The notes under the pieces were generated by a model, which saw only the letters and a list, made by a program, of their open reading frames with translations, had not been told where the DNA came from and searched no databases. From the NCBI RefSeq assembly GCF_030124145.1, contig NZ_JASKMS010000004.1, forward strand, positions 248,001 through 312,000: a stretch of DNA of 64,000 bases, in the 5' to 3' direction. Positions 1 through 64,000 of this stretch are shown in pieces. This stretch comes from Streptomyces sp. 378. Lineage in GTDB: Bacteria > Actinomycetota > Actinomycetes > Streptomycetales > Streptomycetaceae. A program made the translations under genes and the position numbers. How positions within the stretch are numbered: position 1 is the stretch's first letter; each line of letters starts with the position of its first letter.

Positions 1-1314
1 TACGTGGGCGACGACCCCGAGGAGTTCGCGGGCGTCGACTGGCTCGCGCAGCCCAAGCTGAACGTCACCAAGAACACGACGGTCACGCTGGACGCCCGCA
101 AGGCCAAGAAGGTGGACATCACCGTCCCGGCCACCGGCACCAAGTCGGAGTTCGCCTCGGCCGACTACACGGTGACGGCCGGTGACTCCAGCTACGGCTT
201 CGGCTGGTGGCTGGAATCCTTCGCCGAGATCCGCAGCGCCCACGTCGGCCCGAAGATCACCGACGGTTCGGTGACCCAGCAGTGGGACGGCCACTGGAGC
301 AAGGGCGCCAACGAGGAGTACAACACCGTCGCCGGCGGCCCGGTCAAGCAGCTCGCCACCGGTTTCACCAAGCACTACAAGGCCGGTGAGCTGGCCACGG
401 TGAAGGTCGGCCTCGGCGCCCCGACGTCCGGCAAGAAGGGCGCGGTCAACGCGGTCGGCTGGATGCCGTGGAGCACCAGCGCCTCCTCGATCGGCATCCA
501 GCAGTCCCTGCCCGGCACCCGGAAGCTGCACCTGTCCGCCCAGGGCGGTGTGCAGTGGCAGCTGGAGTTCTCCCAGTACGGCGGGGTGGACCCGGACGGC
601 TTCCCGATCGACGAGGCCGCCTACTCGATGGGCCAGCAGAAGTACGCGGCCGGCAAGAGCTACTCCGAGACCGTCAACACGGCCGTCTTCGGGCCGCGGC
701 TCACCGCCGACTTCGGCGTCTTCCGCGAGGGCAACGAGATCTTCGGCTCCCTGCCGCTGTTCGCCGACGGCAAGGGCAACGTGGGCTACTCGACCTTCTC
801 GTCGGTCAACACGACGCTGTACCGCAACGGCACCAAGGTCGGCAGCAACGACGACCCGCTGTTCGGCGACAAGCAGTTCAAGGTCCCGGCCGGTGACGCC
901 GAGTACAAGCTGACGACGTCGGTCAAGCGCAGCGTCAAGGTCGCCGCGGCCTCCACCCGCGTCGACGCCAGCTGGACGTTCCGCTCGAAGAAGACCACCG
1001 ACCTCAAGCAGCTGCCCGCCTCCACGGCCCGCTTCCACGCGGCCACCGGCCTGGACAGCAAGGTCCCGGCGGGCAAGAAGGTCACCGTTCCGGTCACGGT
1101 CGAGGGCGCGGCCAAGGGCAGCAACCTGAAGTCGCTGTCGGTGTACGTGTCGTACGACTACGGCAAGACCTGGAAGAAGCTCGCCGTCAAGAAGGGCAAG
1201 GTCTCCTTCAAGAACCCGGCGAAGGGGAAGGCCATCTCCTTCCACGCCAAGATCGCCGACAAGAAGGGCAACAAGTCGACGATCTCGATCTACAACGCGT
1301 ACTACGGCAAGTAG
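1..1314 (+). CDS. C-terminal part of a secreted protein, possibly a subtilase-type (S8) exoprotease
   Basis: The reading frame is already open at base 1, so only the last ~437 residues are visible and the start lies outside the window. The visible part is rich in Thr, Ser, Gly, Asn and Lys with beta-sandwich character, ending in an Ig-like segment with Tyr/Trp-rich strands (SVYVSYDYGKTWKKL) and a Lys-rich tail (IYNAYYGK). No catalytic motif is in the visible part. Streptomyces S8 peptidases often end in such beta-rich domains, so an exoprotease is my best guess, but another large secreted protein is possible. A strong hairpin at 1336-1369 follows the stop codon. Confidence 0.5.
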   Translation, partial: YVGDDPEEFAGVDWLAQPKLNVTKNTTVTLDARKAKKVDITVPATGTKSEFASADYTVTAGDSSYGFGWWLESFAEIRSAHVGPKITDGSVTQQWDGHWSKGANEEYNTVAGGPVKQLATGFTKHYKAGELATVKVGLGAPTSGKKGAVNAVGWMPWSTSASSIGIQQSLPGTRKLHLSAQGGVQWQLEFSQYGGVDPDGFPIDEAAYSMGQQKYAAGKSYSETVNTAVFGPRLTADFGVFREGNEIFGSLPLFADGKGNVGYSTFSSVNTTLYRNGTKVGSNDDPLFGDKQFKVPAGDAEYKLTTSVKRSVKVAAASTRVDASWTFRSKKTTDLKQLPASTARFHAATGLDSKVPAGKKVTVPVTVEGAAKGSNLKSLSVYVSYDYGKTWKKLAVKKGKVSFKNPAKGKAISFHAKIADKKGNKSTISIYNAYYGK

Positions 1315-1335
1315 GCCGTAGGGCCTGTCTGTGAG

Positions 1336-1369
1336 CGGCCCGCCGGGAGCCTCGGCTTCCGGCGGGCCG
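1336..1369. terminator. Bidirectional hairpin between convergent genes
   Basis: Perfect 11-bp inverted repeat, CGGCCCGCCGG (1336-1346) and CCGGCGGGCCG (1359-1369), around a 12-nt loop. It lies between two convergent genes that stop at 1314 and 1378. There is no T-run, as is usual for Streptomyces terminators. Confidence 0.7.
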
Positions 1370-1377
1370 TTCCGCGT

Positions 1378-2286
1378 CTACGGGGCCGGGCTCTCGGTCC
1401 CCGCCCGGGCCGCGTCCGCCCCCCAGCTCGCCAGCAGGCGCAGGGCGTCCGCCGACGGTGTGCCCGGCTCCGCGTGGTACGTGATCAGGGACTGTTCGGC
1501 GTCGTCGATCAGGCGGAACGTCTCGAAGGACAGCGTCAGGTCGCCGACCAGGGGGTGGCGCATGCGCTTGACGCCGTAGCTCTTCTCCTCGACGTCGTGG
1601 GCGGCCCACAGGCGGCGGAACTCCTCGCTCTTCACGGAGAGCTCGCCCACCAGGGCCGACAGCCGCGGGTCCTCCGGGTGGCGGCCCGCGTCCATGCGCA
1701 GGTAGCCGACCATGTCGGCCGCCTTCTGCTCCCACTCCAGGTACAGCTCGCGGTACTCCGGCCGGAGGAACACCATCCGCGCCCAGTTCCGCTCCTGCGC
1801 CGGCATCTGCGCCCAGTCGCCGAAGAGGGCCGACGCCATCCGGTTCCAGGCCAGGATGTCCGAGCGGCGACCGACGATGTACGCCGGGACGCCGTCGATC
1901 GAGTCCAGCAGATGCCGCAGCGCCGGCCGCACCTGCGGGCTGCGCGCCACCGCCTTCTTCTTGTGCTGCTTCGGCTTCGCCAGATGCGTCAGGTGCGCGT
2001 GCTCGGCGTCACTCAGCCGCAGAGCGCGCGCGATCGAGTCCAGCACCTCCGCCGAGACGTTGCGGCCGTTGCCCTGTTCCAGCCGTGTGTAGTACGCCAC
2101 GGACACTCCGGCCAGCTGCGCCAGCTCCTCCCGGCGCAGTCCGGGCACGCGCCGCCGCCCGAAGTCGGCCAGGCCCACCTCCTCGGGCTTCAGCCGGGCC
2201 CGCCGGGTGCGCAGGAACTCACTGAGCTCGGCACGCCGGTCCAGGCCGCCGCCGGGCGTCTGTGCGGGTTCGGGCTGTTCGTCCAT
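1378..2286 (-). CDS. XRE-family regulator with MmyB-like C-terminal domain
   Basis: 302-residue DNA-binding regulator. The N-terminal third has an XRE helix-turn-helix (around residues 45-75, LAGVSVAYYTRLEQGNG). The rest matches the MmyB-like ligand-binding domain, with DILAWNRMASALFGDW and a C-terminal ITYHAEPGTPS. Such proteins are abundant in Streptomyces and usually sit divergent to an oxidoreductase gene they control. Here the neighbour across a 180-bp promoter region is a zinc alcohol dehydrogenase, and that region carries repeated GTACGCAC palindromes that could be its operator. The inducer is unknown. Confidence 0.9.
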   Translation of the reverse strand: MDEQPEPAQTPGGGLDRRAELSEFLRTRRARLKPEEVGLADFGRRRVPGLRREELAQLAGVSVAYYTRLEQGNGRNVSAEVLDSIARALRLSDAEHAHLTHLAKPKQHKKKAVARSPQVRPALRHLLDSIDGVPAYIVGRRSDILAWNRMASALFGDWAQMPAQERNWARMVFLRPEYRELYLEWEQKAADMVGYLRMDAGRHPEDPRLSALVGELSVKSEEFRRLWAAHDVEEKSYGVKRMRHPLVGDLTLSFETFRLIDDAEQSLITYHAEPGTPSADALRLLASWGADAARAGTESPAP

Positions 2287-2305
2287 GCCGTCCAGTATTC
2301 ACGGT

Positions 2306-2355
2306 CGTACGCACACGAGCCTGACCCCGCCAGTGGTACGCACCGTGTGCGTACG
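2306..2355. promoter_or_regulatory. Inverted repeats in divergent XRE/alcohol dehydrogenase promoter
   Basis: CGTACGCACACG (2306-2317) is matched by its exact reverse complement CGTGTGCGTACG (2344-2355). Inside the right arm lies a tighter palindrome, GTACGCAC-cgt-GTGCGTAC (2336-2354). The octamer GTACGCAC or its complement therefore occurs three times between the divergent genes. Likely the operator of the adjacent XRE regulator (inference). Confidence 0.6.
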
Positions 2356-2466
2356 CAAGAGCGTGGTCTGGGTGAGTATCCGCGGATCGGGCAGGCTGGT
2401 GATCGTGCCCGGTCAGAAGATCCAGAAGGCGGCCGGGCGCACGACCCCCGCTAGGAGAACCCCGGC

Positions 2467-3507
2467 ATGACCACTGTTACTGCGTACGCCGCTCCCGCTC
2501 CCAAGGCTCCGCTGGAGCGCACCACCATCGAGCGCCGCGAGGTCGGCGAGTTCGACGTCCTGATCGACATCAAGTTCGCCGGCATCTGTCACTCCGACAT
2601 CCACCAGGCCCAGGAGGGCTGGGGTGAGGCGATCTTCCCGATGGTCCCCGGCCACGAGATCGCCGGTGTCGTCTCCGCGGTCGGCGAGGGCGTCACGAAG
2701 TTCGCCGTCGGCGACCGCGTGGGCGTGGGCTGCATGGTCGACTCCTGCCGCGAGTGCGAGAACTGCAAGGCCGGCCGTGAGCAGTACTGCGTCCAGGGCA
2801 ACATCCCGACGTACAACGGCATCGGCAAGGACGGTGAGCCCACCTACGGCGGCTACTCCGAGAAGGTCGTCGTCGACGAGAACTTCGTCGTCCGCATCCC
2901 CGACGGCCTGTCGCTCGACGTCGCGGCCCCGTTGCTGTGCGCCGGCATCACCCTCTACTCCCCGCTCAAGCGCTTCGGCGCCGGACCCGGCAAGAAGGTC
3001 GCGATCGTCGGCCTGGGCGGCCTCGGCCACATGGGCGTGAAGATCGCCCACGCGCTGGGCGCCGAGGTGACCGTGCTGTCGCAGTCCCTGCGCAAGCAGG
3101 AGGACGGCCTGCGGCTGGGCGCCGACCACTACTACGCCACCAGCGACCCGAAGACCTTCGAGGAGCTGGCCGGCACGTTCGACCTCATCGTGTCCACGGT
3201 GTCCGCGCCGCTGGACTTCAACGCCTACCTGTCGCTGCTGAGGACCGAGGGCACGCTGGCGAACGTCGGCGCCCCCGAGGAGCCCGTCTCCCTCAACCTC
3301 TTCTCGGTGATCGGCGGCGGCAAGACTCTCGCCGGCTCCATGATCGGCGGCATCGCCGAGACCCAGGAGATGCTGGACTTCTGCGCCGAGCACGGCCTCG
3401 GCGCCGAGATCGAGGTCATCAGCGGTGACCGGATCAACGAGGCGTACGAGCGGGTCCAGGCCAGCGACGTGCGCTACCGGTTCGTGATCGACACGGCGAC
3501 GATCTGA
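2467..3507 (+). CDS. Zinc-dependent NAD(P) alcohol dehydrogenase
   Basis: 346 residues, the usual length of medium-chain dehydrogenases of the cinnamyl-alcohol-dehydrogenase/YahK branch, which interconvert alcohols and aldehydes with NADP(H). Visible features are the catalytic zinc site (CHSDIH around residues 39-44, GHEIAGVV around 62-69), the structural zinc cysteines ([15 protein letters not shown] around 94-108) and the Rossmann loop [10 protein letters not shown] near 180. The start ATG follows AGGAGAA. It is divergent from the XRE regulator, which probably controls it. Physiological substrate unknown. Confidence 0.92.
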
Positions 3508-3825
3508 CGCCCTGCTCCCCGTGGGGCAGCCTTGAGTGCCCCGGCCACGTGCCGGGGCGCGCCCGGCCTCCGTGAGGCAGTCCTGAGTGCCCCGGCCACG
3601 TGCCGGGGCGCGCCCTGCTCCCCGTGGGGCAGCCTTGAGTGCCCCGGCCACGTGCCGGGGCGCGCCCTGCTCCCCGTGGGGCAGCCTTGAGTGCCCCGGC
3701 CACGTGCCGGGGCGCGCCCTGCTCCCCGTGGGGCAGCCTTGAGTGCCCCGGCCACGTGCCGGGGCGCGCCCTGCTCCCCGTGGGGCAGCCTTGAGTGCCC
3801 CGGCCACGTGCCGGGGCGCTCAGGG
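3508..3825. repeat. Six-copy 52-bp GC-rich tandem repeat
   Basis: Six head-to-tail units between the alcohol dehydrogenase stop and the VOC gene. The anchor GAGTGCC recurs at 3534, 3585, 3637, 3689, 3741 and 3793: spacing 51, then 52 four times. Each unit can form two hairpins, TGCTCCCCGTGGGGCA and CCCCGGCCACGTGCCGGGG (the latter around a CACGTG core). The second unit has diverged; the others are nearly identical. I see no gene in 3508-3913. It may act as a multi-hairpin terminator or be a variable-number repeat. Confidence 0.9.
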
Positions 3826-3913
3826 CATTCCCGGTGCACGACGGGGCGCACGCGGGGTACACGTGGGGGAGTGCACCAGAGGGGTTCGCCAGGTACGTCA
3901 GGGGAGGCCCACC

Positions 3914-4297
3914 ATGGCCGTGCAGCTGAACCACACCATCGTCGTCGCACACGACAAGCGCGCTTCCGCCCGCTTCCTCGCCGATCTCCTGGGCCTCGAG
4001 GTGAGTCCGCCCTACGGCCCGTTCCTCCCGGTCGAGATCCCCAACGGCGTGACCCTCGACTTCATGGACAGCTCCGAAGCCATCTCGCCGCAGCACTACG
4101 CCTTCCTCGTCTCGGAGGACGAGTTCGACGAAATCCTGGGCCGCGTCCAGAAGGCCGGCCTGACCTACTGGGCGGACCCGTTCCACAGCCGGCCCGGCGA
4201 GATCAACCACAACGACGGCGGCCGCGGAGCCTACTTCAACGACCCCGATGGCCACCGCCTGGAGATCATCACGCGGCCCTACGGCAGCGGCGGCTGA
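3914..4297 (+). CDS. VOC (glyoxalase/bleomycin-resistance) family protein
   Basis: 127 residues with one vicinal-oxygen-chelate module pair: N-terminal LNHTIVVAHDKRASARFLADLLGL and C-terminal GRGAYFNDPDGHRLEIIT. Conserved metal-ligand-type residues are His near the N-terminus, His in QHYAFLV and Glu in the last strand (LEII). Members are dioxygenases, isomerases or drug-binding proteins, and the substrate cannot be told here. The ATG at 3914 follows GGGGAGG. It stands alone downstream of the 52-bp repeat array. Confidence 0.85.
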   Translation: MAVQLNHTIVVAHDKRASARFLADLLGLEVSPPYGPFLPVEIPNGVTLDFMDSSEAISPQHYAFLVSEDEFDEILGRVQKAGLTYWADPFHSRPGEINHNDGGRGAYFNDPDGHRLEIITRPYGSGG

Positions 4298-4316
4298 GCC
4301 CGCGCGCCCCCGCTCG

Positions 4317-5399
4317 TCACATCGTCGCGTCGCCGCGCGTCATACCGGCCCGGTCCCGGACATGACCGGGCCACCCGTCCACGACCTCGCCGCCCTGGTC
4401 GGGGGTGTGAGAGCCCTGGCCGGCCCCGCTGGTTCGGTCGGACATGGTCCCTCCGCCCGGCCGGTCCTGGTCCTCGAAGGTCCATACCGCGTGGGTTCCC
4501 GGGCCGACCACGAGGGCCGAGTGACCGATCCGCTCCACGTGCCGGTCGGGCACCGACCGGTTCAGCGACATCTCGACCCGCTTGAGGCCCACCTGGTCCA
4601 GGGGCACGGCGTCGAACCGGATCGTGGTGCCGCCGCCCTTCGCGACGACGGCCCCGCCCGGCAGGGACCGGACGGCGAACCCGCCGGCCTTCAGCAGCGG
4701 CACCGTACCGGCGAGATCGCGTGCGGTCACCGCGAGCCGGACGCCGGTCACGTCCCGCATCAGGTGGTCGCGGTAGGCGTCGGACAGATACCGCTCCCGG
4801 CCCACGTCACCGGGGTGGGAGGCGGGCTCGGTGTTGCCGCGCGGGTCGGCGAAGTACTCCGGCCGGTACTCCATCCCCCAGGCGCCGAAGAGGTCGTACT
4901 GGTCGGTGGTGAAGACCGCGTCGAACCAGGGCACGGGGACGCCGTCGCCGAAGTCGCGCGTCTGCCGGAACTCGACCGGGTCGCTGATCCCGGCCTTCCG
5001 CAGCCGCTCGATGACCGTGGGCAAGTCACCGGCGCGCTCGGTGGACACGCCCAGGCCGGCGGCGCCGAGGGTGCCGTCCTTGCCGGGCACGTCGCCCACC
5101 CCGAACAACTCGAAGTAGGTCTCGCGTCCCATCAGATAGCGGCCGGTCCACGTCTGCCCGCCGGAACCGGTGGTGGTGCGGACCTGGAAGTCGGCGAAGT
5201 CACGCAGATAGGAGGAGTGCTCGACGGCGTCCGCGGTCGCCCGGTCGAGCACTCCGTAGGCGTGGTTGTAGAACAGCAGTTGCCGCCCCGTCGACGTTCC
5301 GTTCCCCTCGGCCCGTGCCGTGCTCACCCCGCCCTGGACCGCTCCCGCGAGGGCCAGCGCGACGACCATGATCAGCTGTAACGCTCGTCTGAGAACCAT
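4317..5399 (-). CDS. Secreted protein of unknown function (DUF5829-like)
   Basis: 360 residues with a Sec signal peptide (MVLRRALQLIMVVALALAG, predicted cleavage after STARA near residue 30). The mature part contains YNHAYGVLDRATADAV and is globular, with a repeated DFADFQVRT/RDFGDG-type region; the C-terminal ~45 residues are polar and look disordered. I recognise it as resembling DUF5829 proteins of Streptomyces, whose role is unknown. It converges on the VOC gene with a 19-bp gap. Confidence 0.75.
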   Translation of the reverse strand: MVLRRALQLIMVVALALAGAVQGGVSTARAEGNGTSTGRQLLFYNHAYGVLDRATADAVEHSSYLRDFADFQVRTTTGSGGQTWTGRYLMGRETYFELFGVGDVPGKDGTLGAAGLGVSTERAGDLPTVIERLRKAGISDPVEFRQTRDFGDGVPVPWFDAVFTTDQYDLFGAWGMEYRPEYFADPRGNTEPASHPGDVGRERYLSDAYRDHLMRDVTGVRLAVTARDLAGTVPLLKAGGFAVRSLPGGAVVAKGGGTTIRFDAVPLDQVGLKRVEMSLNRSVPDRHVERIGHSALVVGPGTHAVWTFEDQDRPGGGTMSDRTSGAGQGSHTPDQGGEVVDGWPGHVRDRAGMTRGDATM

Positions 5400-5457
5400 G
5401 TGGGGGAGCGTAGAGCGGGAGGAAACGCTTCCGCTGCGGATCGCGCCCTTTGCGGGG

Positions 5458-6147
5458 TCAGCCCTTGGTCATCGGGGAGGCCGGTGGTGTCGGTGGAGAC
5501 GCCGTCGGGGGTTCCTGCCCGCCCTGGTCGAGCCGGAACGGCGGGTACTGATCCGTCAGCAGCGCCGCGTAGGCCGTCACCCGGGCCGCCCAGCGGGCCA
5601 GGCCGATCAGGAAGTCGAAGAGGTGCCGCGGGTAACGGGCGGTGAAGAGCAGGACGACGACGGCGACCAGGGAGAGGAAGGGCAGCAGCCCGCCCCGCCA
5701 GCCGTCATGGCTGTCCCAGCCGCCCCCGGTGAACAGCGCGACGACGATGTACTGCGGGATCGCCAGCAGCCACCACTTCACCAGGACCAGTCCGCGGGAC
5801 AGCCGCTCGGGGTAGGCGACGTCGAAGTGCGCCGGGTAGTCGGGCACGTCGGCCAGGGTGAACGGCGGGTACCGGTCGGTGCCGAGCGCGGTGTGCGCGT
5901 AGTAGCCGACCCGCCAGTTCCAGCGCAGTACACCGACGTTGAAGTCGAAGAGCGCCCGCGGGTAGCGGGCGGTGAACAGGATGGCGAAGAAGGCGATCAC
6001 GGTCACGACGGCGAACGCGATCCACAGGAACACCAGCACGATGTAGTGCGGAAGAGCGAGCAGCCACTTCACCAGCCACATCCACCGGGACAGGCGGGGA
6101 TCGACGGACGCCTCCAAGCGCACGGGTGACGCGGCGACAGGATTCAT
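5458..6147 (-). CDS. DUF4389 membrane protein
   Basis: 229 residues with four predicted membrane helices arranged as two repeats. Each repeat has a (W/V)[15 protein letters not shown] helix followed by an [12 protein letters not shown](A/H)LFDF element, at residues ~25-70 and ~120-185. This duplicated [13 protein letters not shown] signature is typical of DUF4389. The C-terminal tail is Pro-rich and cytoplasmic. Function unknown. Confidence 0.85.
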
Positions 6148-6199
6148 GGGCGGCTTCCTCCTCGCCCGCAGCCTCGCAGGCGAGGAGGAGTCCCGCGAG

Positions 6200-6277
6200 C
6201 GGGGCGGGGCCGTTCGCGTGTCAGACGCCTTCGGCCCCGCGACCGGGGCGGGGCCGTCGCCTGTCAGACGCCTTCGG
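6200..6277. repeat. Two-copy direct repeat downstream of AI-2E-type gene
   Basis: Two near-identical ~34-bp copies at 6200-6234 and 6244-6277, 44 bp apart, sharing GGGGCGGGGCCGT and GTCAGACGCCTTCGG. They lie between the stop of the AI-2E-type gene (6284) and the DUF4389 start (6147). Non-coding. Confidence 0.6.
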
Positions 6278-6283
6278 AGGCCA

Positions 6284-7414
6284 TCACGACGGGACGGAGC
6301 CGCCGGACTCCGGTTCGTCGGTCTCCGGTCCGCCGGTTCTCGGTTCGCCCGCCGGAACGGCGAGCTGCTCGCGCGTGTAGTTCCACACCACCGCGATCAG
6401 CGCGGCCACGGGCACGGCGAGCAGGCTGCCCACGATGCCGGCCAGGTTGCCGCCCAGGGTCACCGCCAGCAGCACGACCGCCGCGTGCAGGCCGAGGCCA
6501 CGGCTCTGGATCATGGGCTGGAAGACGTTGCCCTCCAACTGCTGCACCACGACGATGATCGCCAGCACGATCAGCGCGTCCGTCAGGCCGTTGGAGACGA
6601 GCGCGATGAGCACCGCGACGAATCCGGCGAACAGGGCGCCGATGATCGGCACGAACGCCGAGACAAAGGTCAGCACCGCCAGCGGAAGCACCAGCGGCAC
6701 GCCCAGGACCCACAGCCCCAGACCGATCAGGACGGCGTCGAGCAGGCCGACGGCCGCCTGGCACCGCACGAAGGAGCTCAGGGTGTCCCAGCCGCGGCCG
6801 CACACCGTCGGCACGTCGGTGGCGAGCCGGCCGGGCAGCTGACGGGACAGCCACGGCAGGAACCGGGGACCGTCCTTGAGGAAGAAGAACATCAGGAAGA
6901 GCGCGAGGACGGCGGTGACGACGCCGTTCACCACGGTGCTCACCCCGGTGACGACGGCACCCACCATGCTGCCGAAGCCCTCCTGGGCGCGGGAGACCGC
7001 GCTGTCGAAGGCCCTGTCGATCTGCGCGTCCCCGATGTTCAACGGCGGCCCGGCGGCCCACTCGCGCAGCCGCTCGATGCCCTCCACGACACCGTCGGTC
7101 AGCTCCTCGGACTGGGAGGCCACCGGCACGGCGATCAGCGCCACGACACCGGCGGCGACCAGCAGGAACAGCACGGTCACGACCGACGCCGCCAGCGCGG
7201 CCGGCCATCCGCGCCGGCGCAGGAACCGGGCCGCCGGCCAGGTCAGGGTGGTCAGCAGCAGCCCGACCACGAGCGGCCACACCACCGACCACATGCGGCC
7301 CAGCAGCCACAACGTCACGGCCGCCATGGCCAACACCAGCAGCAACTGGACGGAGACCCGCGCGGTTATCCGCAACGCGGCACGGGACTTGTCGGTACTC
7401 AGGGACGCAGTCAC
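6284..7414 (-). CDS. AI-2E family transporter
   Basis: 376 residues with 7-8 predicted membrane helices in the usual TqsA/YhhT arrangement: a pair near residues 20-75, a long soluble loop (~85-150) and a helical C-terminal bundle with [27 protein letters not shown] (~220-245) and a terminal [14 protein letters not shown] helix. The family includes quorum-signal exporters and Na+/H+-type transporters, so the substrate is open. It is separated by 196 bp from the msrA stop, in which I see nothing clear. Confidence 0.88.
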
Positions 7415-7610
7415 GCAGGCACCCTATGGGCTGACAGCCCGCCCGGGGCAGCCCGGCCCCCGAAGAACGAGCCCGTCGGCGGACCGTGTACGCGCTGAAG
7501 ACGTACAGGACCGGTCGTAGCCGGAGAACTTGGCGACCGACTCGCAGAACGGCCGCGGATGCTCCGCGAAGAGCCGGCCTCTGTCCGGGTTCGCGGCGGA
7601 CCCCGAGGGC

Positions 7611-8285
7611 TCAGCCACCCGCCCTGGCCACACCGATCGGGCAGGACACCCCTGTGCCGCCCAGCCCGCAGTACCCGTTCGGGTTTTTGGTGTCCGAAAG
7701 ATACTGCTGGTGGTAGCCCTCGGCCGGGTAGAAGGGGCGGCCCTGTGCCGTGACGATCTCCGTGGTGATGCCGCCGTGGCCGGACGAGGTGAGGACCTTC
7801 TGATACGCCTCGCGGGACGCCTTGGCGGCGGCCTCCTGCTCGGGGGTGTGGGTGTAGATCGCCGAGCGGTACTGCGTGCCCCGGTCGTTGCCCTGGCGGT
7901 AGCCCTGTGTGGGGTCGTGGGACTCCCAGAACGTTTTCAGCAGGCGCTCGTACGAGATCTGCTCCGGATCGAAGACCACGCGCACGACCTCCGTGTGACC
8001 GGTCAGGCCCGAGCAGACCTCCTCGTACGTGGGGTTCTCGGTGTGGCCGCCCTGGTAGCCGACGAGGGTCGTCCAGACACCTGCCGGGAGCTGCCAGAAG
8101 GTGCGCTCGGCGCCCCAGAAGCAGCCCAGACCGAAGTCGGCGGTGTGCAGGCCCTCGGGATAGGGGCCGAGCAGCGGGTTGCCGAGGACGGTATGGCGGT
8201 CGGGGACCGTGAACACCGGCTCCGGGCGGCCGGGCAGCGCCTGCTCGGGAGTCGGCAGCTGGGGCGTACGGCTGTGCGGGAACAT
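7611..8285 (-). CDS. msrA: Peptide-methionine (S)-S-oxide reductase MsrA
   Basis: 224 residues. MsrA repairs oxidised methionine (S-sulfoxide) in proteins using thioredoxin. The catalytic motif is [11 protein letters not shown] around residues 53-63, followed by TLVGYQGG and EVVRVVFDP, diagnostic of MsrA. The first ~45 residues form the extension common in Streptomyces MsrA. A consensus sigma-R promoter lies just upstream, fitting a thiol/oxidative-stress role. Confidence 0.97.
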
Positions 8286-8315
8286 GCGGTCTCCAATCGG
8301 GGCGACGGCCCTGTC

Positions 8316-8341
8316 AACGCGCCGGGACGCCCCGGAATTCC
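8316..8341 (-). promoter_or_regulatory. Sigma-R-type promoter of msrA
   Basis: On the minus strand, GGAAT (8341-8337), an 18-bp spacer and GTT (8318-8316) match the Streptomyces sigma-R consensus GGAAT-N18-GTT, about 30 bp upstream of the msrA start. Sigma-R controls thiol-oxidative stress genes, and msrA is known as a target in S. coelicolor. Confidence 0.85.
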
Positions 8342-8366
8342 GGTGGGGTCCCGGCGCGGACGGAGC

Positions 8367-9485
8367 TCAGTGCGGCAGGCTCGCCGGGCTGCCGCCGTTC
8401 GCCTCGTAGCCCGCCACCGCAAGCGCCCGGTACACGGCGAACTCCGCCGCCGGGTCGGCGGACAGCGTCCAGGGCAGGGCGCCCACATGGCCGTCGATGT
8501 GTATCAGCTGGTTCATGGCCTCCGACCAGCGCTCACCGCGGACCAGGAAGAACACCAGCATGTGCCGCACGTGGGCGAGCATCGGGTCGTCGGGGCGGGC
8601 CGAGTGCACCGCGTGCAGCGCGCCGTGGACCGCCTTCGTGACGACCTCGCTCTGCCAGAAGTTCGCCACGAGGGTCACCTCGGGGAGGTGCTCGAACACC
8701 GCGAAGAGGGGCATCGCCGACAGGAGGGAGCCCCGGGGGGACCGGGCCGCCGCGGCCTCGGCGAACGCGTAGGCCGCGGCGCGCGAGCCGTGCCACTTCT
8801 CGCACCAGTAGTGCAGCGCGGCCAGGTGCGCTCCCATGTGGGCCGGGGCGCGGTCCAGGATCTTCAGCCAGATCTGCTCGAAGTCCTTCTGGGAGTCGCC
8901 GAGACCGCGGGCCACCGACAGCTCGACGATGTACGGGATCGGGTCACCGGGGGCGAGCAGCGCCGCCTCGCCGCACGCCGTCCTCGCCTCCTCCATGATG
9001 ATCCGGAACTCGTCCGTCCCCGGGGTCGCCGTCCGCCACGCCTGCTGCACCAGGAACTCGGCGTGCACCGCCGCACCGCCCGCGTCCTTGGGCGCCTCGG
9101 CCCGCCACACCCGCAGCCACTGCCCGCCGGGCGCCTCGCCCACCCCGCCGGGACGCCGGGCGAGCTCCAGCGAGGCCGCACCCGCGAAGGCCTGCACACG
9201 CTGCCAGCGCCGCTCGCCCTCCGTCTCGGTGCCCGCCAGAAGCTGCTGTGCCGCTCGGTAGTCCTGCGTGCGCTGCACCACGTCCAGGACGTCCAGCAGG
9301 TCCTGGTCGGGGCCGGGCATGCGGATGTCGAGCTCCTCTTCCAGGACGAAGCCGTAGTTCGCCGGGTCCGCCGCGTCCGGATGGTCGGGCGAGACCAGCC
9401 CTACCGCACCGCGCCTGCGCCGCAGGAAGGGGAGCAGCACGAAGCCCAGCATGACCAGCGCGATCAGGACCCAGAGAATCTCCAT
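8367..9485 (-). CDS. Membrane-anchored helical-repeat protein, unknown function
   Basis: 372 residues. The first 22 (MEILWVLIALVMLGFVLLPFL) form one membrane anchor followed by Arg residues, placing the rest in the cytoplasm. The body is alpha-helical and Ala-rich, resembling a TPR-like fold (RTQDYRAAQQLLAGTETEGERRW, DRAPAHMGAHLAALHYWCEKWHGS). ATG 9485 was chosen because the transmembrane segment begins there. It is divergent from metB. No function can be assigned. Confidence 0.8.
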   Translation of the reverse strand: MEILWVLIALVMLGFVLLPFLRRRRGAVGLVSPDHPDAADPANYGFVLEEELDIRMPGPDQDLLDVLDVVQRTQDYRAAQQLLAGTETEGERRWQRVQAFAGAASLELARRPGGVGEAPGGQWLRVWRAEAPKDAGGAAVHAEFLVQQAWRTATPGTDEFRIIMEEARTACGEAALLAPGDPIPYIVELSVARGLGDSQKDFEQIWLKILDRAPAHMGAHLAALHYWCEKWHGSRAAAYAFAEAAAARSPRGSLLSAMPLFAVFEHLPEVTLVANFWQSEVVTKAVHGALHAVHSARPDDPMLAHVRHMLVFFLVRGERWSEAMNQLIHIDGHVGALPWTLSADPAAEFAVYRALAVAGYEANGGSPASLPH

Positions 9486-9604
9486 ACGACAAGCGAACCA
9501 GACGGCGCCGACAATTGGCCAACCTGCTCCCCGAACCTGTGGAAAACCCCGGCTCACCCCGTCCCCCCGGCGCTTGTCGCGTCGGCGCACTACCCTCGGT
9601 GCTC

Positions 9605-10759
9605 ATGAGCGACAGGCACAGCAGTCAGCACTTCGAGACGCTCGCGATCCACGCGGGCAACACCGCCGACCCCCTGACGGGCGCGGTCGTCCCGCCGATC
9701 TACCAGGTCTCCACCTACAAGCAGGACGGTGTCGGCGGGCTGCGCGGCGGCTACGAGTACAGTCGCAGCGCCAATCCCACCAGGACCGCGCTGGAGGAGA
9801 ACCTCGCCGCCCTGGAGGGCGGCCGCCGCGGTCTCGCGTTCGCGTCCGGGCTGGCGGCCGAGGACTGCCTGCTCCGTACGCTGCTCACCCCGGGCGATCA
9901 CGTGGTCATCCCGAACGACGCGTACGGCGGCACGTTCCGCCTGTTCGCCAAGGTCGTCGCCCGCTGGGGCGTGGAGTGGTCGGTCGCCGACACCAGCGAC
10001 CCGGCCGCCGTCCGGGCCGCCCTCACCCCGAAGACCAAGGTCGTCTGGGTGGAGACCCCCTCCAACCCGCTGCTCGGCATCACCGACATCGCCGCCGTCG
10101 CCCAGGTCGCCCGGGACGCGGGCGCCCGCCTCGTCGTCGACAACACCTTCGCCACCCCCTACCTCCAGCAGCCGCTGTCGCTGGGCGCGGACATCGTCGT
10201 GCACTCGCTGACGAAGTACATGGGCGGTCACTCCGACGTCGTCGGCGGCGCCCTGATCACCGCCGACGCCGCCCTGGGCGAGGAGCTGGCCTTCCACCAG
10301 AACGCGATGGGCGCGGTCGCCGGGCCGTTCGACTCCTGGCTGGTGCTGCGCGGCACCAAGACCCTCTCCGTGCGCATGGACCGGCACAGCGAGAACGCGG
10401 TCAAGGTCGCCGACATGCTCACCCGGCACGCGCGCGTGAGCAGCGTGCTGTACCCGGGCCTGCCGGAGCACCCGGGGCACGAGGTCGCCGCCAAGCAGAT
10501 GAAGTCGTTCGGCGGCATGGTCTCCTTCCGCGTCGAGGGCGGCGAGGAAGCGGCTGTCGAGGTCTGCAACCGGGCCAGGATCTTCACGCTGGGCGAGTCC
10601 CTGGGCGGCGTCGAGTCCCTGATCGAGCACCCCGGCCGCATGACGCACGCCTCCGTGGCCGGTTCGGCGCTGGAGGTCCCGGCCGACCTGGTGCGTCTGT
10701 CGGTGGGCATCGAGAACGCCGACGACCTGCTGGAGGACCTCCAGCAGGCGCTGGGCTAG
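9605..10759 (+). CDS. metB: Cystathionine gamma-synthase
   Basis: 384-residue PLP enzyme of the Cys/Met metabolism family, condensing an O-acyl-homoserine with cysteine to cystathionine for methionine synthesis. Visible are the phosphate-binding region YSRSANPTRTALEENLAALEGG, substrate-site Tyr in PNDAYGGTFRLF, the VDNTFATPYLQQPLSLGADIVVHSLTKYMGGHSD stretch (written here only to mark PLP-Lys in HSLTKY, ~residue 205) and a C-terminal SLGGVESLIEHP loop. Cystathionine gamma-lyase or homocysteine synthase activity cannot be excluded from sequence alone. Confidence 0.92.
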   Translation: MSDRHSSQHFETLAIHAGNTADPLTGAVVPPIYQVSTYKQDGVGGLRGGYEYSRSANPTRTALEENLAALEGGRRGLAFASGLAAEDCLLRTLLTPGDHVVIPNDAYGGTFRLFAKVVARWGVEWSVADTSDPAAVRAALTPKTKVVWVETPSNPLLGITDIAAVAQVARDAGARLVVDNTFATPYLQQPLSLGADIVVHSLTKYMGGHSDVVGGALITADAALGEELAFHQNAMGAVAGPFDSWLVLRGTKTLSVRMDRHSENAVKVADMLTRHARVSSVLYPGLPEHPGHEVAAKQMKSFGGMVSFRVEGGEEAAVEVCNRARIFTLGESLGGVESLIEHPGRMTHASVAGSALEVPADLVRLSVGIENADDLLEDLQQALG

Positions 10760-10784
10760 GACCTGCTGTCCGGACCGGCTGTGA

Positions 10785-10813
10785 GGCTCGGCCGTTGTCA
10801 GTCGGCCCGAGCC
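10785..10813. terminator. Hairpin between convergent metB and small membrane protein gene
   Basis: GGCTCGG (10785-10791) pairs with CCGAGCC (10807-10813) in the 106-bp space between convergent stops at 10759 and 10866. Modest stem, no T-run. Confidence 0.45.
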
Positions 10814-10865
10814 CCGTGACGCCGGGATGATCCGGACGACAGGCCCCGGCAGGCCCCCGGCGGGA

Positions 10866-11114
10866 TCACCAGCCGGTGAGGGGTGGAGTCGTGTCGGACG
10901 GCGGCTCCACCCACGGTCGGGCCGTCAGCGCCCACACGGTGAACGCCACCGCGGACGCGAAGAGCAGCAGCCACAGCACGCGGCGGGCGAGTGTCCTGCG
11001 CCGCAGGATGCGGGCGCCCCGGCGTACCGCCTCCGGGTGGATCTCCGGCGGCAGGGGCCGCGGCGCCTGCTCCAGCAGCCGCCGTACGGCCGCGTCGCGG
11101 TCGTTCTCCCTCAT
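10866..11114 (-). CDS. Small single-pass membrane protein
   Basis: 82 residues: a basic, Arg-rich N-terminal half (AVRRGARILRRRTLARR) and one transmembrane helix (VLWLLLFASAVAFTVWAL, residues ~46-63). It lies 25 bp downstream of a sigma-factor-like gene and is probably co-transcribed. A membrane partner of that regulator is conceivable, but it has no recognisable anti-sigma domain. Confidence 0.7.
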   Translation of the reverse strand: MRENDRDAAVRRLLEQAPRPLPPEIHPEAVRRGARILRRRTLARRVLWLLLFASAVAFTVWALTARPWVEPPSDTTPPLTGW

Positions 11115-11139
11115 CGCGCCCTCCGGTCGCCGGCCGTTC

Positions 11140-11643
11140 TCATGACGGCACCGCCTTCGCGGCCGTCACCGCGGGCGCCGGGCCCCGCTGCCGGTGCAGC
11201 AGGGTCGAGGCCGCCCGATGGCAGATGGCGCGTACGCGCTGCGGGGACAGACCGAGCAGGGCCGCCGTCTGCTCCTCGGCGACGCCCTCGTAGACCCTGA
11301 GCACCAGGATCAGCCGTTCCTGCGGGGTCAGCGGCGCCAGCGGGCTCGCGGGATGCGGCCGGGAGCGGCCGACTCCGCCGACGTGGCGCCACGCGCCGCG
11401 CGCGAAGCGGGTGACCAGGTGCGAGCGGGTGCGGTCGTAGGGGTCCTCGCCGCGCAGCCGGTCCCAGCGCGCGTACGTGTGAGCCAGTGACAGCGTCAGC
11501 AGGCGCCGCGCGCGGGGATTGTCGTCAGGGGACTCCGCGGTGAGCAGCGTGGCGGCGTGCAGCAGCCGCCCGGCCGCGCCCGCGACGAACGCCTCGAACT
11601 CCCGGGCGCGACGGGCGGCCCGGGACGCATGCCGCTCCAGCAC
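11140..11643 (-). CDS. Sigma-70-like (ECF-type) factor with degenerate N-terminus
   Basis: 167 residues from GTG 11643, which has GGGAGG four bases upstream; an ATG at 11694 would add 17 residues. The C-terminal half carries a sigma region-4 helix-turn-helix (LTPQERLILVLRVYEGVAEEQTAALLGLSPQRVRAICHRAASTL spans ~105-150; key part is EEQTAALLGLSPQRV). The region-2-like part is weak (FVAGAAGRLLHAATLLT...DNPRARRLLTLSLAHTYARWDR), as in SigE-family Streptomyces proteins. Probably a specialised regulator acting with the small membrane protein downstream. Confidence 0.75.
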   Translation of the reverse strand: MLERHASRAARRAREFEAFVAGAAGRLLHAATLLTAESPDDNPRARRLLTLSLAHTYARWDRLRGEDPYDRTRSHLVTRFARGAWRHVGGVGRSRPHPASPLAPLTPQERLILVLRVYEGVAEEQTAALLGLSPQRVRAICHRAASTLLHRQRGPAPAVTAAKAVPS

Positions 11644-11831
11644 CGCGCCTCCCGCCTGACGGCGACCTGAGCATGCGGACCCCCCCGGTCGCACAGGAAC
11701 GGGGACCCGGTCTCATATCAGGCCAGGGAGGGCCCTGGGGTCAAGAGCCGCGCACGGCTCGGGCGGCGCCACGCGCGCGTGGTGCCCCGGCCGTCGTGCC
11801 GAAGCCGTACGGAGTGAGTGCCGTGCGGTAC

Positions 11832-12356
11832 TCAGGTCGCCGGCTGCGCCTCCGGGCCCGGCATCCCCTGCGCCGCCATCCGGGAGGACAGCGCGGTGTT
11901 GAAGCGCGTGAGGAGGTCGCAGAACGCCTCGCGCTCCTCCGGCTGCCAGTCGTGGGTGAGCTCGGCCATCAACTGCCTCCGTGAGGAGCGCACTTCCTCC
12001 AGGCGGGCCTGCCCGCGCGGGGACAGCTGCAGCACCACCGCGCGCCCGTCCTCGGGATGGGAGGTGCGCTTGACCAGACCGGTGTCGACGAGCGGAGCCA
12101 CCTGCCGGGTGACCGTCGACGAGTCGATCCCCATGCTCGCGGCGAGCGCCTTGACGCCCATCGGCCCTTCCTTGTCGAGGCGGTTGAGCAGCAGATACGC
12201 GGCGCGGTCCATGGAATTGCGCACCTGCCCGACGCCGCCGAGCCGGGTCTGTTCGGCACGGCGGGCGAACAGCGCCACCTCGTGCTGCAGCGTGTCGAGA
12301 AGACCGGTGTCACCGACGGTCGTCATGTCCATCGACATTTCAGGTGTTGTGGGCAT
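11832..12356 (-). CDS. MarR-family transcriptional regulator
   Basis: 174 residues with a winged helix: GVKALAASMGIDSSTVTRQVAPLVDTGLV, then the wing SHPEDGRAVVLQLSPRG. MarR proteins bind palindromes as dimers and are usually released by phenolic ligands or oxidants. ATG 12356 gives the fullest conserved protein. It is divergent from threonine dehydratase (146-bp gap). Target genes cannot be named. Confidence 0.88.
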   Translation of the reverse strand: MPTTPEMSMDMTTVGDTGLLDTLQHEVALFARRAEQTRLGGVGQVRNSMDRAAYLLLNRLDKEGPMGVKALAASMGIDSSTVTRQVAPLVDTGLVKRTSHPEDGRAVVLQLSPRGQARLEEVRSSRRQLMAELTHDWQPEEREAFCDLLTRFNTALSSRMAAQGMPGPEAQPAT

Positions 12357-12501
12357 GGCCGGGGGCTCACTTCGTGGAGGGCTGGCAGATTGGGGGACAG
12401 GGTACGCGGCCGGAAGGCGGGCCGTACCGGCGCTGCGCAAAGCGGGTCTCGGAGGTTGGTCACAACGGTAGTAGCCGCCTGTGAACTGCGATGCTGGAGT
12501 C

Positions 12502-13731
12502 ATGAGCTACAGCACGGCTGACTCCTTTCGGCCCGTCACCCTCGACGACGTGCGCGGCGCGCAGAAGATGCTCTCGGGTGTGGCACGGGTGACGGCGATG
12601 GAGGGCAGCAGGCACCTGTCCCAGATGGTCGGTTCGCCGGTGCACCTCAAGTGCGAGAACCTCCAGCGGACGGGCTCGTTCAAACTGCGCGGCGCGTACG
12701 TCCGGATCGCCGGTCTCCTGCCCGAGGAGCGCGCCGCCGGTGTCGTGGCCGCGAGCGCCGGCAACCACGCGCAGGGCGTCGCCCTGGCGTCCTCCCTGCT
12801 CGGCGTGCGCTCCACGGTGTTCATGCCGAACGGCGCCCCGCTGCCCAAGGTCAGCGCCACCCGGGACTACGGGGCCGAGGTGCGGCTGCACGGCCAGGTG
12901 GTCGACGAGACGCTGGCCGCCGCCCAGGAGTACGCGGCGGAGACGGGTGCGGTGTTCATCCACCCCTTCGACCATCCCGACGTCATCGCCGGCCAGGGCA
13001 CGGTCGGCCTGGAGATCCTGGAGCAGTGCCCCGAGGCACGCACGATCCTGGTCGGGATCGGCGGCGGCGGGCTGGCCGCCGGGATCGCGGTGGCGGTGAA
13101 GGCCGTACGGCCGGACGTGCGGATCGTGGGTGTGCAGGCGGCGGGCGCGGCGGCCTACCCGCCCTCGCTGGCGGCGGGGCGGCCGGTGACGGTCGAGAAC
13201 CCGGCGACGATGGCCGACGGCATCAAGGTCGGGCGGCCCGGCGACGTGCCGTTCGGGATCGTCGGCGAGCTGGTCGACGAGGTGCGCACGGTCAGCGAGG
13301 ACGAGCTGTCCGCCGCGCTGCTGCTGTGCCTGGAACGGGCCAAGCTGGTGGTGGAGCCGGCCGGGGCGAGCCCGGTCGCGGCGCTGCTGAGCGATCCCGG
13401 CACCTTCGAGGGCCCGGTCGTGGCGGTGCTGTCCGGCGGCAACGTCGACCCGGTGCTCATGGAGCGGGTGCTGCGGCACGGCATGGCCGCGCAGGGCCGC
13501 TATCTCGCGGTCCGGCTGCGGCTGACGGACCGGCCCGGGGCTCTCGCCACTCTCCTGGGCGTGTTGTCAGTGGTCGACGCTAACGTCCTCGACGTGAGCC
13601 ATGTGCGGACCGACCCACGGCTCGGGCTCACGGAGGCGGAGGTCGAGCTGCACCTGGAGACGAAGGGACCGACGCACTGTGCCGAGGTGGGGCAGGCGCT
13701 GCGCGAGGCGGGCTACACGGTCATCGGCTGA
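12502..13731 (+). CDS. ilvA: Threonine dehydratase with ACT domain
   Basis: 409-residue PLP enzyme deaminating threonine to 2-oxobutyrate, the first step toward isoleucine. The catalytic Lys is in RTGSFKLRGAY (~residue 57), the PLP phosphate loop is VGIGGGGLAAG (~185) and an SGGN motif lies at ~315. The last ~80 residues form an ACT regulatory domain (RLRLTDRPGALATLLGVL). The single short ACT domain matches the short/catabolic form common in actinomycetes. Confidence 0.93.
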   Translation: MSYSTADSFRPVTLDDVRGAQKMLSGVARVTAMEGSRHLSQMVGSPVHLKCENLQRTGSFKLRGAYVRIAGLLPEERAAGVVAASAGNHAQGVALASSLLGVRSTVFMPNGAPLPKVSATRDYGAEVRLHGQVVDETLAAAQEYAAETGAVFIHPFDHPDVIAGQGTVGLEILEQCPEARTILVGIGGGGLAAGIAVAVKAVRPDVRIVGVQAAGAAAYPPSLAAGRPVTVENPATMADGIKVGRPGDVPFGIVGELVDEVRTVSEDELSAALLLCLERAKLVVEPAGASPVAALLSDPGTFEGPVVAVLSGGNVDPVLMERVLRHGMAAQGRYLAVRLRLTDRPGALATLLGVLSVVDANVLDVSHVRTDPRLGLTEAEVELHLETKGPTHCAEVGQALREAGYTVIG

Positions 13732-13790
13732 GCGCCCCCGAGCCGGCCGAAGATCCTTTCGTCTCACGCAGGGCAACGCGCTGAAACTCG

Positions 13791-13819
13791 TTGTGAGACG
13801 CGATACATCGCGTTATGGT
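13791..13819 (+). promoter_or_regulatory. Promoter and palindromic operator of the DrrAB-type exporter
   Basis: TTGTGA (13791-13796) and TATGGT (13814-13819), 17 bp apart, look like -35/-10 elements. The perfect palindrome ACGCGAT-ac-ATCGCGT (13798-13813) sits between them, where a repressor would block polymerase. A further inverted repeat, CGTCTCAC (13760-13767)/GTGAGACG (13793-13800), overlaps it. No repressor gene is adjacent. Confidence 0.6.
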
Positions 13820-13880
13820 GTGTCGGTGGAAAGCCTAGCCGGACGTCGGTCCGGTCATCTACGAAGACGTGGAGACTCAT

Positions 13881-14858
13881 ATGCCAGGCGCCATCTACGC
13901 CGAAGGGCTGGTCAAGACCTTCGGTGACGTCAAGGCCTTGGACGGCGTCGACCTCGACGTGCCCGAAGGCACGGTCCTCGGACTGCTCGGGCCGAACGGC
14001 GCGGGAAAGACGACGACCGTCCGCTGCCTGACCACCCTGCTGCGGCCCGACAGCGGACGCGCGGTCGTCGCGGGCATCGACGTGCTCAAAGAGCCCGACG
14101 CGGTCCGCCGCTCCATCGGCCTGTCCGGCCAGTTCGCGGCCGTCGACGAATACCTCACCGGCCGGGAGAACCTCCAGATGGTCGGCCGGCTCTACCAGAT
14201 GCGGGCGAAGGCGGCGAAGGAGCGCGCGGCCGAACTGCTGGAGCAGTTCCACCTCGCGGACGCCGCCGACCGCCCCACCAAGACCTACTCGGGCGGCATG
14301 CGCCGCCGCCTCGACCTCGCCGCGGCCCTGGTCGTCTCACCCCCCGTGATGTTCATGGACGAGCCGACGACCGGCCTCGACCCCCGCAACCGCCAGCAGT
14401 TGTGGGAGGTCATCAAGCAACTGGTCTCGGGCGGCACCACGCTGCTGCTCACCACGCAGTACCTGGAGGAGGCCGACCACCTGGCCCACGACATCGCGGT
14501 GGTCGACCACGGCAAGGTCATCGCCCAGGGCACCTCCGACCAGCTCAAGGCCCGCACCGGCGGCGAGCGCGTCGAGGTCGTCGTCCACGAGCGCGAGCAC
14601 ATCCAGGCCGCCGCCGAGGTCCTCGCCGGCTTCGGCAAGGGCGAGACCAAGGTCGAAGAGCACATGCGCAAGCTCACCGCGCCCGTGACCGGTGGCGCCA
14701 AGCTCCTGGCCGAGGTCATCCGTGAACTGGACACGCGGGGCATCGAGATCGACGACATCGGCCTGCGCAGGCCCACCCTCGACGACGTCTTCCTGTCCCT
14801 GACGGGACACGTGGCCGAGATCAAGGACCAGGAGAACGACAAGGAGGCCGCACAGTGA
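13881..14858 (+). CDS. Daunorubicin-resistance-type ABC transporter ATP-binding protein (DrrA-like)
   Basis: 325 residues. Complete ABC ATPase: Walker A GPNGAGKTT (~residues 35-43), signature SGGMRRR (~138-144), Walker B VMFMDEP (~159-165) and H-loop TTQY. It has the long C-terminal regulatory extension of DrrA proteins (RRPTLDDVFLSLTGH). ATG 13881 has GGAG six bases upstream; an in-frame GTG at 13869 is possible. It works with the ABC-2 permease that follows as a two-component exporter of hydrophobic compounds. Confidence 0.93.
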   Translation: MPGAIYAEGLVKTFGDVKALDGVDLDVPEGTVLGLLGPNGAGKTTTVRCLTTLLRPDSGRAVVAGIDVLKEPDAVRRSIGLSGQFAAVDEYLTGRENLQMVGRLYQMRAKAAKERAAELLEQFHLADAADRPTKTYSGGMRRRLDLAAALVVSPPVMFMDEPTTGLDPRNRQQLWEVIKQLVSGGTTLLLTTQYLEEADHLAHDIAVVDHGKVIAQGTSDQLKARTGGERVEVVVHEREHIQAAAEVLAGFGKGETKVEEHMRKLTAPVTGGAKLLAEVIRELDTRGIEIDDIGLRRPTLDDVFLSLTGHVAEIKDQENDKEAAQ

Positions 14859-14898
14859 GCGCCGTCGCCGACACCATTGCATGGAAGGAGCAGGTGAA

Positions 14899-15699
14899 GT
14901 GAGCGCCATCAACGATTCCGCGGTCATCGCCCGCAGGAACTTGATTCGCATGGGCCGGATTCCCGAGATGCTCATTTTCGGGCTGATCCAGCCGATCATG
15001 TTCGTGGTGCTGTTCACCTACGTGTTCGGTGGCTCCATCCAGGTCGGCTCGTCCACCTCCACCCAGGCCTACCGCGAGTTCTTGATGGCCGGCATCTTCG
15101 CTCAAACCGTCACCTTCGCTACGGCGGGTGCGGGTGCGGGCATCGCCGACGACATGCACAAGGGCCTCATCGATCGCTTCCGCTCCCTGCCGATGGCACG
15201 TGGTGCGGTGCTGACCGGACGCACCTTCGCCGACCTGGTGCAGACGGCACTCACCCTCGTCGTCCTGGCGGTCGTCGCCCTGATCGTCGGCTGGCGCACG
15301 CACGAGAACATCGGCAAGGTGCTCGTCGGCTTCGGGCTGCTCCTGCTCCTCGGTTACGCGTTCTCCTGGATCGGCGCACTCATCGGCCTGTCCGTGCGGA
15401 CTCCTGAAGCAGCGACCTCGGGCGGCCTGATCTGGCTGTTCCCGCTGACGTTCATCTCGAACGCCTTCGTGGACGCGAACCAGATGCCCACCTTCCTGCG
15501 GCACATCGCGGAGTGGAACCCGTTCAGCGCCACGGTGCAGGCATGCCGCGAATTGTTCGGCAACCTTCCCCCGGGCTTCCAGACACCCGACGCCTGGCCC
15601 ATGCAGCACCCCGTCTGGGCCTCGCTGATCTGGTCGGTCGTGATCGTCCTGGTGTTCCGCACGCTCGCGGTCCGGAAGTATCGCCGGGCGACCGGTTGA
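14899..15699 (+). CDS. ABC-2 type permease (DrrB-like)
   Basis: 266 residues with six predicted helices, typical of DrrB partners. Key parts are RNLIRMGRIPEMLIF at the N-terminus, the EFLMAGIF core and FPLTFISNAFVDANQMPTFLR near residue 195. GTG 14899 is preceded by AAGGAG; an ATG at 14881 in the same frame is an alternative. The gap to the ATPase is 40 bp. Its last 31 residues (HPVWASLIWSVVIVLVFRTL and following) recur, diverged, as an isolated fragment at 46021-46116. Confidence 0.92.
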   Translation: MSAINDSAVIARRNLIRMGRIPEMLIFGLIQPIMFVVLFTYVFGGSIQVGSSTSTQAYREFLMAGIFAQTVTFATAGAGAGIADDMHKGLIDRFRSLPMARGAVLTGRTFADLVQTALTLVVLAVVALIVGWRTHENIGKVLVGFGLLLLLGYAFSWIGALIGLSVRTPEAATSGGLIWLFPLTFISNAFVDANQMPTFLRHIAEWNPFSATVQACRELFGNLPPGFQTPDAWPMQHPVWASLIWSVVIVLVFRTLAVRKYRRATG

Positions 15700-15814
15700 C
15701 GGTTTCCGGATTCTCTTCGTCAGGGTCGGCCAGGTGGCGGCAGGCTTGCTTCTGAGCGCGGACTGCATGCCCAGTCTGCGCACGGTGTGGGCCGTCGCGA
15801 TCTTCGTGCACACC

Positions 15815-16090
15815 CGCCGGGTCCCGGCTCCTGCGGTTCGCGGGCACGTTCTGGCTGGTGGTCACGCTCGCCGCGACGCTGGGACGACCGTGGCTGGGAC
15901 CGGGCGGGCTTCCGGCTGGTTGCCTACGGCACGACGCTGTTCGCCGCGCTCCTGGTGTCGTACCGCTGCCTGCCGATGCGGATGGCTGACCTCCCGGAGG
16001 TCTCCGGACCTCTCCTCCTGCTGGCGATGGCGTCGGTGATCTACGGCTTTCCGGCCCACCGTCGTCTTCGCCACGGCGGGACCGTACCGG
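15815..16090 (+). pseudogene. Frameshifted remnant of a small membrane protein gene
   Basis: No intact gene lies in 15700-16112. Two frames each hold half of a plausible hydrophobic protein: SRLLRFAGTFWLVVTLAATL in one (about 15820-15890), then GFRLVAYGTTLFAALLVSYR and PLLLLAMASVIYGFPAHRRL in the next (about 15905-16075). A single -1 shift near 15890-15905 would join them. I read this as a decayed gene at the left border of the biosynthetic island. A sequencing error would give the same picture. Confidence 0.4.
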
Positions 16091-16112
16091 AGGGTTGCCC
16101 GCGCGGGCGCCC

Positions 16113-17276
16113 TCACTCGTGGATCTTCAGCCCCAACTCCACTGCCAGGCCCGCGGTGTCGCGCACCACGCGGGTCGCGGCGGACAGGCGGTCGGCCGGG
16201 GTCAGGGCCGCGTAGCCGATGCTGGTCATGCCCGCGGCCTTCGCGGCGTCGACTCCGGGCACGCTGTCCTCGACCACCACCGCGTGGGCGGGATCGACCC
16301 CCGTCAGGACCGCCGCGTGCAGGAAGAGATCCGGCGCCGGCTTGCCCCGGGTGACGTCGTCCGCGCAGTACACCCGGCCCTCGAAGAAGGACGCCAGTCC
16401 CGTGACGCGCAGGCCGAGGGCGAGCCGGTCCCGGGGCGAACTCGACGCGACGCAAAAGGGGGTGCCGCGCCGGGACAGGGCCCGCAGGACCTCCGCCATG
16501 CCGGCGACCGGGCGCAGGTCCCGCTCGAAGGCCTCGATCAGCCGGGCCCGGTAGTGCTCGGCGAACCCCGTCGGCAGCTCCCGCCCGGTCTCGGCCCTGA
16601 GCATGGCCCGGACGCGGTCCAGGGTGCCGCCCATGTAGCGGCGCACGCTGTCCTCGTACGAGGTGGGGAACTCCGCCTCCGTGAGCAGCGCCGCCAGCAC
16701 GCGGTTGGCGATCGGTTCGGAGTCGACGAGCACGCCGTCGTTGTCGAAGATCACCAGATCCGCGTCGGCGGGGTCCCGCAGCGGTCGGGGCGCGGGTGCC
16801 GTCTCCGCCGCCCAGGTGGGGTACGGACGGCCGTGCAGGGAGGCGTTGTCGAACCGCGGGTCGGTGGTGACCTCCTCGGTGACCCACTCGGGCAGGTCGA
16901 CTACGTCCGCCGCGTCCTCGGCCTCCAGCTCCGCCAGCACCAGACCGGCGTTGGAGCCGTAGAACTCGTCCACGGTCCAGCCGTCGAAGCGCCCGCCCAG
17001 ATGGTGCCGCTTCTTCTGCACCAACGGCTGCGGACACAGCCGCGCGAGGATCTCCTCGGCCTCCGCCAGCGGCACCGGGTACTCGAACTCGGCCCTGCGC
17101 GCCCCGTCGCGGGGGCCCTTGACGGTGAGGACCGCCTCGGCGCCGTCGGTGATCCGCACGCGCACCGCGCGCTCGGGTTCGGAGGACATGTACCCCTGGC
17201 GGACCTCCCGGGTCCGCACCACCGTCTCGCGCCAGCCGCGGCCGACGAGGAACTTCCGCTCCGTCTCCACCCCCAT
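16113..17276 (-). CDS. CYTH-domain / HAD-phosphatase fusion protein
   Basis: 387 residues with two domains. Residues 1-~160 are a CYTH (triphosphate tunnel) domain: ETERKFLV at the N-terminus, RVRITDGAEAVLTVKGPR, VDEFYGSNAGLVLAELEAEDA. Residues ~175-387 are a beta-phosphoglucomutase-like HAD phosphatase: DLVIFDNDGVLVDSEP (nucleophile Asp in DNDG), SSSPRDRL, GKPAPDLF, VVEDSVPG. CYTH enzymes act on triphosphates or adenylate-type substrates, so the fusion suggests sequential phosphate removal. The start overlaps the aminotransferase stop (TGATG). Native substrate unknown. Confidence 0.88.
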   Translation of the reverse strand: MGVETERKFLVGRGWRETVVRTREVRQGYMSSEPERAVRVRITDGAEAVLTVKGPRDGARRAEFEYPVPLAEAEEILARLCPQPLVQKKRHHLGGRFDGWTVDEFYGSNAGLVLAELEAEDAADVVDLPEWVTEEVTTDPRFDNASLHGRPYPTWAAETAPAPRPLRDPADADLVIFDNDGVLVDSEPIANRVLAALLTEAEFPTSYEDSVRRYMGGTLDRVRAMLRAETGRELPTGFAEHYRARLIEAFERDLRPVAGMAEVLRALSRRGTPFCVASSSPRDRLALGLRVTGLASFFEGRVYCADDVTRGKPAPDLFLHAAVLTGVDPAHAVVVEDSVPGVDAAKAAGMTSIGYAALTPADRLSAATRVVRDTAGLAVELGLKIHE

Positions 17277-18592
17277 CAGGCGATGCCCTTCAGCGCCGTC
17301 TCGAAGACCTCGGCGAAGAAGTCCAGTTCGCGTTCCCCGATGACGAGCGGGGGGTGCACGTTGATGACGTCCGGCGCCATACCGGTCGTCGCGACGAGGA
17401 CACCGGCGTCCGGGTGCCCGGACCGGAACAGGTGCCGCATCCGGCCGGCGTGCGGTCCGGTGAGGACGATGCGCGCGGTGCCGCCCATCGCGTCCACACC
17501 CCGTACGAGGTCCGGATGCCGTGCGGCGACCTCGGTGAGCCGGTCGCGCATGGCCTCCTCCAGCCGCAGGACGTCCTTGTCGACCGTGGTCCACCGCTCC
17601 CAGCGGTCCAGCACCGTGTCCACGACGGCGAGGGCGCTCGGAATGCCGATGTACGTGGAGGAGTGGCTGCCGGGCCGGTACCGCTCGGGGCTTCCGAGCG
17701 GCTCGCGGGACCACACCATGCTCAGCGCCGCACCGCCGTTGGCCAGGCCCTTGCTGGTGACGACGATGTCCGGAGTCACCCCGGAGCGCTGGAACCCCCA
17801 GCGCGGACCCACCCGGTGCATGCCGGTGAAGATCTCGTCCGCGATGACCACCGCCCCCTGCTCCCGGGCGTGATCCACGGCGGCGCGAAGCAGTTCGTGG
17901 TCGGGTTCCACCATGCCGCCCACGTTCTGAACGGACTCGAAGACGAAAGCCGACACCTTCCGGCCGAAGTCTCGCCCCCCGACGCCGCTCAGCTCGGAAC
18001 CCCACCGGGTGACCGCCTCACGGCAGCCCGGCCCGCAGCCGGCTCCCGCCACGGCGTGCGGGCACCGCTGCGAGTCCGGGCTCGGAAGCCGGACCACCTC
18101 CAGCCCCCACGCGGCGAGCAACTCCCGGTAGCGCGGGCTGGAACTGAGCATGCTGGTCACGCCGGAGCGGCCGTGGAAGGCGCCCTCGAAGACGACGATC
18201 GTGCCCGGGCCGTTCGCGGCGAAGGCGATGCGCAGGGCCGTCTCCATGGCCTGCGCTCCGCCGAGGTCCAGCTCCACCCGGCCGGGCGTGCCCAGCACGT
18301 CGGACACGAGCGGTTCCAGCCGGGAGAGCACCTTGAGCCGCAGCTCGGACTCGGCGAAGGAGGGCAGGGCGGGCAGCTGTTCGCAGCGCCGCATCGCCTC
18401 CTGCAGCAGGGTGGCGTCGTAGCCGAAGGCGACGGTGCCGTTGGCGGCCTCCGCGTCGAGGTACCGGCGCCCGTCGTGGGCGGTCAGCCAGCTGCCCGAA
18501 CCGGAGACGAACCGGGGGACGTCGGGTTCGCGGTAGACCAGGTTGCCCGCCCCGGCGAAGGAGGGGATGCGCTCGTCGGCGAGGTCGGTCAT
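17276..18592 (-). CDS. Class III PLP aminotransferase
   Basis: 438 residues. Fold type I, class III signature: FVFESVQNVGG, VVIADEIFTGMHRVG (Asp contacting the PLP pyridine N) and the Schiff-base lysine in DIVVTSKGLANGG (~residue 275). An unusual Cys-containing insert (RCPHAVAGAGCGPGCRE, ~residues 165-182) is not typical of the family. Probably transfers or installs an amine on an omega- or alpha-keto intermediate. It is translationally coupled to both neighbours by 4-nt (upstream) and 3-nt (downstream) overlaps. Confidence 0.9.
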   Translation of the reverse strand: MTDLADERIPSFAGAGNLVYREPDVPRFVSGSGSWLTAHDGRRYLDAEAANGTVAFGYDATLLQEAMRRCEQLPALPSFAESELRLKVLSRLEPLVSDVLGTPGRVELDLGGAQAMETALRIAFAANGPGTIVVFEGAFHGRSGVTSMLSSSPRYRELLAAWGLEVVRLPSPDSQRCPHAVAGAGCGPGCREAVTRWGSELSGVGGRDFGRKVSAFVFESVQNVGGMVEPDHELLRAAVDHAREQGAVVIADEIFTGMHRVGPRWGFQRSGVTPDIVVTSKGLANGGAALSMVWSREPLGSPERYRPGSHSSTYIGIPSALAVVDTVLDRWERWTTVDKDVLRLEEAMRDRLTEVAARHPDLVRGVDAMGGTARIVLTGPHAGRMRHLFRSGHPDAGVLVATTGMAPDVINVHPPLVIGERELDFFAEVFETALKGIA

Positions 18593-19431
18593 GTCAGGGG
18601 CTCCCCGGTCAGTCGCCGTCCGCCGAGTTCGGTCGGCTCTCCGTCCACCACCACGACCCGGCTGCCGTCGCGGTGTCGCTGGTCCGACAGGGCGAGCCGC
18701 CCCGCCGCGAAGGCCTCCACCGACCACCGCAGACACGGCCGGTCGCTGAGGCTCTTCTGCTTCATCTCCTGTGCCCGGGCGTCCTCGACGGTGGGCCGTC
18801 GTCCTTCGACGGGCACTTCCGGCCCCATCGCGAGGATCGCGCCGCCGTCCCGGGTGCCGTCCACGAGGAAGCAGGAGGTGCGGGTCGTCTTGCGGCCCGC
18901 CGCCATCGCGAGTCGGACGGGGTCCTTGCCCGTGAACCGCCGGTGGCCCGCTTCGTCCAGGACCGACAGGTCGGCCGGGTGCTGGTTGATCATGCGTCCC
19001 CGGTAGCGTTCGAGCAGCCGGCCGTCGATCCAGCGGTGGTAGGCGAGGACGACCAGGTCCAGCTCGCCGTTGTCCCGCTCCCAGTCGGCGATCCGTCCGT
19101 CCAGCGCGTCGTGCCACTGCCGGGCCCGGTCCCGGTAGGCCTCGCGGCCCGCCCGGCCGACGGCGGCCGACGCCGTTCCGCAGACGCGGTCGAAGTCGCC
19201 CGGCCACGCCTCGACCCCGGCCTGCCGCGCCACGTCCAGGGCCTTGACCCGCTCGGCGTGCGAGGCGACGAGACAGACCCGGAACTCCTCGGGCCGTGTC
19301 CGTTGCAGGTCCAGCAGCGTGGTGAGATTGGCGCCGGTGGCGGAGACCAGGACGCCGATGCGCAGCGGCCCGGCCGCCGAACGACGGGCCAGGGGTGGCA
19401 GGGTGGCGCCGGCCGGAGTGGGTGCGGACAA
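18589..19431 (-). CDS. Formyltransferase (GART/PurN-like)
   Basis: About 280 residues. There is no in-frame ATG near the homologous start; TTG 19431 has GGAG five bases upstream, and GTG 19437 is the alternative. The Rossmann half reads LRIGVLVSATGANLTTLLDL; the active-site strand is RMINQHPADLSVLDEAGHRRFTGKDPV, with the Asn-x-His pair (NQHP) and Gly-Lys-Asp of folate formyltransferases. The HGGxxH signature of PurN is modified, so the acceptor is probably not GAR but an amine in this pathway. It heads the leftward operon. Confidence 0.8.
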   Translation of the reverse strand: MSAPTPAGATLPPLARRSAAGPLRIGVLVSATGANLTTLLDLQRTRPEEFRVCLVASHAERVKALDVARQAGVEAWPGDFDRVCGTASAAVGRAGREAYRDRARQWHDALDGRIADWERDNGELDLVVLAYHRWIDGRLLERYRGRMINQHPADLSVLDEAGHRRFTGKDPVRLAMAAGRKTTRTSCFLVDGTRDGGAILAMGPEVPVEGRRPTVEDARAQEMKQKSLSDRPCLRWSVEAFAAGRLALSDQRHRDGSRVVVVDGEPTELGGRRLTGEPLT

Positions 19432-19540
19432 GAGCACTCCGTCTCTGTTCTCTCGGGCCCCGAAGAGGTTCGCGGCGGTTGCGACATGACTCGCTCCACT
19501 CTGGGAGCCCGCCGGGCGGCCCGTCCACGGCAGGTCCGGC

Positions 19541-19567
19541 TCATCTCCCTGCACTGCAGGGAGATGA
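19541..19567. promoter_or_regulatory. 27-bp perfect palindrome, copy 1 of island operator
   Basis: Perfect inverted repeat with 13-bp arms around a central C, core CCTGCACTGCAGG, outer TCA...TGA. It lies in the 377-bp space between the divergent formyltransferase and LysE units, where there is otherwise only a 23-codon reading frame. It shares 20 of 27 positions with the site at 37927-37953. Candidate binding site of the island's LuxR-type regulator (inference). Confidence 0.7.
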
Positions 19568-19685
19568 AGGCCGCGGGGCTGGAGTTGTTGAACGGTGATA
19601 GGTGATGCTCGAAACCGGGCCACCGAGCCTGTACTACCCGGAAATCCCGTACCAACTGGCAATCCCAGAAAGCAGGAGACCGAAA

Positions 19686-19757
19686 ATGTCCTCGCTCATT
19701 CGTGACATGTTCTCTCTCGAGCGTTGCGGGCAGGCGCCCGACATTCGTTGGGACTGA
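19686..19757 (+). CDS. 23-residue small peptide at the head of the LysE operon
   Basis: ATG 19686 to TGA 19755-19757, preceded by AGCAGGAGACCG (GGAG, 8-nt spacing). The peptide begins MSSLIRDMFSLERCG, contains one Cys and ends in IRWD. It lies in the 5' region of the long rightward operon, 51 bp before the LysE start. It could be a second peptide substrate, a regulatory leader peptide, or chance. The good Shine-Dalgarno sequence and its position at the head of a unit, like the 22-residue peptide of the other unit, make it worth listing. Confidence 0.4.
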   Translation: MSSLIRDMFSLERCGQAPDIRWD

Positions 19758-19808
19758 TTTCCCTCCCGGCCTGCCTGCTGAACTCGGCCTACCTGGCAGT
19801 GGATTCCA

Positions 19809-20456
19809 TTGATTGACATTTCAGGGTACGTGGCAGTCGCAGGTCTCTTGGTGATCATTCCTGGAGCCGACACGCTCGTCGTGGTGCGCAACACGCTGAG
19901 CGGTGACTTCAGGAGCGCGGTCCGCACCACCGTCGGTGTGTGCGCGGGGCTGGTCGCCTGGGCCCTGATGTCGTCCATCGGGCTCGCGACCGCCCTGGCC
20001 GCGTCGCCGACACTGTTCAACCTGCTCCGAGCCGCCGGGGCCGCCTATCTGGTGTATCTGGGCGTGCAGGCGCTCGTGGCGGCACGCCGGACCGGGACAC
20101 CGGACGCGGTCCGTCAGACCGGGCGGGCAGAGGCGCCCGCGCGCTCCGGAAAGGACTGGCGCCAAGGCGCCCTGACCAGTCTGGGAAACCCGAAGGTCGG
20201 TGTCTTCTACACCTCCCTGCTGCCGCAGTTCATTCCGGCGGACGGGTCGTCCCTTTCCTCCTCGCTGCTGCTGGCGGCGATTCACGTCGCCCTGAGTTTC
20301 CTTTCGCTGCTCGCGTACGCGGCGATCGTCGCCCGCATGGGAGACGTGTTCCGCAAGGACGGATGGCGCCGCGTCCTGGAGACGGTCGCGGGGGCGGCCC
20401 TGGTCGCCGTCGGACTGTGGCTGATGGTCTCCGCAGTCACGGGAATCCAGACATAG
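19809..20456 (+). CDS. LysE/RhtB-family amino-acid exporter
   Basis: 215 residues, about six helices. The family signature is at the N-terminus (AGLLVIIPGADTLVVVRNTLSGD). LysE proteins export amino acids or small analogues across the cytoplasmic membrane. Its position as first full gene of the operon suggests that the product or an intermediate is amino-acid-like, and that it confers self-protection. The start is TTG 19809; no ATG is available in the conserved N-terminal region. Confidence 0.88.
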   Translation: MIDISGYVAVAGLLVIIPGADTLVVVRNTLSGDFRSAVRTTVGVCAGLVAWALMSSIGLATALAASPTLFNLLRAAGAAYLVYLGVQALVAARRTGTPDAVRQTGRAEAPARSGKDWRQGALTSLGNPKVGVFYTSLLPQFIPADGSSLSSSLLLAAIHVALSFLSLLAYAAIVARMGDVFRKDGWRRVLETVAGAALVAVGLWLMVSAVTGIQT

Positions 20457-20466
20457 GAGAGTTGAG

Positions 20467-21384
20467 ATGAAGTCGCCGCTGGACGGCTGGTACGACAAGG
20501 CCGGGGTGCGGACCGACCCGCGGCGGATCATGGCACGGGAACTGGAGGAGGGTAAGGCCCTCTTCCCGCACACGCTCATCCCGTACCTGGACCACCCCCT
20601 CGTGGCCGCCCTGGAGCCCGAGGAGCGGTACCGGATCACCGCACGGCATCTGTACCAGTACATGCAGTTCACGATGCACTTCGAGACGAGTGTGGTGAAC
20701 CGGGCGGCCGAGCGCATCGCGAACGGCACGTCGGGCCTGCCGCTGCCGGCGGCGACGCGGCTGGACGCGTACAAGATCTACTGCGACGAGGCCTACCACG
20801 CCCTGTGCAGTCTGGACGTGGTGGGTCAGGTGAGCGATGCGACCGGGGTCGGGGTGCCCGACTACGACTTCGCCCCGTTCCTCGACCGTCTCGACGGCCT
20901 CGGGGCCTCGGTCATGCCCGGTGAGACGACCCTCGTCCAACTGCTCCAGGTGGTCGTCTTCGAGACGCTGGTCACCTCGATCCTGAAGGACATCCCCAAG
21001 GACCAGATGGTGGTCGGCACCGTGCGGGAGGTCGTGCGGGACCATGCCCAGGACGAAGGACGCCACCACGCGTACTTCGCGGCGTTCTTCAAGGAACTCT
21101 GGCACGACCTGAGCCCCGCCCTGCGGGAGCGGGCCTCGCGCTGCCTGCCGGAACTGGTCAGCCGCAGCCTCACGCCCGACCTGGTGCCGGTGCGCGGCTC
21201 CCTCCGGCTGGCGGGACTGGACGAGGCGGCGGTGAGCGAGGTCCTCGCCGACGTCTACGCCCCGGACAAGACCCGGGACGGCATCCGGGCCAGTGCCCGG
21301 CACACCTTTCAACTGTTCGAATCCGTAGGCGTGTTGGACGTGCCGGGTGCACGGGACTCCTTCATGTCCGCCGGGTTGCTCTGA
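20467..21384 (+). CDS. AurF-like diiron N-oxygenase (copy 1)
   Basis: 305 residues of the AurF (p-aminobenzoate N-oxygenase) family, ferritin-like diiron enzymes that oxidise amines to hydroxylamine, nitroso or nitro groups. Putative iron ligands: E73 (HFETSVVN), E108 and H111 (CDEAYHAL), E166 (VFETL), H193, E197 and H200/H201 (RDHAQDEGRHHAYF). It follows LysE by 10 bp with AGGAGAG before the ATG. A paralogue is encoded at 33148-34260. Likely N-oxidises a diaminopropionate-derived amine (inference). Confidence 0.87.
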   Translation: MKSPLDGWYDKAGVRTDPRRIMARELEEGKALFPHTLIPYLDHPLVAALEPEERYRITARHLYQYMQFTMHFETSVVNRAAERIANGTSGLPLPAATRLDAYKIYCDEAYHALCSLDVVGQVSDATGVGVPDYDFAPFLDRLDGLGASVMPGETTLVQLLQVVVFETLVTSILKDIPKDQMVVGTVREVVRDHAQDEGRHHAYFAAFFKELWHDLSPALRERASRCLPELVSRSLTPDLVPVRGSLRLAGLDEAAVSEVLADVYAPDKTRDGIRASARHTFQLFESVGVLDVPGARDSFMSAGLL

Positions 21385-21405
21385 CGACGGACACGGGAGA
21401 AGGAA

Positions 21406-22386
21406 ATGACTGCAGAGACCCGTTCCCTCCTGGGAACGCCCGAGAGCGTCCCCGAGACGGGCGTCTTCTCGCTGTCCGAACTGGACGGCAAACACATCGA
21501 CGCCCTGGTGCGCCGGTCCTGCGACTTCTTCGCCGACCGCGCCGACCACGACCGCCCGTTGCGGGACACCATCGCGGGCATCCTGTTCACCAAGACCTCC
21601 ACCCGGACCCGCACCGCCTTCACGACCGCCGCGCTCCGGCTGGGCGCCCAGGTCATCAGCTACGGCCCGCACGACCTCCAGCTGGAGACCGGTGAGTCCC
21701 TGGAGGACACCGGCCGGGTCTTCGGGCGGATGCTGGACCTGCTGGTCGCGCGGACCGCGGGCCCCGTCGAGCAGCTGCGCACCCTGTCCCGGTACGGCGG
21801 GATCCCCGTGGTCAACGCCATGGGGCAGGAGGAGCACCCCACCCAGGGCGTCTGCGACCTGGCCACCATCAACCTGCACTTCGGCGCCGTCGAGGGTGTC
21901 AAGGTGCTGTACGTCGGCGAGGGCAACAACAGTGCCGTGGCGCTCGCGCACGGCCTGGCGCACTACCCGGGGACGGAGCTGACCCTGCTCACCCCGTCCG
22001 GCTACGGCGTGCCCGGGCACGAGCTGGCCGCGGCCCGGAGCAGAGCCGAGGCCAACGGCTCCGTACTGCGCCAGACGCACTCCCCGGACGAGGCGCCGGA
22101 CGCCGTCGACGTGGTGTACACGACGCGCTGGCAGACGACGGGCACCTTGAAGCCGGACGCCGACTGGCGGGAGCTCTTCCGTCCCTACTACATCGACGAG
22201 GCGTTCATGAGCCGCCGGCCCGGGGCCGTCCTCATGCACGACCTGCCGGCGCACCGGGGTGACGAGATCTCCGGGGGCGTGCTGGAGGGCGAGCACACCC
22301 TCGCCTGGACGCAGGCGGAGATGAAGCTGACCAGCGCCATGGCCGTTCTCGAGTCGCTGGCGACCGCGCGCCGGGGCAGCGCATGA
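21406..22386 (+). CDS. Carbamoyltransferase, ornithine carbamoyltransferase-like
   Basis: 326 residues. Carbamoyl-phosphate site STRTR (65-69) and HPTQ (144-147) are intact, so carbamoyl transfer is expected. The ornithine-binding HCLP motif is HDLP (277-281, MHDLPAHRGDE) and the usual DxxxSMG loop is not seen, so the acceptor is probably not ornithine. In viomycin/capreomycin clusters a similar enzyme carbamoylates 2,3-diaminopropionate, and the next two genes make exactly that amino acid. A 3-ureidoalanine-type product is my inference. Confidence 0.85.
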   Translation: MTAETRSLLGTPESVPETGVFSLSELDGKHIDALVRRSCDFFADRADHDRPLRDTIAGILFTKTSTRTRTAFTTAALRLGAQVISYGPHDLQLETGESLEDTGRVFGRMLDLLVARTAGPVEQLRTLSRYGGIPVVNAMGQEEHPTQGVCDLATINLHFGAVEGVKVLYVGEGNNSAVALAHGLAHYPGTELTLLTPSGYGVPGHELAAARSRAEANGSVLRQTHSPDEAPDAVDVVYTTRWQTTGTLKPDADWRELFRPYYIDEAFMSRRPGAVLMHDLPAHRGDEISGGVLEGEHTLAWTQAEMKLTSAMAVLESLATARRGSA

Positions 22387-23360
22387 TCAAGGACTGCGTG
22401 TACGACGTCGTCACCGACGACGTGTTCCTGCGGTTCCCCGACGTCCTGCCCGGCAGCGAGCTGTTCCTGAAGCTGGAAGGGCTGAACCCGGCGGGCTCGG
22501 TGAAGCTCAAGACCGCGGTCGGGCTGATCCAGGACGCCGAGCGGCGCGGGCTGCTCGGTGCCGGGGGACAGGTGGTGGAGTCCTCTTCGGGCAACCTCGG
22601 CGTCGCCCTGGCGGTGGTCTGCGCCGCGAAGGGCTACGACTTCACCTGCGTCACCGATGTCAACGCCTCACCGCACAGCGTCGCGCTGATGCGGGCCCTG
22701 CACGCGAACGTCGTCCTGGTCGACGAGCGGGACGCCAACGGCGGCTTCCTCGGGACGCGCATCGCGCTGATCCGGCGGATGCTGGCCGAGGATCCGGCGC
22801 TGGTGTGGCTCAACCAGTACGCCAACCCCGCCAACCCGCGTGTCCACGCCACGCACACGGCCGTGTCCATCCTCGCCGAACTCGGCAGGGTGGACTACCT
22901 GTTCGTCGGCGCCGGCACGACGGGCACCCTGACCGGATGCGCCTCCCACTTCCGTGAGGCCTCGCCCCGCACCCGGATCATCGCCGTCGACAGCGTCGGC
23001 TCGGTCACCTTCGGCACCCGGCCCGGCCCGCGCCATCTGCCCGGTCTCGGCACCAGCCGCGTACCGGAGATCAGCCGCTCCGACCTGATCGACGAGGTCA
23101 TGCTGGTGGAGGAGGCGGAGGCGGTGAAGGCCTGCCGGATGCTCGCCCGGCGGCACGGCCTGCTGGTGGGCGGCTCCAGCGGATCGGTGTTCTCGGCGGT
23201 CCAGAGCCGGGCCCTCGACATCCCCGCCGGTTCCCGGGTGGTGGCCATAGCGCCCGACATGGGTGAGCGCTACCTCGGCACCGTGTACGACGACGACTGG
23301 GTCGCCGCGAGATTCGGCATCGACCCCGTTTCCCAGCTCCCGGCCGTGATGGGCCGATGA
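22383..23360 (+). CDS. 2,3-diaminopropionate biosynthesis protein, SbnA-like (cysteine-synthase fold)
   Basis: 325-residue fold-type-II PLP enzyme. PLP-Lys lies in NPAGSVKLKTA (~residue 42), Asn loop in ESSSGNLGVALA, phosphate loop GAGTTGTLTG (~175). SbnA of staphyloferrin B synthesis joins O-phospho-L-serine and glutamate to an aminocarboxyethyl-glutamate intermediate, which SbnB then splits. The adjacent SbnB-like gene supports the same role here. ATGA overlap with the carbamoyltransferase stop. Confidence 0.9.
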   Translation: MIKDCVYDVVTDDVFLRFPDVLPGSELFLKLEGLNPAGSVKLKTAVGLIQDAERRGLLGAGGQVVESSSGNLGVALAVVCAAKGYDFTCVTDVNASPHSVALMRALHANVVLVDERDANGGFLGTRIALIRRMLAEDPALVWLNQYANPANPRVHATHTAVSILAELGRVDYLFVGAGTTGTLTGCASHFREASPRTRIIAVDSVGSVTFGTRPGPRHLPGLGTSRVPEISRSDLIDEVMLVEEAEAVKACRMLARRHGLLVGGSSGSVFSAVQSRALDIPAGSRVVAIAPDMGERYLGTVYDDDWVAARFGIDPVSQLPAVMGR

Positions 23361-23388
23361 AACTCCGTCAACTCCGTGGGGGAACCTC

Positions 23389-24402
23389 ATGTTCGGATTC
23401 GATGTAGTCAGCGGTACGGTCGCTCGCGAGGTGATCTCCGAATCGCGGAAAGAACTGATCGGTATCGTCCGGGACGCCTATCTGGCCCATGAGGGCGGGG
23501 ACTCGGTGAACCCGAACAGCTATTTCCTGCGCTTTCCCGAGAAGCCCTCGGCGCGCATCATCGCGCTGCCCGCCTACCTCGGTGGCGGCTACGACGTCGC
23601 CGGCATCAAATGGATCGCGAGTTTCCCCGAGAACGTCGAGCGCAACGTGCCCAGGGCGTCCGCCGTCCTGCTGCTGAACGACTACGCCACGGGATACCCC
23701 TTCGCCTGCCTGGAGGCGTCCCAGATCAGCGCCGCGCGCACCGCGGCGTCCTGCGTGCTCGGAGCCGCACAGCTGCACGGCTCCTCCCGCGCGGCCCGGA
23801 TCGCCGTCGTCGGGGCGGGCGTCATCGCCCGCAACATCCTCGACTTCTTCGTCGCGGACGGCTGGGACATCGGGCAGTTCGCCCTCTACGACCAGGTGCC
23901 CGGCTACGCCGACGCGCTGGTGTCGTACGCCCGCGAGACGCTGGGCACCGAGGCGGAGCGCACGGACAGCCTGGAGTCCGCCGTGAAGGGCGCCGACCTC
24001 GTGGTGCTGGCGACGACGGCCGGCACTCCCTACATCACCGACCCGCACCTCTTCGAGCCGGGCCAGGTGGTGCTGAACATCTCCCTGCGCGACATCGCGC
24101 CCGAGATCATCCTGGACGCGCACAACGTGGTCGACGACATCGACCACTGCCTGACCGCCAACACCTCCGTGCACCTGGCGGAACAGAGCTGCGGACACCG
24201 CGGGTTCGTCGACGGGACCCTGGCACAGGTGATCGAGGGGAAGGTCCGGCCGGGCGACGGCAAGCCGCGCATCTTCTCCCCCTTCGGCCTCGGCGTGCTC
24301 GACCTGGCCGTGGGCTCCTTCGTCTACCGCAACGCGGTGGAGTCGGGCCGTACGACGGGCATCGACGGGTTCTTCGCGGAGACCGAGCGGTGGCAGAAGT
24401 GA
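23389..24402 (+). CDS. 2,3-diaminopropionate biosynthesis protein, SbnB-like (ornithine cyclodeaminase fold)
   Basis: 337-residue NAD-dependent dehydrogenase of the ornithine cyclodeaminase/mu-crystallin family. Nucleotide loop VVGAGVIARNI (~residues 143-153); substrate-region motifs GIKWIASFPENV and NVVDDIDHCL. SbnB oxidatively hydrolyses the SbnA product to L-2,3-diaminopropionate and 2-oxoglutarate. Pairing with SbnA 28 bp upstream is the classic arrangement. Confidence 0.92.
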   Translation: MFGFDVVSGTVAREVISESRKELIGIVRDAYLAHEGGDSVNPNSYFLRFPEKPSARIIALPAYLGGGYDVAGIKWIASFPENVERNVPRASAVLLLNDYATGYPFACLEASQISAARTAASCVLGAAQLHGSSRAARIAVVGAGVIARNILDFFVADGWDIGQFALYDQVPGYADALVSYARETLGTEAERTDSLESAVKGADLVVLATTAGTPYITDPHLFEPGQVVLNISLRDIAPEIILDAHNVVDDIDHCLTANTSVHLAEQSCGHRGFVDGTLAQVIEGKVRPGDGKPRIFSPFGLGVLDLAVGSFVYRNAVESGRTTGIDGFFAETERWQK

Positions 24403-24432
24403 CCCACCTCCCCGACGACGCGAAGGAGTGTC

Positions 24433-25140
24433 ATGCCGCTCGGCGCTGAAGGTTTCTCCCTGATCGAACTGCCGTCGGCCACGCCGGAGTTGCTGGCGAC
24501 GTACGACGAGCTGCCGGTCGACCCCTACATGGGGCACGGAACGCGGTACAAGAAGTTCTCGCAGTACCGGCTGACGGCGTCGGCCGACGGAGGGTGGAGC
24601 TTCGGGCTGCTGCCGCACCGGGACTACACCGCGTTCAAGAAGTTCAACCCGGTCGGCGGCGGCATGCGCCGCACGTACCCGTCCCTCGACGCGGACTTCA
24701 CCCCCCTCATCGCCGTGGGCGCCCGGGAGATCGGGCTGGACCGGAGTGAGGACTGGCAGATCAACGTGCACCAGAACCGCAGCCGTGCGGAGCGGGGCCG
24801 GCCCGGTCCGCTCACGCCGGAGGGGGTGCACCACGACGGGCACGAGTTCGTCATGATCGGCGTCCTGCGCCGGGAAGGGGTCACGGGCGGCGAGACGCGG
24901 CTGTGGCACCCCGGGGACGAGAAGCCCCTCTGGAACGGCACGTTGAAGCCCGGCCAGGCCGTGCTCCTCGACGACCGGCGGCTCGCCCACGACGTGACCG
25001 ACATCGTGGCCACCGGGGAGCAGCCCGGCCACCGCGACATCTTCATCGTCGCCTTCTCGCGCTGGAGCGAGAAGTGGTACGGCGACGAGCACGACGCCGC
25101 GGCGCTCTCGGACGACGAGAAACGACCGGACGAGAACTGA
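24433..25140 (+). CDS. 2-oxoglutarate/Fe(II) amino-acid hydroxylase-like (PF10014 type)
   Basis: 235 residues, resembling L-isoleucine dioxygenase-type 2OG-Fe oxygenases that hydroxylate free amino acids. Putative iron triad: H133/D135 (GVHHDGHEF) and H186 (RRLAHDVTD); R201 (GHRDIFIVAFSR) would hold 2-oxoglutarate. ATG 24433 follows GAAGGAG. It lies directly after the diaminopropionate pair, so C-hydroxylation of that amino acid or its carbamoyl derivative is plausible but unproven. Confidence 0.85.
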   Translation: MPLGAEGFSLIELPSATPELLATYDELPVDPYMGHGTRYKKFSQYRLTASADGGWSFGLLPHRDYTAFKKFNPVGGGMRRTYPSLDADFTPLIAVGAREIGLDRSEDWQINVHQNRSRAERGRPGPLTPEGVHHDGHEFVMIGVLRREGVTGGETRLWHPGDEKPLWNGTLKPGQAVLLDDRRLAHDVTDIVATGEQPGHRDIFIVAFSRWSEKWYGDEHDAAALSDDEKRPDEN

Positions 25141-25160
25141 CAGGACGGACGGCATTCCAC

Positions 25161-26246
25161 ATGTACACGGCTTCCCCGCACAGCTGTACCGACGGAAAAG
25201 ACGTGCTCGCCGGGAGGGTGCCGGAGGTCCTGCGCGACCTGGAGCACCGCTCCGCCGACGAGTTGCTCCGGATGTCCGACGACTACGGCTTCCGGAGTGA
25301 CCTCGCCGCGGCGTGCCGCGCGCTGACGAGCCGCGCCTACGACGACGGTGACCGGGCGGCCCTGGAGGAGGTCCACGGCGCGCTGTCCCTGATCTACGAC
25401 CACGAGTTCTCCGCCCGCCCCGTCCAGGAGTCGGACCAGGAACGCGAGCCGATCCTGCGGGACGTGGCGGCCGTCCTGGAGCGAGCCGTGCTCGGCCACG
25501 AGCTCCGGCGGATCCCGGAGTCGAGCGTCACCGGCTACCCCGAGTCGGGCCCGGAGTACGTCCGCTGGCTGAAGGCGGTGATCAGCGACCACCCGGCCGG
25601 CTGGCACCCCCTCTACCACCGGCATCTCGCCGAGCACGGCAGCACGGAGGACCTGCGCCTGCTGCTCGCACAGGAGACCAGCCTCGACCCGCGCTTCGAC
25701 GACATCCTGGCCCTCCTCCAGATCGGCCGGCACGGCGTCGAGAAGATGGAGATCGCCGCCAACTACTGGGACGAGATGGGCAACGGCGAGCCCGCCGGGG
25801 TGCACACCACCCTCTTCTCGCAGGCGCTGGAGGCGATCGGCGCCGACCCCGAGTACATACGCCGTGAGTTCCTGCTGGAAGCGGGGATCTCCGGCAACAT
25901 CTCGGCCTGCCTGGCCCTCTCCCGCCGCCACTATCACAAGGCCGTCGGCTACTTCGGCGTCACCGAGTACCTGGCGCCGCGCCGGTTTCGCTGCGTGGTC
26001 GACGCCTGGCGGCGCCACGACCTGGACGAGGTCGGCATCGTCTACCACGACCTGCACATCGGGGTGGACGCCGGGCACGCCGCCGGCTGGTTCAAGAACG
26101 TGATCGGCCCGCTGGTGGGCGCCGACCCGGCAGCGGGACGCGACATCGCCCTCGGCGCGATGATCCGGCTCAACACCTCCCGGGACTACCTCGACACGCT
26201 GCTGGAACGCATGCGTGCCGACGCCCCGGTCCCGACCGGCGTCTGA
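25161..26246 (+). CDS. Haem-oxygenase-like diiron oxidase (HDO family)
   Basis: 361 residues, all-helical. Candidate diiron ligands in the HDO order: E172 (AQETSLDP), E205 and H215 (YWDEMGNG...GVHTTLF), E269 (TEYLAP), H296, D303 and H306 (YHDLHIGVDAGH). HDOs (UndA, BesC, SznF central domain, HrmI/BelK-type) perform N-oxygenation, C-C cleavage or fatty-acid decarboxylation on amines and acids. A third diiron enzyme besides the two AurF-like ones. Substrate unknown; likely the pathway amino acid. Confidence 0.85.
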   Translation: MYTASPHSCTDGKDVLAGRVPEVLRDLEHRSADELLRMSDDYGFRSDLAAACRALTSRAYDDGDRAALEEVHGALSLIYDHEFSARPVQESDQEREPILRDVAAVLERAVLGHELRRIPESSVTGYPESGPEYVRWLKAVISDHPAGWHPLYHRHLAEHGSTEDLRLLLAQETSLDPRFDDILALLQIGRHGVEKMEIAANYWDEMGNGEPAGVHTTLFSQALEAIGADPEYIRREFLLEAGISGNISACLALSRRHYHKAVGYFGVTEYLAPRRFRCVVDAWRRHDLDEVGIVYHDLHIGVDAGHAAGWFKNVIGPLVGADPAAGRDIALGAMIRLNTSRDYLDTLLERMRADAPVPTGV

Positions 26247-26256
26247 GAGGGCGCCG

Positions 26257-27147
26257 GTGAACGGGGGAGCCTTTCCGGCCACGGACTTCGCCAAGTACGA
26301 GGCGCTGGGCAACGACTACATCGTCATCGACCCGAGCGGCACGGGCTTCGTGCCGCTGCCCGAGCACGTCCGGCTGGCGTGCGACCGCCACCACGGCCTC
26401 GGCGGGGACGGTCTGCTGTACGGACCGTTGCCGGCCGAGGAGGGCTTCCGGCTGCTCACCTTCAACGCGGACGGCTCCGAGTGCCCGCAGAGCGGCAACG
26501 GCCTGCGGATCTTCGCCCGGTACCTGCGCGAGTCCGGGCACACGGACGCGGACACCTTCACGCTGCACTCGTCCGCCGGTCCCGCCACGGTCCGTGTCCT
26601 CGACCTCGACTCCGGCACGGTGAGCGCCGACCTCGGCACGGCCTCGCTGGACAGCCGCGCCGTCGGTGCGGTCGGCCCCGCCCGCACCCTGCTGCGCGAG
26701 CCCCTGCTCGCCGCCGGTGAACCGTGGGAGGTCACCTGCGTGCAGCTCGGCAGCCCGCACTGCGTGATCCCCGTACCCGACCGGAACGCCGACGAGGCCC
26801 TGGCCCGTACGGTCGGCGCGGCCGTGCGCGACCACGCGATGTTCCCGGACCGGATCAACGTCGAACTCCTCGACGTGATCGACCGGGAGACCCTCCGGAT
26901 CGAGATCTTCGAGCGGGGCGCCGGGTACACCCTCGCCTCCGGAAGCAGCGCCTGTGCGGCCGCCGTCGCCGCGCACGCCCTGGGCCTCACCGGCTCACGG
27001 GTCACGGTCCGCATGCCCGGGGGAGAGGTCGAGGTCGGCATCGGCGAGGACGGCACGGTCACCCTCACCGGCGTGGTCCGCCCGGTGCTGCGCGGCCGCT
27101 GGGCGGCGGGCATCGGACAGCGGCTGGCCGAGAAGACGCTCGCATGA
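26257..27147 (+). CDS. Diaminopimelate epimerase homologue lacking both catalytic cysteines
   Basis: 296 residues with the complete two-lobed DapF fold: KYEALGNDYIVID, HHGLGGDGLL, NADGSECPQSGNGLR and ERGAGYTLASGSSACAA. In true DapF the two acid/base cysteines sit in the QCGNG and ACGTGAC motifs; here both are serine (S79, S228). A normal two-thiol racemisation is therefore unlikely. An altered racemase, dehydratase/lyase or binding role is possible. GTG 26257 follows GAGAGG. In D-cycloserine synthesis a DapF homologue epimerises O-ureidoserine, a useful but imperfect parallel. Confidence 0.85.
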   Translation: MNGGAFPATDFAKYEALGNDYIVIDPSGTGFVPLPEHVRLACDRHHGLGGDGLLYGPLPAEEGFRLLTFNADGSECPQSGNGLRIFARYLRESGHTDADTFTLHSSAGPATVRVLDLDSGTVSADLGTASLDSRAVGAVGPARTLLREPLLAAGEPWEVTCVQLGSPHCVIPVPDRNADEALARTVGAAVRDHAMFPDRINVELLDVIDRETLRIEIFERGAGYTLASGSSACAAAVAAHALGLTGSRVTVRMPGGEVEVGIGEDGTVTLTGVVRPVLRGRWAAGIGQRLAEKTLA

Positions 27148-28229
27148 GGCGGGCCCGCCCGGGCGCCGGGTACCCGATGCGCCGCTGGGTCTTCGAGGAT
27201 GCCAGGGGCCGCTACGACATCGACCTCGGCGACAGCCACGTGGACTGCTCCACGGTCGGCGACCTGCCGTGGCCGGCCGACCTGGTCCTGGACTACGGCA
27301 CCGACGCGGGCGGCGACCGGCTCCGCTCGCTGGTCGCGGACGGCTACGGCCGGGGCGTCGACCACGTGGCCATCACCCACGGGGCCCAGGAGGCCCTATA
27401 TCTCCTCTACCAGGCGCTGCTGCGGCCCGGTGACCACGTCGTGGTCTTCACCCCGGGCTGGCAGCAGGCCCGCGCGGTGCCGGAGGCGCTCGGGTGCGAG
27501 GTCTCGTGCGTGGGCCTGACGGCCGGCGGACGCCCCGACGTGGCCGCCGCCACCGAGCTGATCGGACCACGGACCAGGGCGGTCGTGCTCAACTCGCCCT
27601 GCAATCCGAGCGGACGACGACTCGCCGAAGACGAGACGGAACCACTGCTCGCCGCGCTGCGCCGACACGGCGGCCACCTGCTGCTGGACGAGGAGTACGT
27701 GGCCGACCTCGCCGCCGACTCCCTGCTCGGCCGCTACGAGCGGGCGGTGTCCGTCTCCAGCCTCTCCAAGGTCTACGGCTTCCCCGGGCTGCGGACGGGC
27801 TGGATGTGCGGTCCCCCGGAGCTGGTGCGCGCCGCGATGGACCTCAAGCACCTCACCACCATCTCCAACTCGGTGCTCACCGAGCGGCTGGCCGCCGAGG
27901 TGCTGGAGCGCCGGGAGCACTATCTGGAGCGGTACCGGAGGCTGACCTCGGACGGATACCGGGCCCTGCGCGACTGGGCGGCCGGGCACGAGGGCGCGGT
28001 GCGCGTCATGGAACCCGAGGGGACGCCGTTCGCCTGGCTCTCGCTGCACACCGGCGAGACGTCCCTCTCGCTGTGCCGGCGCGTCCTGCACCGGGGCCGC
28101 GTCCTGCTCATGCCCGCCGAGGTCTTCGACAGCGAACAGGGCCTGAGGGTCACCTTCGCGCGCGAGGAGTCCGTGCTGCGCGAGGGCCTGGGCCGGCTCG
28201 GTGCGCTGCTCGACGACCGGAGCGGCTGA
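27144..28229 (+). CDS. Class I/II PLP aminotransferase
   Basis: 361 residues. Fold-type-I aspartate aminotransferase family: SPCNPSG motif, LLLDEEYVADL, and the PLP-Lys in VSSLSKVYGFPGLRTGWM (~residue 210). Some relatives are C-S lyases or decarboxylases, so transamination is likely but not certain. ATGA overlap with the preceding gene indicates translational coupling. Acts presumably on the amino-acid intermediate made upstream. Confidence 0.87.
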   Translation: MRRARPGAGYPMRRWVFEDARGRYDIDLGDSHVDCSTVGDLPWPADLVLDYGTDAGGDRLRSLVADGYGRGVDHVAITHGAQEALYLLYQALLRPGDHVVVFTPGWQQARAVPEALGCEVSCVGLTAGGRPDVAAATELIGPRTRAVVLNSPCNPSGRRLAEDETEPLLAALRRHGGHLLLDEEYVADLAADSLLGRYERAVSVSSLSKVYGFPGLRTGWMCGPPELVRAAMDLKHLTTISNSVLTERLAAEVLERREHYLERYRRLTSDGYRALRDWAAGHEGAVRVMEPEGTPFAWLSLHTGETSLSLCRRVLHRGRVLLMPAEVFDSEQGLRVTFAREESVLREGLGRLGALLDDRSG

Positions 28230-29608
28230 TGGGAGCCGTGGGAAGGGCCTGCCGGACGGACACGGCCGGCCCGGACGAGGCCGAGGCCCTGGCAACGGAG
28301 CCGGCCGGCGACGCGGAGGACGCCCGCGCGGCCGCCGCGCTGTTCGACGGTATCCACGGCGCCGACGGCCCGTGGCGGCCGGTGCGTCCCCTGCTGCTGC
28401 CCGCCGACGACTACCACAGGGCGGCGGACCTGTCCGCCCGCGCCGCCCGGCTGGTACTGGACGCCGCCCTGCGCCGGGCCCGTACCGCCGGCGAGCTGCT
28501 GGCGGCGCTCGGCTCCCGGCCCGAGGCGTTCCCCCTGCTCGACCACGACGCCCCGCTCGGCGGACACCTGCTGGCCGCGATCCGCCCCGACATCCTGATG
28601 GAGCGCGGCACGCCCCGGTTCGTCGAACTCAACGTCGACAGCGCCCTGGGCGGCGTGCTCCAGGCCGACCTGGTCCCGGACCGCTTCCTGCGGCGCTACC
28701 GTCGTGCACCGCTGCCCGGCGGGCCCGCGCTCACCGCGCCGCCGTCGGCTGTCGAGGCCCGGGCTGAGGCCCTGCGGTCCTTCCTCGCGCTGCCCGCGGG
28801 CGCCGCCGTCCTCCTCCCGCACTACCGGGTGGGCAACCTTCCGGGGCTGGCCGAGGACCCCGCCCGGTTCGCCGCATGGCTCGAACCCGTCTTCCGCAGC
28901 GCCCGGCGCCACGGCATCGAGCTGTTCAGCCACCCGCTGGAGGACCTCACCACCGACCGGGACGGCCGCCTCAGGGCCGGTGGCCGCCCGGTGGACGGCG
29001 TGTTCCGCTCGTTCGTCAGCCACGGCCAGGGCGCGAGCCCGGGCCTCACGGCGCTGGCCCGTGCCGTGTCCACGGGCGCCGTGGGGATGTTCACGCCGGA
29101 GGCCACCATGCTGCTCACCAACAAGAAGACCCTGGCCTGGCTCTGGGAGGACCTGGACCGACTGCCGTCTCGGGAGGGCGAGTTCGTCACCGCGCACATC
29201 CCGAGGACGGTCCGGCTGGAGCCGACCGCGGGCGGAGCCGCCCCGCACGAGGCCCTGACCGGCCGCTCCCGTCTCGTCCTCAAGCCCGCGGACGGCTTCG
29301 GGGGCCGCGGCGTCGTCGTCGGGGCCGCGGTGTCCGACGACACCTGGCACGCCGAGGTGGAGCGGGCGGCGCGCCAGGGCGGCCACGTCCTCCAGGAGCA
29401 CGTCGAACCGGACCGGGTGCGCCTCGGCTTCGTCCACACCCCCAGCGGCGAGGTCACCCACGCCGAGGTCCCCTACGTCCTCGGCCCCTTCCTGTACGGA
29501 CTGCGCGCGTCCGGGATGCTGGTGCGGCACGGCACCCCCTCGGCGGGGCCCGTGCTCAACGCCGGCGCGGGCGCCGTCATGAACAGCGTCCTGCTGGTGG
29601 GGGCGTGA
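28229..29608 (+). CDS. ATP-grasp-like protein (circularly permuted type)
   Basis: 459 residues. The C-terminal half has ATP-grasp elements: NKKTLAWLWEDL, RLVLKPADGFGGRGVVVGA (nucleotide lysine plus glycine loop, ~residues 350-370) and a LQEHVEPDRVR strand. The order resembles circularly permuted ATP-grasp and glutathionylspermidine-synthase-like proteins, which join a carboxylate to an amine through acyl phosphate. The N-terminal 50 residues are Ala/Asp-rich and poorly conserved-looking. TGATG overlap with the aminotransferase. Confidence 0.75.
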   Translation: MGAVGRACRTDTAGPDEAEALATEPAGDAEDARAAAALFDGIHGADGPWRPVRPLLLPADDYHRAADLSARAARLVLDAALRRARTAGELLAALGSRPEAFPLLDHDAPLGGHLLAAIRPDILMERGTPRFVELNVDSALGGVLQADLVPDRFLRRYRRAPLPGGPALTAPPSAVEARAEALRSFLALPAGAAVLLPHYRVGNLPGLAEDPARFAAWLEPVFRSARRHGIELFSHPLEDLTTDRDGRLRAGGRPVDGVFRSFVSHGQGASPGLTALARAVSTGAVGMFTPEATMLLTNKKTLAWLWEDLDRLPSREGEFVTAHIPRTVRLEPTAGGAAPHEALTGRSRLVLKPADGFGGRGVVVGAAVSDDTWHAEVERAARQGGHVLQEHVEPDRVRLGFVHTPSGEVTHAEVPYVLGPFLYGLRASGMLVRHGTPSAGPVLNAGAGAVMNSVLLVGA

Positions 29609-30948
29609 GACGGCCCGTGCGTGCCTTCCCGAAGCGGTCCGCCGCGTCCGCACCGGCGGACCGGAAACTCGGCGCCCCGTTCCGGATCTTCCAGGCGTCC
29701 GTCCTGGGCTCGAACCTGGCGGACGGCGTCTACCTGGTCACGCTGCCGCTGCTGGCCCTCTCCCTGAGCGGCTCGGCGCTGGTGGTCAGCGCCGTGGGCG
29801 TCGCCCTGCGCGCGCCGTGGCTGCTGCTGATCCTGCCCGCGGGAGTGGTCGTGGACCGCTGCGCGCCGATGGCCGTCATGAACTGGGCGTCGAAATGCCG
29901 CTTCCCGCTGGTCGCCGTGCTCGGCCTGCTCGCCTGGGCGGGGATGCTGCCGGTGTGGGCGCTGGTGGCCGGCGCGTTCCTGATCGCGGCGATGGGAACC
30001 TTCGTGGACCTCGCCGCCCAGTCACTCCTGCCGCGTCTGGTCACCCCGGAGCTGCTGCCCAGGGCCAACGCCAATCTGCAGTCCGGCCAGACCCTCGCGG
30101 CGCAGTTCGCGGGTCCGGCCCTCGGCGGCGTCCTCGCCTCGATGCACGGCGTGGGCTTCACCGTCGCGGCCGTGCTCTACGCGGGAGGGCTGATCGGCCT
30201 CGCCCTGCTGCACCGCCGGCCGGGCCCGTTCGGGGCGCACGCCCTCCCGGCCGCGCCCCGGGAACCCGGGCCCGCCGGCCGCGGGATCGCGTCGATGTGG
30301 CGGGACCTGCGCGAGGGCGCCGCCTACTTCAGACGGCGCCACGACCTGATCGGTCTCGCCGCCGTCGCCGCCACCGGCAACATCGCGTTCGCCGCCACCA
30401 TGACCATGCTGCCGGTGTGGGTGGTCTCCCCGGGGCGGCTCGGACTGTCGGGTTCGGCCATGGGCGTCATCGCCGCCGCCCCCGCCGTGGGTGGCGTGCT
30501 GGCGGGCCTGGTGGCCGCGCGGCTGCTGAACCGCTTCGGCGGGCGGGCGGTGCTCGGCTTCTGCGCCCCCGCCGTGGGGTTGTGCCTGGCAGCGATCGCC
30601 CTGCCGACCCCGCCGGCCGCGTTCGCCGCGCTGGCCGTGTGCGGAGGACTGATGGTGCAGCTGAACGTGATGAGCATGTCCCACCGGCAGTCGACCATCC
30701 CGACCGCGCTGTTCGCACGGGTCAACTCCGTCTACCGGTGGATCATCCTCGGCGTCTCGCCCGTCGGAGCGCTGCTCGGCGGTCTCGTCGCGCAGTGGTT
30801 CGGCACCGCCGCGGTGTTCCTGTCCGGGGGCGCGCTGGCCCTGGCCGCGGGCGCCCTGCTGCCCGCCCTGCTCTTCCACCCCTCACCCCAAGGCACCGAC
30901 CGCCTTGCGGAACCGCGACCGACCGACGAGGAACTGACCCATGACTGA
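29605..30948 (+). CDS. MFS exporter
   Basis: 447 residues with about 12 predicted helices and the MFS_3/enterobactin-exporter-like N-terminus FRIFQASVLGSNLADGVYLV. It starts with GTG 29605 inside the preceding stop (GTGA). Likely exports the mature product. A second, distantly similar MFS gene closes the island at 44682-45995. Confidence 0.88.
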   Translation: MRRPVRAFPKRSAASAPADRKLGAPFRIFQASVLGSNLADGVYLVTLPLLALSLSGSALVVSAVGVALRAPWLLLILPAGVVVDRCAPMAVMNWASKCRFPLVAVLGLLAWAGMLPVWALVAGAFLIAAMGTFVDLAAQSLLPRLVTPELLPRANANLQSGQTLAAQFAGPALGGVLASMHGVGFTVAAVLYAGGLIGLALLHRRPGPFGAHALPAAPREPGPAGRGIASMWRDLREGAAYFRRRHDLIGLAAVAATGNIAFAATMTMLPVWVVSPGRLGLSGSAMGVIAAAPAVGGVLAGLVAARLLNRFGGRAVLGFCAPAVGLCLAAIALPTPPAAFAALAVCGGLMVQLNVMSMSHRQSTIPTALFARVNSVYRWIILGVSPVGALLGGLVAQWFGTAAVFLSGGALALAAGALLPALLFHPSPQGTDRLAEPRPTDEELTHD

Positions 30949-31702
30949 ACAGCTCCAGGAGTTTCCCACCGACTGGACGCGTGCCCTGGCCATCGTCGCG
31001 CACCCCGACGACGTCGAGTACTCGGCCGCCGCCGCCGTCGCGACCTGGGTCGACGAGGGCAAGGAGGTCGTGTACCTGATGGCGAGCCGGGGCGAGTGCG
31101 GGATCGACGGCCTGGACCCCGAGAAGGCGGCGCCGATCAGGGAGCGGGAGCAGCGCGCGAGCGCCGCGGTCGCCGGCGTGCAGCAGGTGGAGTTCCTCGA
31201 CCACCCCGACGGGCTGATCGAGTACGGCGCCGCGCTGCGCCGGGACCTCACGCACGCGGTGCGCCGGCACCGCCCGGAGCTGGTCTTCACGCTCAATCAC
31301 CACGACCACTGGCGCGGCGTCTCGTGGAACACCCCGGACCACCGCAACGTCGGCCGGGCCGCCCTCGACGCGGCGGCCGACGCCGCCAACCGGTATCTGT
31401 TCCCCGAGGAGGGTCTTGAGCCCTGGGAGGGGGTGCGCTGGCAGGCGGTGGCCGGATCCCCGTACCCCACGCACGCCGTGGACGTCACCTGGGCGGTGGA
31501 GCGCGGCGTCCGGGCGGTGCTGGAGCACGCCACCTACCTTCAGACGCTGACCGACGAGGAGCCGGAGGCTTACGTCCGGGGGTTCCTGGGCCGCAATCTC
31601 GCCGCCGCCGGAGCGCGGTTCGGCGGCCGGCCGGCGGTGTCCTTCGAGGTCTTCCACCGCGACCCGTACCGGGTGCGCGCCGGCGAGGTCCACTACCGCT
31701 GA
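30941..31702 (+). CDS. PIG-L/LmbE-family deacetylase or amidase
   Basis: 253 residues with the zinc motif AHPDDVEYS (His, Asp, Asp; ~residues 19-25) and a distant His-containing segment NHHDHWRG, TPDHRN. The family includes mycothiol-pathway deacetylases and antibiotic N-deacetylases. In this setting it may hydrolyse an amide, for example a protecting or handle group (inference). The start lies inside the MFS gene (8-nt overlap), indicating coupling. Confidence 0.88.
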   Translation: MTEQLQEFPTDWTRALAIVAHPDDVEYSAAAAVATWVDEGKEVVYLMASRGECGIDGLDPEKAAPIREREQRASAAVAGVQQVEFLDHPDGLIEYGAALRRDLTHAVRRHRPELVFTLNHHDHWRGVSWNTPDHRNVGRAALDAAADAANRYLFPEEGLEPWEGVRWQAVAGSPYPTHAVDVTWAVERGVRAVLEHATYLQTLTDEEPEAYVRGFLGRNLAAAGARFGGRPAVSFEVFHRDPYRVRAGEVHYR

Positions 31703-31782
31703 GCCTCGGCCGCCCGCTCCCCGTCCGCCTCGCCACCCGCCCCTCCCGCCCCGGCCCGGGACCGACCGTAGGGACACCGCTC

Positions 31783-33057
31783 GTGCACATCGCCATCGTC
31801 GACGTCAATCCGCCCGCGGTGCAGGCCGTACGGCTCGCCAAGGAGGCGGGCCACCGGGTGACGTTCCTGCAGCCCGCGCTGACGCAGTACGCGCTCACGG
31901 GCGAGACCCTGAAGGCCGTACGGGCGGTGGACCGGCTGATCGACGGGATCGACACGACGGACACCGCCGCCGTGCTCGCAGCGCTGGAGAAATGCCACGC
32001 CGAGTCGCCGATCGACGTGGCGGTGACGTTCCAGGAGCTGGCCGCCGAGGCGGTGGCCGCCGCCTGCCGGAGCCTCGGGCTGTGCGGCACGGCACCCGAC
32101 GCGGTGTTCACCGCCCGGCGCAAGGACCGCTGCCGGGCGGCGCTCGAGGAAGCGGGGCTCGCGTCCGCCCGCTGGGCGCTCGCGCTCGACGTGGACGAGG
32201 CACTGGCCGCGGCCGGGCGGATCGGCTACCCCGTCGTGATCAAGCCGCCGTCCGGCAGCGCCAGCCTGCTCTCGCACGTGGCCGACGACCCGCAGGAGGC
32301 GGCGGCCGCCTGCCGGAACGTGCTGACCGGCACCGACGGGGTCCCGGCGCACTGGCGGACCCAGTTCGCGCGGGGCGTCCTGGTGGAGGAGAAGCTGACG
32401 GGCAGGCTGGTCTCGGTGGAGATCGGCGCCCGGCGGGGCGAGTTCTTCCCGTTCTGCGTCACCGGCCGGTTCCGCGCACCGGAGAACGAGGTGGTCGAAC
32501 TGGGCTCGTGCGTCCCCGCCGGGCTGACGCCGCGGGAGAGCGCCGACTGCGTCGCCTACGCCGAGGAGGTCTGCCGGGCCATCGGAGCCGACCAGGGGAT
32601 CTTCCACCTGGAGGTGATGGTGACCGAACGCGGGCCGGTCCTGGTCGAGTTCAACCCGCGGATCATGGGCGGCGGCCTGCCGCACGCCTACCGGCACGCC
32701 ACCGGGCAGGACATCTACGCCTCGTGGCTGCAGCTCATGACCGGGGAGCCGGTCGACGTCCCCGGCGGGATCATCGGCTGCACCGCCGTGTTCGCGGTCG
32801 TCCCCCGGGACGGCGGACGGCTGTCCGCGACGGCCTGCCTCACGCCGCTCGACGGGCAGGCCGACGTCGTGGAGGTCATCGGGTTCGACGCCTACCGGAC
32901 CGGACCGGGCGAGACGGTCGCCCCCGGCCAGGCCGTCGCCCGCTTCATCCTGCGCGCCGGGAACCGCCGGGCCGCGGTGGGCAGGGCCGAGGAACTGCTG
33001 GGCCGGCTGGAGGGAACGCTCGGCACCCGGCTGATGACCGGCGACCTGGATGCCTGA
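31783..33057 (+). CDS. ATP-grasp amino-acid/peptide ligase
   Basis: 424 residues, full ATP-grasp ligase of the D-Ala-D-Ala ligase/carbamoyl-phosphate-synthase-like class. N-terminal Rossmann VHIAIVDVNPPAVQAV, ATP lysine and loop in YPVVIKPPSGSASLLSHV (~145-162), metal sites in FHLEVMVTERGPVLVEFNPRIMGG (~275-298). Such enzymes make dipeptides or amides from free amino acids. Last gene of the operon, after an 80-bp gap, with GTG start; it may couple the diaminopropionate product to another amino acid. Confidence 0.88.
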   Translation: MHIAIVDVNPPAVQAVRLAKEAGHRVTFLQPALTQYALTGETLKAVRAVDRLIDGIDTTDTAAVLAALEKCHAESPIDVAVTFQELAAEAVAAACRSLGLCGTAPDAVFTARRKDRCRAALEEAGLASARWALALDVDEALAAAGRIGYPVVIKPPSGSASLLSHVADDPQEAAAACRNVLTGTDGVPAHWRTQFARGVLVEEKLTGRLVSVEIGARRGEFFPFCVTGRFRAPENEVVELGSCVPAGLTPRESADCVAYAEEVCRAIGADQGIFHLEVMVTERGPVLVEFNPRIMGGGLPHAYRHATGQDIYASWLQLMTGEPVDVPGGIIGCTAVFAVVPRDGGRLSATACLTPLDGQADVVEVIGFDAYRTGPGETVAPGQAVARFILRAGNRRAAVGRAEELLGRLEGTLGTRLMTGDLDA

Positions 33058-33147
33058 ACCACCGGGGCCCGCTCCCGCGTGTGGCGGCGCGAGGCACCGG
33101 GAGGCCGGGACGGCTCAACCGCCGGGCCGCGTAGGGCCGTACGGGGG

Positions 33148-34260
33148 TCAGAGCAGTCCGTACGCGCGGAACTCGTGCTCCACCATCGGGTCGTCCAGCA
33201 CGTCCAGCGCCACGAAGTAGGAGATCGTCCGCTTGGCCGTCGCCCGGGTGTGCGCGGCGACGGTCGTCTCGTCGTACACCTCGGCGAGGACCTGCTCGGC
33301 GTCGTCGCGCGTGAGCCCGTAGCCCAGCAGCTCGGTGCGCACGGCGTCGGTGTCGGGCTGCAGGAAGGCCGCGATCAGCCGGGGCACCAGCAGTGCCGCC
33401 TCCCGCCGGGCCGCGGGGTCCAGGGCGGCCCACAGGTAGCGCAGGAAGGCGGCGAAGTACACGTGGTGGCGTCCCTCGTCCGCGGCGTGGTCGCGGATCG
33501 TCTCCCGCACGGCCGGCACGATCTCACCGTCGACCGGCAGTTCGGCGAGGCTGGCCGATATCAGGGTCTCCGAGACGGTCACGAAGAGCAGTTCGGCCAG
33601 GGCCCGGGTGTGCGGCGGCAGCTCCTGCTGGATCTCCTCCAGCCGCCGCAGGAAGTAGGGCTGCTCCGGCAGCACCGGGGCGATGCCGGTGGTGTCGCGG
33701 ACCTGGCGCATCAAGTCCACCGAGAACAGGGCGTGGTAGGCCTCGTCGCAGTAGATCTTGTAGGCGTCGAAGCGCATCTCCTCGGGGAGTTCGACGCCGA
33801 CGCTGCCCTGCGCGATGCCGAGCGCGGTGCGGTTGACCACCAGCGTCTCCAGCTTGGCGGTGAAGTCCAGGTAGCGGTAGAGGTGCTGGACGAGCACCGT
33901 GTCGAACAGCTCGGGGCGCAGCTCGGCGATGAGCGGGTGGCGCGCGACCGGCACCAGCTCCGGGGAGAAGTAGCGGGAGGCGTCGGAGGACGGCGCGCTC
34001 AGCTCACGCCGGGGCGACCGGCGGACGGTCGCCCGCTCCGACCAACGGCCGAAGGGAGAGCTGTACGAGACGTCGGCCTGCTCCCCGTCCGTCCCGGCCC
34101 CGGGCGCGAAACCGGACGCGGGCCCGGCACCGGTGATCGGCCCGGCACCGGCGACGGGTTCGGCACCGGCGGCCGGCGGCGCGCCGGCCGGGGCGAGTGC
34201 CTTGCGGGGGCAGTAGGCCAGCGCGGAGCACCCCACGAAAAGCCCGACAATCCCGCACAT
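33148..34260 (-). CDS. AurF-like diiron N-oxygenase (copy 2) with unusual N-terminus
   Basis: 370 residues. Residues ~65-370 parallel copy 1, with the same ligand pattern: FTAKLETLVVN, CDEAYHALF, TVSETL and RDHAADEGRHHVYF. The first ~65 residues are different: MCGIVGLFVGC, which mimics the start of class II glutamine amidotransferases (Cys2), then an Ala/Gly/Pro-rich linker. An ATG five bases upstream opens a different frame without homology. The gene ends the leftward asnB operon, 38 bp after the PqqD-like gene. Possibly modifies a peptide-linked amine. Confidence 0.83.
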   Translation of the reverse strand: MCGIVGLFVGCSALAYCPRKALAPAGAPPAAGAEPVAGAGPITGAGPASGFAPGAGTDGEQADVSYSSPFGRWSERATVRRSPRRELSAPSSDASRYFSPELVPVARHPLIAELRPELFDTVLVQHLYRYLDFTAKLETLVVNRTALGIAQGSVGVELPEEMRFDAYKIYCDEAYHALFSVDLMRQVRDTTGIAPVLPEQPYFLRRLEEIQQELPPHTRALAELLFVTVSETLISASLAELPVDGEIVPAVRETIRDHAADEGRHHVYFAAFLRYLWAALDPAARREAALLVPRLIAAFLQPDTDAVRTELLGYGLTRDDAEQVLAEVYDETTVAAHTRATAKRTISYFVALDVLDDPMVEHEFRAYGLL

Positions 34261-34298
34261 CGCATGGTTCCCAATCGTTGGTGAAGGTGGTGGAGGGG

Positions 34299-34586
34299 TC
34301 AGGCGTTCGGCAGGTCCAGGACCCTGACGTCGGCGAGCTGGCCGACCAGGTCCGCGGTGTCCGCGACCGCCTCGTCGACGTCGATGCCGTACTCCTCGGC
34401 GAGCAGGGCACCGATGCCGGCCACCGAGCGCTGCCCGTCCACGCAGGCCAGGATGAAGGCCGCGGAGTCGGACAGCTCCATGGCGTTCGGCCCGACGGCG
34501 ATGAGCGTCTTGTCAGGGAACCTGCGGAAGCGTGCCGCCAGGCCGAGCCGGGGCACGACGTCGGCCGCTGAGATGGTCGGGGACAT
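34299..34586 (-). CDS. PqqD-like peptide-binding (RRE) protein
   Basis: 95 residues with a PqqD-type winged-helix pattern: an N-terminal beta-hairpin segment (TLIAVGPNAMELSDSAAFIL) followed by CVDGQRSVAGIGALLAEEYGIDVDEAVADTADLV, of which the DGxRS/T turn and the hydrophobic helix spacing are typical. PqqD-like RiPP recognition elements bind leader peptides and present them to modifying enzymes. A lasso-leader-like peptide is encoded in the same operon. ATG directly abuts the nucleotidyltransferase stop (TGAATG). Confidence 0.75.
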   Translation of the reverse strand: MSPTISAADVVPRLGLAARFRRFPDKTLIAVGPNAMELSDSAAFILACVDGQRSVAGIGALLAEEYGIDVDEAVADTADLVGQLADVRVLDLPNA

Positions 34587-35366
34587 TCAGATCTCCACCC
34601 TCATGGAAAGGAGCTTGCACAGGTACATCACGTCACGGACCCACGTGGCCGGGTCGTCCTGATCGAAGTCGCGCATCGTCTCGACCGCCCAGTAACGCTC
34701 GTACGACAGCGCCTGCGGAGCGGCCGCCTTCATGCGCCGGGCCCGCCATTTCACCAGCCGGCCGTACTCCCCGTGCGCGGCGACCAGGGCGTCCACGGCG
34801 TGTCCGAACGCCTGGCGGACCGACAGCACGGCACTCGCCTCGTCGCCCGTGGCCAGCTGCCCGAGGGCGTCCTCGGCGAAGTCGTCGGCGTTGGTCAGGC
34901 AGTGCGTCACCACGGCTGCCCGGAACGCCGACTCCTGGATCAGCCGCTGCTGCCGGCGCACCCACTCCTCGCCGTCCAGCGGGTGGCAGACCAGCAGCCG
35001 CTCCAGCAGTTGCTCCTCGTCCCGGGTGAGCATCTGGCCGACGGTCCGGCCCTGGCCGAACTCCGCCCAGGACACCTTGGCGAGGATCTCCTCGACCTGG
35101 CCGGACGTCCAGTACTTGACCTCCCAGCGCCGTTCACCGAGGTAGAAGTGCTCCGTGGGCACGTCGGGATGGCTCAGCGGGACGCGGATCGTGCCGGAGG
35201 AACTGCCGGTCCACGGCTTCTCGCCCACCACGTAGATGTCGAGGTCGCTCAGGTCGTTGCCCCAGCCGCGGGCGAGGGAGCCGACGACGAACGCGGAGTC
35301 GTGGCTGTCGGGCAGCAGGTCGCGCCCGGCCAGTTCGTCCAGGCAGCGGGTGAAGTCGAAACTCAT
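34587..35366 (-). CDS. Nucleotidyltransferase-domain protein
   Basis: 259 residues. The N-terminal domain has the pol-beta-type nucleotidyltransferase motif GSLARGWGNDLSDLDIYV (~residues 28-45: G-S...D-x-D), and the C-terminal ~130 residues are helical. Relatives adenylylate or nucleotidylylate small molecules or proteins. Here it could activate a carboxyl or hydroxyl group of the substrate, or AMPylate a partner. It follows asnB by 92 bp in the same direction. Confidence 0.83.
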   Translation of the reverse strand: MSFDFTRCLDELAGRDLLPDSHDSAFVVGSLARGWGNDLSDLDIYVVGEKPWTGSSSGTIRVPLSHPDVPTEHFYLGERRWEVKYWTSGQVEEILAKVSWAEFGQGRTVGQMLTRDEEQLLERLLVCHPLDGEEWVRRQQRLIQESAFRAAVVTHCLTNADDFAEDALGQLATGDEASAVLSVRQAFGHAVDALVAAHGEYGRLVKWRARRMKAAAPQALSYERYWAVETMRDFDQDDPATWVRDVMYLCKLLSMRVEI

Positions 35367-35458
35367 GCGGGCGTTGGCCTTCCGGGGCGCGGTCGTAAGG
35401 GGCTGGATACGGCGGGCGGCCTGCCACCGCACACGCCGGTGGCAGGCCGGTGGCCCGG

Positions 35459-37654
35459 CTATTCGCCCGTCGCCGGGCCGGAGAGGGTGAGCAGGCCGAA
35501 CTCGGCGGACTGGAACAGCAGTTCCTCGACGTCGGCGAGTTCGCACTCCGCGGCGGCCAGGAGCTCGCCGAGGGTGCGCTGTCCGTCGATGCCGTCGATC
35601 AGCCGCTGCCACTGCGGCATCTCCTCGCCGTCGATGACGAACTGGATCTCGCCGTCGATGACCAGGTAGCGCAGGAGCGGTTCCTTCTGGTCGGTGAGCA
35701 GCAGGACCGAGTCGTCCAGCGCGGGCACGAGCGCGTCGTGCAGGTCGGGCCGCCGCAGCACCCGGGCCTCGATACCGTCGCGCTCCGCCTCCCAGTCTCC
35801 GACGATCAGTTCGACCGGGACCGGAGCGGGCGTGGCCTCCACCGGCGGCGTGGGCGGCTGCTGCAGCATCACGTCCAGCAGTCCGAGGTTGACCGCGCGC
35901 AGCAGGAATTCCACGTGCCCGGAGGAGGGGTCCTGCTGCAGGGCGCGCAGGGTGGCACGCGCGTTGTCGGCGTCGAGGTACTCCTTGGCCCGCGGGCCGG
36001 ACAGGGCTTCTTCGAGCAGGGCGTCGCCGTCCGCCGCGAGCATGCCCGCGAAGGCGCGGTAGGTGTGGCGGATGCCGTCGCCGTAGAAGAACCCGACCTT
36101 GGTCCGCTCGGCGAACTCGGCCGGGAGCACCCCGCCGAGGCCGTCGCGCAGCAGGCGCTTGTCCCAGGTGAGCCGGGCGCGCAGCGACGGCGGGACACAG
36201 GCGGAGAGTTCCACGAGACGGTGGTCCAGGAAGGGGACCCGGGCCTCGATGCCGCTGCCGGCGGCCGTCCGGTCCTCGTGCCAGCAGTTGTACTGCTGGA
36301 CGTCGCGGTACTTCCAGCGCAGGTACCGCTCGTAGGGGTCCTCGGCGGGCGTCCCGCGGCGCAGCACCTCGGCCCGCACCAGCGGCTGCGGGGACTGCTC
36401 CCACCAGGCCGCGAGACCGCGGTGGCGATGGCGGTCGTCGCGCAGCGCCATGCCGTCGATGCCGGACGCGAACTGCTCCCAGTCGTCGCCGAAGCCGGCC
36501 GTGTAGCCACCGTTGAACTCGTCGCTGCCGCCGCCCAGCAGCATGCCCTTGATCTCCGGGAACCGGGCCTTGACGAAGCGGTACAGCTCCCGCTTGTAGA
36601 AGACCTCGGGACCGCACTGGGGACTCTCCAGCAGCCACAGCAGGTTCTTCCACTCCTGCGCGGCGGGCACCTGGGAGATGTCGAAGAGGACCTGGTGGTT
36701 GTCGAGCCCGTAGTGCCGGGCGACGCGATGCCCGTACATGGCGTCCTCGTTGGCGAGGGTGCTGCCGTTGAGGGCGGTGAAGGTGCGGGGGCGGATGGTG
36801 CTCAGGGCGGCGATCGACGCGGAGTCGACACCACCGCTGAGGAAGAGGCCCACCTCGGTGTCCGAGGTCTCGCACTCGCGCACCGAGTCGGCGAGCGCCT
36901 GCGCGTACCGCTCGGTGAACTCGGCGGGGGAGAGCTCGTCCCGCAGATCCGCCGTGCGCGGGAAGGACCAATAGCGGTGATTCTCGGTACTTCCGTCACG
37001 CAGGTCGATCGTGACGACGGTCGCGGCCGGCACCAGTTCGACACCGCGGAACCAGGTATTGGGCGCGCCTTCGACGAAATCCGGCGCTCCGGTGAGCGCC
37101 TGGTCGGAAAGGGCGCTGTCCCAGTCGAGTTCGCGCGGACAGGCAGGGTCTTCGAAGAGCGTCTTTATCTCGGAGCCGAAGACCATGCGCTCGCTGTTCC
37201 GGTGATAGAACAGCGGCTTGATGCCGAACCGGTCTCGAGCGAAAAGGAGACGGTTTCTCTTGCGGTCGTAGAGGACGATCGCAAACATGCCCCGGACGTC
37301 GTCCAGGAACCGGAGGCCCTTTTGCTGGTAGAGATGGACCAGCACTTCGCAGTCGCCGGAGGTACGAAGGCGGACGCCGGAAGGCAGGGTCGCGGCCAGT
37401 TCGCGGTGGTTGTAGACCTCGCCGTTGGCGATGAGGATCACGTCGCCGTCGGGGCTGTGGATCGGCTGGCCGCCGTTGGTGGGGTCCACGAGGGACAGTC
37501 GCGTGAAGGCCAGGCCGACCGGCCCGGTACGCAACAACTCCTGATCGTCGGGGCCTCGATGGGCCACGGCCCGCGCCATGCGACGCAGAAGGCCGTCAGT
37601 GTCCGGCGAGAGCACCTGCCCATCGGTGCGGGCCAGACCTGCAAGGCCGCACAT
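35459..37654 (-). CDS. Asparagine-synthetase-like protein with C-terminal RRE-like extension
   Basis: 731 residues, about 100 longer than ordinary AsnB. Class II glutaminase domain intact: Cys2 (MCGLAGLA), AHRGPDD, ANGEVYNHREL. Synthetase PP-loop LFLSGGVDSAS (271-280). ATG 37654 follows GAGGTGA and puts Cys at position 2. The last ~110 residues contain LLRYLVIDGEIQFVIDG and IDGIDGQRTLGELLAAAE, a pattern like the nearby PqqD-like protein. Lasso-peptide cyclases are AsnB homologues that adenylate a carboxylate and form an amide. Amidation or ligation on the operon's peptide is my inference. Confidence 0.88.
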   Translation of the reverse strand: MCGLAGLARTDGQVLSPDTDGLLRRMARAVAHRGPDDQELLRTGPVGLAFTRLSLVDPTNGGQPIHSPDGDVILIANGEVYNHRELAATLPSGVRLRTSGDCEVLVHLYQQKGLRFLDDVRGMFAIVLYDRKRNRLLFARDRFGIKPLFYHRNSERMVFGSEIKTLFEDPACPRELDWDSALSDQALTGAPDFVEGAPNTWFRGVELVPAATVVTIDLRDGSTENHRYWSFPRTADLRDELSPAEFTERYAQALADSVRECETSDTEVGLFLSGGVDSASIAALSTIRPRTFTALNGSTLANEDAMYGHRVARHYGLDNHQVLFDISQVPAAQEWKNLLWLLESPQCGPEVFYKRELYRFVKARFPEIKGMLLGGGSDEFNGGYTAGFGDDWEQFASGIDGMALRDDRHRHRGLAAWWEQSPQPLVRAEVLRRGTPAEDPYERYLRWKYRDVQQYNCWHEDRTAAGSGIEARVPFLDHRLVELSACVPPSLRARLTWDKRLLRDGLGGVLPAEFAERTKVGFFYGDGIRHTYRAFAGMLAADGDALLEEALSGPRAKEYLDADNARATLRALQQDPSSGHVEFLLRAVNLGLLDVMLQQPPTPPVEATPAPVPVELIVGDWEAERDGIEARVLRRPDLHDALVPALDDSVLLLTDQKEPLLRYLVIDGEIQFVIDGEEMPQWQRLIDGIDGQRTLGELLAAAECELADVEELLFQSAEFGLLTLSGPATGE

Positions 37655-37698
37655 ATTCACCTCACTCGATCTCGGAGTACTCCGGAAAAAAAGGATTT

Positions 37699-37741
37699 GC
37701 GCCGGGGCGCCGTGGTCCATAGAACCTCGGCGCCCCGGCGC
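37699..37741 (-). terminator. Attenuating terminator between peptide gene and asnB-like gene
   Basis: Perfect 14-bp stem, GCGCCGGGGCGCCG (37699-37712) with CGGCGCCCCGGCGC (37728-37741), 15-nt loop. On the minus strand it is followed after AAATCC by a run of seven T. It begins 6 bp after the 22-codon peptide gene and ends 45 bp before asnB, so most transcripts should stop after the peptide. This is the arrangement used in RiPP operons to make precursor in excess. Confidence 0.85.
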
Positions 37742-37746
37742 TCACA

Positions 37747-37815
37747 TCACACGACCGTGCTGAGGACGGTCCCGAAGGCAACCTTCTTGGTGGCCGGCTT
37801 GGTGTACTTCTTCAT
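37747..37815 (-). CDS. 22-residue lasso-leader-like peptide without a core
   Basis: ATG 37815 to TGA 37747. It is preceded by AAGGAGGTGAT, an almost perfect complement of the 16S rRNA tail, at good spacing. The peptide starts MKKYTKPATKK, continues VAFGTVL and ends STVV. Tyr4-x-x-Pro7 and the following Gly and Thr match the actinobacterial lasso-leader pattern Y-x-x-P-x-L-x-x-x-G-x-F-x-x-x-T, but the frame ends where a core would begin. A strong terminator follows. It likely serves as a handle or scaffold peptide recognised by the PqqD-like protein; alternatively it is a regulatory leader peptide. Confidence 0.7.
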   Translation of the reverse strand: MKKYTKPATKKVAFGTVLSTVV

Positions 37816-37926
37816 GTGGAATCACCTCCTTTTCCTGTGGAATAGGCGAACCATCAGGTTCCGGTGACCGGAGCCCGTCGGCTTCGCTGGAACGACACTA
37901 AGCCGCCGGAGCCGATCAGCGCACCT

Positions 37927-37953
37927 TCACCATCCTGCACTGCATGATGCTGA
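37927..37953. promoter_or_regulatory. 27-bp imperfect palindrome, copy 2 of island operator
   Basis: Core CCTGCACTGCA identical to the site at 19541-19567, with the same outer TCA and TGA. 20 of 27 positions agree. It lies midway in the 216-bp region between the divergent peptide/asnB unit and the NagA-like unit, roughly 110 bp from the peptide start and 80 bp from the other, suiting an activator site. Confidence 0.7.
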
Positions 37954-38031
37954 ACTCGGTGCGGACTGGTAGCAGCGCAGTACGGTGAACGACAATCACT
38001 AAGGCCAACTTATTGGATTGGGAGTTGTCTC

Positions 38032-39174
38032 GTGGAATCCACTGCAGCGAGCGGGTCTAGGTCGCCTATGGCGAATCCATGGAGTGGGCTGCCGCCCGTG
38101 GAGGTCCATTGCCATGGGTTCGGTGACGTCGATTTCTCGGACTTCACCAAGGTCGACCTCGCGCGCCTCGACGCCTGGTGCGCGAGCGAGGGCGTCCTGA
38201 GCCTGCCCACGATGTACCTCCACCGGCAGCAGCTCGCGGAGTTCGAGGCCTTCGTGCACGAGTACCACCGCATGCGGGGCGAGGGACTGCTGCCGCACGT
38301 CGCCGGCATCGCCCTGGAGGGGCCGCTCCTGGCCAGTCACGGCGGTACCCCCGCGGCCACCGTCTGGGCCCCCAGCAGGCACGAGTGGGAGCGCCTCGCG
38401 GCCCTCGGACCGTACGGACTGACGTACACCGTCCTGTCGCCCGACGCGTTCTCGCCCGCCTCCGAACTCCAGGACGAGCCCACTGCCCGCGACACGGGCT
38501 TCGACTGGCTCATCCCGCTCCTCATGGCCCACGGGATCCGCCCCGCGCTCGGCCACTTCACCCGTGCCGACCCGCTGCGCAGCGCGGAACAGGTCGACGA
38601 GATCGTCGAGCTGGCCTGGCAGAACGAGTGGTCCGGCACCGGCGTCCGCGTCGTCACCGACCACCTGTTCAACGACATGCCGCTGCTGATCCGGCACGCC
38701 TTCCGCAGTGCCCGGGCGCGCGCCGAGCGGGACGCCGTCATCGCCTCCTACGACCTGCCCGGCTGGACCCTCGACCAGATGCCGCGGATCGTCGGACCGG
38801 TCCCGGCGGCCATCATGCGTCAGGCGGCGGCCGGCCGTATCGGCGCCTGCATCAACTTCGACGGGGAGCACGTCGACCTGGCCATCGCGACCCGTGCCGT
38901 CCAACTGATGGGCGTGGAGAACTCGATGATGATGACCGACCGCTGCGACTCCGCACGGCTCGGCGGCCAGGACCTGCACCACCGCGTGGACAACGCCCTC
39001 TGGTACCAGCAGGACGGGATCGTCGCGGCCGGTTCCGTGCCGCTGGCCCGTCAGATGGCCAACGCGCAGTCGCAGGGTCTGTCCCCCCAGGACGTCCGCA
39101 CCCTCGCGGCCGGCACCGCGCACCGGGTGTTCGGACTGCCCGTCCGGTCGGAAGCCCGCCTCCCCGTCGCGTAA
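38032..39174 (+). CDS. NagA-like metal-dependent amidohydrolase
   Basis: 380 residues of the amidohydrolase superfamily, closest in pattern to N-acetylglucosamine-6-phosphate deacetylase. Metal site VHCHGFGD near residue 24, GIALEGPLL (Glu ligand, ~97), PALGHFTRADP (His, ~178), ACINFDGEHVDL (His, ~280) and MMTDRCDSA (Asp, ~303). It would hydrolyse an N-acyl bond; substrate unknown. GTG 38032 has GGGAG seven bases upstream; ATG 38068 is an alternative. First gene of a seven-gene rightward operon. Confidence 0.83.
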   Translation: MESTAASGSRSPMANPWSGLPPVEVHCHGFGDVDFSDFTKVDLARLDAWCASEGVLSLPTMYLHRQQLAEFEAFVHEYHRMRGEGLLPHVAGIALEGPLLASHGGTPAATVWAPSRHEWERLAALGPYGLTYTVLSPDAFSPASELQDEPTARDTGFDWLIPLLMAHGIRPALGHFTRADPLRSAEQVDEIVELAWQNEWSGTGVRVVTDHLFNDMPLLIRHAFRSARARAERDAVIASYDLPGWTLDQMPRIVGPVPAAIMRQAAAGRIGACINFDGEHVDLAIATRAVQLMGVENSMMMTDRCDSARLGGQDLHHRVDNALWYQQDGIVAAGSVPLARQMANAQSQGLSPQDVRTLAAGTAHRVFGLPVRSEARLPVA

Positions 39175-39193
39175 TCCGAAGAAGGAGCCCCAC

Positions 39194-39877
39194 ATGCTTG
39201 ACGCACTCGACCGGCTGGTCGTCGACTGGTCCGATCTCCCCAAGGCCCGCGCGCAGACCAAGGAGATCCTCACCGCGCTCTCCGAGGACAAGGCGGCACT
39301 GACGCAGCTGCTGGAGCGGGCGCGCGAGGAGGAGGACCTCTTCGACAAGTGCGAGCACCACCGGCTGCTCGACAAGCTCGTCATCTACGACGCCCTGGAC
39401 CGCGGCTTCCGCATCCGCGTGCACGTCTCGACCGAGGACCACCGGGACCGGCCGCACGACCACCGGTTCACCTTCACCTCGCTGATCATGCGCGGCCAGT
39501 ACAAGCACGTGCGGCACGAACTGACCGGGCGTCTCTCGGAGGAGGACATTCCGCGCAGCGCCCAGGACGACTTCGACGCCGTGCCGACCGACCTGCGCGT
39601 GGTGCCCCGGTTCGTCACCAACGAGCAGGCGGGCAACTGCTACACGCTCCACCACAGCGAGATCCACACCACGTACACCACCCCGGACACCGTCTCGCTC
39701 TTTCTGCGCGGCCCCGCGGAGAAGGAGCGCTCGATCATCACCGAGCGGGAGACCGGCCGTGTCTGGTGGCGCTTCGGCGAGGACAAGGAAAAGACCGAGC
39801 GCCGCGGCAGCAAGCGCATCAGCAAGGACTACTTCGACGAACTCACCGGCCGCCTGCGGGCCATGGAGGTGCTGTGA
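39194..39877 (+). CDS. Cupin-like protein (copy 1)
   Basis: 227 residues. After a helical N-terminal ~60 residues, a beta-barrel with metal-type histidines: RPHDHRFTFTSLIMRGQYKHV (~92-112, His-x-His) and YTLHHSEIHTTYTTPDTVSLFL (~152-172). It resembles cysteine-dioxygenase-type cupins in layout, but I cannot assign a reaction. The next gene is a paralogue in the same operon. Good Shine-Dalgarno AAGGAG. Confidence 0.75.
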   Translation: MLDALDRLVVDWSDLPKARAQTKEILTALSEDKAALTQLLERAREEEDLFDKCEHHRLLDKLVIYDALDRGFRIRVHVSTEDHRDRPHDHRFTFTSLIMRGQYKHVRHELTGRLSEEDIPRSAQDDFDAVPTDLRVVPRFVTNEQAGNCYTLHHSEIHTTYTTPDTVSLFLRGPAEKERSIITERETGRVWWRFGEDKEKTERRGSKRISKDYFDELTGRLRAMEVL

Positions 39878-40608
39878 TGGTGACCCGCCCCGGCGACGAC
39901 CTGATGTATCTCACCCCGTCGATCCTGCTGAACGCGCCCTCCGAGCAGGACATCGCCAAGGCCGAGGCGCTCATGGCCTCGCTGCCCAAGGTGCGTTGGG
40001 ACGACCTGGAGGCGGCGGCGGAGATCACCGAGGCGATCGCCCACCGGCTCGGCGACGACCGGGCGCTGCTGCGCACCCTCGTGGGCCGTGCGCTGCGCAC
40101 ACCGGAACTGCGCGAGAAGTTCGAGTGCCACGCGCTCGACGACAAGATCGTGATCTGGGACGACCAGGACAAGGGCCTGCGCATCCGGCTCCGGCTCGCC
40201 AACACCGACCAGTACGAGCGGGTCCACAACCACCGCTACAGCTTCACCGCCTACATCCTGCACGGCGCGTACCAGCACACCCTGTACGCGACCGACCAGC
40301 CGCTCGACGAGAGCGCCGACGTCTCCCGTTTCTGGCCGTACTTCGTGCGCGAGGAGCCGGCCGGCCGGTGCATCACGCTCGACCACGAGCAGTTGCACAC
40401 CACCATCACCGAGCCCGAGACGATCTCGCTGATGATCCAGAGCCCCGCCCGCAAGCAGCGCGCCTTCATGATCCGCCGCGACGACGGGACCGTCTGGTAT
40501 CGCCTGGGCGCCGCCGAGGAGTCCGCGGAGCGCCGGGCCGAGGTGCGCATGTCCGACGAGCGCATGCACCACTGGCTGTCGCGACTCGAAGCGTTCGGCC
40601 TCCTGTGA
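39877..40608 (+). CDS. Cupin-like protein (copy 2)
   Basis: 243 residues, paralogue of the preceding protein: CHALDDKIVIWDDQDKGLRI matches its HHRLLDKLVIYDALDRGFRI, VHNHRYSFTAYILHGAYQH its metal segment, and ITLDHEQLHTTITEPETISL its second one. The start overlaps the previous stop (TGATG). Tandem copies may form a heterodimer. Possible roles are Fe-dependent oxidation or small-molecule binding; none can be fixed from sequence. Confidence 0.75.
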   Translation: MVTRPGDDLMYLTPSILLNAPSEQDIAKAEALMASLPKVRWDDLEAAAEITEAIAHRLGDDRALLRTLVGRALRTPELREKFECHALDDKIVIWDDQDKGLRIRLRLANTDQYERVHNHRYSFTAYILHGAYQHTLYATDQPLDESADVSRFWPYFVREEPAGRCITLDHEQLHTTITEPETISLMIQSPARKQRAFMIRRDDGTVWYRLGAAEESAERRAEVRMSDERMHHWLSRLEAFGLL

Positions 40609-41378
40609 GCACGGCCTTCGGTCACCTCCGGTACGGACCCTCCGGGTGGCAGCGCATCGACCTGTACGGGCCGGCGGAACCGGAGGACGGTGACGTGTCC
40701 GTCGCCGAGACCCCGCAGGCCGCACCGGTGGTGCTGGTGCACGGCGGTTTCTGGCGGCACGACCGTACGGCGCAGGATCTGGAACCGCTGGCGTTCGCCC
40801 TGGCCGAACTCGGCCACCGGGTCGCCGTCCTGGAGTACCGGCCGAGCTGGGACGGCGGGGCCTGGCCGGGCGCCGCCGAGGACTGCCGGGCGGCCCTGCA
40901 CCTGCTCGGCCAGAAGGACAGCACCTGGGACGGCGCGGTGCTCGTGGGCCACTCCGCGGGCGCCCATCTGCTGCTCGCCGCCCTCCAGGAGCAGGCCCGC
41001 GGGGCCCGCGTCGTGCTGCTCGCCCCGGTGACCGACCTCGCCGAAGCGGCCCGCCTCGGGGTCGGCGAGGGAGCCGTGGAGGTCTTCCTGGCCGAACACC
41101 GCGCCGCCGGTGGGACCCACCGGGAGGCGACGCCCGTGCTCGCGCCGGCCGACGCGGCCTCCGTCACGGTGGTGAGCGCGCAGGAGGACCAGGCCGTACC
41201 GGTGGAACTCACCCGCCACCAGCTGGACCACTGGCCGCAGGACGGACCACGGCTGACAACGGTGTCCGTGCCCGGCGCACGCCACATGCATCTGGTGAAC
41301 CCGCAGCGCCCCGCCTGCCGGACCGTGATGGAGCTCATCGGCGGCGGTGCCGCGACCGCCAGGAAAGAGGACAGGTGA
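40605..41378 (+). CDS. Alpha/beta-hydrolase, kynurenine-formamidase-like
   Basis: 257 residues. Oxyanion motif HGGFW (~47-51), nucleophile elbow GHSAGAH (~118-124), acid Asp in SAQEDQAVP and catalytic His in GARHMHL near the end. The HGG-x-W form is typical of formamidases and arylformamidase-like esterases. A folate-type formyltransferase is encoded elsewhere in the island, so it may remove a formyl group added earlier (inference). GTGA overlap with the cupin gene. Confidence 0.82.
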   Translation: MSTAFGHLRYGPSGWQRIDLYGPAEPEDGDVSVAETPQAAPVVLVHGGFWRHDRTAQDLEPLAFALAELGHRVAVLEYRPSWDGGAWPGAAEDCRAALHLLGQKDSTWDGAVLVGHSAGAHLLLAALQEQARGARVVLLAPVTDLAEAARLGVGEGAVEVFLAEHRAAGGTHREATPVLAPADAASVTVVSAQEDQAVPVELTRHQLDHWPQDGPRLTTVSVPGARHMHLVNPQRPACRTVMELIGGGAATARKEDR

Positions 41379-42361
41379 CCACGACGACCACCGCCGCCCC
41401 GGCGCCGGCGGACCTCCACGTGCCGGGCACGACCCGCTCGGCCGTGCTGCCGCGGGCGTTCGACTCCCTGACCGTGGACCCGCGCAAGCGGGATCTGTAC
41501 CGCCTGGACCCCTACGCGCGGGAGGGACTGGAGCTGTTCGGCTCCCCCAGCGAGCGGGCCTGGCTGCACGCGAACACCTTCGTGGTCCTCAAGCCGGACG
41601 CCCTGGCCGGCCGGCGTGGTCCGCGGGTGCTGGACATCCTGGAGGAGGAGGGCTGGAAGCCCTTCGCGGCCCGGCCGTTCCCCTTCGACCCGGTGCTGAC
41701 CAGGGAGATCTGGCGCTACCAGTTCAACGCCGCCTCACGGCAGCGCATCGCGGTGGTCGACCACCTGCTGGGCTCCGGCCCGTCCGCGCTCGTCCTGCTG
41801 CGTGACACGCGTAGAGCGGGATCCGGCCTTCCCGCGAGCGTACGGCTGACCGCCGCCAAGGGAGCGGCCGACCCCGCCTCCGCCCACGGCCGTGACCTGC
41901 GCACCCGCTTCGGCCGGGTCAACGGGCTGTTCAACTTCGTCCACACCCCGGACGAACCGGCCGACCTGGTACGGGAGTTGCGGCTGTTCACCTACCGCAC
42001 GGGGACCGCCTGGCTGCGCAGCGCGCTCACGCAGAGCCCGCCCGCCGAGGGGCAGCCGTGCCCGGCCCGGAGCCTGGTCGCCGAGCTGGAGCGGGACATC
42101 CCGCTGCACGACCTCGCGGCGGAGCCGAGCCTCGGCCGGCTCGCGGGGCGTACCGACCGGTGGGGCGCGCTCGCCCGCGAGCACCGCACACGTGACGCGG
42201 TCCGGCACTGGCTGACGGCCCTGGGCGACGCGGAGTTGCCCCCGGGCGCCGCCCGCTGGGACGTCCTGTCGGTGCTGACAGAATGGATCGACTGCAACGA
42301 ACCAGGTGTCGCGCCGCTGCTCGCCACCGTCGCGGCCGCCGACTGGAGGAACGAAGAGTGA
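41375..42361 (+). CDS. Protein with nucleoside-diphosphate-kinase-like domain
   Basis: 328 residues. The middle resembles NDK: ANTFVVLKPDALAGRRGPRV (Lys for ATP phosphate, ~67-86) and the region around FNFVHTPDEPADLVREL (~195), which parallels the NDK active site N-x-x-H-G-S-D with the phospho-His position conserved. An insertion replaces part of the core, and the C-terminal ~110 residues are unrelated and helical. A kinase or phosphotransfer role on a pathway intermediate is possible. GTGA overlap with both neighbours. Confidence 0.7.
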   Translation: MTTTTTAAPAPADLHVPGTTRSAVLPRAFDSLTVDPRKRDLYRLDPYAREGLELFGSPSERAWLHANTFVVLKPDALAGRRGPRVLDILEEEGWKPFAARPFPFDPVLTREIWRYQFNAASRQRIAVVDHLLGSGPSALVLLRDTRRAGSGLPASVRLTAAKGAADPASAHGRDLRTRFGRVNGLFNFVHTPDEPADLVRELRLFTYRTGTAWLRSALTQSPPAEGQPCPARSLVAELERDIPLHDLAAEPSLGRLAGRTDRWGALAREHRTRDAVRHWLTALGDAELPPGAARWDVLSVLTEWIDCNEPGVAPLLATVAAADWRNEE

Positions 42362-43032
42362 GCGCCCTTCCCCCCGCCCCGCAAGCGGTCGTCTTCGACT
42401 GTGACGGACTCCTGGTCGACACCGAGGTCTGCTGGACCAGGGCCGAGACCAAGATCTTCGCCGCCCATGGCCACGACTTCGGCCCGGAGCAGAAGGCCCT
42501 GGTCATCGGCCGTACGCTGCAGGGCGCGGGCGAGGCGATGGCCGAGTATTTCGGCAGGCCCGGAGCCGGCCGCGAGCTCGCCGCCGAACTGCTCGGCCTG
42601 GTACGCGAGGAGCTGGCAAAGGGGGCCGACGCGCTGCCCGGCGCCGCCGAACTCGTCAAGCGCTGCGCCGCGACCCTTCCGGTGGCGGTCGCCAGCAACT
42701 CCCCCCGGGAACTGCTCGACACCGCGCTCACCTCGTCCGGCCTCGCCGACTACTTCCCCGTGTCCTTCGCGGCCGACGAGGTGATCACGGCCAAGCCGGC
42801 CCCCGACCTTTATCTGGTGGCGTGCGAGGCGCTGGGCGCCCTCCCGGGTCGCTCGGTCGCCTTCGAGGACTCCGCCACCGGCATCGCGTCGGCCCGGGCG
42901 GCGGGCCTCTACGTCGTCACCGTGCCCTCCCTGCCGGGCGCCGTGCTGGACCACGACTGGATGGCCTCCTCACTCGCCGACGCCGAACTCGTCCGCTGGG
43001 CGGAAGGACTGGGCGACGGTGTCCGGCAGTGA
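42358..43032 (+). CDS. HAD-family phosphatase
   Basis: 224 residues of the beta-phosphoglucomutase-like HAD group: VVFDCDGLLVDTE (nucleophile Asp near residue 13), VASNSPRELLD (Ser/Thr motif), KPAPDLYLVACEALG (Lys) and AFEDSATGIASA (acidic pair). Removes phosphate from a small molecule or acts as phosphomutase. Together with the NDK-like protein just upstream it implies a phosphorylated intermediate. GTGA overlap. Confidence 0.87.
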   Translation: MSALPPAPQAVVFDCDGLLVDTEVCWTRAETKIFAAHGHDFGPEQKALVIGRTLQGAGEAMAEYFGRPGAGRELAAELLGLVREELAKGADALPGAAELVKRCAATLPVAVASNSPRELLDTALTSSGLADYFPVSFAADEVITAKPAPDLYLVACEALGALPGRSVAFEDSATGIASARAAGLYVVTVPSLPGAVLDHDWMASSLADAELVRWAEGLGDGVRQ

Positions 43033-43213
43033 CGATCCGCTGATCTGCCTGTGCGCGCGGGTGCCCGAGAGCAAGATCGTGGCGACGATCCGGGCGGGCC
43101 ACCGCGACGCGGCGGCGGTGCGTGACGAGACGGGGGCCGGATCCGGTTGCGGGGACTGCGTGGTGGAGGTCGAGGACCTCATCGCCTGGACGGATTCCGC
43201 CACGCGCGCCTGA
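43019..43213 (+). CDS. Bfd-like [2Fe-2S] ferredoxin
   Basis: 64 residues with the bacterioferritin-associated-ferredoxin cysteine pattern C-x-C...C-x-x-C: ICLCARVPESKIV and GSGCGDCVVEVEDLI. Probably an electron donor to one of the island's iron oxygenases. GTG 43019 gives a 14-nt overlap with the phosphatase gene. Last gene of the operon; 295 bp follow before the regulator. Confidence 0.83.
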   Translation: MSGSDDPLICLCARVPESKIVATIRAGHRDAAAVRDETGAGSGCGDCVVEVEDLIAWTDSATRA

Positions 43214-43508
43214 CCGCTGCCCGCATCCCCTCGGGCGTAGGGCCGAATTCAATCGTCCTGGCTTGAACTGTGTCTCAAAACCGTACTGTCGAGTGCCTGT
43301 AGGAACCATACGCTTACTCTCCGCTTGCCCAATTCGGCAGTGTCTGAATGCGGCAGGTGCGGCGACGACAATTCCGGGGGGCTTAGCGCGGATCCTGTGA
43401 TGTGGCCAGGTCCGTCGTCCGCAATATCCTCGTGTGGAGACAGGGATCAGTCCATCAAGGGCCACGATGGCTGGTCTGCTTGCGCGTGTCAGCGCAGAGG
43501 GGGACAGT

Positions 43509-44567
43509 GTGAGTAGTTCACCACTGAAAGAAATAGCGATTGCTGATGCCACGTCAGAGGGCGAGGCGGATCCGCAGCGGGTGTATTCGCTGGCGGTCCG
43601 GCAGAGGCAGGTCACACTGGGCGGCTTGAGTGAAACCCTCGGCTGGAGCAGGGAGCGCACAGCCGCCGCCGTCGAGAAGCTGTGCCATTACAACCTGCTG
43701 GTTTCGGTCCATCAGGACGGAGAGACCTACAGCGTCTCCACTCCGCGCCATGCGGCATCGAGACTCCTCGCGCCGCTCGACCGGCAGATCGAGAGCCTGG
43801 AACGCGAGGCCTTCCGGCTCCGCGCCGACTTCGGCAAGTACCAGGTCGCCTACGACGAGGCGGTCGCCGGCTCCGACCGGGACCTGGAGTTCGTCACGCT
43901 GGTCGGCCACGACGCCATCAACGCCGAGCTGGAGCGGGCTGCCGCTCGGTGCCAGGAGGAGGTCCTCACGGCCCAGCCGGGCGGAGGCCGGAGCGCGGAG
44001 AGTCTGGAATCGGCCTGGTCGGCCACCAAGGACATGCTGGAACGCGGCATCCGCATGCGCACGGTCTATCAGCATTCCGCCCGTTTCAGCCCGGCCACCA
44101 GACGCTACGTCAACCAGGTGATCAAGTACGGCGGACAGGTCCGCAGCCTCGAGGAATTCGCCGAGCGCCTGATCATCTTCGACCGCAAGGTCGCTTTCAT
44201 CCCGGCCCGCAGCGATCGCGAGGTCGCCCTCGCCATCCAGCAGCCGGCCATAGTGGAATTCCTGGTCGGCATCTTCGAGCGGGCCTGGCTCCTCGGAACT
44301 CCCTTCCCCTCCCAGAACCGTGCCCCCGATGTGCAGGTCCTGCTCTCGGGTGTCCGCCTGTCCATCATCAAGCTGCTCGCCGACGGTGAGACGGACGAGA
44401 CCATCGCCCGCCGTATGGGGTTGAGCGTGCGGACCTGTCGCAGCCATATCTCCAAGATCTACGAGACGTTCGGAGCGCGCAGCCGCTGCCAGTTGGGCGT
44501 CTTCATGGCCAACTCGGGTTTGCTCGGCGGGGGCGCCGACGACGTGGTCGGGGAAAACGCGAGTTGA
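43509..44567 (+). CDS. LuxR-type regulator with TrmB-like N-terminus
   Basis: 352 residues from GTG 43509 (GAGGGGG five bases upstream); a GTG at 43434 would add 25 residues. A winged-helix, TrmB-like start (VTLGGLSETLGWSRERTAAAVEKLCHYNLLV), a sensor-like middle (MLERGIRMRTVYQHSARF) and a C-terminal LuxR helix-turn-helix (ADGETDETIARRMGLSVRTCRSHISKIYETFGARSR, ~300-335). Regulators of this form are common in Streptomyces peptide clusters. It is the only regulator in the island and probably binds the two 27-bp palindromes. Confidence 0.85.
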   Translation: MSSSPLKEIAIADATSEGEADPQRVYSLAVRQRQVTLGGLSETLGWSRERTAAAVEKLCHYNLLVSVHQDGETYSVSTPRHAASRLLAPLDRQIESLEREAFRLRADFGKYQVAYDEAVAGSDRDLEFVTLVGHDAINAELERAAARCQEEVLTAQPGGGRSAESLESAWSATKDMLERGIRMRTVYQHSARFSPATRRYVNQVIKYGGQVRSLEEFAERLIIFDRKVAFIPARSDREVALAIQQPAIVEFLVGIFERAWLLGTPFPSQNRAPDVQVLLSGVRLSIIKLLADGETDETIARRMGLSVRTCRSHISKIYETFGARSRCQLGVFMANSGLLGGGADDVVGENAS

Positions 44568-44681
44568 CGCCGATCGTGCTGTGCCCGCAACGCCCGAAGC
44601 GTAAGAGTCAGCGAAATCAGCGAGAGTGGCAAGCTGTGCAAGAACTGCAATTGCTGCGATTTTCATGGAGGTTGGGGACCG

Positions 44682-45995
44682 GTGACGGCCGACCAGACGA
44701 CCAGATCTGATGGGACATCAGATATCAGCCGGACGGCGAAGGGGTCGACGCAGGACGCGGCGAGCGGGTCGACACAGGCCCCGGCGAAGGGGGCATCCCT
44801 CTTCTGGCGATTCTGGACCGCCACGACGATCAGCGGTGTCGGCGACGCGGTGACCACAGTCGCCCTGCCCCTCCTTGCCGTCAGTGTTCTACACGCGTCG
44901 AGTTTTGAGGTCAGCCTCCTCCCGGCGGCCCAGTACGCCGCCTGGATCGCGATCGGCCTGCCCGCGGGCGTCATCGTGCAGCGCCTGCCGCTGCGTGGCA
45001 CCCAGGTGGCCATGGACGTCATCAGGGCCGTCGCGGTCCTGTCCGTGCCCGTCGCGGCCCTCCTCGGCGTCCTGCACCTGACGCAACTCGTCGTCGTCGC
45101 CCTGGTCGTGGGCCTGGCGACGGTGGTGTTCGACGTCGGCAACTCCACCTTCCTGCCGTCGATCGTCAGCAAGGAGGAACTGACCGCGCGCAACAGCCTC
45201 ACCTCGGGCTCCGCCTCCGCCACCCAGATGGGCGGCCCGGCGGTGGGCGGTGTGCTGGTCCAACTGTGCGGCGCGGCCGTCAGCCTCGTCTTCGACGCCG
45301 TCAGCTACCTCGTCTCCGCGGTGCTCCTGCGCAGCCTGCCGAGACCCGCGGCCCCGAAGCCACCGCAGGCCGAGCGCGAGTCGACCCTGGCGCTCATCAA
45401 GGAGGGCTGGCACTTCGTCGTCCGCCACAAGGTCATCCGGCTGTGCGCGGCCGCGGCGACCCTGGTGAACTTCACTCTCGGTGCGCTCATGGCGCTCATC
45501 CCCGTCTTCCTCGTCAGGACGCTCGACGCCCCGGCGAGCCTCGTCGGCGTCCTGATCGCCACCGAGGGACTGGGCAGCTTCATCGGGGCAGCCGTCACCA
45601 CCACCCTGGCCAACCGCTTCGGCAGCGCCCGTACGATCCTGTACTCGACCCTGGCCGGCGCCTGCGCCGCCCTCCTGATGCCGCTGGCCGGCAGCGGCTG
45701 GAGCCTGCTCCTGTTCGCCCTCGGCAACGTGGGCGTCGGCGCGGCGGCGGTGGTGCTCAGCGTCCTGGCCCGTACCCACCGCCAGACGGTCACCCCGCCC
45801 GAACTCCTGCCCCGCGTCATGGCCACCGTCCGCTTCGTCTCCTGGGGAGCGGTCCCCGTCGGCGCCCTCACCGCCGGCATCGCCGGCACCCTCCTCGGCA
45901 GCCGCGGCGCCCTCTGGCTGATCGTCGCCGTCGGCTTCCTGACCCCGCTGGCCATGTGGACGAGCTCCATCCGTGGCCGCAGGGACCTGGACTGA
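44682..45995 (+). CDS. MFS exporter
   Basis: 437 residues, about 12 helices, MFS_3 type (FWRFWTATTISGVGDAVTTVALPLLAVSV marks the first helix; key part SGVGDAVTTVALPLL). The N-terminal 35 residues are polar, with a short Ser/Thr/Ala repeat. GTG 44682 is preceded by GGAGG. It is the last island gene, after a 114-bp gap from the regulator, and likely gives resistance or export. Confidence 0.88.
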   Translation: MTADQTTRSDGTSDISRTAKGSTQDAASGSTQAPAKGASLFWRFWTATTISGVGDAVTTVALPLLAVSVLHASSFEVSLLPAAQYAAWIAIGLPAGVIVQRLPLRGTQVAMDVIRAVAVLSVPVAALLGVLHLTQLVVVALVVGLATVVFDVGNSTFLPSIVSKEELTARNSLTSGSASATQMGGPAVGGVLVQLCGAAVSLVFDAVSYLVSAVLLRSLPRPAAPKPPQAERESTLALIKEGWHFVVRHKVIRLCAAAATLVNFTLGALMALIPVFLVRTLDAPASLVGVLIATEGLGSFIGAAVTTTLANRFGSARTILYSTLAGACAALLMPLAGSGWSLLLFALGNVGVGAAAVVLSVLARTHRQTVTPPELLPRVMATVRFVSWGAVPVGALTAGIAGTLLGSRGALWLIVAVGFLTPLAMWTSSIRGRRDLD

Positions 45996-46020
45996 GACAC
46001 TTCCCGCCCGTAGGCCCGTC

Positions 46021-46116
46021 CGGCACCCCGTCCGGGCCTCGCTGATCTACTCGATCCTGATCCTGGTGGCCTTCCGGACGCTGGCGGTGCGCAGGTGCCG
46101 CTCGGCGACGGCGTGA
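46021..46116 (+). pseudogene. C-terminal fragment of an ABC-2 permease gene
   Basis: An open segment ending in TGA at 46114-46116 encodes RHPVRASLIYSILILVAFR and then TLAVRRCRSATA. It aligns without gaps to the last 31 residues of the DrrB-like permease at 14899-15699, with 19 identities (about 76% at DNA level). Nothing upstream belongs to it: the MFS stop is only 25 bp away. It is the tail of a related permease gene whose body is gone, most simply lost when the island arrived. Confidence 0.7.
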
Positions 46117-46118
46117 GA

Positions 46119-46153
46119 ATGCCCCCGGTGCCGCGCAGCGGCACCGGGGGCAT
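46119..46153. terminator. Strong bidirectional terminator at right island edge
   Basis: Perfect 16-bp stem ATGCCCCCGGTGCCGC (46119-46134) with its complement at 46138-46153 and a 3-nt loop. It serves the permease fragment on one side and greA (stop 46176) on the other. Confidence 0.85.
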
Positions 46154-46175
46154 ACCAGGGCTCGGAGGGGGTGGG

Positions 46176-46673
46176 TCAGCCCTCGTACGGCTCGGCCTTG
46201 AGGATCTTCACCAGGGCCTTCTTGCCGTTCGGCAGCTCGTACTCCGCGTCCTCGCCGACCTTGTGGCCGATCACGCCGGTGCCCAGCGGGGACTGTGGCG
46301 AGTACGTCTCGATGTCGGAGCTCGCGTACTCGCGGGACGCGAGCAGGAACGTCAGGGTGTCGTCCTCGTCGCCGTCGAACGCGATCGTGACGACCATGCC
46401 GGGAGCCACCGCGCCGTTCGCCGCGGGCGCCTCGCCGACCTTGGCGTTCTCGAGGAGCTGGGTGAGCTGGCGCACACGGAGCTCCTGCTTGCCCTGCTCC
46501 TCCTTGGCCGCGTGGTACCCGCCGTTCTCACGCAGGTCGCCCTCTTCGCGCGCCGCGGCGATCTTCGCGGAGATCTCCGCCCGCGCGGGACCAGTAAGGT
46601 GCTCAAGCTCAGCCTTGAGCTTGTTGTACGCCTCCTGGGTCAGCCAGGTGACGTTCTCGCTGGTCTGGGTCAC
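46176..46673 (-). CDS. greA: Transcription elongation factor GreA
   Basis: 165 residues. GreA rescues backtracked RNA polymerase by stimulating transcript cleavage through its secondary channel. The coiled coil has the acidic tip EEGDLRENGGYHAAKEEQG (Asp/Glu at the tip, ~residues 45-63), and the C-terminal FKBP-like domain has SPLGTGVIGHKVGE. GTG 46673 follows GAGGAG. Normal length for actinomycetes. Confidence 0.97.
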   Translation of the reverse strand: MTQTSENVTWLTQEAYNKLKAELEHLTGPARAEISAKIAAAREEGDLRENGGYHAAKEEQGKQELRVRQLTQLLENAKVGEAPAANGAVAPGMVVTIAFDGDEDDTLTFLLASREYASSDIETYSPQSPLGTGVIGHKVGEDAEYELPNGKKALVKILKAEPYEG

Positions 46674-46851
46674 AGGTGCTCCTCGTAGGTACTGGGAATA
46701 CAAAGCATCGCCCTACACAGAAGAATGTTCCTTCACGGAAGGGCGAAACCACGAGCCTAACAATTCAGGAGCCCCAGGGGGAGGACATAAGCGACCAGAA
46801 TAACGTCAATGCAGGTCAGGCCGTACGTATTCCTGGTGACGCACGCTGTGG

Positions 46852-47250
46852 TCAGCCGGCGTGGCAGCCCAGCAGCTGGGCCGTCGTCCCCGGGGAGGTC
46901 GTACGGAGTGTGACGACCTTGTCGATGCGGGTGTCGTCCCCGTCGAAGCGGAAGTCGGCCCGGCCCACCTCGGCCCCGTTCTCGGCCTGCGAGCGCACGG
47001 TGCAGTAGCCGTCGGTGCCGGCGTCCTTGCGGACCTCCAGATGCACCCGCACCGACTCCTTGCCCGGCTCGAAGCTGATCACCTCGGCGCTGATCTCGTT
47101 CTGGGCGACGTAGTGGTAGCCGAACCAGCCGACGAGCCCCAGCAGCGCCACCGCGAGCACGGCCCCCACGACCTTGAGCGTGCGGTCGGCGCGCTCCTCC
47201 GAGGAACGGCCGTAGCGGCCCTCGGGCAGTCGCGTGCTCGCCGTACTCAT
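46852..47250 (-). CDS. DUF4307 membrane protein
   Basis: 132 residues: basic/polar start, one transmembrane helix (VVGAVLAVALLGLVGWFGYHYV, ~27-48; core VVGAVLAVALLGLVGWF), then an extracytoplasmic beta-rich domain with two cysteines (GYCTVRSQ, LLGCHAG). In actinomycetes DUF4307 genes often sit divergent to mca, as here. Function unknown. Confidence 0.85.
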   Translation of the reverse strand: MSTASTRLPEGRYGRSSEERADRTLKVVGAVLAVALLGLVGWFGYHYVAQNEISAEVISFEPGKESVRVHLEVRKDAGTDGYCTVRSQAENGAEVGRADFRFDGDDTRIDKVVTLRTTSPGTTAQLLGCHAG

Positions 47251-47310
47251 GATCGTCCTCCAGACCGGGCCGGGACGAAGGTCCCGGAAGGGGCTCCAGG
47301 ACCGGGCCCC

Positions 47311-47336
47311 GGAATTATTCGCCCCCCGATTCGGTC
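47311..47336 (+). promoter_or_regulatory. Sigma-R-like promoter upstream of mca
   Basis: GGAAT (47311-47315), 18-bp spacer, GTC (47334-47336): one mismatch to GGAAT-N18-GTT. It lies 61 bp before the TTG start of mca. Mycothiol genes including mca are reported sigma-R targets in S. coelicolor. Confidence 0.6.
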
Positions 47337-47397
47337 ACTATAGAAGCCGCTGATTGCGCCGACGCACACAGGGCGCCGACTTACTGAGGATTGAGTC

Positions 47398-48279
47398 TTG
47401 ACTGACCAGTTGCGACTGATGGCCGTTCACGCCCACCCCGACGACGAGTCGAGCAAGGGCGCCGCGACCATGGCGAAGTACGTGTCCGAGGGGGTGGACG
47501 TGCTGGTCGTGACCTGCACGGGCGGGGAACGCGGCTCCATCCTCAATCCCAAGCTCCAGGGCGACGCGTACATCGAGGAGCACATTCACGAGGTGCGCAA
47601 GAAGGAGATGGACGAGGCCCGGGAGATCCTGGGCGTCAAGCAGGAGTGGCTCGGCTTCGTCGACTCCGGGCTGCCCGAGGGCGACCCCCTGCCGCCGCTG
47701 CCGGAGGGCTGCTTCGCCCTGGAGGACGTGGACCACGCGGCCGGGGAGCTGGTGCGCAAGATCCGCGCCTTCCGCCCTCAAGTGATCACCACCTATGACG
47801 AGAACGGCGGCTATCCGCACCCCGACCACATCATGACCCACAAGATCTCCATGGTGGCGTTCGAGTCGGCGGCGGACACCGAGAAGTACCCGGAGGCGGA
47901 GTACGGCCCCGCCTACCAGCCGCGGAAGCTCTACTACAACCAGGGCTTCAACCGCCCGCGCACCGAGGCCCTACACCAGGCGATGCTCGACCGCGGCCTG
48001 GAGTCCCCCTACGGGGACTGGCTCAAGCGCTGGGAGGAGTTCGGCATGAAGCAGCGCACGCTCACCACCCACATCCCGTGCGCCGAGTTCTTCGAGATCC
48101 GCGACAAGGCGCTCATCGCCCACGCCACCCAGATCGACCCGGACGGCGGCTGGTTCAAGGTTCCGATGGAGATCCAGAAGGAGGTCTGGCCGACGGAGGA
48201 GTACGAGCTGGCGAAGGCCCTCGTCGATACCTCCCTCCCCGAGGACGACCTCTTTGCGGGCATCCGCGACAATGCCTGA
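47398..48279 (+). CDS. mca: Mycothiol S-conjugate amidase Mca
   Basis: 293 residues of the PIG-L/LmbE zinc hydrolases. Mca cleaves mycothiol S-conjugates, freeing mercapturates for export, a detoxification route. Zinc motif AHPDDESSKGA near the N-terminus; GERGSILNP, YDENGGYPHPDHIMTH and HIPCAEFFEIRDKALIAHATQ are typical of Mca (versus the deacetylase MshB), of which GGYPHPDH and ALIAHATQ are the key parts. TTG 47398 is the only suitable start. Confidence 0.95.
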   Translation: MTDQLRLMAVHAHPDDESSKGAATMAKYVSEGVDVLVVTCTGGERGSILNPKLQGDAYIEEHIHEVRKKEMDEAREILGVKQEWLGFVDSGLPEGDPLPPLPEGCFALEDVDHAAGELVRKIRAFRPQVITTYDENGGYPHPDHIMTHKISMVAFESAADTEKYPEAEYGPAYQPRKLYYNQGFNRPRTEALHQAMLDRGLESPYGDWLKRWEEFGMKQRTLTTHIPCAEFFEIRDKALIAHATQIDPDGGWFKVPMEIQKEVWPTEEYELAKALVDTSLPEDDLFAGIRDNA

Positions 48280-48280
48280 C

Positions 48281-48580
48281 ATGAGCGCAAGCGCAAGCCT
48301 GGCAATGACGCACCTCGTCTCCTTCGCCAAGGAGGTCGACGAGGACAAGGTCACCCCCGGCGTCCTCGGCTTCATCGTCTTCGCGGCGATGGCCGTGGCG
48401 GTGTGGGCCCTGATGAAGTCCATGAGCCGGCACATGAACCGGGTCGACTTCACCCAGGTCCCCGACCCGAGGGCCGACCAGCCGGAACACTCCCCGGCGG
48501 ACCCGGCGGACCCGTCGGGGAAGGACACGGAGCCCGCGGAAGCCGAGCCCTCCGGCCAGGGCGGCAAGAAGCAAGGCTGA
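48281..48580 (+). CDS. Small single-pass membrane protein downstream of mca
   Basis: 99 residues from ATG 48281 (ATG 48272, overlapping the mca stop, would add 3). One transmembrane helix (VTPGVLGFIVFAAMAVAVWAL) followed by a polar, Pro/Asp/Glu/Lys-rich tail. Probably co-transcribed with mca. No recognised function. Confidence 0.75.
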   Translation: MSASASLAMTHLVSFAKEVDEDKVTPGVLGFIVFAAMAVAVWALMKSMSRHMNRVDFTQVPDPRADQPEHSPADPADPSGKDTEPAEAEPSGQGGKKQG

Positions 48581-49328
48581 CCCCCTGGAGCGGCAACCCC
48601 CGTCGGTGTCCGGCACCACGCGCCACCGAGGGGCGCGCCGCGCGCAGCCGAGGATCGCCGCCGACGGGCACCCGGCCGCGGCGAGAAGCGCCGTGACGGG
48701 CACCGGTCCGCAGGGAGGAGCGCCCGGGACGGGCCTCGCGCCTTGGGGGAGCGCCGCTGACGGAAGTCCCGCGCATCTGCGAGGCACGCTGCCGACCGGG
48801 GCCCCCGTGCGGGTGGTCGGCACGCGCCGTCGCCGGGTACCGATCCGCAGCGAGAAGCGCCGCCGACGGGCACCCGGCCGCGGCGAGAAGCGCCGTGACG
48901 GGCACCGGTCCGCAGGGAGGAGCGCCCGGGACGGGCCTCGCGCCTTGGGGGAGCGCCGCTGACGGAAGTCCCGCGCATCTGCGAGGCACGCTGCCGACCG
49001 GGGCCCCCGTGCGGGTGGTCGGCACGCGCCGTCGCCGGGTACCGATCCGCAGCGAGAAGCGCCGCCGACGGGCACCCGGCCGCGGCGAGGAGCGCGGTGG
49101 AGGGGCACCGCGCGCCTTGGGGAGCGTCGCTGACGGAAGTGGCTACGCACCTGCGAGGAGCGCCGCCGACGGGCACCCGGCCGCGGCGAGGAGCGTCGCT
49201 GATTGGAAGCCCCGCGGAGCCCCGCGGAGCCCCGCGGAGCCCCGCGCATCTGCGCGAGGAACGCCGGGCGGCAGGGGCCCCGCGTCAGTCGGCTCACGGT
49301 CGGCCGTGGCCCCACGGCCGGCCGTGGC
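48581..49328. repeat. 202-bp tandem repeat region plus short repeats, no gene seen
   Basis: Two nearly perfect 202-bp units and a partial third: the marker CCGACGGGCACCCGGCCGCG starts at 48661, 48863 and 49065. The third copy decays after ~80 bp; a further short copy lies near 49169. At 49208-49246 a 10-bp unit (CCCCGCGGAG) repeats about four times. All frames stay open because of the very high GC, but none has RBS-start or codon-position support. I regard the block as non-coding, downstream of the mca unit and of the NB-ARC gene. Confidence 0.8.
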
Positions 49329-52300
49329 CTACGGCTTCGGCTCCACGGCCACGCCCATCACCTCGCGCGCATGCCGGTTCGGCACCATGCCGAGACGCCA
49401 GGCCTGCCAGCCCGCCTCCAGGGTGATCCCGCGCTCCAGCAGCAGCTGGTACGCGTCGAGGTAGTCGTCCAGCTTCTGGTCCCGCAGGGGGTGGCCGGCG
49501 CGGGACAACTGCGCCAGTTCCTCCTGGGCGACCGCCGTGCCGATCTCCACGCCGCCCGGGGCGGCGTAGGGGAGCAGGGTGCAGCGCAGGAAGCGGGCCC
49601 AGTCCCCGCCCCGGCGGTCGCCGTACGACGCGAACAGCTCCACCGCCTCGTCGCACAGGCCGAGAGCCTGCTGCGTGCGGGCGTTGCCCGCGTCCACGAC
49701 CGCCAGCTCCAGGCAGGTCCACGCCTCGCCATGGGCGACACCGATGCGCCGGAAGTCCGCCCGGGCGTCGACCAGCAGCTGCCGCGCGAAGCCCGAGTTC
49801 CGCAGGGAACCCGTCTGGGCCGCTCGCTGGTCGCGGGTGACACGGGCCGAGTGGTGCCGGGCACAGGCCAGGCCGTACACATCGCGCATCCGCGAGAACA
49901 TCGTTCGGGCGCGTTCCAGCTCGCGGACCGCCTGGTCGAGGCTGCCCGTCTCCTCCAGGGCCTGGCCCAGGTAGTACAGCGTCCAGGCCTCGCCGCGCGC
50001 GTCTTCGTTGTCGCGGTGCCGCGCGGCGGCCCCGCGCAGCTCCTCCACCGCCGGCGACGCGTCCCCGGCCACCAGCAGCGCCCGGGCCAGCTGCGTCAGA
50101 GCCCAGGCCTCACCACGGGCGTCACGGGTCCGGCCGTACAGCTCCAGAGCCGCCCGCAGCTCCGACTCGGCACGCGGGACGTCCCCCATGCGCAGACCCA
50201 GCTGACCGAGCTGGAAGTGCGCCCACGCCTGGCCGTGCACGGACTCGCCCCGGCGATGCAGGACCAGCGACTCGGTCAGCAGCTCCAGCGCCTCCGCCAG
50301 CCGGGCCCGGTCCCGCTCCACCGCCGCGAGCGCGTGCATCGTCCACGCCCGGTCCACGGCCAGCGCGGGCGAGGCCTGAAGCGCGAGGGCCTCACGCAGC
50401 TTCTCCGACGCCTCGGTCAGGTTGCCCTGGTGGTGCAGGGTGATGCCGAGGGAGCACAGGGCGCGGGCCGCACCGGCGTCGTGATGGGCCTCCCGGTAGA
50501 GGTCCACGACCGACGTGAGCGTCGTGCGGGCCTTGTCCAGCTCGCCCAGCTGCCGCGCCGCGATACCCGTACGCCACTGCACCGAGCGGACCAGCAGGCC
50601 CTCGTCCACCGCCTGGGCCAGTTCACTGATCTCGCCCAGGCGGTAGAGGTCTCCCCGCAGCAGGCAGTAGTCGCACAGGGCGCCCAGCAGGTTCAGCACC
50701 GCCGCCTGGTCCACGCCCTCGGCATGCCGCAGCGCCGCCGTGATGAAGCTCGACTCGTCGTCCAGCCAGCGCAGCGCCTCGTCGAGGGACGTGAAACCGT
50801 ACGGGCTGAAGCGGTTGGTGCGGGTCGACATGTTGCCGTCGACCATCCGCAGCACCGAGTCGGCCAGCTCGGCGTAGTTCACGATCAGCCGCTCCTGCGC
50901 CGCCGTGCGCTCGGTCGGCTCCTCCTCGTCGAGAAGGCGGGCCTGGGCGAAGGAACGCACCAGGTCGTGCAGCCGGTAGCGATCGCCCCGGACGTGGTCG
51001 ATCAGGCCGGCCTCCGTCAGGGCCCGCAAGTGGCGCTTCGCCTCCGCCTCGTCGGTCGCCAGCAGCGCTGCGGCAGCGGCGGCGCCCAGCGAGGCCCGCC
51101 CGGCCAGGGCCAGTCGGCGCAGCAGCCGCCGTACCGTCTCCGACTGGTCCGTGTAGCGCAGCCATAGGGCACGCTCCACCGGCTCCACCGGGCCGTACGC
51201 GGCCAGGTCCGCGGCCAGCGCGCGCGGGGAACGCGGACCCAGGCACGAACCGGCGGCGCGCAGCGCCAGCGGCAGCCCGCCGCACAGCTCCCGGAGCCGG
51301 TCCGCGGACTCGGCGTCGTACGGTCCCGAACGGTCCTGGGCCACCGCCCCCAGCAATTCCTCCGCGCCGGCGGCGTCCAGCGGCGCCACCGCCAGCTGAT
51401 GCACCCGCGCGGGCAGCCCCGCCGGCTCCAACGGGCCCCGCGCGGTCACCAGCACCAGACTGTCGGACCGCTCCGGAACCAGGGCGCGGATCTGCTCGGC
51501 GTCCGCGGCGTCGTCGAGGACGACCGTCACCGGCAGGCCCGTCAGATGCTGGTGGTACAGCTCGCTCAGCCGTTTGACCTGCTGGTCGGGGGAGGAGCGC
51601 TCACGGAACAGCAGCTGCTCGCGGGGCGCGCCGAGCCGGTTCAGCAGATGCAGCAGGGCGTCGCGGGTGGACAGTGGGGACTCGCCCGGCCCGTCCGCGC
51701 GCAGGTCGACGACGCAGGCACCGCGGAAGTAGTCCTTCAGATCGTGCGTGGCGTGCACCGCGAGCGTCGTGCGGCCGCTGCCGGGCGTGCCGTGCAGCAC
51801 GACGACCGTCGGCTGCGTCTCCGTGCTCGCCCGGGCCGCCTGCACCCACTGCCGGATCTGCGCCAGCTCGTGCCGCCGTCCCGCGAACGGCTCGGCCGGT
51901 TCCGGGAGCTGCCCGAAGGACTGCTCCAGCACGTTGCGTCCGCGCGCCGCCGCGCTCTTGTCCGCGCCCCGCAGCCGTGGCCCCGTCTTCTTCGGCCCGG
52001 TCGAGGCCGCGAGCACCCGCTGCTGGTCCAGGAACGGGCGGATGCCCCGCACCTCCAGCGCGGTCAGCCACTGCAGCCGCAACTGCTCGGGCCCGCCCGG
52101 CTGGCTCGCGGCCCCGGCGCGACGGCTCGCGGCCGGCAGATGCGATCCGACCACCTTCACCACCGTCGCCGCCGCTCCCGCGACACCCACCGTCGCACCC
52201 GCCCCGAGAGCGGTCCCGGCCCCCGTGCCCAGCGCCATGTCGGCGGCCACGGCCGCGACCGCCGCCACCCCGGCCACCAGCAGCGCCGTCCCGGCCCCCT

Positions 52301-52526
52301 CCCGGGCGTAACGCTGCCCGAAGGTCTGCTGACCGGCCGCCGCCTCGTCCAGGGCGCGCGTGTAGGCCTCGTACTCCTCGGACGCGCTCCGCGCCATCGT
52401 GTCGAGCGCCCCGCGCGCCCGCGCCAGCAGCACCTTCCCGTCACTGCGCCCGCCCGAGCGGCGCACCTCCTCCTCCACGGCCCGCACCAACAACCGCTCG
52501 GCCTCCGCCCGATGACCGTCCCGCAT
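49329..52526 (-). CDS. Large NB-ARC ATPase with TPR repeats
   Basis: 1065 residues. The first ~130 include a helical part and an Ala/Gly-rich hydrophobic stretch (GTALLVAGVAAVAAVAADMAL). The NTPase follows: Walker A HGTPGSGRTTLA (~245-256), Walker B LPVTVVLDDAAD (~330), GLPLAL (~425) and a winged helix (LTEAGLIDHVRGDRYRLHDLVRSFA). Residues ~590-1000 are tetratricopeptide-type repeats (RTRDARGEAWALTQLARALL). STAND-class ATPases act as signalling switches or immune sensors. ATG 52526 follows GAGGGGGACGTG; the frame stays open further upstream without homology. Confidence 0.88.
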   Translation of the reverse strand: MRDGHRAEAERLLVRAVEEEVRRSGGRSDGKVLLARARGALDTMARSASEEYEAYTRALDEAAAGQQTFGQRYAREGAGTALLVAGVAAVAAVAADMALGTGAGTALGAGATVGVAGAAATVVKVVGSHLPAASRRAGAASQPGGPEQLRLQWLTALEVRGIRPFLDQQRVLAASTGPKKTGPRLRGADKSAAARGRNVLEQSFGQLPEPAEPFAGRRHELAQIRQWVQAARASTETQPTVVVLHGTPGSGRTTLAVHATHDLKDYFRGACVVDLRADGPGESPLSTRDALLHLLNRLGAPREQLLFRERSSPDQQVKRLSELYHQHLTGLPVTVVLDDAADAEQIRALVPERSDSLVLVTARGPLEPAGLPARVHQLAVAPLDAAGAEELLGAVAQDRSGPYDAESADRLRELCGGLPLALRAAGSCLGPRSPRALAADLAAYGPVEPVERALWLRYTDQSETVRRLLRRLALAGRASLGAAAAAALLATDEAEAKRHLRALTEAGLIDHVRGDRYRLHDLVRSFAQARLLDEEEPTERTAAQERLIVNYAELADSVLRMVDGNMSTRTNRFSPYGFTSLDEALRWLDDESSFITAALRHAEGVDQAAVLNLLGALCDYCLLRGDLYRLGEISELAQAVDEGLLVRSVQWRTGIAARQLGELDKARTTLTSVVDLYREAHHDAGAARALCSLGITLHHQGNLTEASEKLREALALQASPALAVDRAWTMHALAAVERDRARLAEALELLTESLVLHRRGESVHGQAWAHFQLGQLGLRMGDVPRAESELRAALELYGRTRDARGEAWALTQLARALLVAGDASPAVEELRGAAARHRDNEDARGEAWTLYYLGQALEETGSLDQAVRELERARTMFSRMRDVYGLACARHHSARVTRDQRAAQTGSLRNSGFARQLLVDARADFRRIGVAHGEAWTCLELAVVDAGNARTQQALGLCDEAVELFASYGDRRGGDWARFLRCTLLPYAAPGGVEIGTAVAQEELAQLSRAGHPLRDQKLDDYLDAYQLLLERGITLEAGWQAWRLGMVPNRHAREVMGVAVEPKP

Positions 52527-52823
52527 GTCACGTCCCCCTCCGGCCACAACTCCTGTGCTTAGGAGTGTCCTTGGTGGGAGGCATGAGCGCGAGGGGGCGA
52601 CGATCAACGTGTGCGGTCCGGTGACTCGGCTCCGGGGGGCTGGGCGCTCCTGTGTACGAGTGCCGGGCCGGCTGTCGGAAGGGGCGTCAAGGCGGCCACG
52701 CCCGGGATCACTCCCGAGTCGAGCCCGTCCGGCGTGGCCCGGGCCCCGTGACAACGGCAGGGGCGGCGGCGGGCGGGGAACGCGTTCCGCTGCCGGGTGG
52801 CCGTCGTGAGGCAGGATGGAAGC

Positions 52824-54857
52824 ATGCCGAACCGACTGGCTCATGAGACGTCCCCGTACCTGCTCCAGCACGCCGACAACCCCGTCGACTGGTGGCCCTG
52901 GTCGGAAGGGGCCTTCGAAGAGGCGCGTCGACGGGGTGTCCCGGTGCACCTGAGTGTCGGCTACTCCAGTTGCCACTGGTGCCACGTCCTGGCGAAGGAG
53001 AGTTTCCAGGACGAGGAGACGGCCGCCGTGATGAACGAGCACTTCGTCAACATCAAGGTCGATCGCGAAGAGCGCCCCGACGTGGACGCCGTGTACATGG
53101 AGGCCGTGCAGGCGGCGACCGGGCAGGGTGGCTGGCCCATGACCGTCTTCCTCACCCCGGACGCCGAGCCGTTCTACTTCGGTACGTACTTCCCGCCCGC
53201 CCCCCGCCAGGGCATGCCCTCGTTCCGGCAGGTGCTCCAGGGCGTGCACCAGGCGTGGGACGAGCGGCGGGACGAGGTGACCGAGGTCGCCGGGAAGATC
53301 GTCCGGGATCTGGCCGGGCGGGAGATCTCCTACGGCGACGCGCGGACCCCCGGTGAGGAGGAGCTCGCGCAGGCGCTGCTCGGGCTGACCCGGGAGTACG
53401 ACCCGCAGCGCGGCGGTTTCGGCGGGGCTCCGAAGTTCCCGCCGTCCATGGTGCTGGAGTTCCTGCTGCGTCACCATGCGCGCACCGGTGCGCAGGGGGC
53501 ACTGGAGATGGCGCGGGACACCTGTGAGCGCATGGCCCGGGGCGGTCTGTACGACCAGCTCGGGGGCGGCTTCGCCCGCTACTCGGTCGACCGTGACTGG
53601 GTCGTGCCGCACTTCGAGAAGATGCTGTACGACAACGCCCTGCTGTGCCGGGTGTACGCCCATCTCTGGCGCGCCACCGGCTCGGAGCTCGCGCGCCGGG
53701 TCGCCCTGGAGACCGCCGACTTCATGGTGCGTGAACTGCGCACGAGTGAGGGCGGGTTCGCCTCGGCGCTGGACGCCGACAGCGATGACGGCACCGGTCA
53801 GCACGTCGAGGGCGCCTACTACGTGTGGACGCCCGAGCAGTTGCGGGAGGTGCTGGGCGAGGAGGACGCCGAACTGGCGGCCGAGCACTTCGGTGTGACC
53901 GAGGAGGGCACGTTCGAGGAGGGCGCGTCCGTTCTCCAGCTCCCGGTGCGCGAGGGCGTGTTCGACGCGGAGAAGATCGCTTCGATCTCGCAGCGGCTGC
54001 TGGTGAAGCGGGCCGAGCGGCCCGCGCCCGGCCGGGACGACAAGGTGGTGGCGGCCTGGAACGGGCTGGCGATCGCCGCGCTCGCCGAGACGGGTGCCTA
54101 CTTCGACCGGCCCGACCTGGTCGAGGCCGCCGTCGCCGCCGCCGATCTCCTGGTCCGGCTGCATCTGGACGAGCAGGCCCGGCTCACCCGTACCAGCAAG
54201 GACGGGCAGGCCGGTGCCAACGCGGGTGTCCTGGAGGACTACGCGGACGTGGCGGAGGGCTTCCTCGCGCTCGCGTCCGTCACCGGTGAGGGTGTCTGGC
54301 TGGAGTTCGCCGGCTTCCTCGTCGACCACGTCCTGGCCCGCTTCACCGACCCGGAGTCGGGCTCGCTGTACGACACGGCGGCCGACGCCGAGCGGCTGAT
54401 CCGCCGTCCGCAGGACCCGACCGACAACGCCGCCCCGTCCGGTTGGACCGCTGCGGCCGGTGCCCTGCTGGGGTACGCCGCACACACCGGCTCCGAGCCG
54501 CACCGCACGGCCGCGGAGAAGGCCCTCGGTGTCGTCAAGGCGCTCGGGCCGCGGGTGCCGCGCTTCATCGGCTGGGGGCTCGCCGTAGCGGAGGCCGTGC
54601 TGGACGGTCCGCGGGAAGTCGCAGTCGTGGGGCCGTCGCTCGACGACGAGGGCACAAGGTCACTGCACCGCACGGCACTTCTGGGGACCGCGCCGGGTGC
54701 GGTCGTCGCCGTCGGCGCCCCGGGGAGCGATGAGTTCCCGCTGCTCAGCGACCGTCCGCTGGTCGGCGGTGAACCGGCGGCCTACGTCTGCCGTAACTTC
54801 ACGTGTGACGCGCCGACAACGGAAGTTGAACGGTTGCGTGCGGTGCTGAGCGACTGA
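52824..54857 (+). CDS. DUF255 thioredoxin-domain protein (YyaL/spermatogenesis-associated-20 type)
   Basis: 677 residues, standard length. N-terminal thioredoxin-like domain starting [20 protein letters not shown] with the CHWCH motif (~52-56) and [16 protein letters not shown] [17 protein letters not shown]; the remainder is an (alpha/alpha)6 barrel with [26 protein letters not shown]. Widespread, with no settled function. ATG 52824 follows GGATGGA. Confidence 0.93.
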
Positions 54858-55003
54858 AGTCGGGAATCAACGGAAACACGCTCTTTATCTGAACAGCCCC
54901 CAGGTTTCACAGTTCCCCCCTAATCTCTGCACAGTGACGTGACGGGAGGGGCCGCACCGGCACACCGTCACGACCGGGGGCTCTGGGATCTGGGGGGATC
55001 TTC

Positions 55004-56293
55004 TTGCTGACGTCTGTCTTCATCGCCGCGGTTTCACTTGCTCTGTTCTGGATGGCGGCGTTCACGCTGTGGTGGCAGATGCACGCCTGGCGCACGCCGG
55101 AAGTGCTCGCCTCCACCCGGTTCAGCAGTCCGGACGGGGACGAACACGTCTCCTTCTCGCTGTTACTGCCCGCGCGGCACGAACAGGCCGTGCTGGACCA
55201 CACGATCCGGCGGCTGCTGGAGTCGAGCCACACCGACTTCGAGATCATCGTGATCGTCGGGCACGACGACCCGGAGACCACCGCGGTGGCCGAACAGGCC
55301 GCCGCGCGTGACGCACGGGTCCGGGTGGTCGTCGACACGCACGAGAGGAAGAACAAGCCGAAGGCCATGAACACGGCGCTGCCGCACTGCCGCGGCGACG
55401 TCGTCGGGGTCTTCGACGCGGAGGACCAGGTCCATCCCGAGCTCCTCGCCCACGTCGACCACGCCTTCCGCACCACCGGCGCGGACGTCGTCCAGGGCGG
55501 GGTGCAGCTGATCAACTTCCACTCCAGCTGGTACAGCCTGCGCAACTGCCTGGAGTACTTCTTCTGGTTCCGCTCGCGGCTCCACCTGCACGCGCAGAAA
55601 GGATTCATTCCGCTCGGCGGCAACACCGTCTTCGTCCGCACGGACGTCCTGCGGGAAGCCGACGGCTGGGACCCGAACTGCCTCGCCGAGGACTGCGACC
55701 TGGGCGTACGCCTGTCCAGCGTCGGCAAGAAGGTCGTCGTCGCCTACGACTCCGACATGGTGACCCGGGAGGAGACCCCGGGCTCGCTGATGTCCCTGCT
55801 GAAGCAGCGCACCCGCTGGAACCAGGGATTCCTTCAGGTGTACCGGAAGAAGGACTGGAAGCAACTGCCCACCCTGGGGCAGCGGCTGCTCGCCCGCTAC
55901 ACCCTGATGACGCCGTTCATGCAGGCCTTCACCGGTCTGATCATCCCGCTGAACGTGGCGATCGCGCTGTTCCTGGACGTGCCCGTCGGCATCGCCTTCA
56001 TCACCTTCCTGCCGGCCGTCACCGCCCTGGTCACCTTCGTCTTCGAGGTCGTCGGACTGCACGACTTCGGCAAGCAGTACGGCCTGCGCGTCCGCTTCGC
56101 GCACTACCTGAAACTGATCGTGGGCGGCCCCTTCTACCAGGTCCTGCTCGCCGGTGCGGCCGTCCGGGCCGTGTGGCGTGAGCAGCGCGGCCGCAACGAC
56201 TGGGAGCTGACGACCCATGTGGGCGCGCATCTCGGCGAGACGGCCGTGATCCGGCAGGACGTTCCCGTCACCCGAGAGGACGTTCCCGCGTGA
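55004..56293 (+). CDS. Membrane glycosyltransferase family 2
   Basis: 429 residues: one N-terminal helix, a cytoplasmic GT-A domain and about three C-terminal helices, as in processive synthases. Motifs: LLPARHEQAVLDHT, GVFDAEDQVHPE (DxD-like DAED, ~142), LAEDCDLG (acceptor-site ED) and KQRTRWNQGFLQV (QxxRW). A cellulose/hyaluronan-synthase-like polymer synthase. TTG 55004 follows GGGGGGAT. It opens a four-gene coupled operon ending in a galactose-oxidase-like enzyme. Confidence 0.88.
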   Translation: MLTSVFIAAVSLALFWMAAFTLWWQMHAWRTPEVLASTRFSSPDGDEHVSFSLLLPARHEQAVLDHTIRRLLESSHTDFEIIVIVGHDDPETTAVAEQAAARDARVRVVVDTHERKNKPKAMNTALPHCRGDVVGVFDAEDQVHPELLAHVDHAFRTTGADVVQGGVQLINFHSSWYSLRNCLEYFFWFRSRLHLHAQKGFIPLGGNTVFVRTDVLREADGWDPNCLAEDCDLGVRLSSVGKKVVVAYDSDMVTREETPGSLMSLLKQRTRWNQGFLQVYRKKDWKQLPTLGQRLLARYTLMTPFMQAFTGLIIPLNVAIALFLDVPVGIAFITFLPAVTALVTFVFEVVGLHDFGKQYGLRVRFAHYLKLIVGGPFYQVLLAGAAVRAVWREQRGRNDWELTTHVGAHLGETAVIRQDVPVTREDVPA

Positions 56294-57939
56294 CCTCCAC
56301 CCTTCCCGCGGTGACCGCTCCGAGGGTCCCCGCGCAGCGCCGGCCCGCGCCCCCCACCGGTGCGCACCGGCGACCGGAGCCGCCCAGCCGGCTGCGCTCC
56401 TCCCGGCCCGACCTGATCCTGTGCGGTGTCCTGCTCGTGGCGATCCTCGTCGTGCAGGGCTGGAACATCGCCGACTACCCGGCCCTCAGCGACGACGAGG
56501 GCACCTACCTCGCCCAGGCCTGGTCCGTGCAGCAGGGCAACGGCCTCGCCCACTACACCTACTGGTACGACCACCCGCCCCTCGGCTGGATCCAGATCGC
56601 CGTGCTGACCTGGATCCCGGCACTGATCAGCCCCGAGTCGATGACGGTGGGCACCATGCGCGCCGCGATGCTCGTGATCAGCGGCATCAGCGCGGTCCTG
56701 ATCTACGTCCTGGGCCGGCGCCTGGCGCTGCCCCGCTGGGCGGCGGCGCTCGGCATGGTGTTCTTCGGGCTCTCGCCGCTGTCGGTCGTGCTCCAGCGGG
56801 AGATCTTCCTCGACAACCTCGCGGTGATGTGGACGCTGCTGGCCTTCACGCTGGCCGCCTCCCCGAGCCGCCACCTCTGGCACCACTTCGGTGCGGGCAT
56901 CGCGGCCGCCACGGCCGTGCTCACCAAGGAGACGATGCTCGTCGTCCTGCCCGCGCTGTTCCTCACCATGTGGCGCCACAGCCACCGGGACACCCGCAAG
57001 TTCGCCCTGACCGGAGCCGTCACGGCCTGCGCCCTGATCGGCTTCTCCTACCCCCTGTTCGCCCTGCTCAAGGGCGAGTTGCTGCCGGGCAGCGGGCACG
57101 TGTCCCTCTGGGACGGCGTCAAGTACCAGATGACCCGACCCGGTTCGGGCTTCATCCTGGACCAGGGCTCCGGCTCCTGGGGCGTGCTCCAGTCGTGGCT
57201 GTACTACGACAGGATCCTGCCCCTCGGCGGCCTCGCGGGCGCCCTGCTCCTGCTCGTCACCTGGCGCTGGTCGGTCACCGCCCGCGCCCTGGCCGGACCC
57301 GCCCTGGCCGTGGCGATCCTCGCCGCTCTGGCGCTGCGCCCCAACGGCTACCTGCCCGCGATGTACGTCATCCAGGCCCTGCCGTTCCTCGCGCTCGTCC
57401 TCGCCGGAGGAACCGCGTCGGTCGCCCACGCGGTGCTGAGCCGCTGGCGCTCCGAGGCGGAGAAACGGTACGTCAGCGTGGGCCGGTACGCGCTCGCCGC
57501 CGTCCTCGCCCTGGCCGCCGGTGCCTACGTCGTCCCGCACTGGTACGACGGCGCCCGCATCGCCGTCACCACCGACGCCAACGCCCCCTACAAGGCCGCC
57601 TCCAAGTGGCTGGCCACCGAGGTCGAGGACCCGGAACGCACCCGCGTGCTGGTCGACGACGCGCTCTGGCTGGACCTGGTGCACCAGGGCTACCGGCCCG
57701 GCCTCGGCGTCATCTGGTTCTACAAGGCCGACCTCGACCCGGCGGTGACGAAGACGATGCCGCGCGGCTGGAAGGACCTCGACTACGTCGTCGCCTCGCC
57801 GACCGTGCGGCGTGACGCGGCCGACCTGCCCAACGTCAAGGCGGCCATGGAGCACTCGCACCCGGTCGCCACCTTCGGCACCGGCGAGGACCGCATCGAG
57901 ATCCGCCAGATCCAGACGTCCGCCGGAGGCGCGCGATGA
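56290..57939 (+). CDS. GT39/ArnT-like polytopic glycosyltransferase
   Basis: 549 residues with about 10-12 helices. The first extracellular loop carries the acidic motif SDDEGTYLAQAW (~72-83) and YWYDHPPLGW typical of polyprenol-phosphate-sugar-dependent transferases (PMT/ArnT family). It would transfer a sugar outside the membrane from the polyprenol donor made by the next gene. GTGA and ATGA overlaps join it to both neighbours. Confidence 0.88.
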   Translation: MTSTLPAVTAPRVPAQRRPAPPTGAHRRPEPPSRLRSSRPDLILCGVLLVAILVVQGWNIADYPALSDDEGTYLAQAWSVQQGNGLAHYTYWYDHPPLGWIQIAVLTWIPALISPESMTVGTMRAAMLVISGISAVLIYVLGRRLALPRWAAALGMVFFGLSPLSVVLQREIFLDNLAVMWTLLAFTLAASPSRHLWHHFGAGIAAATAVLTKETMLVVLPALFLTMWRHSHRDTRKFALTGAVTACALIGFSYPLFALLKGELLPGSGHVSLWDGVKYQMTRPGSGFILDQGSGSWGVLQSWLYYDRILPLGGLAGALLLLVTWRWSVTARALAGPALAVAILAALALRPNGYLPAMYVIQALPFLALVLAGGTASVAHAVLSRWRSEAEKRYVSVGRYALAAVLALAAGAYVVPHWYDGARIAVTTDANAPYKAASKWLATEVEDPERTRVLVDDALWLDLVHQGYRPGLGVIWFYKADLDPAVTKTMPRGWKDLDYVVASPTVRRDAADLPNVKAAMEHSHPVATFGTGEDRIEIRQIQTSAGGAR

Positions 57940-59144
57940 GCCAGGAGTCCACCGTCCCCGGCGAGGTCGTCGAGACCGCCGAGATCCCCGAACCGGGCGC
58001 CGTCACCATCGTCGTACCGACGTTCAACGAGTCGGCGAACGTACGGCAGTTGCTGCGCCAGATCACCGAGGCCGTCCCGGCCCGGCTGCCCTGCGAGGTC
58101 GTCTTCGTGGACGACTCCACCGACGACACGCCCGAGGTCATCGAGAAGGCGGCCCAGGACTGCCCGTTCCCCGTGACCGTGCTGCATCGCGAGGAGCCGG
58201 TGGGCGGACTCGGCGGCGCCGTCGTCGAGGGACTGAAGGCGGCCACGTCCGACTGGATCGTCGTCATGGACGGCGACTGCCAGCACCCGCCGTCCCTCGT
58301 GCCCGACCTGGTCGCCACCGGCGAGCGGGCGAACGCCGGGCTGGTCGTCGCCTCCCGGTACATCAAGGGCGGCAGCCGCGCCGGACTGGCGGGCAGCTAC
58401 CGCGTGTTCGTCTCGCGTGGGGCGACCTGGCTGACCAAGGCGCTGTTCCCGCGCCGGCTGCACGGCATCAGCGACCCGATGAGCGGCTTCTTCGCGATCC
58501 GCCGCAGCGCGGTCACCGCCGAGATCCTCCAGCCGCTCGGCTACAAGATCCTCCTCGAACTCGCCGTCCGCAGCCGTCCCCGCACGGTCACCGAGGTGCC
58601 CTTCGTCTTCCAGGACCGGTTCGCCGGGGAGTCCAAGTCCACCGCGCAGGAGGGCTTCCGGTTCCTGCGCCATCTGGCCGGTCTGCGTGCCGCCTCGCCG
58701 GTCGCGCGCATGGTCGGCTTCGGCCTGATCGGGCTCACCGGCTTCGTGCCGAACCTGGCCGGCCTGTGGGCGCTGACCGCCGCCGGCATGCACTACGTAC
58801 CGGCGGAAATCCTCGCCAACCAGCTCGGCGTCGCCTGGAACTTCTGGCTCATCGAGCACCTGCTGTTCCGCGAGCGGCGCCGGCACCGGCGCTGGTGGGA
58901 CCGGGCCGGGCGGTTCGCGCTGCTCGCCAACGCCGACCTGGTGCTGCGCATCCCGCTGATCGCCCTGTTCGTGCACCAGTTCCACCTGGGCGTGCTGTCG
59001 GCCACCGCGCTCGCGCTGGTGACGACGTTCGTCCTGCGCTTCGCCGGGACCGAAGCGCTGGTCTACCTGCCGCGCCGGGGACGCGAGAAGCCCGGTCGCG
59101 GGAGCACCGCACAGCAAGGAGAGCCGTGTGAACAGACGTCGTAG
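57936..59144 (+). CDS. Polyprenol-phosphate glycosyltransferase with GtrA domain
   Basis: 402 residues: GT2 catalytic domain (TIVVPTFNESANV, VFVDDSTDDT, VMDGDCQHPP with the DxD-like DGD ~105, ISDPMSGFFAIRR) of the dolichol-phosphate-mannose-synthase type, then about four helices of a GtrA domain (MVGFGLIGLTGFVPNLAGLWAL, core FGLIGLTGFVPNLAGLW). It loads a sugar on polyprenol phosphate and helps flip it, supplying the GT39-like partner. Confidence 0.9.
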   Translation: MSQESTVPGEVVETAEIPEPGAVTIVVPTFNESANVRQLLRQITEAVPARLPCEVVFVDDSTDDTPEVIEKAAQDCPFPVTVLHREEPVGGLGGAVVEGLKAATSDWIVVMDGDCQHPPSLVPDLVATGERANAGLVVASRYIKGGSRAGLAGSYRVFVSRGATWLTKALFPRRLHGISDPMSGFFAIRRSAVTAEILQPLGYKILLELAVRSRPRTVTEVPFVFQDRFAGESKSTAQEGFRFLRHLAGLRAASPVARMVGFGLIGLTGFVPNLAGLWALTAAGMHYVPAEILANQLGVAWNFWLIEHLLFRERRRHRRWWDRAGRFALLANADLVLRIPLIALFVHQFHLGVLSATALALVTTFVLRFAGTEALVYLPRRGREKPGRGSTAQQGEPCEQTS

Positions 59145-61533
59145 ACGTACCGCATTCCTGGCCGTGGCGGGCCTCACCGCCGGCCTGCTCCTGACCGCAC
59201 CCCAGTCCGCCTCCGCCGCCAACCTCATCAAGAACCCGGGCTTCGAGACCGCCGGCACCGGCGACATGCCGTACTGCTGGAAGAAGTCCGGCTGGGGCGA
59301 CAACGACTTCACCTTCACCACCACGGCCGACGCGCACACCGGCGCCAAGGCCATGAAGGTCGAGCTGACCCGCCGCGCCGACGGTGACCGCAAGGCCCTG
59401 ATCACCGAGTCCGCCGAGTGCGCGCCGGTGGTGACGCCGGGCAAGCAGTACGACCTCGGCCTCTGGTACAAGACGACCACACCCGACGCGGCGATCACCC
59501 TGTTCCGGCACGACACCACGGCCGGCTGGCAGTACTGGACCGACCTCAAGACCCTGGACCTGGCCGGGGACTGGACCGAGGCCACCGTCCGCACCCCCGA
59601 GGTCCCGGCCGGCACCGACCGCATCTCCTGGGGCGTCTCCGTCTACGGCACGGGCTCCGCCACCACCGACGACTACACGATGGACCAGGTGCCCGACCCG
59701 GTCCTGCCCCCGGAGTGCACCGGCACCGCCGAGCAGTGCGCGAACGGCAGGTGGGACGTGCTGCCCACGCAGAACCCGGTCCGCTCGATGCACTCGGTCG
59801 TCCTGCACAACGGCAAGGTGCTGCTGATCGCGGGCTCCGGCAACGACGAGTCGATGTTCGAGGCCGGCACCTTCACCTCGGCGGTGTACGACCCGGCGAA
59901 CGGCTCCTACAAGATCATCCCCACGCCCAAGGACATGTTCTGCGCCGGGCACGTCCAGCTCCAGGACGGCCGGGTGCTGGTCATGAGCGGCAACAAGGGC
60001 TATCCCACGGCGGACGGCCGCGTCGGCTACCAGGGTTACAAGGACTCGTACGTCTTCGACCCGGAGACCGAGACCTACTCCAAGACCAACGACATGAACG
60101 ACGGCCACTGGTACCCGTCGGCCACGATCCTCGGCAACGGCGACGTCATCTCCTTCGGCGGCCTGAAGGAGGACTCCACCGGCTCGGTCACCGCCGAGCT
60201 GTTCTCCGAGGCCGAGCAGCGGTGGCAGCCGCTGTGGAAGGTCAACCAGACCTGGTCCTACTGGGGTCTGTACCCGTCGATGATCCTGATGCAGGACGGC
60301 CGCCTCTTCTACTCGGGCAGCCACGTCTTCGGCAACAACATCCCCGGCACCGGCTCGGCGATCTACGACTACGGCGCCAACACCATCACGCAGGTACCGG
60401 GCCTGCAGAACAAGGACGAGCGCGACCAGTCGGCGAGCGTGCTGCTGCCCCCGGCGCAGGACCAGAAGGTCCTCACTCTCGGCGGCGGCAACATCGACTC
60501 CAACCCGGAGGCGAACCGCCTGACCGACATCATCGACCTCAAGCAGCCGAACCCGTCGTACGTGGCCGGGCCGCCCATCCCGCAGGGCACGGTCGACCTC
60601 GGCAACGGCCCGGTCCCGCAGACCGGGAACCAGGGCAAGATGTACGTCTCGGCGGTGCTCCTGCCCGACGGCAAGGTGCTGGAGACGGGCGGCGCGCTGC
60701 ACAACCGCGCCAACCCGGTGTACGAGACGTCGCTCTTCGACCCGGAGTCGGAGACCTTCGACCCGGTGGCCGTCGACCCCGAGGCACGCGGCTACCACGC
60801 CTCGGCGTTCCTGCTCCCCGACGGCCGGGTGATGACCACCGGCGACAACCCGGGCAACGGCTCCTGGAACCACGACGTGTCGGTCTACAGCCCGCCCTAC
60901 CTGTTCAAGGGCCCGCGCCCGCAGATCACGTCGGTCATCGACACCGAGTGGAACTACGGCGACACCCAGCGGATCACCGTCGACCGGCCCATCGCCAAGG
61001 CCGAGCTGATCCGCCCGGCCGCCGTCACCCACTCCTCGGACCCGAACCAGCGGTTCGTGGACCTGCCGCTGTCCGTCGACGGCAACAACGTCGACCTGAA
61101 CGTGACGAGCAACCCCAACCTGGCCCCGCCCGGCTGGTACATGCTCTTCGCGGTCGACGCCAACGGGGTGCCGTCGGTGGCGAAGTGGGTGCACCTCCAG
61201 GGCCCGCAGGCGCTCAGGGCGACGGACGCCTCGGCCCACGTCCACGACTTCGCGGACGAGCCGGAGGGGAAGGTGGTCAAGCCCGGCAAGAAGCGCACCG
61301 CGCAGAAGGTCAGCCCGACGATCTCCGGCTGTGACCGGCACTACGGCTCGATCAACGTCTGCGTGCCGACCGACTTCCCCGCGGAGGTCAAGAAGACGAC
61401 GGCCGCACGCTGCAAGTGGCTCAAGGCGAACGACTACGGCCGCCTGAAGGTCAACGGCAAGGACGACCCGCTGGGCCTGGACCGCAACCGGGACGGGACC
61501 GCCTGCGGCAAGGGCGACGTGAAACGCTCTTAG
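59128..61533 (+). CDS. Secreted galactose-oxidase-like copper-radical oxidase (GlxA-like) with Excalibur domain
   Basis: 801 residues. Signal peptide with twin-arginine-like start (RRRRRTAFLAVAG) and AXA site near residue 30. Then a carbohydrate-binding-like domain (~31-190), a Kelch beta-propeller with the copper-radical residues (Cys in DMFCAGHVQL, Tyr-His in RGYHASAFLLPDGR, His in AAVTHSSDPNQRFV) and a C-terminal DUF1929 fold. The last ~60 residues form an Excalibur calcium-binding motif (DPLGLDRNRDGTACG). About 150 residues longer than Streptomyces GlxA. Oxidises an alcohol, likely on the glycan made by this operon. Confidence 0.88.
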   Translation: MNRRRRRTAFLAVAGLTAGLLLTAPQSASAANLIKNPGFETAGTGDMPYCWKKSGWGDNDFTFTTTADAHTGAKAMKVELTRRADGDRKALITESAECAPVVTPGKQYDLGLWYKTTTPDAAITLFRHDTTAGWQYWTDLKTLDLAGDWTEATVRTPEVPAGTDRISWGVSVYGTGSATTDDYTMDQVPDPVLPPECTGTAEQCANGRWDVLPTQNPVRSMHSVVLHNGKVLLIAGSGNDESMFEAGTFTSAVYDPANGSYKIIPTPKDMFCAGHVQLQDGRVLVMSGNKGYPTADGRVGYQGYKDSYVFDPETETYSKTNDMNDGHWYPSATILGNGDVISFGGLKEDSTGSVTAELFSEAEQRWQPLWKVNQTWSYWGLYPSMILMQDGRLFYSGSHVFGNNIPGTGSAIYDYGANTITQVPGLQNKDERDQSASVLLPPAQDQKVLTLGGGNIDSNPEANRLTDIIDLKQPNPSYVAGPPIPQGTVDLGNGPVPQTGNQGKMYVSAVLLPDGKVLETGGALHNRANPVYETSLFDPESETFDPVAVDPEARGYHASAFLLPDGRVMTTGDNPGNGSWNHDVSVYSPPYLFKGPRPQITSVIDTEWNYGDTQRITVDRPIAKAELIRPAAVTHSSDPNQRFVDLPLSVDGNNVDLNVTSNPNLAPPGWYMLFAVDANGVPSVAKWVHLQGPQALRATDASAHVHDFADEPEGKVVKPGKKRTAQKVSPTISGCDRHYGSINVCVPTDFPAEVKKTTAARCKWLKANDYGRLKVNGKDDPLGLDRNRDGTACGKGDVKRS

Positions 61534-62261
61534 CCGTCGCTGCGCGACTCCGCCAGGGCGCGCTCCACGATGGCCTCCAGCTGCTCGTGGTGCGCGCCCT
61601 TCCAGTACGCCCGGCCGCACGCCGTGCACTGCGCGAACACGTCGTACGTGGCATGCGTGCCGTGCTTGAGCTGGTCGGCGACCTCGTCCTTGGTCGCCTT
61701 GCGGAGCACGCCGTTGCAGGCCGTGCAGCGCGTCCAGGGGAGCAGCACGGGGCGGAAGCGGTCCAGGACGTCGCGCAGTTGCTCCTCGGGCCGGGTGCTG
61801 TAGACGAACGCCCCCGCCCACAGCTCCCGGCGCCGCAGCAGACCCCGGTCGCGGCTCAGCATCACCCGCTGCTCGGCCGCCGAGCGCGTCGCGAGGGCCG
61901 GGTCGCCGATGTCGGTCGACTCGTAGGCGGTGTCCACGCCGAGCAGGCGCAGCCGACGGGCCAGCGTGCCGAGGTGCACGTCGAGGAGGAAGCGCAGGGG
62001 TGCGCCCGGGACCCGCTGGGGGCGTGCGACGACCCGTACGGTCACCGCCTCGCCGGCCGACGGGACGTGCGCGAAGGGCACCTCGCGGCCGTCCACGACG
62101 AGGGCGCCCACCTCGGTCAGCGGCACGCCCAGCGACTCGACGACATGGCCGAGGCTGGAGACGCCGTCGGTGCCTGCCCGCACGGTGTTCGTGCCCCGGG
62201 CCCGGGGCACGAACACCGTCAGCTCGGGGGCGAAATGGACCTGGATCTCGGGACCGTTCAC
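61530..62261 (-). CDS. Mut7-C RNase-like protein with N-terminal ubiquitin-like domain
   Basis: 243 residues: a ubiquitin/ThiS-like N-terminal domain (~1-85, VGALVVDGREVPFAHVPSAGE), then a PIN-like Mut7-C domain (FLLDVHLGTLARRLRLLGVDT, MLSRDRGLLRRRE) with two zinc-ribbon pairs, WTRCTACNGVL and AQCTACGRAYW. Predicted nuclease; role unknown. Convergent with the oxidase gene, the stops overlapping by 4 bp. Confidence 0.88.
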   Translation of the reverse strand: MNGPEIQVHFAPELTVFVPRARGTNTVRAGTDGVSSLGHVVESLGVPLTEVGALVVDGREVPFAHVPSAGEAVTVRVVARPQRVPGAPLRFLLDVHLGTLARRLRLLGVDTAYESTDIGDPALATRSAAEQRVMLSRDRGLLRRRELWAGAFVYSTRPEEQLRDVLDRFRPVLLPWTRCTACNGVLRKATKDEVADQLKHGTHATYDVFAQCTACGRAYWKGAHHEQLEAIVERALAESRSDG

Positions 62262-62294
62262 CCGGTCAGGATGCCATGGCCCGGGTCGCCGGCC

Positions 62295-62578
62295 TCAGGT
62301 CTTTCCGCTCGGCAGGCCGTGCTCCAGGACGTCCAGGGCGCGGTCGGCGAGATCCCGGACGTCGTCTTGACGACGATGCCCTCCTTCGTGGGGAAGTACC
62401 GGAAGACGGTCGACGGCGACACCTCGGCGCGGTCGGCGATCTGCTCGATCGTCGTGGCGTCGTAGCCCCGCTCCTCGATCAGCGCGTAGGCCGCGGTGCG
62501 GATCGCCCGGCGGGTCTTGATCTTCTTCCGTTCCCGCAGTCCCGGCCGGAGGGGGTGGGGTGGGGGGGGAGCCGTCAT
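62295..62578 (-). pseudogene. Truncated, frameshifted TetR regulator gene
   Basis: Starting at ATG 62578, the frame encodes a TetR DNA-binding domain (RRAIRTAAYALIEERGY, IEQIADRAEVSPSTVFRYFPTKEG). Shortly after, similarity jumps to another frame, which ends DLADRALDVLEHGLPSGKT at a stop at 62295. The ~100-residue ligand-binding domain is missing, so this is the remnant of an internal deletion plus frameshift. Confidence 0.65.
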
Positions 62579-62648
62579 GCGGGTCGTTGTCGGGCACGCG
62601 AAAGGCCACGGCGCGCGAGCCGTGGCCGGGAGGGGAGCGGGTGGGGGC

Positions 62649-63362
62649 CTACCCGTGCTGGTACGCCACCAGCGAGATCCCCACGTAGTGGGCGACGAAG
62701 GCCGCCAGGGTGAGCGAGTGGAACACCTCGTGGAAGCCGAACCAGCGCGGCGAGGGGTTCGGCCGCTTGATCCCGTAGACCACGCCGCCCGCGCTGTAGA
62801 GCAGGCCGCCGACGACGACCAGGACGAGGACGGCGACACCGCCGGTGCGCATGAAGTCGGGCAGGTAGAAGACGGCCGCCCAGCCCATCGCGATGTAGCA
62901 CGGGGTGTAGAGCCAGCGTGGGGCGCCGACCCAGAAGACGCGGAAGAGGATCCCGGCCACGGCCGCGCCCCAGATGCCCCACAGCAGCCACCGGCCCTTG
63001 GAGTCCGGCAGGAGCAGCATGGTCAGCGGTGTGTAGGTGCCCGCGATGATCAGGAAGATGTTGGCGTGGTCCAGCCGGCGCAGGACGCCGTCCATGCGCG
63101 GGCTCCAGTCGCCCCGGTGGTACAGCGCGCTGACGCCGAACAGCAGGCATGCGGTCAGAGCGAAGACGCCGCAGGCGATGCGCCCTCTGGAGGAGTCGGC
63201 GAGGGCGGTCAGCACCAGACCCGCGACCAGAACGGCCGGGAACATGCCGAGGTGCAGCCAGCCACGCAGTTTCGGCTTCACCGGGTGAGGCAGGGAGAGC
63301 GCCTGTGGACCGTGGCCGTCGGCCGCCGAGTCCGTGGGCGCGTCGGGGACGAACGCAGTCAT
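62649..63362 (-). CDS. Hemolysin III/YqfA-family membrane protein
   Basis: 237 residues, seven predicted helices, progestin/adipoQ-receptor-like. Motifs of the family: GVSALYHRG, LRRLDHANIFLIIAGTYTPLTM (core DHANIFLIIAGTYTP) and FGFHEVFHSL near the C-terminus, which hold the putative zinc-binding histidines. Role in bacteria unclear. 62649 is a TAG stop; ATG 63362 chosen as start. Confidence 0.92.
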   Translation of the reverse strand: MTAFVPDAPTDSAADGHGPQALSLPHPVKPKLRGWLHLGMFPAVLVAGLVLTALADSSRGRIACGVFALTACLLFGVSALYHRGDWSPRMDGVLRRLDHANIFLIIAGTYTPLTMLLLPDSKGRWLLWGIWGAAVAGILFRVFWVGAPRWLYTPCYIAMGWAAVFYLPDFMRTGGVAVLVLVVVGGLLYSAGGVVYGIKRPNPSPRWFGFHEVFHSLTLAAFVAHYVGISLVAYQHG

Positions 63363-63689
63363 GGCCGAATGGTAGCTACGGAACCGTAAGTGACGTATCA
63401 GCGGCTGCGCTTGACCGGTGAAGAGTGGCCATCCTCTCACTCCGGCTCGGTGATGGTTACGCAAACGGTAGGTCAGGTGAACGCAACGTGCACGTAAAGC
63501 GGCGCGAGAAACCGTGGCGAGCCTCACGTTGCTCACCTGTGCGCTCCTCTGGACAGATGGGCGCGAGCATCGGATGATCAAATGAGTGCGGTCGGCACCG
63601 GATGAGCGCCCAAGATCCTCCGTGAAGCATCCGGGTCGCAGCCCCCACGGGGCCTGACATCACAAAAAATCCCTCATTTAGGAGCAATC
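63363..63689. other. Intergenic region upstream of pckG
   Basis: 327 bp between the divergent hemolysin III-like gene and pckG. It contains an interrupted inverted repeat, GTGAACGCAACGTG (63477-63490) and CACGTTGCTCAC (63525-63536), and the A-rich stretch ACAAAAAATC before TTTAGGAGCAATC, the pckG ribosome-binding site. I cannot place a promoter with confidence and see no gene. Confidence 0.4.
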
Positions 63690-64000
63690 GTGGCGCGCGA
63701 TATCGCGGCTCCCCCCGTCCCCACCACCCATCAGGGGCTGATCTCGTGGGTCAACGAGATCGCTGAACTGACGCAGCCGGACAACGTGGTCTGGTGTGAC
63801 GGATCCGAGGCCGAGTACGAGCGACTGTGCGAAGAGCTCGTGGAGAAGGGCACCTTCCGGAAACTCGACCCGATCAAGCGCCCTCACTCCTACTACGCGG
63901 CCTCTGATCCCACCGACGTCGCCCGCGTGGAGGACCGGACCTTCATCTGCTCCGAGAAGGAGGCGGACGCCGGCCCGACCAACCACTGGAAGGCCCCCGC
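63690..64000 (+). CDS. pckG: Phosphoenolpyruvate carboxykinase (GTP), N-terminal part
   Basis: The first ~103 residues from GTG 63690 (AGGAG upstream); the gene runs out of the window. [30 protein letters not shown], of which [12 protein letters not shown] is the hallmark, plus [13 protein letters not shown] and [12 protein letters not shown], is typical of GTP-dependent PEPCK. The enzyme converts oxaloacetate to phosphoenolpyruvate in gluconeogenesis. Confidence 0.95.

Follow-up and report, generated by a model that had tools for sequence, protein, structure and literature searches.

A short peptide gene is found with an AsnB-like gene in some actinobacteria, mostly together with genes for a PqqD-like protein, a nucleotidyltransferase-like protein (NTase) and a di-iron oxygenase-like protein. 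The peptide is 22 residues and has no core. We interpret it, tentatively and with a rough probability of 0.45, as a scaffold whose C-terminal carboxylate would become an amide or a hydroxamate. The window, i.e., the whole stretch of DNA that was analyzed, is 64,000 nt from Streptomyces sp. 378. No recognizable description of this peptide or cassette was found in the open-access literature. The features of the window are as follows.

37822..37831, minus strand: Shine-Dalgarno sequence of the peptide gene, AAGGAGGTGA, from the sequence
37747..37815, minus strand: 22-codon peptide gene, translation MKKYTKPATKKVAFGTVLSTVV followed by a stop; family present in 39/43 loci
37684..37741, minus strand: terminator-like element between the peptide gene and asnB, a GC-rich hairpin at about 37699-37741 and then seven consecutive T; folding z of -5.6 over 196 nt
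35459..37654, minus strand: AsnB/TsnB9-type glutamine-dependent amidotransferase, 731 aa, by profile, residue and predicted-fold comparisons
35462..35839, minus strand: RRE/PqqD-like C-terminal extension of AsnB, residues 606-731, by hhalign and modeled secondary structure
34587..35366, minus strand: nucleotidyltransferase-like protein with a predicted kanamycin-nucleotidyltransferase fold and GS..DxD; PF01909 at 19.1 bits, slightly below the cut-off of 21
34299..34586, minus strand: PqqD-like discrete RRE-type protein, 95 aa; PF05402 at 45 bits (cut-off 23.4)
33148..34260, minus strand: AurF-type diiron oxygenase-like protein, start uncertain; PF11583 at 106 bits, family match from near residue 89
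38032..43032, plus strand: accessory set of a 380-aa protein and two shorter ones without Pfam/NCBIfam match, an alpha/beta hydrolase, an NDK-like protein and a HAD protein
44682..45995, plus strand: MFS protein, homologue of the cassette MFS present in 27/43 loci
20467..33057, plus strand: diaminopropionate (Dap) island with a second AurF, carbamoyltransferase-like protein, SbnA, SbnB, 2OG-Fe oxygenase, DapF-like protein, aminotransferase, MFS, PIG-L and ATP-grasp
20467-21384, plus strand: the second AurF of the window

What the sequence itself shows is the gene set, a peptide of fixed length, active-site residues that are intact and a hairpin behind the peptide gene. An earlier note on this DNA described a 22-codon gene with a Shine-Dalgarno sequence, a translation that stops without a core, and an operon with AsnB, a free PqqD-like protein, a nucleotidyltransferase and an AurF-like oxygenase. 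The gene and its ribosome binding site are as described, the open reading frame ends at codon 22, and profile searches bear out the operon, with PF01909 just under its cut-off. The idea of a scaffold or handle is retained, as a coreless peptide of fixed length with four variable last residues is encoded with PqqD/RRE-like domains.

A search with AsnB gave 58 loci, of which 42 were kept and 16 (25–37% identical) were set aside. The earlier note had suggested a search for peptide homologues next to asnB/pqqD. These are conserved: of 43 loci that encode this AsnB, 39 have the peptide and 38 have PqqD. The peptide counts are pattern-based and do not include L031, which has a longer open reading frame with the motif at its end, or L056, which has a divergent 20-mer; no peptide was found in the loci L036 and L050. 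The length is exactly 22 codons in 38 of the 39 peptides and 20 in one. Residues Y4 and P7 are invariant (38/38) and K6 is present in 37/38, while the last residues vary (A, V, R, T, S, K, I, H, C). The pN/pS of the last four codons is 1.48, compared with 0.78 for codons 2–18, a value that suggests only weak purifying selection on the latter. In L058 two inner residues have been lost, yet four residues are kept after Val-Leu. A length fixed at 22 with four variable last residues fits a C-terminal chemistry. Alignment A2 of the peptides holds 35 of the 39.

The link of the peptide with AsnB exceeds chance. In a survey of the order, 10 of 391 genomes are AsnB-positive (six of them also among the 43 loci), and all 10 have the peptide. 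It is present in 3/3 plasmids with the cassette, but is absent from their gene tables. A pattern search shows the peptide in 0/18 loci of AurF relatives without NTase and PqqD, and at the 16 more distant AsnB loci the 450 upstream bases show none either. An unrelated 37-residue open reading frame matched the peptide pattern once among the 18 AurF loci.

The glutaminase site is complete in all 43 AsnB sequences, and the best Foldseek match of the AsnB model is the hydroxyamidotransferase TsnB9. The predicted fold and the glutaminase residues are consistent with a TsnB-type hydroxyamidotransferase. The residue comparison has 43 rows, five of which (L026, L034, L039, L040 and L043) ran past the stop; alignment A3 holds 41 of the 43 sequences (without L016 and L040), with four overrunning rows trimmed to the true stop. 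The site aligned with what we take to be Glu348 of E. coli AsnB is A, G, Q, S or T in the family, and as it differs from the E. coli residue, the acceptor of AsnB is not predictable from it.

The C-terminal extension of AsnB had been described as RRE-like, and two comparisons agree with this. An hhalign comparison of its profile with that of PqqD gives a probability of 94% and E 1.4e-7 across 49 columns, and its modeled secondary structure displays strands and then three helices. The assignment rests on these two comparisons, as fold searches hardly covered residues past about 607. Compared with Pfam, the extension alone gives nothing for member 1; among the 41 members there are only weak matches, some of them to winged-helix families, and each Pfam family is matched by 1 to 5 members.

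The NTase co-occurs with AsnB in 39, PqqD in 38 and AurF in 37 of the 43 loci. The start of the AurF open reading frame is uncertain because its first ~85 codons fall outside the family match. Seven presumed diiron ligands, at positions that we assume for AurF, are invariant in 37/37 sequences; the family match and these ligands point to an AurF-type amide oxygenase, as in a TsnB-type module. AurF is matched in 8 of 11 genomes checked whole, although in G391 the match is a remote 35% copy that is on a different contig, and the other three (G118, G241, G397) give no match. AsnB and the peptide must therefore do something without AurF in some genomes. AurF and AsnB are neighbors without the peptide in 5/18 other AurF loci. 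An AurF clade restricted to the cassette was considered but is not shown by a quick, unfinished tree, where peptide-free AurFs branch among the cassette AurFs.

The closest known systems show parts of the proposed chemistry. TsnB6/TsnB7/TsnB9 is the hydroxamate cassette of trichostatin A and benzohydroxamic acid (PMC13418202, PMC5719088). It shares with the cassette an AurF-type oxygenase and an AsnB-type enzyme with a glutaminase domain. However, its known acceptor is a small carboxylic acid, and the main text of PMC13418202 makes no mention of a peptide or PqqD; the AsnB described here carries an RRE-like domain in addition and is partnered by an NTase. AurF and AsnB homologues are also proposed to make the hydroxamate of matlystatin (MatA/MatC) and actinonin (ActI/ActJ), but from a small acyl-CoA, and the account of these in PMC5719088 does not mention a peptide scaffold. 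LitN acts on an amide nitrogen, as described from gene deletion (PMC10616846). Asparagine synthetase (AS)-like enzymes that act on peptide C-termini are described in PMC13060819, i.e., PesC (nitrile) and TsrC and ScdTA (amide). These are likewise AsnB-type enzymes beside a ribosomal precursor, and PesC uses glutamine or ammonia. The partners of PesC are MNIO and HExxH enzymes, and the core of its precursor is modified (PMC13060819); in the cassette there is no core, and AsnB is accompanied by AurF, NTase and PqqD-like proteins. The cassette encodes a putative precursor peptide beside an AS-like enzyme with a glutaminase site.

The comparison with lasso systems fails at the features that define them. 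Shared properties are the Y-x-x-P motif, a discrete PqqD-like RRE (here PF05402 at 45 bits, 38/43 loci), an AsnB-type enzyme and sometimes a nucleotidyltransferase (PMC10368454). The earlier note saw lasso leader spacing in the peptide. Lasso leader positions are Tyr(-17), Pro(-14), Leu(-12) and Thr(-2) (PMC10368454); of these, the Tyr-x-x-Pro part is present, but Leu(-12) and Thr(-2) are not. When the peptide is numbered as a lasso leader, residue 9 is A, V, T or K (Leu in 0/38) and residue 19 is Thr in 1/38. AsnB scores 168.5 bits against the lasso cyclase family NF033535, far under the cut-off of 525. PF13471, which we take to be the transglutaminase-like leader peptidase B2, gives no match at E <= 0.01 anywhere in the genome of this strain, and the same search is positive in 3/14 control genomes, in agreement with the earlier observation that this protease is absent. 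A search for lasso cyclases of the order for comparison gave 0 in 147 genomes, with the control of that search unmatched too, and carries no weight. A lasso peptide with a lost core is rejected, as there is no core, no B2 family in the genome, and an AsnB below the lasso-cyclase cut-off. AsnB, PqqD and a Y-x-x-P peptide found together need not mean a lasso peptide.

In the proposed scaffold mechanism, two partners would bind the Y-x-K-P motif, namely the PqqD-like protein and AsnB through its RRE-like tail. AsnB would adenylate the C-terminal carboxylate of the peptide and then add a glutamine-derived nitrogen, or hydroxylamine, for which AurF would supply glutamyl hydroxamate, in the manner of TsnB7/TsnB9. 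By the ammonia route, AurF would oxygenate the resulting amide; both routes would end in peptide-CO-NH-OH. The kanamycin-nucleotidyltransferase-like enzyme would then probably place a nucleotide on the new hydroxyl, which would activate the nitrogen for use or release. The small product would be exported by the MFS protein. A more specific form, which we consider improbable, has the coreless 22-mer carry nitrogen and be used repeatedly: the hydroxamate would come from AsnB and AurF, and the NTase would turn its N-OH into an N-O-NMP, to be consumed by a Lossen-type rearrangement or by forming an N-N (or N-C) bond. The tail residue would then hardly matter, and no protease would be needed. Were the peptide to act as a C-terminal scaffold, AsnB-plus-AurF nitrogen chemistry would extend to ribosomal peptides, and the cassette, small and testable in a heterologous host, would offer a route to peptide hydroxamates and perhaps to activated nitrogen. 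A handle for nitrogen-oxygen chemistry at the tail end would, if true, be a new use of ribosomal peptides.

The variable last residues also count against a scaffold, because the peptide itself could be the product. In that case the modified 22-mer or its tail would be a true RiPP that varies in its last residues and leaves the cell through the MFS or an ABC transporter. The variation is greatest in the last four residues, three tandem copies of the peptide gene are present in each of L026 and L052, and plasmid L173 has a compact cassette with an MFS and an HTH regulator. On the other hand, 11 gene families are common to at least 10 of the 43 loci (by rough gene calls), and none of the nine with a Pfam assignment is a peptidase; the other two have no assignment. 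The cargo of MFS_3 exporters is usually small molecules, which also makes a peptide product unlikely.

It is also doubtful, although compatible with the other readings, that the NTase serves self-resistance by O-nucleotidylating, and thereby inactivating, the product; only peptide, AsnB, PqqD and AurF would then form the biosynthetic core. The model of the NTase, with GS..DxD, displays the predicted kanamycin-nucleotidyltransferase fold, and in G118 and G241 its gene is 19 and 23 kb from asnB. In 3 of 13 NTase genomes (G061, G373, G005) AsnB and the peptide are absent from the 20-kb stretch around the NTase. This family may thus act on other substrates or confer resistance, and the NTase is rejected as an exclusive marker of the cassette. 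Against resistance, each of the 10 AsnB genomes in the survey has the NTase, and it is beside PqqD in 37/38 loci. The alignments hold 38 of 39 NTases (A1, without L040) and 32 of 38 PqqD proteins (A5).

The earlier note proposed that AsnB joins a small amino acid, the diaminopropionate derivative of the island, to the C-terminus of the peptide, to be modified (in the form considered here, oxidized) and later released. This resembles the pearlins, where a short ribosomal peptide is a scaffold for C-terminal chemistry (ammosamide, PMC12715798; 3-thiaglutamate, PMC9303977) and C-terminally extended scaffold peptides are described (PMC12715798). SbnA and SbnB are in the window. The Dap unit (SbnA, SbnB, carbamoyltransferase and second AurF) is within about 15 kb of the cassette on one contig in the window, L017, L019, L034 and G208, which slightly raised our estimate, to a level still unlikely. 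In S. indiaensis (L016) the unit is on a contig other than that of the cassette. Within the 43 locus stretches, SbnA/SbnB are seen in the window and L017 only, but flanks of at most 10 kb would often miss them. SbnA is above the curated cut-off in 19 of 32 genomes, a part of the cassette genomes, that were searched whole, and is below the cut-off or missing in 13. The cassette family therefore does not depend on diaminopropionate, which is rejected as a general partner; the link is real for the subgroup of the window, where a Dap-derived partner is possible. The joining of an amino acid is disfavored, because a glutaminase site intact in 43/43 AsnB better suits ammonia- or hydroxylamine-type donors. 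PEARLs use aminoacyl-tRNA (PMC12715798), but the cassette contig (C34) has no LanB-like gene; the PF04738 matches of this genome are on C3 and C55. The first three genes of the accessory set accompany the cassette in 10/43 loci.

The gap between the peptide gene and asnB shows folding excess at z <= -2 in 31/36 loci, and no Rfam match was found at 30000–42000 of the window. The peptide gene is directly 5' of asnB in 36/39 loci. An attenuation leader, where translation of the short open reading frame would set how often transcription passes the hairpin to reach asnB and the enzymes would need no peptide to make a small hydroxamate, would fit these two properties but is very unlikely, given a distance of 1.5–6.3 kb from asnB in L033, L041 and L047, the invariant Y4 and P7, the tandem copies, an alignment without a run of regulatory codons, and the PqqD-like partner encoded in 38/43 loci. 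For a scaffold peptide, the hairpin would likely let the peptide be produced in excess over the enzymes. The hairpin and the second AurF are additions to the earlier note.

The cassette in the window has the following gene order:

37747-37815, minus strand: 22-codon ORF, first
35459-37654, minus strand: AsnB, second
34587-35366, minus strand: nucleotidyltransferase-like protein (NTase), third
34299-34586, minus strand: PqqD-like protein, fourth
33148-34260, minus strand: AurF-family protein, fifth

A terminator-like, GC-rich hairpin, with a run of seven T after it, separates the peptide stop from asnB (folding z -5.6 over a 196-nt stretch). The host genome is 8.67 Mb. A protein search of genome contigs shows that the closest AsnB among named genomes is that of Streptomyces indiaensis, at 98% identity.

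The AsnB query gave 58 loci in genome contigs. Of these, 42 (L016-L056 and L058) matched over nearly the full length and were retained, which together with the window makes 43. The remaining 16, at 25-37% identity, were left out; the 450 bases listed upstream of them contain no family peptide. The earlier note reported the 22-codon gene with an AsnB cassette and proposed a search for homologues beside asnB/pqqD in other genomes. This association is confirmed and the peptide recurs, being present in 39 of the 43 loci (exactly 22 residues in 38, 20 residues in one). The ORF lies 1.5-6.3 kb upstream of asnB in L033, L041 and L047. L026 (9646-9916) and L052 (9606-9898) each have three tandem 22-codon copies, every copy with a ribosome-binding-like site. 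At L031:9754-9966 there is a longer ORF that ends in the family motif, KPYVKPQARQVAYNTVLRVVA, and has a KPYVRPKP stretch earlier; it is a natural fused or extended form of the peptide. L056 carries a divergent 20-mer in place of the typical peptide, and no family peptide was found in L036 and L050. A survey of 391 genomes of the order shows AsnB at E <= 1e-60 in 10, six of which, the host genome of the window included, overlap the 43 loci; the peptide is present in 10/10. AsnB is also found on three plasmids, all with the 22-codon ORF, which is missing from the (incomplete) gene tables in all three. These two less selected sets agree with the 43-locus result. The 18 control loci, taken around AurF relatives and lacking NTase and PqqD, have no family peptide.

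The peptide is accompanied by the NTase in 39/43 loci, the PqqD-like gene in 38/43, AurF in 37/43 and an MFS protein in 27/43; in 37 of 38 cases the NTase and PqqD genes adjoin and share a strand. Whole-genome searches for 11 loci, mostly ones with a nearby gene missing, found NTase in 10/11 genomes and AurF in 8/11, one of the latter a distant copy; AurF had no match in G118, G241 and G397. Within about 20 kb of its asnB, G118 encodes a PEP mutase, a TauD-type oxygenase, a homologue of adenylosuccinate lyase and an amidase. The same four types of gene lie within about 20 kb of the AurF-less cassettes of L122 and L148, which may belong to a phosphonate pathway that uses other nitrogen chemistry. 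A quick tree of AurF proteins has cassette members and peptide-free members intermixed. NTase homologues without AsnB nearby occur in three further genomes. Homologues of the cassette NTase in other clusters (L166 and L167, no AsnB nearby) each adjoin a 305-aa protein, which looks similar in both loci. A LanM-type gene is beside the cassette in 5/43 loci (L021, L023, L026, L029 and L037) and on one plasmid (L173:2554-5427); the one protein scanned, from L029, has a strong DUF4135 domain and a LanC match below cut-off.

Comparison of 38 peptides shows that Y4 and P7 are invariant; K6 is kept in 37 of them and V12 in 35. Position 22 is occupied by A, V, R, T, S, K, I, H or C; acidic residues, Phe, Tyr, Trp, Gly and Pro do not occur there. 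The pN/pS is 1.48 for codons 19-22, compared with 0.78 for codons 2-18. Distance to the C-terminus is a kept feature, since the L058 peptide is missing two inner residues and retains the four residues after Val-Leu. The peptide-asnB gap folds better than shuffled sequence at z <= -2 in 31/36 adjacent loci (median -3.7).

AurF and AsnB homologues acting together make hydroxamates: TsnB7 with its helper TsnB6 oxygenates glutamine, TsnB9 transfers hydroxylamine onto a carboxylic acid (PMC5719088; PMC13418202), and hydroxamate formation is proposed for MatA/MatC and ActI/ActJ (PMC5719088). LitN, another AurF homologue, is described as required for amide N-hydroxylation (PMC10616846). Asparagine-synthetase-like enzymes are reported to amidate or nitrilate ribosomal-peptide C-termini, with about 300 uncharacterised peptide-modifying candidates (PMC13060819), and the asparagine-synthetase homologue FzmA to release hydrazine from glutamylhydrazine (PMC6133997). 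Together these precedents lead to the reading that the 22-mer is most likely a scaffold peptide, the C-terminal carboxylate of which would be turned into an amide or hydroxamate. Nucleotidyl transfer, release and the nature of the end product are inferred. Judged by its parts, the cassette represents scaffold-peptide biosynthesis in a new form, with putative chemistry.

The earlier note had AsnB joining a diaminopropionate (Dap) derivative to a coreless scaffold peptide. This interpretation is partly supported. The scaffold is kept, but Dap as a family-wide partner is not: SbnA over cut-off is absent from 13 of 32 cassette genomes searched whole, so the family as a whole has no need of Dap. 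In the window's subgroup Dap or a Dap-derived compound may be the partner. The island at 20467-33057 of the window has SbnA and SbnB over curated cut-offs, and the Dap unit (second AurF, carbamoyltransferase, SbnA, SbnB) shares a contig with the cassette, at a distance of up to about 15 kb, in the window, L017, L019, L034 and G208; in S. indiaensis it is on a separate contig. These genomes also have in common the three leading genes of the accessory set (38032-43032). Positions 38032-40608 encode three proteins without Pfam or NCBIfam match, one of 380 aa and two short ones, found with the cassette in 10/43 loci. The second AurF homologue is beside a carbamoyltransferase-like gene and SbnA at 20467-23360; this trio recurs in cassette-free stretches of L108, L109, L112 and L113, which suggests a separate diaminopropionate N-oxygenation pathway. 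The second AurF and carbamoyltransferase are also present in L107 and L119. Another NTase/PqqD pair (L175:4281-5336), besides the pair counted for L034, is near the Dap unit of L034.
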